The position numbers were made by a program, and so were the translations under genes. From a virus: a stretch of DNA of 24,846 bases. Positions 1-24,846 of the stretch are shown in pieces. The stretch is taken from the IMG/VR virus record IMGVR_UViG_3300024259_002095, positions 1 through 24,846 of that record; one strand, 5' to 3'. The first letter of the stretch is position 1. Every line of letters begins with the position of its first letter. The notes beneath the pieces were generated by a model. The model ran no database searches. It worked only from the letters and a program-made list of their open reading frames with translations, and was not told the DNA's origin.

Positions 1-1
1 C

Positions 2-493
2 GAAGTAATTTATCCTTATTATAGGTGCCGAGAAGAAACGCCAAACGTTTCAATTATGGCAAACAAGGAAGTGATTTTTGGCATTATGGGCACGAAAATG
101 AATGCAGACCTAAACGTGTCTGACTTGTCAGTGAGGTATGACGAGATTTTTAATAAATATGATTTTTTAATTTTGCCAGGCGGTGTTAAGGCGTTGGAAA
201 AATTACGACAAGATAAAAAAATACTTAGATTTGTTCATGAATGGGATGCTGCCGGAAAAATAATCGCTAGTACATGTCATGGCGCGCAATTATTAATATC
301 CGCGAAGGTTGTAAAGGGAAGAGATATTTCTGGCTATTACAGTCTTGAAGATGACATTACAAACGCAGGTGCTGTTTATTCGCGAGAGCCTGTCGTTATG
401 TCTGACAACATCATTTCATCTCCTCATTATAATTGGATGGGGGAGTGGATGAAGGAGGCGATTGATGCATATTCTAGAAAAGAAAGACTATAA
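2..493 (+). CDS. DJ-1/PfpI family protein (5' end cut by window)
   Basis: The frame is open from the first bases of the window. The stretch upstream of the ATG at 56 reads YPYYRCREETPNVSI, which matches the conserved N-terminal part of PfpI-type proteins, so the ATG at 56 is probably internal and the true start lies outside the window. Visible landmarks are LILPGG (residues 38-43 counted from ATG 56) and the nucleophile elbow STCHGAQLL, with the reactive Cys at codon 275-277. The C-terminal half (DDITNAGA, then a WM..W segment) also follows the PfpI pattern. Family members act as cysteine hydrolases, glyoxalases or chaperone-like stress proteins; the substrate here cannot be told. It overlaps the next gene by 29 bases, so the two are probably translated together. 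Its presence beside sugar-modifying genes is unusual. The family call is secure, the role unknown. Confidence 0.85.
   Translation, partial: EVIYPYYRCREETPNVSIMANKEVIFGIMGTKMNADLNVSDLSVRYDEIFNKYDFLILPGGVKALEKLRQDKKILRFVHEWDAAGKIIASTCHGAQLLISAKVVKGRDISGYYSLEDDITNAGAVYSREPVVMSDNIISSPHYNWMGEWMKEAIDAYSRKERL
452..458 (+). promoter_or_regulatory. Ribosome binding site that fixes the cupin start at 465
   Basis: AAGGAGG lies 6 bases before ATG 465, inside the end of the upstream gene. The TTG at 462 would leave only 3 bases, so ATG 465 is preferred. Confidence 0.75.
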
Positions 494-1157
494 AGATGTT
501 ATTGTCAATAAACCATGGGGACATGAATATTTAGCATATCAAAATGAAAACCTAGGTATTTGGCTGCTTCGAATTGATGATGAAAAACAAACATCAATGC
601 ATTGTCATCCTAAAAAAAATACCGGCCTGATTTGTTTAGACGGAAATGTTCAGGTTTCATTTTTAAAAAATAGTATTACACTCCGTGGTCTCGATAAAAT
701 CATGATTTTTAGAGGTAGATTTCATTCGACCAAAGCTTTGACATCCTCATTTGTTTTGGAAGTGGAATGCCCGCAAGATAAACATGACCTTGTAAGGCTG
801 GAGGATAAATATGGAAGGACACATCTTCCGTATGAGGGAAATAAACATGAGCGAGCAAAGTCAGCAGACTCTTTGTGGTTAGATGATCCTGTCGATGATG
901 CTATAACATCTATAAATTTGTTTAATTGCAACTTTGTGATAAAAAACGTTAAATTAACAGCAGAGTTGCATAATCGCCCGTATGAAGAAGTTTTAGTTGT
1001 CCTTCGAGGTGGCCTTACGACTCCGTCGGGTGATGTTATTATCCAGGCCGGTGATGTAGTTGCTGGTCATACGATGAGTTTTTTGTCGACAAAATTTGGA
1101 ATAATGCCCAATACAACACTACTTTCTATTAACAGGATAAGCTTGGATGAACTTTAA
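465..1157 (+). CDS. Double-cupin protein, sugar-phosphate isomerase/epimerase-like
   Basis: A protein of 230 residues, starting at ATG 465. It has two cupin halves. The N-terminal half begins with NKPWGHEYL, as in mannose-6-phosphate isomerase type II cupins, and has a metal-binding-like HCHPKK (46-51) and a later His (about 87). It is followed by a linker resembling the DLVRLEDKYGR segment common in cupins of surface-sugar clusters. The second half (about 155-225) keeps the beta-barrel pattern (EEVLVVLRGG, AGDVVAGH) but has fewer metal-type His residues. It is probably an isomerase or epimerase, or a binding protein for a sugar phosphate or nucleotide sugar. It overlaps both neighbours, as in a tight operon. 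The exact reaction cannot be assigned. Confidence 0.75.
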   Translation: MHILEKKDYKDVIVNKPWGHEYLAYQNENLGIWLLRIDDEKQTSMHCHPKKNTGLICLDGNVQVSFLKNSITLRGLDKIMIFRGRFHSTKALTSSFVLEVECPQDKHDLVRLEDKYGRTHLPYEGNKHERAKSADSLWLDDPVDDAITSINLFNCNFVIKNVKLTAELHNRPYEEVLVVLRGGLTTPSGDVIIQAGDVVAGHTMSFLSTKFGIMPNTTLLSINRISLDEL

Positions 1158-2538
1158 TATTTTTGAGCATTTCGTATTCGATCTAGACAGAACTTTATGG
1201 GATATTGTCGATCCTACCGGTAGACCAATTTGGGCGAAACAGACACTTCCACCATACCACATTCATAATGTCAACGCGTTAACTGAAAAAACAACTGACA
1301 CAATCATCGATGACGTTGGCAATATTTGTAAGCTTAGAATCGGCGTGCGAGATATGCTAGAATTTCTTCATAGTAATAAAAAAGTTGTTTCATATTTGTC
1401 AGGCGGAGCCGTCCATGGATTACATAACACAAACCAACCGTCAGTTATGTTATTGTCGACATTTGGTCTAACGCATTTATTTAACGGCGATAGAATACTT
1501 TTATATAAAACGCAGAATAAGGCGGAGCATTTTCCGCTAATAGCGAAAACTCAAAAAGCAGTTTTTTTTGATGATGATACAAAATACTTAGCTGAGGTTT
1601 CTGCAATTGGTGTGCCTGTTGTGAATACGGCAATGGTTTTTGATTATACAAACATGTTTGGCAATACAGGATTACCGGCAATAAATAGAAAATTACAAAC
1701 CAAGAAATTGACTAATGAACAAGAATTAAAAATATTTGAACTTGCTGCAACAAGTCGTGCATTCGAAGAATATGCATTTAATCAATTAAAAAATAAAACG
1801 ATTAGTATACCGACGTATTTATCAGCTGGCCAAGAATACATCGCCGCAACACTTTCTGTATTTTTAGATCATCATGGTCCTACAAAAAGGCAGATTTTTA
1901 TTCAACATCGAGGTCATTCGACATATCTTTCATTCGGTGGTGATCCTGAAAAATTAGTCCTAGAATTGCTTGGGCATAAAAATGGGTGCGCCGGAGGTAT
2001 GGGCGGCTCAGCATCTATTCATTCAAAAGAAAAGCAGATATACGGTCATGACGGGCTTATGGGTTCACAAGCCCCTATCGCTACAGGCATGTGTTTTACT
2101 AATAGGATATTTACGCTGTGTTTCGCCGGTGATGCAGCTGCTGAAGAAGATTATTTTTTGGCTTCTTTGGGATGGGCAGCAACGAAAGGGTTACCAATAT
2201 TATTCATTGTTGAAGATAATAATTTTTCAATATTAACTGAGAAAAAAGTACGTCGCAGCTGGGATATTAGTGATATAGCAAAATCATTTGGTCTCCAATC
2301 ATGCAATGTGACAGATGACCCGACCCAACTTTGGGAAACTCTTTCAAAGCTTGATTTATCGAAACCTGCACTTCTAAATGTTAAAACACATAGAAAGTTT
2401 TGGCATGCCGGAGCAGGTATTGATGATCCTACTACATTTGATCGACAAGATCAATTTTTGAAGAAATTTGGTGCTAGCCGGATTACAACTGCAGCACGTT
2501 TTGTAAAGGATGTTTGGGAAAATGCCAAAAACACTTAG
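1147..2538 (+). CDS. HAD phosphatase-like domain fused to a TPP-dependent E1 alpha subunit
   Basis: 463 residues in two domains. Residues 1-175 are HAD-like, closest in pattern to the magnesium-dependent phosphatase MDP-1 or FkbH group: FDLDRTLW gives D12 and D14 (nucleophile and acid/base) and T16, and FFDDD (140-144) is the acidic metal motif. Residues about 190-425 match the E1 alpha subunit of pyruvate/acetoin-type dehydrogenases: HRGHS (254-258), GGMGGS (283-288), the TPP and magnesium motif starting at GD 328-329 and ending at EDNN (356-359), then a C-terminal HAGAG (420-424). No lipoyl or E3-type gene is present, so an ordinary oxidative dehydrogenase complex is unlikely. Beta partner: the next gene, overlapping by at least 17 bases. 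The reaction is unknown. Base composition is AT-rich compared with genes from about 6 kb onward. Confidence 0.88.
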   Translation: MNFNIFEHFVFDLDRTLWDIVDPTGRPIWAKQTLPPYHIHNVNALTEKTTDTIIDDVGNICKLRIGVRDMLEFLHSNKKVVSYLSGGAVHGLHNTNQPSVMLLSTFGLTHLFNGDRILLYKTQNKAEHFPLIAKTQKAVFFDDDTKYLAEVSAIGVPVVNTAMVFDYTNMFGNTGLPAINRKLQTKKLTNEQELKIFELAATSRAFEEYAFNQLKNKTISIPTYLSAGQEYIAATLSVFLDHHGPTKRQIFIQHRGHSTYLSFGGDPEKLVLELLGHKNGCAGGMGGSASIHSKEKQIYGHDGLMGSQAPIATGMCFTNRIFTLCFAGDAAAEEDYFLASLGWAATKGLPILFIVEDNNFSILTEKKVRRSWDISDIAKSFGLQSCNVTDDPTQLWETLSKLDLSKPALLNVKTHRKFWHAGAGIDDPTTFDRQDQFLKKFGASRITTAARFVKDVWENAKNT

Positions 2539-3457
2539 AAATACAATAAAAAACACAGTACAATTACATCTTTTGAACAATGATGGAGTTGCAATGGGCC
2601 AGTGTTTAACGGCTGTAGGCTGGGTAGGCGGTACGTTACCAGAATTATATGAAGAAGACGGTATGGTGGAGCTTCCAATGGCTGACGTCGCCGGCAGTGG
2701 ATTTGTCGTCGGTGCTGCCTTAGCTGGAAAACGGCCAATGTATGTAATTCGATATCAAGGTTTTAACTGGTTTAATGCACCCATTATTATTAATTACGCA
2801 TGCAAATCTAAAGAAATTTGGAATAGACCATGCCCGATGTTCATAAGATCAATAGCCATGGAAGGCGGAATTGGCCCAGTCGCCGGTTCTTCACATCATT
2901 CGTTATACTATCGGATGCCAGGTGTGAAAATATATGCTCCAATGTCATCGTCTGAATACACAGCAACATATAACATGTTTATGGACGACGATGATGTGTA
3001 TTATGTATCTGAACATCGAGGTTCATACGACAACACTGATGATTTGGATGACGTCATTTTTGACAATCCGGATATTATTTTGTTCCCAATATCTATCACG
3101 CGATTCGCTGCAATCGAAGCGTCAAGGCGACTTTTGTGCCTAGGGATTAAGGCGGCCGTAAGTCATATTTGGCAAATCAAACCCTTTGAACCATCACGTG
3201 ATGTATTAAACGATTTATCAGCCGCTGGCCGCGGAGTTGTCATTGATGATGATTATCGCGACGGCATTGCAAAAAATTTGGCTTTCGACATGATGGCAAT
3301 TACACATGCATCAATGAGCGTGCTGGGCCTAGCTGACAAAACTGCAGGATTTCATCCTGCAGTTGACAATTTACCACCGAGTGCCGCTGATATTACAAAA
3401 CATGTTATTGCGACTTTACAGGATAAAAACAATGCTATCGAAAAAAGAATTAATTGA
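2522..3457 (+). CDS. TPP-dependent E1 beta subunit, transketolase-type
   Basis: 311 residues from ATG 2522; an in-frame ATG at 2510 would add MFGK. AAAGGA (2505-2510) is the only ribosome site seen and suits 2522 better, though the spacing is long. Layout: a pyrimidine-binding domain (about 15-170) with RYQGFNWFNAP, a segment typical of E1 beta subunits, and SSHHS, then a C-terminal transketolase domain (about 185-300) with VVIDDDYRDG. At the place where E1 beta subunits carry the Glu that activates thiamine (usually P-x-S/A-E) the protein reads ELPMADVAG, i.e. Asp. It should pair with the preceding HAD-E1 alpha fusion to form an alpha/beta heterodimer or heterotetramer. Substrate unknown; probably carboligation or decarboxylation of a 2-oxo acid. 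Confidence 0.85.
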   Translation: MPKTLRNTIKNTVQLHLLNNDGVAMGQCLTAVGWVGGTLPELYEEDGMVELPMADVAGSGFVVGAALAGKRPMYVIRYQGFNWFNAPIIINYACKSKEIWNRPCPMFIRSIAMEGGIGPVAGSSHHSLYYRMPGVKIYAPMSSSEYTATYNMFMDDDDVYYVSEHRGSYDNTDDLDDVIFDNPDIILFPISITRFAAIEASRRLLCLGIKAAVSHIWQIKPFEPSRDVLNDLSAAGRGVVIDDDYRDGIAKNLAFDMMAITHASMSVLGLADKTAGFHPAVDNLPPSAADITKHVIATLQDKNNAIEKRIN

Positions 3458-4037
3458 ATTTGAGAATAAAGTCGCGGAATCATTTAATGCATCAAATATT
3501 TTAGCACCTATACATCTTCATAATGGAAATGAAGATCAATTACTTGACATTTTTAGTGATGTAAAACATAAAGATTGGATTTTTTCTAGCTGGAGGAGTC
3601 ATTATCATTGTTTATTAAAGGGTGTCGATCCAGCCGATCTTATGCGTGATATTATCGCAGGCCGCTCAATTTCATTGTGTTATTCATCGCACAAGATTAT
3701 GTGCTCTGGAATTGTTGCTGGAACTATACCAATAGCACTAGGCACTGCATTAAATATTAAACTTCGTGAAGGAAGTGAGCATGTTTGGTGTTTTATTGGC
3801 GACATGACAAGTGAAACAGGAATAGCGCATGAATGTATAAAATATGCTACAAACTTTGATCTTCCGATAACATACATTGTTGAAGACAATCAAAAGTCAG
3901 TTTGCACAGACACAAAAAAGGCTTGGGGAATGTACACACCAACGTATGCAAACAGAAATGATAAACATGTACGTTATTATGCATATAATTTAATTAAATA
4001 CCCACATGCCGGCGCCGGCAAGCGAGTCCAGTTTTGA
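3432..4037 (+). CDS. Second TPP-dependent E1 alpha-type subunit (short)
   Basis: 201 residues from ATG 3432, with AGGA about 9 bases upstream. The longer frame from 3363 would lie deep inside the previous gene and its extra residues do not resemble the family. The TPP motif starts at GDMTSE (123-128) and closes at EDNQKS (151-156), with the usual IAHECIKYATNFDLP between. The protein stops just after HAGAG (192-196), the same segment found near the end of the first alpha subunit, so it lacks the C-terminal tail of full E1 alpha proteins (about 320 residues). It is best paired with the next gene as a second alpha/beta enzyme, and resembles split transketolase-like enzymes seen in polysaccharide clusters. 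Substrate unknown. Confidence 0.83.
   Translation: MLSKKELIEFENKVAESFNASNILAPIHLHNGNEDQLLDIFSDVKHKDWIFSSWRSHYHCLLKGVDPADLMRDIIAGRSISLCYSSHKIMCSGIVAGTIPIALGTALNIKLREGSEHVWCFIGDMTSETGIAHECIKYATNFDLPITYIVEDNQKSVCTDTKKAWGMYTPTYANRNDKHVRYYAYNLIKYPHAGAGKRVQF
4007..4020. repeat. 14-base perfect GC palindrome
   Basis: TGCCGGCGCCGGCA reads the same on both strands and stands in an AT-rich stretch, inside the last codons of the short E1 alpha gene (HAGAG segment) and just before the next start. It could form a tight RNA structure or be a protein or methylase target. Part of the bias comes from GCC/GGC codons for Ala and Gly, so it may be accidental. Confidence 0.6.
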
Positions 4038-4582
4038 CTAAATCAATGAAATATCGAGACGAGTTAACACGGGCCATGACGTGGTTGGGTTCGCAGTCCG
4101 ATACGGTTTTTATTGGTCAAGCGGTGGCATCACCAGGAACATCGATGACAGGAACATTAATTGATGTTCCTGATAACAAAAAGATAGAAATGCCGGTGTC
4201 GGAGGAAATGCAAATGGGAATCACAATTGGGATGGCCGTCGATGGTTCAGTTCCTGTTTCGATATATCCAAGGTGGAATTTTTTATTGCTTGCAACAAAC
4301 CAGCTCGTTAATCACTTAGATAAACTGCAGGCTTTTTCTGCGGGCCGTTATGCACCAAAGTGCATCATCAGGGTTGGGATTGGATCGGAACGACCCCTTC
4401 ATCCACAACATCAGCACATCGGTGATTTTACAGACGCGTATCGCATGATGTTAACTAACACAGACATAATAAGACTCGACACACCAGAACAAATTTTTGA
4501 CGCATATAAGACTGCATACGAAAGACAGGACGGCAAATCGACAGTGCTTGTTGAGTGGGGCGACTTCCATAATGAAAAATGA
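4034..4582 (+). CDS. Second TPP-dependent E1 beta-type subunit, pyrimidine-binding domain only
   Basis: 182 residues if it starts at TTG 4034 (overlapping the previous stop as TTGA), or 178 from ATG 4046; no clear ribosome site settles this. The protein is a single transketolase pyrimidine-binding domain. EMPVSEEMQMG contains the Glu expected to activate the thiamine ring, and ISIYPRWNFLLLATNQLVNH-type sequence (about 75-95) is the segment contacting the partner in E1 beta families. The C-terminal transketolase domain present in the first beta subunit is absent. It is arranged directly after the short alpha subunit, so the pair is a minimal split TPP enzyme. Two complete E1 pairs in a row strongly suggest two related reactions or one mixed complex; neither can be named. 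Confidence 0.82.
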   Translation: MTKSMKYRDELTRAMTWLGSQSDTVFIGQAVASPGTSMTGTLIDVPDNKKIEMPVSEEMQMGITIGMAVDGSVPVSIYPRWNFLLLATNQLVNHLDKLQAFSAGRYAPKCIIRVGIGSERPLHPQHQHIGDFTDAYRMMLTNTDIIRLDTPEQIFDAYKTAYERQDGKSTVLVEWGDFHNEK

Positions 4583-5528
4583 AAAACTTCTTGTGATATA
4601 CAATACATGCGGGTTGTCAGGAAAAGAAAACAGTGATTGGTACATAAAAAGTATAGATTCGATACTACGACAAGACGCTAACATTCATTTGGTAATGTCT
4701 AGTTGCTGTAATACGCAGTTGACAAGACAGAAAGTAAAAGGCACATTCGGTGACAGAATATCTTACTGTTTTTTAGATTCTGTTGTTCCGGTTAATATTT
4801 CGTGTAATTTTGCGGCGCTAGAAGCGGTGAGACAACATGGCACAAACTTCGCAGCATATGTTTACATTGATTCCGGAATGAACTTCGCAGATCAGACAGA
4901 TGTATTATCAAAAGGATATAATGAGCTGGTCAAGAATGATTACGGAATCCTGTCAATCCAAGCTTCAAACGATAACGGCTTCGAAGCATGGTTGGGTTTC
5001 AAGGGTTTTGTGACGAATGAAAATCACGTGATTCCAGTTGGCAAAGCTTGTAACAGCCATATTCATATTTTTAGCCAAGCCATATTCGACGGGTTTGACG
5101 GGAGGCTGCAGCCCGACATTTTTGCGGCGTATTGCACAGAATCAACATTCACGTTTTTTGCTGCCTCTGTCGGAAAGCGCTGGGCAATTCTTAAAGATTC
5201 GATTGTTGAACATGACAGGGGAATCGACGGCGCATCGTCGGGATTTAGTCATGTTGGGCTGAGGCAAGACCCATCGAACAACCTGCTTGGGGGCCTAGAC
5301 ATGCGCAAGATACTTTCTAACCCTGAAGCATGGAAATCCGGATTTGGATACGAAGAAATAAATTCTGTATTTTTGCATAATCAGGCTGTGTATGATGACT
5401 CAGGAAAGCATAATGATCCAGAAAGACTCCGGGCGTTCCTTTCCCAAAATATGTTTCTGAGCAAGGAAATTATTGATTATGAAAATATGGCAAACTATTC
5501 ATTTTTTGTGGGAGTTCTAAATGATTGA
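4572..5528 (+). CDS. GT-A fold glycosyltransferase-like protein
   Basis: 318 residues starting at ATG 4572, overlapping the previous stop by 11 bases. A longer in-frame extension to 4497 is rejected as it runs back through the previous gene. The N-terminus (LLVIYNTCGLSG, then DSILRQD) has the strand-helix pattern of family-2 glycosyltransferases, and YIDSGMNF (about 98-105) sits where the metal-binding acidic motif belongs. The C-terminal third has no motif I recognise. It is more distant from the three family-2 enzymes downstream than they are from each other. It probably transfers a sugar from a nucleotide donor; donor and acceptor are unknown. The call rests on fold pattern, not a diagnostic motif. 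Confidence 0.6.
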   Translation: MKNEKLLVIYNTCGLSGKENSDWYIKSIDSILRQDANIHLVMSSCCNTQLTRQKVKGTFGDRISYCFLDSVVPVNISCNFAALEAVRQHGTNFAAYVYIDSGMNFADQTDVLSKGYNELVKNDYGILSIQASNDNGFEAWLGFKGFVTNENHVIPVGKACNSHIHIFSQAIFDGFDGRLQPDIFAAYCTESTFTFFAASVGKRWAILKDSIVEHDRGIDGASSGFSHVGLRQDPSNNLLGGLDMRKILSNPEAWKSGFGYEEINSVFLHNQAVYDDSGKHNDPERLRAFLSQNMFLSKEIIDYENMANYSFFVGVLND

Positions 5529-6336
5529 TGTTTCATTTTTCTTGCCAGGTATCAGGACGCACTTTTGGGAGCAAATGTATAGCACGGCGGTTGCAGCTTG
5601 CGGAAAGTATAGTTTTGAAATTGTAATTGTGAGCCCATTTGATGTGCCTGACAATCTTAAAAACGTTGAGTGCGTCCGGGTCATCAAAGATTTTGGAAAC
5701 CCAACACGATGTGCACAGATTGCCGCTGCCAACACTCGCGGCCGGCTTCTGTATCATACCGTTGACGATGGCTTTTTTTATCCTGGTTCAATTGAATCGG
5801 CTGTTACATTATATGACGCTACATGCTCAAAACTCGACATGATAAACATGCGATATAGGGAAGGCCCGGGTTATAGCGGTGCAGCATTACCGCTCGATTT
5901 TTGGAGAGCATGGTCAAGCGCAGAGTTACAGTTGCCAGGCGTTGGGAAGGGATGGCGCACATCCCTTCATTTCCTTATTGATCGCGAGCGATTTGTTGAA
6001 CTTGGAGGGTTCGATGCACAGTTCGAATATTTGAATCACCCCCTTCATGATTTTGCATTTCGCTTGCAAGCCGCCGGCGGGAAGATTTATCATTCGCCAC
6101 ATGAAGTAATAAACTGCACGCATTATCCGAATGAAACAATTGACCATGGGCCGATTCATAATGCACAAATTTTTCATGATGCTCCAATTTTTCATGAAAT
6201 GTATCAATCGCCGATGGCTGCATTTGATCGTATACCAATTTCATTCGATAATTGGAAACAGTCGCCGCCGAGATGGGAACGCAGGTTCGGTGGTAAAACA
6301 CCAACAACCTACGAAGAAATGCTCAACAACGATTAG
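5521..6336 (+). CDS. Family-2 glycosyltransferase, paralogue 1
   Basis: 271 residues from ATG 5521, with GGGAG about 6 bases upstream and an 8-base overlap with the previous gene. The N-terminal GT-A domain has DFGNPTRCAQ (57-66), a nucleotide-binding segment shared by all three paralogues, and the acidic metal motif in TVDDGFF (80-86). LGGFDAQFEY (about 161-170) is the region usually holding the acceptor base in this family. The C-terminal part carries HNAQIFHDAPIFHEMY and ends with DNWKQ..PRWERRFGG, both with counterparts in paralogues 2 and 3. No membrane segment, so it probably acts in the cytoplasm. Donor and acceptor unknown; the surrounding genes supply candidate nucleotide sugars. Confidence 0.82.
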   Translation: MIDVSFFLPGIRTHFWEQMYSTAVAACGKYSFEIVIVSPFDVPDNLKNVECVRVIKDFGNPTRCAQIAAANTRGRLLYHTVDDGFFYPGSIESAVTLYDATCSKLDMINMRYREGPGYSGAALPLDFWRAWSSAELQLPGVGKGWRTSLHFLIDRERFVELGGFDAQFEYLNHPLHDFAFRLQAAGGKIYHSPHEVINCTHYPNETIDHGPIHNAQIFHDAPIFHEMYQSPMAAFDRIPISFDNWKQSPPRWERRFGGKTPTTYEEMLNND

Positions 6337-6344
6337 AGGGTAAA

Positions 6345-7148
6345 TTGAAAAAGCAAACAGTCGGAATAATAGGATTGGGAACAGTGGGTTTGGCCTGCAA
6401 GTTTGGGTTCGAAAAATTAGGACACACCGTCGTCCATTATGACATAAAAGATGGTTCAAAACTGAAAGATGTCCTAAGTACATCAATTGTTTTCATAAGT
6501 GTCCCAACTGACCAGTTGGAAGATGGCACGTGTGATGTTTCTGTGGTCGAGGATACAATCCAGAGGCTCCGAAAGCACAAGTATGGTGGAATCATTGTCA
6601 TAAAGTCTACGGTTGAACCAGGGACTACCAGCCGCCTTAGAGAAAGGTATGGAATGAACATCTGTTTTGTGCCAGAGTTCCTAAGGGAAAGATGTGCAAC
6701 CTCAGACTTCGTCGAGAATCATTTGCTGTTGGCAATCGGATGTGAAGACAAGAAAACATTCAAGTTCATCAAGAAACTTCATGGAAATTACCCGAAGCAA
6801 ATTGTAAGAATGGGATTGACCGAGGCCGAGATGGTAAAGTACTATTCCAATATCTTCAACGCCATGCGCGTCATATTCGCAAATGAATTTTATGAAACAT
6901 GCCAAGCAGTGGATGCTTCATACAATGATGTAAAAGCGGCGTTCATCAAAATGGGAACCGTTCCAGACCAATACCTCGACGTGAACGAAAACTTTAGAGG
7001 TTACGGAGGCGTTTGCCTTCCAAAAGATGTCAAAGCCATTGTCAGACTACAAGAAAAGCATAATGTCAATGCAGGATTATTTCGGAGTATTGACTATGAA
7101 AATACAAAATACAAAACAACTGTGTTCGGAGAAATGCGACTAAAATGA
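6345..7148 (+). CDS. UDP-glucose/GDP-mannose dehydrogenase family protein, C-terminal domain missing
   Basis: 267 residues from TTG 6345, with AGAGGG 4 bases upstream; no ATG fits better. The NAD-binding Rossmann motif is GIIGLGTVG (7-15). ISVPTD (51-56), KSTVEPGTT (87-95) and VPEFLRE (109-115) follow the family. AEMVKYYSN (161-169) holds the conserved Lys and Asn, and GGVCLPKD (221-228) contains the catalytic Cys224. Full-length enzymes are about 390-450 residues with a third domain that binds the nucleotide; here the protein ends soon after the catalytic Cys. It may need a partner, or may use a different substrate form. Family function is two-step oxidation of a nucleotide hexose to the uronate. 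Within this operon it could feed the neighbouring epimerase. Confidence 0.8.
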   Translation: MKKQTVGIIGLGTVGLACKFGFEKLGHTVVHYDIKDGSKLKDVLSTSIVFISVPTDQLEDGTCDVSVVEDTIQRLRKHKYGGIIVIKSTVEPGTTSRLRERYGMNICFVPEFLRERCATSDFVENHLLLAIGCEDKKTFKFIKKLHGNYPKQIVRMGLTEAEMVKYYSNIFNAMRVIFANEFYETCQAVDASYNDVKAAFIKMGTVPDQYLDVNENFRGYGGVCLPKDVKAIVRLQEKHNVNAGLFRSIDYENTKYKTTVFGEMRLK

Positions 7149-8155
7149 ATATCATGATTACCGGTTCGCAAGGTTTCATTGGAAGTTACCTTTGCAATGA
7201 GCTACTAAAAGCTGGTCACAATGTCATAGGAATTGACAATTACTCAAAATATGGGAAAATTGTTCGGGCACACGATGATCATCCCTGTTTCACATTCTAC
7301 GAAGAGGATGTCATCGGTCTCGAACAACGAGATTTGGCCAGATTTGGCGATGTCGATGTGATTGTCGGCATGGCAGCAATGATTGGCGGCATTTCTTATT
7401 TCCACAAATATGCGTATGACCTGCTGGCAACGAACGAAAGGATTATGGCGTCGATTTTCGACACAGCAATCCACTTGCACAAAACAAAACAGCTCAAGCG
7501 TATCGTGGTTCTGTCAAGCAGCATGGTTTTCGAATCGACTGATGTGTTTCCAACACCCGAAAGTGTAATTGCCACAACTCCACCACCTTTGAGCACTTAC
7601 GGGTTCCAAAAATTGGCTTGCGAGTACTTTTGCAAGGGTGCCAATGAGCAATACAACCTTCCCTACACGATTATTCGGCCATTCAATTGTGTCGGTGTTG
7701 GAGAAGACAAAGCCCTGGGCGAAGAAGTGGTCACAAGTGGCAATGTTGAGATGATGATGAGTCATGTTTTGCCTGATCTAATCAACAAGGTTGTCAAAGG
7801 TCAATATCCGCTACGTTTGCTAGGCCAGGGAAACCAGGTTCGTTGCTACACCAACGGAAAAGACATCGCAAGAGGAATTCGGGTAGCCATTGAGTCACAG
7901 GCTGCCGAAAACGAAGATTTCAACATATCAACGAGACAACCAACAACAGTAAAAGAGCTCGCGACAGTTGTTTGGGAAGAATTGGGCGATCCAAGGCCGC
8001 TACTTTTTGAACATGATGAGCCATTTGACTATGATGTACAGAAGAGGGTCCCAGACGTTCAAAAAGCAACGGATGTATTGGGCTTTACAGCGGACATTTC
8101 GTTGCGAGAATCAGTAAGGGAGGTAATTGAATATGTCAGAACACAAAAAGCCTGA
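7145..8155 (+). CDS. NAD-dependent nucleotide-sugar epimerase/dehydratase (extended SDR)
   Basis: 336 residues; ATG 7145 overlaps the previous stop (ATGA). It starts with the nucleotide-binding motif ITGSQGFIGSYL (5-16), then the catalytic Ser in VLSSSMVFE (122-130) and YxxxK as YGFQK (Y152, K156). RPFNCVGVGE matches the substrate-binding region of UDP-glucose 4-epimerase-like enzymes, and RCYTNGKDIARG corresponds to their R-x-(F/Y)-x-x-x-x-D substrate segment. Length is normal for the family. Direct coupling to the dehydrogenase gene suggests it acts on the same nucleotide sugar (for example epimerisation of a uronate), but this is inference; the sequence alone does not separate epimerase from decarboxylase or dehydratase. 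Confidence 0.83.
   Translation: MNIMITGSQGFIGSYLCNELLKAGHNVIGIDNYSKYGKIVRAHDDHPCFTFYEEDVIGLEQRDLARFGDVDVIVGMAAMIGGISYFHKYAYDLLATNERIMASIFDTAIHLHKTKQLKRIVVLSSSMVFESTDVFPTPESVIATTPPPLSTYGFQKLACEYFCKGANEQYNLPYTIIRPFNCVGVGEDKALGEEVVTSGNVEMMMSHVLPDLINKVVKGQYPLRLLGQGNQVRCYTNGKDIARGIRVAIESQAAENEDFNISTRQPTTVKELATVVWEELGDPRPLLFEHDEPFDYDVQKRVPDVQKATDVLGFTADISLRESVREVIEYVRTQKA
8116..8123 (+). promoter_or_regulatory. Ribosome binding site that fixes the start at 8133
   Basis: AAGGGAGG lies 9 bases before ATG 8133 and only 3 before the alternative TTG 8127, so ATG 8133 is preferred. Confidence 0.7.
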
Positions 8156-8930
8156 ATTATCGGTAATTTTGCCGAGTATCAGACCAGAACGCCTTCCAGG
8201 CTTTTACAAATCGCTATGTGAGTCGACATCGCTTCAGTTTGAGCTAATTGTGGTCGGTCCTAATCCACTTCCGGAAGAATTGCTGCAATATCGAAACATA
8301 AAGTACGTACGAGATTTTGGACACCCAACTCGGGCCCAAAATATTGCACTTCTCGTCGCTGAAGGCGAGATTGTGACATGGCAGGCTGATGATGCAATCA
8401 TGCTGCCTGGTTCTGTCGATGCAAACATGAAAATCCTTCGAGAAATGGGCGGAAATCCACTAAATGTGGTAATTGCAAAATACCAGGAAGGTCAAGTTGG
8501 AAGTGTGGACAGGGATCGGCAACATGACGACTCATATTTCAAGATTGCAGCCGGTCCTGCGGCATCACCGTACCTCCCACCAGATTGGTGGCTCTTCAAC
8601 GTCGCGTTTATGCACCGTTCGTTCTTGGAAGCCCTCGGAGGGTTCAACTCTGAATTCGAAGGGACCTGGTCATCACAAACTGACCTTGCAATCCGTGCCC
8701 AGGCCGCCGGCGCCATCGTAAAGATGTCAGGAATCGCATGCATGATTTGCGACCACATGCCAGGAACAACAGGCGACCACGAACCGATTCATAATTGTCA
8801 AACATTCCACGATGAGCCACTTCTCCACGCGAAATACAGAAATAATGAGTGGCCGAAGAATGAATCGATTGCCGCCGAGATAATGAATTGGAAAAATGTC
8901 GAAACTGTATGGACTCGGAGGTTCAAGTGA
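8133..8930 (+). CDS. Family-2 glycosyltransferase, paralogue 2
   Basis: 265 residues from ATG 8133, overlapping the epimerase gene by 23 bases. GT-A pattern: LSVILPSIRPERL at the N-terminus, RDFGHPTRAQN (60-70) shared with paralogues 1 and 3, and the acidic motif in WQADDAIM (83-90). ALGGFNSEFEG matches the LGG-D/N-F segment of the other copies. The C-terminal part repeats the paralogue signature HNCQTFHDEPLLHAKY and ends with VWTRRFK. The EPIHNCQTFH block is nearly the same as GPIHNAQIFH in paralogue 1, so the two probably share part of their acceptor or donor site. No membrane segment. Donor unknown. Confidence 0.82.
   Translation: MSEHKKPELSVILPSIRPERLPGFYKSLCESTSLQFELIVVGPNPLPEELLQYRNIKYVRDFGHPTRAQNIALLVAEGEIVTWQADDAIMLPGSVDANMKILREMGGNPLNVVIAKYQEGQVGSVDRDRQHDDSYFKIAAGPAASPYLPPDWWLFNVAFMHRSFLEALGGFNSEFEGTWSSQTDLAIRAQAAGAIVKMSGIACMICDHMPGTTGDHEPIHNCQTFHDEPLLHAKYRNNEWPKNESIAAEIMNWKNVETVWTRRFK
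8917..8921 (+). promoter_or_regulatory. Ribosome binding site that selects the GTG start at 8927
   Basis: GGAGG lies 5 bases before GTG 8927. That GTG overlaps the previous stop (GTGA), a typical coupling arrangement. It is far better placed than the TTG at 8888. Confidence 0.7.
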
Positions 8931-9712
8931 AGCCAGTTTTGTCGCTTTTGGTCTCAGGTATCAGAAATGATAACTGGGGCAACGTTTATAAACAAATGTT
9001 GCTATCATGCGATCGTCACCCATTTGAAATTGTGTTTGTTTCGCCATATCCGATGCCTGCCGATTTACGTGGGCTGTCAAATGTTCAATATTCGCAGGAT
9101 TTTGGTTGCCCTTCACGATGTCTTCAAAAAGCAAGCACGCTTGCACAAGGAAAGTACATCGCCGCTGCCTCAGACGATGTAATCATCAACGAGAAGGAAT
9201 TTAGCAATTGCATTGACCTTCTTGAACAAAATGACAGCGAAAAAGACATCATTGCATTGAAATATACCGAAGGGCAGAATTTCAATGCCAATTTGGCCGA
9301 TTTCAAGCCAAGTTATTGGAATGCACACCACCATGACAGTCTCCGGATACCCGGAGTTCATCCAGATTGGAAGATTTGCCTAATGTTTATGATGAGTGTG
9401 GAAAGGTTCAGAGGTTTGGGCGGTTTGGACTGCAGGTTCGAACATTTCAACTTGAATTTGCACGATTTTGCCTTTCGGGCCCAAAGAAGTGGTTCAAAAG
9501 TGATAACGTCAGACAATTTTGTAACAAAGCACGATTGGGAACCCGGCAGAGACCAAAATAATAGCCCAATCATTGCGGCATACTATCAGAACGATTTACC
9601 GCTGTTCAATAGCATTTATGGGCACGCGTTTACGTCACATCATCGTCCAGTTTGCATACGGTACGACAATTGGATACGCCAACCAGAAAAATGGGCCAGG
9701 AGATTTGGATAA
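8927..9712 (+). CDS. Family-2 glycosyltransferase, paralogue 3
   Basis: 261 residues from GTG 8927, starting KPVLSLLVSGIRNDNW, which lines up with the N-terminus of paralogue 1 (FFLPGIRTHFW). Shared landmarks: QDFGCPSRCLQ (57-67), the acidic motif in ASDDVI (81-86), LGGLDCRFEHFNLNLHDFAF (parallel to FDAQFEYLNHPLHDFAF in paralogue 1) and a C-terminal DNW...WARRFG. Paralogues 1 and 3 are therefore closer to each other than to 2. The HNxQxFHD block is replaced by NSPIIAAYYQNDLPLF, so specificity may differ. It is followed at once (TAATG overlap) by a methyltransferase, which may act on the same glycan or sugar. Confidence 0.82.
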   Translation: MKPVLSLLVSGIRNDNWGNVYKQMLLSCDRHPFEIVFVSPYPMPADLRGLSNVQYSQDFGCPSRCLQKASTLAQGKYIAAASDDVIINEKEFSNCIDLLEQNDSEKDIIALKYTEGQNFNANLADFKPSYWNAHHHDSLRIPGVHPDWKICLMFMMSVERFRGLGGLDCRFEHFNLNLHDFAFRAQRSGSKVITSDNFVTKHDWEPGRDQNNSPIIAAYYQNDLPLFNSIYGHAFTSHHRPVCIRYDNWIRQPEKWARRFG

Positions 9713-10287
9713 TGAGTATTTTGAAGAAAAATGGCTGCAAAATCAACGTCGGTTGCGGCGACCGGAAAATGTGGGGCTACACGAACGTGGATATTCGTCC
9801 AGACGTTCAACCCGATGTTGTTTGTGACATTTCAAAGTTATCGACCAAGTTTTCTGATGCGAAAGTGATTTATGCTGCCCATGTTTTGGAACATTTCCCG
9901 TTGAAGGCATCAAAATTTGCCCCGACAACATACAAGGACATTCTTGCCGACTGGTTTGAAGCTTTGGGTAAAGGTGGAACATTGCGTTTGGCCGTTCCAA
10001 ACATGCGTGCTGCGTGTGATCGATACTTGGCAACCGGCAACCTCGCGGAGGTCCAGGCTTTCTTTTTTGGCGGCCAAAAATACGATTTTGACTTTCATTT
10101 TCACGGGTGGGACTTCGATACATTGAAATATGATCTTGAACAGGCCGGATTTAGTGATGTGAAAGGATACGATTGGCGAAAGACTGACCATTTTTATGTG
10201 GACGATTACAGTCAGGCATATTTGCCCCACATGGATAAATCGACCGGGCTGCTTATGTCGTTGAATGTTGAGGCAAAGAAATTATGA
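9712..10287 (+). CDS. Class I SAM-dependent methyltransferase
   Basis: 191 residues from ATG 9712, overlapping the previous stop as TAATG, with CAGGAGA upstream. The longer frame from 9652 has no ribosome site. SAM-binding motif I is INVGCGDRK (11-19), followed by GYTNVDIRP (motif II region, with an acidic residue for the ribose hydroxyls) and ISKLSTKFSDAKVIYAAHVLEHF-type sequence (motif IV region; the A-x-H-V-L-E-H is common in methyltransferase type 11 proteins). KGGTLRLAVPNM is the post-IV strand. Many such proteins sit in polysaccharide clusters and O-methylate sugars. Target here unknown; between a glycosyltransferase and the GDP-sugar genes, a sugar hydroxyl is the natural guess. Confidence 0.78.
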   Translation: MSILKKNGCKINVGCGDRKMWGYTNVDIRPDVQPDVVCDISKLSTKFSDAKVIYAAHVLEHFPLKASKFAPTTYKDILADWFEALGKGGTLRLAVPNMRAACDRYLATGNLAEVQAFFFGGQKYDFDFHFHGWDFDTLKYDLEQAGFSDVKGYDWRKTDHFYVDDYSQAYLPHMDKSTGLLMSLNVEAKKL

Positions 10288-11207
10288 AAAAATTGGTATT
10301 GGTCACAGGCGGTAATGGGTTGGTCGGCAATGCTATCAGAAGGTTAGCTGGCTATCATTCTCAATTTGATGTAATCTTCGCGGCCCGGGAAAATTGGGAT
10401 CTGACAGAGCAAGATGGTGTCAAAGACATGTTTGATTGTTATAAGCCAAATTATGTCATCCATACTGCTGCCCGTGTCGGAGGGATTGCGAAAAACCTTG
10501 AAACGCCAGCGCAGCAATTTTTTGACAATGTCATGATGAACACGATGATCATTGATGAGGCCTACAAGCATGGCGTCGAAAAGTTGATTGCGTTTTCATC
10601 TGTATGTGCCTTTCCTGATGTGGAAACGATGACAGAATCGGTCCTACACGATGGTCCTCCTTTCCCGGCACATGGAGCTTACGCTCATGCCAAGAGAATG
10701 GTTGATGTCCAAATTGAGGCCTACAGGAAGCAATACGGCGTAAACTACTGCTCGATCATCCCAGGAAACATCTTCGGCCCGAATGACAACTTTGACTTTG
10801 CCCATGGGCATGTCGTGCCATCCTTGATTCATAAGGCATACTTGGCAAGAGAAAATGGAACCAGTTTGCAAGCATGGGGCGATGGCTCTCCTCGTCGTGA
10901 ATTTATCTACGTTGATGATTTGGCGGAAGCATGCTTCGAATTGCTAGCGTCGGTGGATGATTTGCCGCAGAAACTGATTGTGTCAGGCGATGAACTGGAA
11001 ATCAGGAAGCTGGTTGAGACGGTGGCAGAATATTTCAATGTTAGTGTTGATTGGGATACGTCAAAGCCGAACGGGCAACTCCGTCGCCAAACGGTAAGTG
11101 AATACTTTGATGATTTGTTCCCAACATTTGTACGGACACCAATCGTTTGGGCAATTGTTAACACTTCAAAATGGTTTGAAGAAAACTTTGAGCATGCGAG
11201 GAAGTAA
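10284..11207 (+). CDS. fcl: GDP-keto-sugar 3,5-epimerase/reductase, GDP-fucose or GDP-colitose synthase type
   Basis: 307 residues; ATG 10284 overlaps the previous stop (ATGA). Extended SDR with VTGGNGLVG (7-15), ARVGGIAKN (63-71), SSVCAFP (105-111), YAHAK (Y133, K137), NIFGPNDNFD (162-171), GHVVPS (175-180), RREFIYVDDLA and KPNGQLRR. These are the hallmarks of GDP-L-fucose synthase, including the Cys (C108) and His (H176) used for epimerisation in the E. coli enzyme. It should take a GDP-4-keto-6-deoxy or 3,6-dideoxy sugar to the L-configured reduced product with NADPH. The ColD-type dehydratase two genes on argues for the GDP-colitose synthase (ColC) role; the sequence alone does not separate the two. 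Family call very secure. Confidence 0.9.
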   Translation: MKKLVLVTGGNGLVGNAIRRLAGYHSQFDVIFAARENWDLTEQDGVKDMFDCYKPNYVIHTAARVGGIAKNLETPAQQFFDNVMMNTMIIDEAYKHGVEKLIAFSSVCAFPDVETMTESVLHDGPPFPAHGAYAHAKRMVDVQIEAYRKQYGVNYCSIIPGNIFGPNDNFDFAHGHVVPSLIHKAYLARENGTSLQAWGDGSPRREFIYVDDLAEACFELLASVDDLPQKLIVSGDELEIRKLVETVAEYFNVSVDWDTSKPNGQLRRQTVSEYFDDLFPTFVRTPIVWAIVNTSKWFEENFEHARK

Positions 11208-12205
11208 TGAAACGCGCACTCGTGACGGGGATCAACGGGCAAGATGGAAGTTATCTTGCCGAATATCTCCTCGAATTGGGGTACAATGTTCATGGTACAC
11301 TCAAACGAAACTCAATCGCAGAAAACCAATCTGCTCGTCTGAACGACGGAACTTACGCAAAAATCAAAGAAAACCTGCAGTTTGCCGATGTGACAGACAT
11401 GGCATCGTTGGTTCGTGTTGTGATGGATGTGAAACCTCATGAGATTTACAATCTGGCGGCTCAAAGTCATGTGAAGGTAAGTTTCGACCAGCCGTTGTAT
11501 ACAATCCAGGCAACTGGTTTGGGCGTGATGAATTTGCTGGAAGCGACGCGACTCTGTTATCCCTCGGCCAAGATTTATCAGGCAAGCAGCTCTGAAATGT
11601 TTGGCAACAACATTGATCCGGATGGATTCCAAAGAGAGACAACACCAATGTCTCCTGTCAGCCCGTACGGTTGTGCAAAACAAATGGCCTACTCATTGAT
11701 GAGGTGCTATAGGGAATCGTACAACATGTTTCTGTCGAACGGTATTCTGTTCAATCATGAGTCACCCCGCCGAGGTGCCAATTTCGTGACGAATAAGGTC
11801 GTCATCGGTGCAGTTCGAATCAAAAAAGGTTTGATGAAAGAGCTCCGTTTAGGAAACCTAGATGCAACACGGGACTGGGGTCATGCCAAAGATTATGTTA
11901 GGGCGATGCATGCGATTTTGCAGTTGGATGAGTGTGACGATTTTGTCATGGCCACCGGTCGTTCAAATTCAGTTAGGCATCTTTGCGAATATGTTTTCAA
12001 TTACCTAGATTTGAATTATAATGACCATGTGGTTGTTGACCCACGGTTCGTGAGACCACTTGAGTTGCACAACCTAAAAGGTGATGCCTCAAAGCTTCTA
12101 GGAAAAATAGGCCCAACAACAAAAACGAACTTTCAATTTGAGTACACATTCGAATCTATGTTGGACGAAATGATTGAATATTGGATGGAGAAAATTGATG
12201 AATAA
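11207..12205 (+). CDS. gmd: GDP-mannose 4,6-dehydratase
   Basis: 332 residues; ATG 11207 shares a base with the previous stop (TAATG). Landmarks: VTGINGQDGSYLAEYLL (6-22), NLAAQSHVKVSF (82-93), SSSEMFG (127-133) with the catalytic Ser/Glu, YGCAK (Y154, K158), FNHESPRRG (182-190) and LGNLDATRDWGHAKDYV (215-231). All are diagnostic for Gmd, which converts GDP-D-mannose to GDP-4-keto-6-deoxy-D-mannose with bound NADP. Length is slightly below the usual 345-375, mainly in loops. It supplies the substrate of both neighbours: the reductase before it and the ColD-type dehydratase after it. Mannose-1-phosphate guanylyltransferase is not in the window, so GDP-mannose must come from the host or from another phage gene. 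Confidence 0.95.
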   Translation: MKRALVTGINGQDGSYLAEYLLELGYNVHGTLKRNSIAENQSARLNDGTYAKIKENLQFADVTDMASLVRVVMDVKPHEIYNLAAQSHVKVSFDQPLYTIQATGLGVMNLLEATRLCYPSAKIYQASSSEMFGNNIDPDGFQRETTPMSPVSPYGCAKQMAYSLMRCYRESYNMFLSNGILFNHESPRRGANFVTNKVVIGAVRIKKGLMKELRLGNLDATRDWGHAKDYVRAMHAILQLDECDDFVMATGRSNSVRHLCEYVFNYLDLNYNDHVVVDPRFVRPLELHNLKGDASKLLGKIGPTTKTNFQFEYTFESMLDEMIEYWMEKIDE

Positions 12206-13364
12206 AATTGAGTACCCACTGGCAAAAGATACGATTAGCGATCACGATATCGATAATCTTATCAATTGGCTGAAAACATATCCTCGCCTGACAAAGGGCG
12301 AACTAACGGTAAAGTTTGAGAAAGCATGGGCGAAATACATCGGTACGAAGTACTCTGTGTTTTGCAACTCCGGCTCTTCTGCAAACCTGCTGATGGCGTA
12401 CGCCGCAAAGGTTGCAAAGCCAAGAAACATGAAGGTCGTCGTCCCATCGGTGGGATGGGTCACAACAATCGCACCATTCATGCAATTTGGTTTCGACCCG
12501 ATCATGGTTGGCGCCGATGCAAAAACGTATGGAATCGATCTCGACGACCTCGAAAAAGTGTGTATCGAAGAGGATCCGGCAACGGTAATTTTTGTGCAGG
12601 TTCTCGGTATCCCGCATGACGCTGAAAGATTGCATGCCCTCTCAAAGAAATACAACTTCACTTTGCTTGAGGACGGCTGCGCAGCTCTCGGTGCTGAATA
12701 TGCAAACGGCAAGAAGGTGGGAACGGTTGGCAAAATGTCGAGCTTCTCATTCTACTTTGGGCATCAGTTGGCGACAATTGAAGGTGGTATGGTGAACACC
12801 GACGATTTCGAAACATACCAAATGTTGCTCATGCTCCGAAGTCACGGCTGGGGAAAGGATCTTGATGAGTCAGTGTACGACGGGTTGGTTGAAGAAAATG
12901 GAGTTGATGACTTCCACAAACCGTTCACATTCTTCGTTCCAGGATTCAACTTGAGGGCGACAGACTTACAGGCATTCATTGGAATCGACCAGGTCAAGAA
13001 AGCACCTTGGGTATCAGAGGCCAGAGAGAGAAATCACAAGCGCTACGCGGAAAACCTACGAGGAACTTTCAAGTTTCAAGATTGGGGAACCAACAAGCCG
13101 GTCTCAATCTCGTTTGGTCTCCTGGCAAAAGACAAGGCACAACGAACGAAAATTGTGAAGATGCTACGGGTTGCCGGCGTCGAAACAAGAATCTTCAGCG
13201 CAGGAAACTTAGGAAAGCACCCATTCTGGAAGGCGGAATACGGTGAGTTTAGTCATCCCGTTTCAGATGAGATTCATGATTGTGGGTTCTTTTTACCCAA
13301 CAATCCAGAGTTAGGTACGGAAGACATCGATAGAATCTGCGACCTTGTCAAGTGTGTGCTATGA
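12198..13364 (+). CDS. colD: GDP-4-keto-6-deoxy-D-mannose 3-dehydratase (ColD type)
   Basis: 388 residues from ATG 12198, with GGAG 7 bases upstream and an 8-base overlap with gmd. The fold is that of DegT/DnrJ/EryC1 PLP enzymes: NSGSSANLL (57-65), LLEDGCAALGAEY (156-168) with the pyridine-binding Asp159, and SFSFYFGHQLATIEGGM (182-198). In sugar aminotransferases the last motif holds a Lys that binds PLP (SFxxxK); here it is His189. That Lys-to-His change is the known signature of ColD, where the His is the base that removes the C3 hydroxyl of GDP-4-keto-6-deoxymannose, giving the 3,6-dideoxy sugar with glutamate as amino donor. E. coli ColD has its active His at 188 and a similar length. 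Perosamine synthase is excluded by the missing Lys. Confidence 0.92.
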   Translation: MNKIEYPLAKDTISDHDIDNLINWLKTYPRLTKGELTVKFEKAWAKYIGTKYSVFCNSGSSANLLMAYAAKVAKPRNMKVVVPSVGWVTTIAPFMQFGFDPIMVGADAKTYGIDLDDLEKVCIEEDPATVIFVQVLGIPHDAERLHALSKKYNFTLLEDGCAALGAEYANGKKVGTVGKMSSFSFYFGHQLATIEGGMVNTDDFETYQMLLMLRSHGWGKDLDESVYDGLVEENGVDDFHKPFTFFVPGFNLRATDLQAFIGIDQVKKAPWVSEARERNHKRYAENLRGTFKFQDWGTNKPVSISFGLLAKDKAQRTKIVKMLRVAGVETRIFSAGNLGKHPFWKAEYGEFSHPVSDEIHDCGFFLPNNPELGTEDIDRICDLVKCVL

Positions 13365-14092
13365 AATTTTTAGTAATTGGTGAATCATGTTTGGACGTCT
13401 TCGTATACGGCAACGTAGTGCGACTCGCCCCGGAGTCGCCAGTTCCTGTTTTCAATAGCATCAAAAGTGTTGAGAACCTTGGGATGGCTTCAAATGTTGC
13501 CGCCAACATGAGAGTTTTGGGTTGCGATACGGAGCTATACACAAATGATAATGCCGAGTGTATCAAGAAGATTCGTTACGTAGAAACGAAATCGAATCAT
13601 ATGTTCCTCAGGGTCGACGAGAACGATGAAAAGTATGGTAACGCCCTGCTTCGAGGTATTGATTTCTCGAAATATGATTGCGTCGTGATATCTGATTATG
13701 ACAAAGGCTGGTTGTCGACGAATCAAATCAACTTCATCGGGCGCAAATCGAAAATCTCAATCCTCGATACAAAAAAGATTCTTGGTGAATGGGCATATTC
13801 AATCTCATTCATCAAAATCAATGAGACGGAGTATGCACGTACAAAATCAGTTCTTGGTGAAGACATCATTGAAAATCTAATCGTGACATTGGGCCCTCGT
13901 GGTGCAATGTATCGAGGAACTGTGTATCCAACGCCAACGGTGAATCGAGTTGATTCTGCTGGTGCTGGTGACTCATTCGTTTCTGCATTCGCAAAGACAT
14001 TTACTGAAACAGGTGATGTTCAGGCTGCTATTGAAAAGGGAAATGAAATTGCATCAATCGTTGTCCAGAAAAAAGGGGTATCAACGATATGA
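13361..14092 (+). CDS. Heptose-7-phosphate kinase-like protein (PfkB family, HldE N-terminal domain)
   Basis: 243 residues from ATG 13361 (ATGA overlap with colD). It keeps the HldE kinase landmarks: GESCLDVFVYG (7-17), RLAPESPVPVF (21-31), GMASNVAANM (41-50), SDYDKG (111-116), KINETE (153-158) and the anion-hole/catalytic segment DSAGAGDSF (198-206, with D204 as the likely base). It should phosphorylate C1 of D-glycero-D-manno-heptose 7-phosphate, a step toward ADP- or GDP-heptose. HldE kinase domains are about 310 residues; this one is shorter, chiefly in the middle between ribokinase motifs. The nucleotidyltransferase half is a separate gene directly downstream. The isomerase GmhA is not in the window. 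Confidence 0.82.
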   Translation: MKFLVIGESCLDVFVYGNVVRLAPESPVPVFNSIKSVENLGMASNVAANMRVLGCDTELYTNDNAECIKKIRYVETKSNHMFLRVDENDEKYGNALLRGIDFSKYDCVVISDYDKGWLSTNQINFIGRKSKISILDTKKILGEWAYSISFIKINETEYARTKSVLGEDIIENLIVTLGPRGAMYRGTVYPTPTVNRVDSAGAGDSFVSAFAKTFTETGDVQAAIEKGNEIASIVVQKKGVSTI

Positions 14093-14487
14093 GCCCAACC
14101 GTCATTTGGACAAATGGATGCTTCGATATTTTGCACGTGGGACATCTTGCAATGTTGGAATACGCAAAAAGCAAAGGCCAATTTCTTGTCGTTGGTGTCG
14201 ATACCGATGAGAGGGTCTCTGAAAACAAGGGACCCCTCCGACCCCACAATGATCTTGTGAACAGGATGAGAATGCTTCGTGCATTGGAATGTGTTGATGT
14301 CGTTGTGTGTTACGGCTCGGATGAAGAAATGTGCCAAGAAATCGAAAACTGGAAAGCCGACAAAATCGTTGTCGGCAGCGAGTATGACGGAAGGCGGGTT
14401 GTTGGCTCACATTTGGCTGAGGTCGACTATTTTCCTAGGATAGGAACGCATTCATCAACGGAGGCAATAAATGCGCTACGTATTTGA
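14089..14487 (+). CDS. rfaE2: Heptose-1-phosphate nucleotidyltransferase-like protein (RfaE2 / HldE C-terminal domain)
   Basis: 132 residues; ATG 14089 overlaps the kinase stop (ATGA), with AAAAGGGG upstream. Cytidylyltransferase-fold protein: VIWTNGCFDILHVGHL (5-20) holds the HxGH nucleotide-binding motif (H16, H19); VVGVDTDERV (34-43), KIVVGSEYD (92-100) and the closing HSSTEAI (121-127) follow RfaE2/HldE. Such enzymes join heptose 1-phosphate to a nucleotide (ADP for LPS core, GDP in capsule or S-layer pathways); the nucleotide cannot be decided from these motifs alone. It forms a split HldE with the previous gene. Confidence 0.85.
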   Translation: MSPTVIWTNGCFDILHVGHLAMLEYAKSKGQFLVVGVDTDERVSENKGPLRPHNDLVNRMRMLRALECVDVVVCYGSDEEMCQEIENWKADKIVVGSEYDGRRVVGSHLAEVDYFPRIGTHSSTEAINALRI

Positions 14488-14791
14488 TCTGGACGGAACA
14501 CTGTGCACGACAACTGACGGTGATTACAATGTAGCGCGTCCACACAGGGACCGAATTGCACGAGTCAATAAGCTGTTTGAATCCGGCCATAGCATTACTA
14601 TCTATACGGCCCGAGGTATGGGCCGCAACAAAGATAACCAAGTAGCTGCAATAACGCAGTTTTATGATTTGACACTGGCTCAACTGTACGACTGGGGAGT
14701 CAAATTTCATGATCTCCGACTAGGAAAACCGAGTGGTGACATATACATTGACGATAAAGGAATGAAAGATGCCGAATTCTTTGCCGATTAA
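14471..14791 (+). CDS. HAD phosphatase, capsule-biosynthesis EcbF/BcbF type
   Basis: 106 residues from ATG 14471, with GGAGG 6 bases upstream; overlaps rfaE2 by 17 bases. Minimal HAD core without a cap: FDLDGTLC (5-12) with nucleophile D6 and acid/base D8, IYTARG (44-49) with the motif II Thr, K86 in GKPSGD, and IYIDDKG (91-97) with the metal-binding Asp pair. Arrangement and length match small phosphatases of capsule and surface-sugar clusters. It sits directly after the heptose kinase and nucleotidyltransferase, so a role as the heptose bisphosphate phosphatase (GmhB step) is possible, but GmhB has a different, zinc-containing sequence; substrate remains open. Confidence 0.8.
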   Translation: MRYVFDLDGTLCTTTDGDYNVARPHRDRIARVNKLFESGHSITIYTARGMGRNKDNQVAAITQFYDLTLAQLYDWGVKFHDLRLGKPSGDIYIDDKGMKDAEFFAD

Positions 14792-15134
14792 ATTTGTCCC
14801 AAAAGGCTGGGGCTTTGAAAAATGGATTGTGAACTGCGAAGAGTATTGCGGCAAGCTCCTGTTTTTTGTGAAAGGGAAACGATGTTCCTGGCATTATCAC
14901 AAGCTCAAGGATGAAGTTTTCTTTGTACAATCCGGGAGAATCAAGGTACTTTATTCTGCGCCGGAATGGGACGAGGTTGAAGATGCCTGCGAGGTCATCC
15001 TGGAAAAGGGCGATAACTTCCACGTGACGAGCGGGATGCGACACCAAATGATTGCCCTCGAGGACACTGAGTTGTACGAATTTTCAACACAGCACTTCGA
15101 TTCTGACAGTTACAGGATTCAAAAAGGCGACTAA
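14769..15134 (+). CDS. Single-domain cupin protein of the sugar cluster
   Basis: 121 residues from ATG 14769, with AAAGGA 7 bases upstream; overlaps the HAD gene by 23 bases. The cupin metal site is visible: WHYHKLKDE gives H42, H44 and E49, and MRHQMIAL gives H92. The start VPKGWGFEKWIVN resembles the KPWGxE opening of mannose-6-phosphate isomerase-type cupins. The closing ELYEFSTQHFDSDSYRIQKGD is typical of small cupins found beside nucleotide-sugar genes. It may be a sugar-phosphate isomerase or epimerase. It is the last gene of the island before a 34-base gap. Reaction not assigned. Confidence 0.78.
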   Translation: MPNSLPIKFVPKGWGFEKWIVNCEEYCGKLLFFVKGKRCSWHYHKLKDEVFFVQSGRIKVLYSAPEWDEVEDACEVILEKGDNFHVTSGMRHQMIALEDTELYEFSTQHFDSDSYRIQKGD

Positions 15135-15168
15135 TGTAAAGTTGTCAACATATTCATACAATTGAAAT
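15135..15168 (+). other. Short intergenic gap at the end of the sugar island
   Basis: This is the first non-coding gap after more than 15 kb of overlapping or nearly touching genes. No hairpin with a T-run and no T4 late-type TATAAATA box is visible. TTGTCA is present at about 15142-15147 but has no properly spaced -10 partner, so I do not call a promoter. Confidence 0.4.
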
Positions 15169-16050
15169 ATGAAAAAGAAAGTAACAATCGATCCCTCACT
15201 TCCGTTGCTAAGAAACGGAAAACCACACGTCTCATATTCTGAAGTTAGTACTTGGGCAGGTTGTGGATGGCGCCATGACCTTTTGTATATTCCAGCATCA
15301 GATGAGGAAATCATAAGCCCATATTTGGATTATGGTACAATCGTCCACGATGGTGGCGAGAGTTTCCTCAATACAAGAACGATAGACATCCCGGCAGTCC
15401 ATGAGAAAATCAAGGAAGCCTGGAAGAAACGAGGATTTGATGATGAGGAATGGATCAAGGAACAAACGGCGAGAGCCAGGGCTCAAGGTTGGAAATACAA
15501 ACATGTCGAACTTCCAGGTTGGCTGGAATCGGCAACGAATGCCCTAACACAGCTCCCTGATTTCATGGAAAAGACATTTCCTGGGTGGAAGACTGTCGAA
15601 GCGGAACATATGTTGTATGCTGACGTTTTGAAGACGACCGGTCACTTCAAGGGCTACATCGATTGCGTGATTGAACTTCCCAATGGAAAACATGTCATCA
15701 TCGACTGGAAAACAGCAGGACGATATGGTTGGCAGCGAAGAAAGAAGCAAGACTTCTTGACATTAGCTCAGGTCATTCTTTACAAGCATTTCTGGATGCG
15801 CCACACAGGAAAGAAATCTCGGGATGTGAAAACAGCATACGTTCTTCTCCACCGTGAAGCAAAGCCAGGTAAATCAGTGTCGATGGTTGAAGTATCATCA
15901 GGACCGAAGGTCATGGCGAAAGCCGAAAAGATGGTCATCAACATGTTGAAAAACATGGAAGCCGAGTTCACGCTGAAGAACAGATACTCATGCAAGTTCT
16001 GCGAGTTCGCAAACACCGAGCATTGTAAAGGGTATGTTCAGTTGTTCTAG
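15169..16050 (+). CDS. PD-(D/E)XK nuclease with a probable 4Fe-4S cluster (RecB/Cas4-like)
   Basis: 293 residues from ATG 15169; no clear ribosome site precedes it. Nuclease core: GTIVHDG (56-62, with His60), FKGYIDCVIE (160-169, Asp165), HVIIDWKTA (175-183, Asp179 and Lys181) and LAQVILYKHF (199-208, the Q-x-x-x-Y motif of RecB-family nucleases). One Cys near the N-terminus (C32, in AGCGWRHDL) and three near the C-terminus (C275, C278, C286 in SCKFCEFANTEHC) match the arrangement that holds an iron-sulfur cluster in Cas4 and AddB nucleases. Probably a DNA exonuclease for phage recombination, replication or host DNA breakdown. It is tail-to-tail with the minus-strand gene, overlapping by 4 bases. 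No cas genes are nearby, so a CRISPR role is not supported. Confidence 0.85.
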   Translation: MKKKVTIDPSLPLLRNGKPHVSYSEVSTWAGCGWRHDLLYIPASDEEIISPYLDYGTIVHDGGESFLNTRTIDIPAVHEKIKEAWKKRGFDDEEWIKEQTARARAQGWKYKHVELPGWLESATNALTQLPDFMEKTFPGWKTVEAEHMLYADVLKTTGHFKGYIDCVIELPNGKHVIIDWKTAGRYGWQRRKKQDFLTLAQVILYKHFWMRHTGKKSRDVKTAYVLLHREAKPGKSVSMVEVSSGPKVMAKAEKMVINMLKNMEAEFTLKNRYSCKFCEFANTEHCKGYVQLF

Positions 16051-16535
16051 GCATTCATATGGGCAATCGAAACGCGACCGACTTTCATGGTTTTACACAA
16101 ATCGCAACCCATGACAAACAAAGTGCATATATCATGATCACTGGTGTTTATGACATAAACCGGCACCCCGCGAAGGAACCCAATCATGGCGAATTTGCCA
16201 CGACTAATGATTTTGGGACTCGAGATGTCCGTCCTGAAACTTAGAGAAAATTCAATTATTGTGGCTGCCAGGGGTGATACGACGATCCCGCGGGCCATCC
16301 CATCACCATGAAGATTCGATGTCATATCACAGAATGCACGAGAAATAGTATCGGTTAGACCTTCGTACCATTCACGGACATTCCCGCTCCACTCCATTAT
16401 CATTGGCGAAAGTATCCCTGTTTTTTCATCGAGAAAATCACCGGGACGTCTTGACCAGTGAAAAATTGTTGTAGGTTCCTCGACCAGGACTTGGTGGTAT
16501 ATCATGTCTGAGTCAACCTGTAAGTAGTTTCTCAT
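16047..16535 (-). CDS. Uncharacterised protein, sole minus-strand gene; faint capsid-like C-terminal pattern
   Basis: 162 residues. The start at 16535 is well supported by AAAGGAG on the minus strand (16546-16540), 4 bases before the ATG, and the region has no competing plus-strand gene. I recognise no enzyme motif, signal peptide or membrane segment. Residues about 80-145 (ARGIVVSPLAATIIEF, then GFLRGVPVYV, then HDICTLFVMG) have the order seen in the C-terminal domain of T4-type major capsid proteins (I-V-x-S-P-x-V-A, then G-x-x-x-VYVDPY, then a VGYK-like strand). The protein is far too short to be a capsid protein, and this likeness is by eye only. It could be a head accessory protein or unrelated. 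It is divergent from the glycosyltransferase operon. Confidence 0.72.
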   Translation of the reverse strand: MRNYLQVDSDMIYHQVLVEEPTTIFHWSRRPGDFLDEKTGILSPMIMEWSGNVREWYEGLTDTISRAFCDMTSNLHGDGMARGIVVSPLAATIIEFSLSFRTDISSPKIISRGKFAMIGFLRGVPVYVINTSDHDICTLFVMGCDLCKTMKVGRVSIAHMNA

Positions 16536-16623
16536 TTTTCTCCTTTACTATGATATTATTCACGCTCGCCGCGATGTAACACGGTATTTTACTATCATCG
16601 AATAGCAAGATAGTATTGTATTG
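16536..16623. promoter_or_regulatory. Divergent intergenic region with an inverted repeat
   Basis: An 88-base spacer between two genes reading apart, so promoters for both directions should lie here. TACTATC (16590-16596) and GATAGTA (16609-16615) form a perfect 7-base inverted repeat around a 12-base spacer, and a related TTTACTATGAT occurs at 16544-16554. No clear -35/-10 pair and no T4 late TATAAATA box was found on either strand. The repeat could be an operator or a transcript hairpin just before the glycosyltransferase start. Confidence 0.45.
16540..16546 (-). promoter_or_regulatory. Strong ribosome binding site for the minus-strand gene
   Basis: On the minus strand the sequence reads AAAGGAG, 4 bases before ATG 16535. 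It is the main evidence that the minus-strand frame is a real gene. Confidence 0.75.
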
Positions 16624-17871
16624 ATGCAAGTACAAAAAAAGAAAATATTGATGTTGTCAGATCATGCCTTGAGCTCCTCGGGCGTTGGTTGTCAAAGTAG
16701 GTTTTTGATCAACGGCCTTTTGGAAAAAGGGTGCTGGTCGATTCGGCAGTTTGGCGCCGCCCAGAAACACGACAATTATGAAACTGTCGTCGTGAATCCT
16801 GACTTCATAATCAAGCCCATCGACGGTTTTGGAAATAGAGAACTGATTCTTCAAACCTTGGCTGCCGAAAAACCAGACGTTCTCCTGCTCTTTACGGACC
16901 CACGATTCTTCATTTATATCTGGGAGATGCACGACGAAATCAACAAGATTTGCCCGATTGCATACTGGCATGTGTGGGATAACCGCCCAACTCCAGAATT
17001 CAATCGGGTTCTTTATGAAGCGACAGATTTGGTCAATTGCCACAGCCACCTAACATATGAAATGGTAAACGAGATTATTCCGGGGAAGGCGAACTTTGTT
17101 CCTCATGCTCTTCCCGATGAGATTTTCTTTCCTCTACCTGAAAACGAAATCTTGGAACACCGACGACATACACTCGGCGCCGAACGTGAAAATCACTTCA
17201 TTGTTTTTTGGGCCAACAGAAACGCAAGGCGGAAAAGACCGGCCGACGTTTTAGAGGCATGGTCGAAGTTCATGAAGAAGCTTGAGAAAGAAGGGAAATC
17301 AGACGCGACATTGCTAATGCATACTGACCCGCTGGATCAGGAAGGACCGAACCTGCTGGTCATCGCCGAGAAGTTTGGAATCATTGACAGTGTCGTGTTC
17401 TCAACCCAGCGCACAAACTTTGAACAAATGAATGTTCTGCACAACATTACAGATTGCTGCCTGAACATTTCGTACGCCGAAGGTTTCGGTTTGACAACCC
17501 TCGAATCAATGCAGGTTGGAAATCCAATTATTGCCGTGAAGACAGGCGGTCTGACAAGACAGGTCATCGACCACCGCGATGGCTCAGAAAACGGCATCGC
17601 CCTTGAAGTCGAAACACAATCGCTGGTAGGCTCTCAGATGGTGCCTTATATATACGAGGACTATGTGGGAACTGAATCTGTGGCCAATGGGCTTCATCAG
17701 ATGTACAGCATGGGTCCCGAAGCCCGAAAGGTGTTGGGTACTAAGGCAAAAGCATACGTGACGTCTGAGTTCAAACTGGAGACAACCATCGACCTTTGGC
17801 ATGAATCATTACAAAAGCTATGCGATGATTGGAAATTTGATAACAAGTTTACGATTGAGGAGATTGCATAA
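16624..17871 (+). CDS. Family-4 (GT-B) glycosyltransferase
   Basis: 415 residues from ATG 16624; a TTG three bases earlier is the alternative and no ribosome site is obvious for either. GT-B fold: the N-terminal domain starts KKILMLSDHALSSSGVG (6-22); the C-terminal donor domain has FWANRNARRKRP (195-206), where the basic residues usually contact the donor phosphates, and the E-x7-E motif in YAEGFGLTTLESMQVG (284-299, E286 and E294). These are retaining glycosyltransferases using nucleotide sugars such as GDP-mannose or UDP-glucose. First gene of the run that leads to the late sigma factor and baseplate genes; its stop overlaps the next start (TAATG). Acceptor unknown. Confidence 0.87.
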   Translation: MQVQKKKILMLSDHALSSSGVGCQSRFLINGLLEKGCWSIRQFGAAQKHDNYETVVVNPDFIIKPIDGFGNRELILQTLAAEKPDVLLLFTDPRFFIYIWEMHDEINKICPIAYWHVWDNRPTPEFNRVLYEATDLVNCHSHLTYEMVNEIIPGKANFVPHALPDEIFFPLPENEILEHRRHTLGAERENHFIVFWANRNARRKRPADVLEAWSKFMKKLEKEGKSDATLLMHTDPLDQEGPNLLVIAEKFGIIDSVVFSTQRTNFEQMNVLHNITDCCLNISYAEGFGLTTLESMQVGNPIIAVKTGGLTRQVIDHRDGSENGIALEVETQSLVGSQMVPYIYEDYVGTESVANGLHQMYSMGPEARKVLGTKAKAYVTSEFKLETTIDLWHESLQKLCDDWKFDNKFTIEEIA

Positions 17872-19043
17872 TGAAAAACGTTTTGATTCGTGCGCCATTG
17901 TTGAGCCAGAGTGGATACGGAGTTCATTCCCGCCAGGTTTTCCAGTTTTGTGAAACCCAAAGCGATTGGAACCTGACAACTGAGGTGCTGCCATGGGGTA
18001 TTACTGCATGGTGTGTCAATTCTGATTTTGAAAATGGAATTTACGGCAGGATCATGGAGAAGTCAAAACCTATGGAAGGGAAATTTGACATCACCATCCA
18101 GATCCAATTGCCACATGAATGGAATCCCGATCTGGGCCATTTCAATGTTGGAATCACCGCCGGCGTAGAAACAGACAGATGTTCAGTCGAATGGGGAACT
18201 GTTTGTCGAGAAAAGATGGACTTGGTGATTGTCCCAAGCGCTCATGCAAAAGCCGGGATGATAATGGTTTCGACAGGAAACGAAAAGACGCCAATCAAGG
18301 TTGTTCCGGAAGCATTCTTTCCTGAGCTTCTTCTTCCTCCAACGTCGGATCCACTCGAATCATTACCGACATCAAACAACTTTCTGATCGTTGGAACTCT
18401 GATTTCAGATGACCCCGCGGCAGACAGGAAAAATCTTGTTGCATCGATTACGTGGTTCCTAGAGGCGTTCAGTGAGAAAGATGATGTCGGTTTGATTGTG
18501 AAAACAACGAAGGGCCGTGACACTACAATCGATCGAGAGTTGGTAAGAAAGCTCCTAGGTCAAATCAAGAAGTCAATAAACAAGAAATCATTTCCAAAGT
18601 TGTATATGCTTCATGGTTCCATGACCAGAGAAGAAATGACGAACCTGTATAAGAGCGAAAAGCTGACAGCGCTGATTTCAGCTACCCGTGGAGAAGGCTT
18701 TGGTCTTCCAATGGTTGAGGCCGCAGTTGCAGGTTTACCAATCGTAGCGACGGATTGGTCGGCATACACGGAATTCCTGTCAGGCGACAGTTTTCAACGC
18801 GTGCATTATGATATGGTACGCATTCCACAATCTAGAATTGACAATCGAATTTTTGTTCCCGGTGCAAAATGGGCAGACGTCCGCGGTGGCAACTTCAAGA
18901 AAAAGCTTGTCAAGGTACTGAAAAACAAGGAGAGCCTGACGGTTTCGGCAAAGGAACTGTCATCTACACTCAAAAAGACCCATAGCATCGATGCGATAAT
19001 TGAAGCGTATATGCGATGTATATTACCGGTCACGGAGGCATAA
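17871..19043 (+). CDS. Second family-4 (GT-B) glycosyltransferase
   Basis: 390 residues from ATG 17871, with GAGGAGA 7 bases upstream. The N-terminus LLSQSGYGVHSRQ (10-22) has the Gly-rich loop of GT-B enzymes and resembles SSSGVGCQSRFL in the previous gene. The donor domain carries the E-x7-E motif in RGEGFGLPMVEAAVAG (273-288, E275 and E283), followed by LPIVATDWSAYTEF. The two adjacent GT4 enzymes probably add successive sugars to one glycan. No membrane segment seen. It is followed after zero bases by a small membrane-anchored protein. Confidence 0.86.
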   Translation: MKNVLIRAPLLSQSGYGVHSRQVFQFCETQSDWNLTTEVLPWGITAWCVNSDFENGIYGRIMEKSKPMEGKFDITIQIQLPHEWNPDLGHFNVGITAGVETDRCSVEWGTVCREKMDLVIVPSAHAKAGMIMVSTGNEKTPIKVVPEAFFPELLLPPTSDPLESLPTSNNFLIVGTLISDDPAADRKNLVASITWFLEAFSEKDDVGLIVKTTKGRDTTIDRELVRKLLGQIKKSINKKSFPKLYMLHGSMTREEMTNLYKSEKLTALISATRGEGFGLPMVEAAVAGLPIVATDWSAYTEFLSGDSFQRVHYDMVRIPQSRIDNRIFVPGAKWADVRGGNFKKKLVKVLKNKESLTVSAKELSSTLKKTHSIDAIIEAYMRCILPVTEA

Positions 19044-19340
19044 ATGTTTAGCATTTCGATAATCGTCATTTTGGCATTTTTATTGACAATGTCAGTGTAC
19101 AAAAATGTACAACTTGGCACGACAATTCTGAAAATGGAAGATGCAATAGAAGAATGCTTGGATGTTATCGATACGAAGTATGAGATAATGACAGAGATTT
19201 TGGAACGTCCATTATTTTTTGACAGCCCGGAGGTTCGCTCAGTCGTGAAAGGCATTGGTTCAGTTCGAACTGCATTACATTCAGTGGCATTGACACTGAC
19301 AAGGGATGTTCCAGACGACATAGAGGATAATGAGGCATGA
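19044..19340 (+). CDS. Small protein with one N-terminal membrane segment
   Basis: 98 residues from ATG 19044, directly after the previous stop, with GGAGG 5-6 bases upstream. Residues 3-19 (SISIIVILAFLLTMSVY) form a likely transmembrane helix or uncleaved signal anchor; the rest is soluble, acidic at the end and probably helical (EDAIEECLDVIDTKYEIM). I do not recognise a family. It sits between the glycosyltransferases and the late sigma factor and overlaps the latter by 4 bases. A role at the inner membrane is possible, but nothing more can be said. Confidence 0.7.
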   Translation: MFSISIIVILAFLLTMSVYKNVQLGTTILKMEDAIEECLDVIDTKYEIMTEILERPLFFDSPEVRSVVKGIGSVRTALHSVALTLTRDVPDDIEDNEA

Positions 19341-20083
19341 TAAAAAGAAAAAAACGTATCAAAAGAAAGCCCGGCCGCAAAAGTGTTTTATACTTTGACA
19401 AAAATACCGAAGTTGCAATTCTTGCATTTTTAGGCGAGAGTGACACACGACAGAGGGAAATTATTTACGGCGACAAAATCAAGCCGGCGATAATGAAGTT
19501 GTCGGAGAGCTTGGTCTATGTATATGGGTTCAAGTCACCGCTGATGTCTGCTGCTGAACTGATTGAAGAATGCAGCTACTCACTGTATAACTCGTTACAT
19601 AAGTGGAATCCCGATCGAGGTTCGAAAGCATTCTCGTATTTCAATGTGGTTGCAAAAAACTTCCTAATCAACACGACGAATAGTCACAGAAAGAAGTATT
19701 ATAAACACGTGTATCTAAATGATACGTTGCACCTCTCCAGGGACACACAAAAGCAGATTTCCAATTTTGTTGAACTTCCTTCAACAGAGGAGCTCATGCT
19801 TCTCCGGGAAAGGAAAGTCGAACAAGTTGCCAGGGTGAAGAAAATCAAGAAGAGTCTTCGCGATCCGCGTGACATAACAGTCATGACGGCAGTTGAAGGC
19901 TTGTTTGACCAGGTTGACGAGCTAGATTTTATAAACAAGCAATCGATTTATGTCTATTTAGTAGAGATATCTGGGTTTGAAAAGAAGCAAGTGACAAAGT
20001 CGATGAGCAAAATCAGAAAGATTTATGCCCAGGTGGTAGCAGAGGAACGAAGAGATGAAGCCAACGAATATAAAAAAGGTTGA
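19337..20083 (+). CDS. gp55: Late-transcription sigma factor, T4 gp55-like
   Basis: 248 residues; ATG 19337 overlaps the previous stop (ATGA). The basic N-terminus (KRKKRIKRKPGRK) is followed by a sigma-70 region 2-like block: AAELIEECSYSLYNSLHKWN (about 72-91) then PDRGSKAFSYFNVVAKNFLI (92-111), the core- and -10-binding helices. This matches T4 gp55, which recruits host RNA polymerase to late promoters (TATAAATA in T4). T4 gp55 is 185 residues; sigma proteins of marine T4-like phages are often longer, as here. It is placed directly upstream of the baseplate genes it would be expected to control. No consensus late box was found in front of those genes in this window. Confidence 0.83.
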   Translation: MIKRKKRIKRKPGRKSVLYFDKNTEVAILAFLGESDTRQREIIYGDKIKPAIMKLSESLVYVYGFKSPLMSAAELIEECSYSLYNSLHKWNPDRGSKAFSYFNVVAKNFLINTTNSHRKKYYKHVYLNDTLHLSRDTQKQISNFVELPSTEELMLLRERKVEQVARVKKIKKSLRDPRDITVMTAVEGLFDQVDELDFINKQSIYVYLVEISGFEKKQVTKSMSKIRKIYAQVVAEERRDEANEYKKG

Positions 20084-20438
20084 CAAGCTGATGGCGGATG
20101 ACAAGTCCGCGCAGGTGAAGATTCGCTCGTTCGGGAAAATATTGAAAGAGATTGAAGGTGTCGAAGAGCAAAAATTATATCTTTGGACGGAAATCTACAA
20201 CAACGCAGCCAACGACCGAGCCACCGCATGCGCATTATTGGCGCAGTGCTTCGCCGCGCTCGGTCAAGGTGCCGCTGAGCATATGGCCCTCGGCGGAACA
20301 TTGGTAAAGTACCTCGAGCGAATGAGCAAATCGAATGACCAACTCCTGGCACTTGCACAAGTCGTCGCGAAAGAAATTGAAGCGCAGGCAACACTAGATG
20401 CAGACGAATTATTTGCGGCGATTGAAGGAAAGCAATGA
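20055..20438 (+). CDS. Helical protein, possible gp33-type late-transcription coactivator
   Basis: 127 residues from ATG 20055, with AGAGGA 8 bases upstream; overlaps the sigma gene by 29 bases, so translation is probably coupled. Predicted mostly helical, with a central YNNAANDRATACALL (about 48-62) and KYLERMSKSNDQLLALAQ (85-102). The C-terminal tail DADELFAAIEGKQ is a short acidic-hydrophobic segment like those T4 gp33 and gp55 use to bind the sliding clamp. Linkage to gp55 and this tail suggest a gp33-like coactivator, but I cannot show homology from sequence alone. It could also be a conserved T4-like protein of another role. Confidence 0.7.
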   Translation: MKPTNIKKVDKLMADDKSAQVKIRSFGKILKEIEGVEEQKLYLWTEIYNNAANDRATACALLAQCFAALGQGAAEHMALGGTLVKYLERMSKSNDQLLALAQVVAKEIEAQATLDADELFAAIEGKQ

Positions 20439-22039
20439 CATCATCAAAGGCGGTAATTCATGGTGGAGCTGCGGTCCGTTCGACTGACGACGTTGATTCT
20501 GATCTAAGTTCGATCAGGACAACAAACATATTCGAGCGAGGCCTTGTAATAGACACAATTTGCGATGTGTCCCTTCGCCAAGAAGTACCCGAAACCCTTT
20601 CTGAGCCCCAGAGGATACTGTTCTCGTTGGCCCCAAGAAATTCGCTGATTTGTCGTATAATATCAACAAGTGAAGGCTTATCTGACACTGTCGATCTTGT
20701 CGTTTACCCGTTTTTTTCATCGCACATCGCGTTGCCGGCGAAGCCAGGCGAACAGGTCTGGCTTTTTCGACAAAAAATATTGAACGGCGCGCCCGATGAT
20801 AGAACGTATTGGGTAACTCGAATATCAGATTCATTACCACTTGAGGATGCAAATTTTACAGCATTCACTCGACCGCATCGTTTGACACAAACAGGCTCAG
20901 AAAAATTGGATCGGACATTACAGTTCCCCAATGGAGACGATGACAAAAAAATCATCGCTGGGGATGACACAGCCCTCCAGCAACTACTTATAAACTCTGC
21001 TGAGGGGAAGAACATTGTTCTAGAGGCAGTACCTAGGTTGACAAAGCGCCCAGCGGATACTGTTCTGCAAGGCTCAAACAACACGGCAATCATCCTAGGG
21101 ACGGAAAGAGGCTGGGATGCAACCGACCGACCTGTTTCACCTGATGCTTCAAACGCAGCGTCAGAAACTGTCAAGTCGCCAGAAACAGGAGCAATTGATA
21201 TTGTTGTTGGTCGTGGCCGGTATTTCAAAGATAACGAGTCGGAAACAAAACGAAATCGAAAGGGTACAGCTTCGAAAGGTGTCAAGAACAGTACACAGCC
21301 ATTTATTGCGAAAAATTCATTTGGTGCATTTGAAACCGACAAGGACCCAGCGCAGGTCCAAGATGTAGATGCACAAAGGAAAGTCGATGGCGAGGGTCCC
21401 GCAACCCCCGGCAACGCCAAAACAAACCCAGCCGAGGGCGATCCGGATTTTCTTGTTGACGCATCCAGGATATACGTTTCAACAAATTCGAAGATAGACA
21501 AGAAATTAGGAAAGCTTGCCCCAAAACCGTTCGAAAACAAGTATGAACAGAGAGAAGGCCCGGCAATCGCAATAAAATCAGATCATATTAGGATTGTGGC
21601 AAGAAAATTGCCAACAAAGGATTCATCAGGAAACCTACCTGAGAAGTTTGATTCGGTGGCAGGTTCAATTCGAATCGTAAAAGAGGGGAATCCGGATGAT
21701 GATTTGGCAGGCATTATAATAGAGTCTGACGGAACTGTTCATATATCTGGTAAGGCAATCTATTTCGGTAGAAGTAAAGATGATGGAGGAGACGCCACCG
21801 GCCCAGGACCTGGAGGTGCCCAGCCTTTCATAAAGTATAAGCAATTTGAGGATCTTTGGTTCGAAACAATGGATTCATTGGTGACATTTTGCGATACAGT
21901 TTTGACGCATGTGACACCCGGGTACGGCGCACCGTCGCCGCAACTAAACCAGGCAGCAGCCGAACTAAAAACGAAAATATCGAGCAAGCTAAAACAAGAC
22001 ATTGCAACACTGAAATCTAAAAGAATGTTCGGAGAATAG
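20435..22039 (+). CDS. Baseplate hub/structural protein with gp5-like OB fold
   Basis: 534 residues; ATG 20435 overlaps the previous stop (ATGA), with AAGGAAAG just upstream. Residues about 66-140 (PRNSLICRIIS, then YPFFSSHIALPAKPGEQVWL, then YWVTRISD) have the pattern of the OB-fold domain at the N-terminus of T4 gp5 and its marine-phage relatives. The middle (about 225-350) is low-complexity and rich in Asp, Thr, Asn and Lys. The C-terminal part has IVKEGNPDDDLAGIIIESDGTVHISGKAIYFG-type beta repeats (about 415-450), as in needle or spike proteins. No lysozyme domain is seen, unlike T4 gp5. It lies before gp25 and gp6 in a baseplate module. The structural role is well supported, exact gp number less so. 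Confidence 0.75.
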   Translation: MTSSKAVIHGGAAVRSTDDVDSDLSSIRTTNIFERGLVIDTICDVSLRQEVPETLSEPQRILFSLAPRNSLICRIISTSEGLSDTVDLVVYPFFSSHIALPAKPGEQVWLFRQKILNGAPDDRTYWVTRISDSLPLEDANFTAFTRPHRLTQTGSEKLDRTLQFPNGDDDKKIIAGDDTALQQLLINSAEGKNIVLEAVPRLTKRPADTVLQGSNNTAIILGTERGWDATDRPVSPDASNAASETVKSPETGAIDIVVGRGRYFKDNESETKRNRKGTASKGVKNSTQPFIAKNSFGAFETDKDPAQVQDVDAQRKVDGEGPATPGNAKTNPAEGDPDFLVDASRIYVSTNSKIDKKLGKLAPKPFENKYEQREGPAIAIKSDHIRIVARKLPTKDSSGNLPEKFDSVAGSIRIVKEGNPDDDLAGIIIESDGTVHISGKAIYFGRSKDDGGDATGPGPGGAQPFIKYKQFEDLWFETMDSLVTFCDTVLTHVTPGYGAPSPQLNQAAAELKTKISSKLKQDIATLKSKRMFGE

Positions 22040-22040
22040 T

Positions 22041-22301
22041 ATGCCTCTTTCATCAGCAGCCCCGGTACTTGACGTAGATATAAGGGAAACATATATTTCA
22101 ACTAGGAACAGGATTTCAGGTGAACTATACACAGAGACGATAGAAAAACTTGCGACGGATCTTGGTGACGCAATTCACAAATACATGTCGCAAGCAATTG
22201 TTTCTACAACCGATACAACCGACGCCGGACAAACGGACTTGCCGGCTGCTGGTACCACCACGGTAACTGGCAATGGAACAGGAACCGGAACACTTTCCTA
22301 G
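22041..22301 (+). CDS. Small structural-module protein, one repeat unit
   Basis: 86 residues from ATG 22041, with CGGAGA upstream. Its start MPLSSAAPVL and the segment LGDAIHKYM (41-49) are almost repeated in the next gene, which also shares the Gly/Thr tail (here GNGTGTGTLS). The unit is a helical stretch followed by VSTTDTTDAG and a glycine-threonine end. No known domain recognised. Placed between the gp5-like protein and gp25, it is probably a virion or baseplate component. Confidence 0.75.
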   Translation: MPLSSAAPVLDVDIRETYISTRNRISGELYTETIEKLATDLGDAIHKYMSQAIVSTTDTTDAGQTDLPAAGTTTVTGNGTGTGTLS

Positions 22302-22309
22302 GAGGGCAA

Positions 22310-22870
22310 ATGCCGTTATCATCAGCAGCACCGTTACTAATTCGCGACCTAAACACCGCTTTCACGAATGTGTATATGGCCGGCATAAAAGAAGGCGCGA
22401 ATAGCGACGAAATAATCAAAAATCTATCGACTGAAATGGGTGATGCGATCCACAAGTATATGGTGGCTGCACATGTCACGACAACCGACATCATCACACC
22501 GGGACAATCTGCTGCAGGCCCGTTTGGGGCTGGGATATATTCGGCGCCAGGATCAGCAACGGGAACTGGAAGTATTTCATTCAAACCAACAGCTCTCACC
22601 ATTCTGAAAAATGACTTATTGAAGCTGTTCAAGGTGGCCCGTGACGCCGGCCTAGACAAACATGCAAGCTCTGATACGATTATTAGGATGATTGCGTCGG
22701 ACATGAAAACGGCCATTCACAACTTTGCGGTAAAAGCTGACGTCCAAACGAACATTATACTCGCCGGCGGAGTTCCTGTCGTCGGGTATCTGACCACGAC
22801 ACCACCCCCCATTCCCTTTCCATCTATTAGTGGTCCTGGAAAAGGCACAGGAACTGGGGCTTTACTATAG
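22310..22870 (+). CDS. Structural-module protein with two tandem repeat units
   Basis: 186 residues from ATG 22310, with AGGAGGG just upstream. Residues 1-90 parallel the previous 86-residue protein (MPLSSAAPLL, MGDAIHKYM, then GTGS). Residues 91-186 repeat it again in weaker form: IIRMIASDMKTAIHNF mirrors IIKNLSTEMGDAIHKY, VQTNIILAGG mirrors VTTTDIITPG, and the end GKGTGTGALL mirrors GTGTGTLS. So two genes hold three copies of one module. Probably virion or baseplate proteins given their neighbours; no homologue named. Confidence 0.75.
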   Translation: MPLSSAAPLLIRDLNTAFTNVYMAGIKEGANSDEIIKNLSTEMGDAIHKYMVAAHVTTTDIITPGQSAAGPFGAGIYSAPGSATGTGSISFKPTALTILKNDLLKLFKVARDAGLDKHASSDTIIRMIASDMKTAIHNFAVKADVQTNIILAGGVPVVGYLTTTPPPIPFPSISGPGKGTGTGALL

Positions 22871-22934
22871 TCGCTATTTTTTGCCGCATGCGTTTCAACT
22901 TATGTTTTTTGATATTTATGTATCGAGGTAGGTA
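22871..22934. other. 64-base gap before gp25
   Basis: Holds a T-rich stretch and GAGGTAGG, the ribosome site of gp25. On the minus strand 22920-22913 reads CATAAATA, close to a T4 late box, but it points away from gp25, and the plus strand lacks the motif. No terminator hairpin seen. Confidence 0.4.
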
Positions 22935-23420
22935 ATGTCACAGGTTCGACGAACATACGATTTCAAATCGGTAGGCCAGCTCCAGGACACATACGATAAA
23001 AGCGTAGAAGATCTGGAAGTAAAGATGCCAATTGGCATTCGCACACCTATATCATTCGCCTCAACGGGCAATTCAATGTTTGATATGTCATATGATATTG
23101 CAAGTCAAATCAAGGACAATTTACGAAACCTGCTAGCAACAAACCATGGCGAACGTTTATCATTGAGCGACTTCGGCGCAAATCTATTACCACTCGCTTT
23201 TGAATTCACGGCCGAAAATACAGACGAAGAAGCTGCCCGCAGAATAATCAAGACAGTCAAAAAGTACATGCCGTTTGTGGAGCTAGATGTTTTTGAACCA
23301 AGCGTTGAGAAATCGAACGATGAAAATGTAATCAGAAGCAAAATCAAGGTGATGTACAACGTCCCTGGTTTAGCACTAACGAACCAAGCAATCGAAGTAA
23401 TAATCTTCGCGGCAGGATAA
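22935..23420 (+). CDS. gp25: Baseplate wedge protein, gp25-like
   Basis: 161 residues from ATG 22935, with GAGGTAGG directly upstream. The conserved block NHGERLSLSDFGANLLPLAFE (split here as NHGERLSLS, residues 70-78, and DFGANLLPL, 79-87) is the gp25/GPW signature, with GER in the place of the usual E-P-R/G-E-R turn. The C-terminal half has ARRIIKTVKKYMPFVELD, matching the helix-strand part of the fold. T4 gp25 (132 residues) joins wedge to hub and helps start sheath assembly. The N-terminal 30 residues are extra compared with T4. It sits directly before gp6, its partner in the wedge, as in other T4-like phages. Confidence 0.9.
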   Translation: MSQVRRTYDFKSVGQLQDTYDKSVEDLEVKMPIGIRTPISFASTGNSMFDMSYDIASQIKDNLRNLLATNHGERLSLSDFGANLLPLAFEFTAENTDEEAARRIIKTVKKYMPFVELDVFEPSVEKSNDENVIRSKIKVMYNVPGLALTNQAIEVIIFAAG

Positions 23421-23421
23421 A

Positions 23422-24846
23422 ATGGCATTTCAAATCAAGAAAAAACTAAAAAAAGAAGAAAATCGGTCGTACCTTGCAAGGGATTTTGAATCGATCAGAA
23501 ACCAATTGCTGGAAACGGCGAGAATATACTTTCCCGACAAGATTCAGGATTTCTCTGAGGCTTCTGTTGGCGGCATGTTTCTTGATTTTGCTGCGACGGT
23601 GGGCGACTCACTTAGCTTTTACCTTGACCATTCATTTCGTGAGTTAGATCCAACCAACGCGGTCGAACCTGAGAATATCATCACCCACCTCCGCAACGCC
23701 GGTGTAGAGATACACGGAAAAGCACCGTCGGTCGTAGAGCTGAAATTCCAATTGACCGTGCCTTCTGAATCGATTAGCGGTGTTTATTTACCGACCAGAT
23801 CAGCAATGCCTGTTATTTTGGCAGCGACCGGTATATCATCGTTTTCTGGCGTGACGTTTACGACAATTGATGATGTTGATTTTTCAGAACAAGATGCCAA
23901 CGGCAATTTCCTGGCCGATTTTATCATTGCAACGACGAATGCTGACGGAAGCCCAGCGTCATTCTTCGTGACTCGCAGTGTTTACGCGGTAAGCGGGGAA
24001 GAGAAAACCCAAAATATTGTTGTTTCTCCAACATTCATCCCCTTCCGCGAAATCACCCTCGACGAAAAACACATTTCTGCAGTGTTGTCCGTTACGGATG
24101 CAGAATTGAATGTGTATTATGAGGTCACATCGCTAAGTGAAGACACGGTCTTTTTGAAGGTAAAGAATCCGGACACAGACAACGCAATTGTGCCGAATCA
24201 TATGCAGGTCATCGCAGCCCCATACCGGTACATTCGAAGGTATGATCCTGTTACGCAATTGACAACATTACGGTTCGGTTCAGGAAATGCCTCGACGCTG
24301 GATGATGACATTGTGCCTGATCCGTCTGCATTGTCGTTGAGCCTGTTTGGAAAAGCAACTGTTGCGAAATTCAGTATTGACCCTCAGTCATTACTACAAA
24401 CACAAACCTTGGGTATTTCTCCGAAAGACACAACGCTGACTGTAAGATATCGTCACGGCGGTGGTCTTGGCCACAATGTCGCATCAGAACAAGTGCAACA
24501 AATCGACGAATTGTCGCTATCGTTCAGGCGAAGCCCGTCAGCATCCAACAGTCTAACGGTTCGTCAATCGATACAGGTTATCAATCCAGAAAGTGCATCG
24601 GGAGGTGCTCCGGCACCATCGCTAAACGAACTGAAGCAACTGATTCCGTCGGCACGGAAATCTCAGCGCCGCGTCGTATCGAGAGAGGATTTGCTGGCAA
24701 GAATTTACACAATGCCAAGCGAGTTCGGCAGGGTTTACCGGGCGTCTGTAACTGATAATCCTGTCAATCCTCTTTCGGCTCTGTTGTATGTAGTTTCGCT
24801 CGATGAAGAAGGATCGCTCTCTGTTTCACCCGATTCGTTGAAGAAA
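23422..24846 (+). CDS. gp6: Baseplate wedge protein, gp6-like (3' end beyond window)
   Basis: The frame is open from ATG 23422 to the last base, 475 codons without a stop; AGGA lies 4 bases before the start. N-terminal landmarks are GGMFLDFAATVGDSLSFYLD (about 52-71) and ENIITHLRNAGVEI (about 86-99), typical of gp6 proteins of marine T4-like phages. Near the window end, RRVVSREDLLARIYTMPSEF (about 422-441), followed by GRVYRASV, is the conserved baseplate-J-like core. gp6 forms the iris-like ring of the baseplate and makes the wedges into a hexamer with gp7 and gp53. T4 gp6 has 660 residues, so roughly 70 percent is probably present here. Confidence 0.9.
   Translation, partial: MAFQIKKKLKKEENRSYLARDFESIRNQLLETARIYFPDKIQDFSEASVGGMFLDFAATVGDSLSFYLDHSFRELDPTNAVEPENIITHLRNAGVEIHGKAPSVVELKFQLTVPSESISGVYLPTRSAMPVILAATGISSFSGVTFTTIDDVDFSEQDANGNFLADFIIATTNADGSPASFFVTRSVYAVSGEEKTQNIVVSPTFIPFREITLDEKHISAVLSVTDAELNVYYEVTSLSEDTVFLKVKNPDTDNAIVPNHMQVIAAPYRYIRRYDPVTQLTTLRFGSGNASTLDDDIVPDPSALSLSLFGKATVAKFSIDPQSLLQTQTLGISPKDTTLTVRYRHGGGLGHNVASEQVQQIDELSLSFRRSPSASNSLTVRQSIQVINPESASGGAPAPSLNELKQLIPSARKSQRRVVSREDLLARIYTMPSEFGRVYRASVTDNPVNPLSALLYVVSLDEEGSLSVSPDSLKK

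Follow-up and report, generated by a model that had tools for sequence, protein, structure and literature searches.

What might two consecutive E1-type ThDP enzymes be doing among the sugar genes of a phage? The window analysed here, the whole 24,846-nucleotide stretch of IMG/VR record IMGVR_UViG_3300024259_002095, comes from a virus of bacteria with T4-like late genes on board and contains on its + strand, at 1147-4582, four consecutive genes (A1-B1-A2-B2) that form two E1-type ThDP alpha/beta pairs (Table 1). A preliminary description, made from the sequence alone, had recognised two tandem split ThDP enzymes with GD...EDN motifs, and both the Pfam matches and the motifs themselves (GDAAAEED...VEDNN in A1, GDMTSETG...VEDNQ in A2) bear this out. 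It lacked the HAD domain on A1, the truncation of A2, the missing C domain of B2 and the viral T4-like late genes. The E-values and the conservation of the quartet, whose gene limits were refined by homology, rule out chance or mis-called open reading frames.

Table 1. Genes of the quartet and of the surrounding sugar cluster, with positions in the window.
Feature	Position	Strand	Evidence
DJ-1/PfpI-family protein, 5'-truncated at the record start	2..493	+	PF01965 1.7e-27
Cupin-like protein, mannose-6-phosphate-isomerase type	462..1157	+	without own Pfam match; conserved near A1
A1, HAD/MDP-1-like domain fused to E1alpha	1147..2538	+	E1_dh (PF00676) 4.6e-20, MDP-1 1.3e-7
B1, E1beta of pair 1	2510..3457, likelier start ATG 2522	+	Transket_pyr (PF02779) 3.4e-8
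A2, minimal E1alpha of pair 2, 201 aa	ATG 3432..4037	+	E1_dh (PF00676) 7.9e-15, phrog_34187 2.8e-42
B2, minimal E1beta of pair 2, 178 aa	ATG 4046..4582	+	Transket_pyr (PF02779) 5.9e-9, phrog_34187 6.3e-28
SDR nucleotide-sugar epimerase/dehydratase	7145..8155	+	PF01370 2.2e-39; family in 43/57 non-redundant viral A2 loci
Fcl/ColC-like SDR	10284..11207	+	GDP-L-fucose synthase model 3.1e-64, below cut-off; family in 43/57 non-redundant viral A2 loci
Gmd-like GDP-mannose 4,6-dehydratase	11207..12205	+	TIGR01472 4.2e-106, 355 bits vs cut-off 415
ColD-type PLP 3-dehydratase, Lys->His, SFYFGHQLATIEGG	12174..13364	+	best PDB matches ColD 2gms/3gr9
HldE kinase-domain-like sugar kinase	13352..14092	+	TIGR02198 5.5e-30, below cut-off
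HldE nucleotidyltransferase-domain-like protein	14089..14487	+	TIGR02199 3e-28, below cut-off

Pair 2 as a minimal E1-type enzyme

Pair 2 is reduced in both subunits: A2 ends at the E1alpha loop and is missing the E1alpha tail, and B2 consists of the pyrimidine domain only, without the transketolase C domain. The AF2 model of A2 (pLDDT 92) has the E1alpha 3exe as its best PDB match, and that of B2 (pLDDT 91) best matches the E1beta 6cer over about half of the target. The catalytic Glu, which lies in P-V-S-E in B2, is conserved in 120/121 B2 homologues. Relatives of the pair were found at 166 or more IMG/VR loci and at 153 loci in bacterial genomes, the carriers of this minimal class being phages, SAR11, Nitrospira, Verrucomicrobia and others (Piscinibacter defluvii is a cultured one), and a plasmid search returned, among the matches listed, only distant ordinary E1alpha proteins of ~30% identity. 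Literature searches on the phage 'transketolase central region' and on thiamine pyrophosphate auxiliary genes in phage sugar clusters turned up no account of this family, which appears to be uncharacterised so far.

The quartet completes a conserved six-gene order in the record (DJ-1/PfpI, cupin-like, A1, B1, A2, B2), and a viral homologue of the cupin-like gene (in L088) gives a weak PF01050/PF07883 match below the cut-off. Glycosyltransferases surround the sugar genes of the quartet in the phage.

Sugar-gene neighbours and the proposed reaction

A ColD-type 3-dehydratase with the PLP Lys replaced by His lies near A2/B2 in 71/80 bacterial loci (which are not independent, the clusters having spread horizontally), usually directly after B2 or after B2 and a GHMP kinase. 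Nine of the 80 loci have no such neighbour: Spirulina carries ColD ~10 kb off and five loci end at contig ends, so that the fetched stretch truly lacks ColD in just three cases. Among the DegT proteins parsed as background from six of these genomes, 16 were Lys-type and 7 His-type, and five of the seven His-type proteins were the A2 neighbours. That a ColD-type enzyme lies downstream in the window was confirmed by a PDB search and the Lys->His motif: by its DegT fold, this replacement and ColD as its closest solved relative, the gene product is ColD-type, with predicted substrate specificity. A ColD-like or an RmlC-like gene, both for 4-keto sugars, is present in 52/54 non-redundant viral loci. 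About half of the viral loci are of the RmlC type, with alpha and beta apart; ColD is missing from them even where the record spans 100-290 kb, and therefore the acceptor there cannot be a phage-made 3-deoxy sugar. A requirement for ColD in all members was rejected on account of these RmlC-type viruses.

Fold and neighbourhood together suggest that both pairs are probably E1-type ThDP carboligases of nucleotide-sugar metabolism that act outside a dehydrogenase complex, and the gene context lends good support to a sugar-branching role of pair 2. For donor, acceptor, product, the role of pair 1 and the biological use, we infer the following scheme. The Glu of B2 would activate ThDP, pair 2 would decarboxylate a 2-oxo acid (most likely pyruvate), and the acyl carbanion would attack a nucleotide sugar at its 4-keto group. 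That sugar would come from a 4,6-dehydratase acting together with the ColD-type 3-dehydratase, whose place an RmlC-type epimerase would take in other viruses; the Gmd-like gene product is a possible source of the 4-keto sugar in the window. Branching at C4 would leave the sugar with a tertiary alcohol, as happens in yersiniose synthesis, where an RfbH-type dehydratase provides YerE with its substrate, a 4-keto-3,6-dideoxy nucleotide sugar. Pair 1 would probably serve this pathway too, perhaps by acting on another carbonyl or on an intermediate whose phosphate the fused HAD domain would remove, and the phage could place the branched sugar in a surface glycan by means of the surrounding glycosyltransferases.

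Alternatively, the pairs could transfer ketol units in the manner of a transketolase and so assemble or reshuffle the phosphate of a heptose or of a larger sugar for activation genes of the HddA, HldE or GmhA type, the HAD domain then removing the phosphate. Several observations fit this reading: of the 80 bacterial loci, 57 encode an HddA-like GHMP kinase and 17 a GmhA-like SIS protein; both the window and cyanophages contain HldE halves; cyanophage proteins are labelled 'transketolase' in their records; and transketolases branch sugars in miharamycin-type pathways (PMC12247030). Yet transketolase has three domains including a C-terminal one that is missing in pair 2, the best profiles of the pairs are PDH E1, profiles and structures together fit PDH/BCKDH E1 far better than transketolase, and in simple heptose synthesis the association with ColD would serve no purpose. 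We regard ketol transfer as rather unlikely. Many clusters do carry heptose-type kinases, and therefore the acceptor of the branching reaction may be a heptose derivative and not GDP-4-keto-3,6-dideoxymannose.

Another possible product of the pairs is a small acyloin or hydroxy acid, which would be attached to the sugar as an acyl group and leave the ring unbranched. ThDP carboligases readily form acyloins, and acetoin-type E1 is a sequence relative according to the annotation of database matches, but no acyltransferase or ligase is a constant partner and the constant partners act on 4-keto sugars, which renders such decoration improbable.

Pair 1 and the E2/E3 searches

In A1, residues 1-180 form a HAD/MDP-1-like phosphatase domain and residues 181-463 the E1alpha ThDP subunit, two parts that are separate genes in viral homologues. 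B1 (315 aa) has only a weak transketolase C remnant (PF02780 at 20 bits in the L088 homologue, cut-off 25.9). A B1 query against IMG/VR yielded ten relatives. Freshwater viruses (L085-L094) have A1/B1 and the DJ-1 and cupin homologues in one module, and most of these loci also have genes for ColD, a GHMP kinase and a B12 radical SAM enzyme alongside. Pair 1 is a subfamily distinct from pair 2, with HAD, cupin, DJ-1 and B12 radical SAM as extra partners.

Pair 2 could be the sole active carboligase, with pair 1 inactive or regulatory, or the subunits could form mixed complexes (A1 + B2). B1 has Asp in place of the catalytic Glu ('MADVA'), a replacement shared by 16/16 B1 homologues, and the two pairs are adjacent both in the window and in SAR11. 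Against this, the ThDP motifs of A1 are conserved, and A1/B1 can work alone because the freshwater loci keep it without an adjacent A2/B2; activity of pair 2 only is improbable.

Compared with the E1 of a complex-forming 2-oxoacid dehydrogenase, pair 2 has the E1alpha/E1beta domains, the ThDP motif and the catalytic Glu, and in pair 1 profiles still recognise the domains but the Glu is missing; neither has E2/E3 encoded alongside or an intact E1beta transketolase_C domain. The earlier statement that the window holds no lipoyl or E3 gene was upheld by searches of the record for the lipoyl domain (PF00364) and the E3-type Pyr_redox_2 (PF07992), which gave no match, as did a search for E2 (PF00198). 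No E2 (PF00198) was found in 44 viral records, and none near A2 in 23 bacterial genomes (0/23), in four of which, as an internal control, an ordinary E1alpha adjoins E2. The preliminary description had named a constant company of E2/E3 as evidence against sugar branching, and these counts favour the branching idea; they led us to reject a classical dehydrogenase complex. That the pairs borrow E2/E3 from the host and boost acetyl-CoA or acyl-CoA supply in infection is highly improbable: the E1 fold and the E2 encoded elsewhere in the genomes of bacterial A2/B2 carriers would allow it, but the same searches, the constant sugar-gene context and the absence from pair 2 of the E1beta C-terminal domain, the docking site for the binding domain of E2 in the Bacillus complex (1w85), speak against it.

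Known relatives and the SAR11 clusters

E1-type pairs have already been implicated in sugar branching (PMC4425429, PMC12247030). AviB1/AviB2 and KbDH (sugar-branching alpha-KADH2) are E1-type pairs without E2/E3 in a keto-sugar pathway, a situation that the gene context reproduces here. By description, Pau11/Pau12 (325/345 aa) differ from pair 2 (201/178 aa, without C domain), B2 falling short of a full-length beta subunit and B1 coming near that length; moreover, pairs of this type belong to actinobacterial antibiotic clusters, whereas pair 2 occurs in surface-polysaccharide clusters and phages beside ColD. YerE and JanthE are single-chain members of the decarboxylase superfamily (PF02776/PF00205/PF02775) and thus differ in layout from the quartet, which nevertheless shares with YerE a ColD/RfbH-type partner gene in the window and in most bacterial loci, with predicted supply of the substrate. 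The best structural and profile matches of the pairs are PDH/BCKDH E1alpha/E1beta, from which they differ by the absence of E2/E3, and pair 2 also by the missing E1beta C domain and E1alpha tail. Proteins of cyanophages S-SM2 and P-TIM68 (phrog_34187, 'transketolase central region-containing protein') are of the same family as pair 2 and lie in sugar clusters, but there a single reading frame of ~400 aa encodes both alpha and beta, in genomes without ColD, whereas pair 2 is split. The imino acid decarboxylase AzcB/AzcC (9u8q), another split ThDP enzyme, has a short chain of ~165-170 aa that resembles B2, although the structural match is weaker (TM about 0.65), there is no sequence match and the enzyme is not known to act among sugar genes; a literature search on AzcB returned nothing relevant.

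A gene-order search in bacteria and phages, as the preliminary description had advised, revealed A1-B1-A2-B2 in the same order in seven SAR11 loci, two of which (L117/L135) also have the DJ-1 and cupin homologues in the same order. A tandem unique to this phage was rejected on this basis. The earlier idea of a new branched-sugar pathway is thus strengthened for pair 2 by the frequent ColD neighbour and the absence of E2, but the tandem itself is not new. In 4/7 of the SAR11 quartet loci the same operon encodes a YerE-like protein whose best match in the PDB is JanthE; this protein could itself carry out the branching, which counts against such a role of the pairs.

We tentatively propose, as a conjecture with a little less than an even chance, that a minimal two-subunit ThDP carboligase class without C domain converts ColD- or RmlC-type 4-keto intermediates into C4-branched nucleotide sugars and, together with the Asp-type pair and the B12 radical SAM enzyme, gives rise to surface sugars with multiple branches, which phages place on the host or on themselves. 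If so, a large viral and bacterial family now listed as 'unknown' (phrog_34187) or 'transketolase fragment' would gain a function; we know of no earlier phage-encoded carbon-branching sugar pathway, and this one would then be the first. Small ThDP enzymes would become usable for making tertiary alcohols, and some of the most abundant marine bacteria would be predicted to bear branched sugars on their surface. A hypervariable region of freshwater SAR11 holds four truncated 'transketolases' whose role was left open (PMC6811365); by description they look like the A1-B1-A2-B2 quartet, and the proposal, if true, would offer them a possible role.

Four E1-type genes in a viral sugar cluster

The window is a virus contig of 24,846 bases, with T4-like late genes in its right part (a late-sigma-like protein and baseplate wedge proteins) and a sugar cluster spanning 2 to 15,134. 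The four consecutive E1-type genes of the preliminary description are real, as A1, B1, A2 and B2 all gave E1_dh or Transket_pyr matches in profile searches (4.6e-20 to 3.4e-8). A1 is longer than expected because a HAD/MDP-1-like domain is fused to its E1alpha part, a fusion seen in the window only; viral relatives encode the domain in a gene of its own within this module. Judging by the domain, a phosphorylated compound may be processed beside the active site of pair 1 (A1/B1). The ThDP motif of A1 is conserved, and B1 has Asp instead of the catalytic Glu, as do 16/16 relatives compared.

Coordinates of the genes and domains discussed
Feature	Locus	Positions	Assignment
A1	window	1147-2538	E1_dh match; HAD/MDP-1-like domain (residues 1-180) fused to E1alpha
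HAD domain of A1	window	1147-1690	
B1	window	2510/2522-3457	E1beta, Transket_pyr match
A2	window	3432-4037	E1alpha, E1_dh match
B2	window	4046-4582	E1beta, Transket_pyr match
Three related proteins	window	5521-6336, 8127-8930, 8888-9712	GT2-like at best, weakly
4,6-dehydratase	window	11207-12205	Gmd-like
3-dehydratase	window	12174-13364	ColD-type
HldE halves	window	13352-14487	kinase and nucleotidyltransferase
Separate HAD gene	L088 (viral)	4677-5156	
Radical SAM protein	L088	5137-6660	B12-binding
Radical SAM protein	L133 (SAR11)	6745-8265	B12-binding
Radical SAM protein	L163	6299-7870	B12-binding
Protein of ~301 aa	L088	8903-9808	no Pfam match
Protein of ~470 aa	L025 (viral)	7260-8696	no Pfam match
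Single-chain ThDP enzyme	L124 (SAR11)	5039-6739	YerE/JanthE-like
Single-chain ThDP enzyme	L133	5039-6739	YerE/JanthE-like
Single-chain ThDP enzyme	L146 (SAR11)	5024-6724	YerE/JanthE-like

Pair 2 and its gene neighbourhoods

Pair 2 is a minimal enzyme of unusual architecture: A2 stops C-terminally with the E1alpha loop ('PHAGAGKRVQF'), and B2 consists of a pyrimidine-binding domain alone. AlphaFold models (pLDDT 92 for A2, 91 for B2) match the N-terminal part or half of pyruvate dehydrogenase E1alpha and E1beta. Searches with profiles of both families ranked E1 first; transketolase or DXS gave weak matches to the A2 profile and none to the B2 profile. Of 121 relatives, 120 have the catalytic Glu of B2. 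The family (phrog_34187, annotated as function unknown) has A2 members at no fewer than 166 IMG/VR loci; cyanophages S-SM2 and P-TIM68 have alpha and beta in one fused chain, and an A2 match within a 786-aa open frame on a Planctomycetaceae contig (L154) is possibly a larger fusion.

A bacterial genome scan yielded 153 A2 relatives, and neighbourhoods were fetched for the best 80, from Pelagibacteraceae, SAR116, Burkholderiales, Nitrospira, Verrucomicrobia, Bacteroidota and one Spirulina. The typical next gene encodes a DegT-family protein with histidine in place of the PLP lysine (SFYYAHHMSTIEGG); among solved structures, ColD is its closest relative. This gene occurs in 71/80 loci, in the commonest arrangements immediately downstream of B2 or separated from it by a GHMP kinase gene. 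Among the nine loci without it nearby, five sequences end at a contig end, the Spirulina gene lies about 10 kb away, and in three (L111, L122, L149) none was found in the fetched stretch. DegT genes parsed in six of these genomes comprised 16 Lys-type and 7 His-type, and five of the latter are those neighbouring A2, so the link is not explained by the base rate of the family. Because such clusters move between genomes, these locus counts are not independent events. Other neighbours of these best 80 were an HddA-like GHMP kinase (57/80), B12 radical SAM (54/80), nucleotidyltransferase and SDR (48/80 each), Fcl-like SDR (30/80) and GmhA-like genes (17/80).

The viral set comprised 57 non-redundant A2 loci (54 from IMG/VR, the window and the two cyanophages), with a separate B2 gene nearby in 46, an RmlC-like gene also in 46 and two SDR families in 43 each. 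Two layouts were seen in the 54 IMG/VR loci: alpha adjoins beta, with a ColD-type gene in 15/17 such loci, or alpha lies apart from beta with RmlC and without ColD, which was not found even in long records of this layout. Either or both genes occur in 52/54. Both ColD and RmlC require a 4-keto nucleotide sugar, the acceptor also needed in a YerE-like reaction.

The quartet in SAR11 and viruses

The A1-B1-A2-B2 quartet is old. It is present in this order in seven SAR11 loci, two of which (L117, L135) have the full order of the window (DJ-1, cupin, A1, B1, A2, B2), followed by GHMP kinase, ColD-type gene, RmlC and SDR. Four others (L124, L132, L133, L146) lack the DJ-1 and cupin genes and carry a full YerE-type ThDP enzyme, closest among solved structures to JanthE (8rph), upstream of the radical SAM gene, giving three ThDP enzymes per operon in L124, L133 and L146, where the radical SAM gene precedes A1. 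A2 occurs in 13/118 sampled genomes of the SAR11 family. A freshwater SAR11 hypervariable region contains four 'transketolase' genes with one or two of three domains, their role left open (PMC6811365); by their description, these are probably the quartet.

A1/B1 were found in ten IMG/VR loci, several with T4-like structural genes; they come with DJ-1 and in most cases a separate HAD gene, cupin, B12 radical SAM, GHMP kinase and ColD-type gene. In trees, B1 of the window clusters with these loci (96-97% support) and A2 is basal in a mostly bacterial group (89% support). Both pairs often have the B12-binding radical SAM protein as a partner; the NCBIfam model nearest to it is HpnJ, below cut-off. 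A ~301 aa protein lies downstream of B1 in several of these viruses.

A dehydrogenase complex or sugar branching

Membership of the pairs in a dehydrogenase complex was rejected. As described earlier, domain searches found no E2, lipoyl or E3-type domain encoded in the window record; nor do homologues always accompany E2/E3. E2 was missing from 44 viral records (the same search was positive in 10/14 control genomes) and was never near A2 in 23 bacterial genomes, 22 of which have E2 genes and four of which, as an internal positive control, have an ordinary E1alpha 2 to 7 kb from an E2.

The best-supported reading is a branching route in which the Gmd-like and ColD-type enzymes would make a 4-keto-3-deoxy nucleotide sugar, A2/B2 would add the acyl unit of a 2-oxo acid to its C4, the resulting ketone may be reduced by an SDR and glycosyltransferases would use the branched product. 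For pair 2, gene context gives good support to the branched-sugar role proposed earlier; for pair 1 this role is a possibility. AviB1/AviB2, Pau11/Pau12 and KbDH are likewise E1-type pairs with known or proposed sugar branching, in antibiotic pathways (PMC4425429, PMC4753412, PMC12247030). The putative pair 2 enzymes would join the known ThDP sugar-branching enzymes, set apart by their minimal architecture and their occurrence in a phage. For such phages, alteration of host O-chains to block rivals has been proposed (PMC7029224), a plausible use of the window cluster.

The three related GT2-like proteins of the window, which fall in one protein cluster, are probably paralogous glycosyltransferases. 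A ~470 aa family, often present in multiple copies, occurs in 33/57 non-redundant viral A2 loci; its members are possibly glycosyltransferases as well. The HldE halves are encoded by two genes that overlap, and next come a small HAD-like protein and a cupin; relatives of all four occur in cyanophages S-SM2 and P-TIM68.
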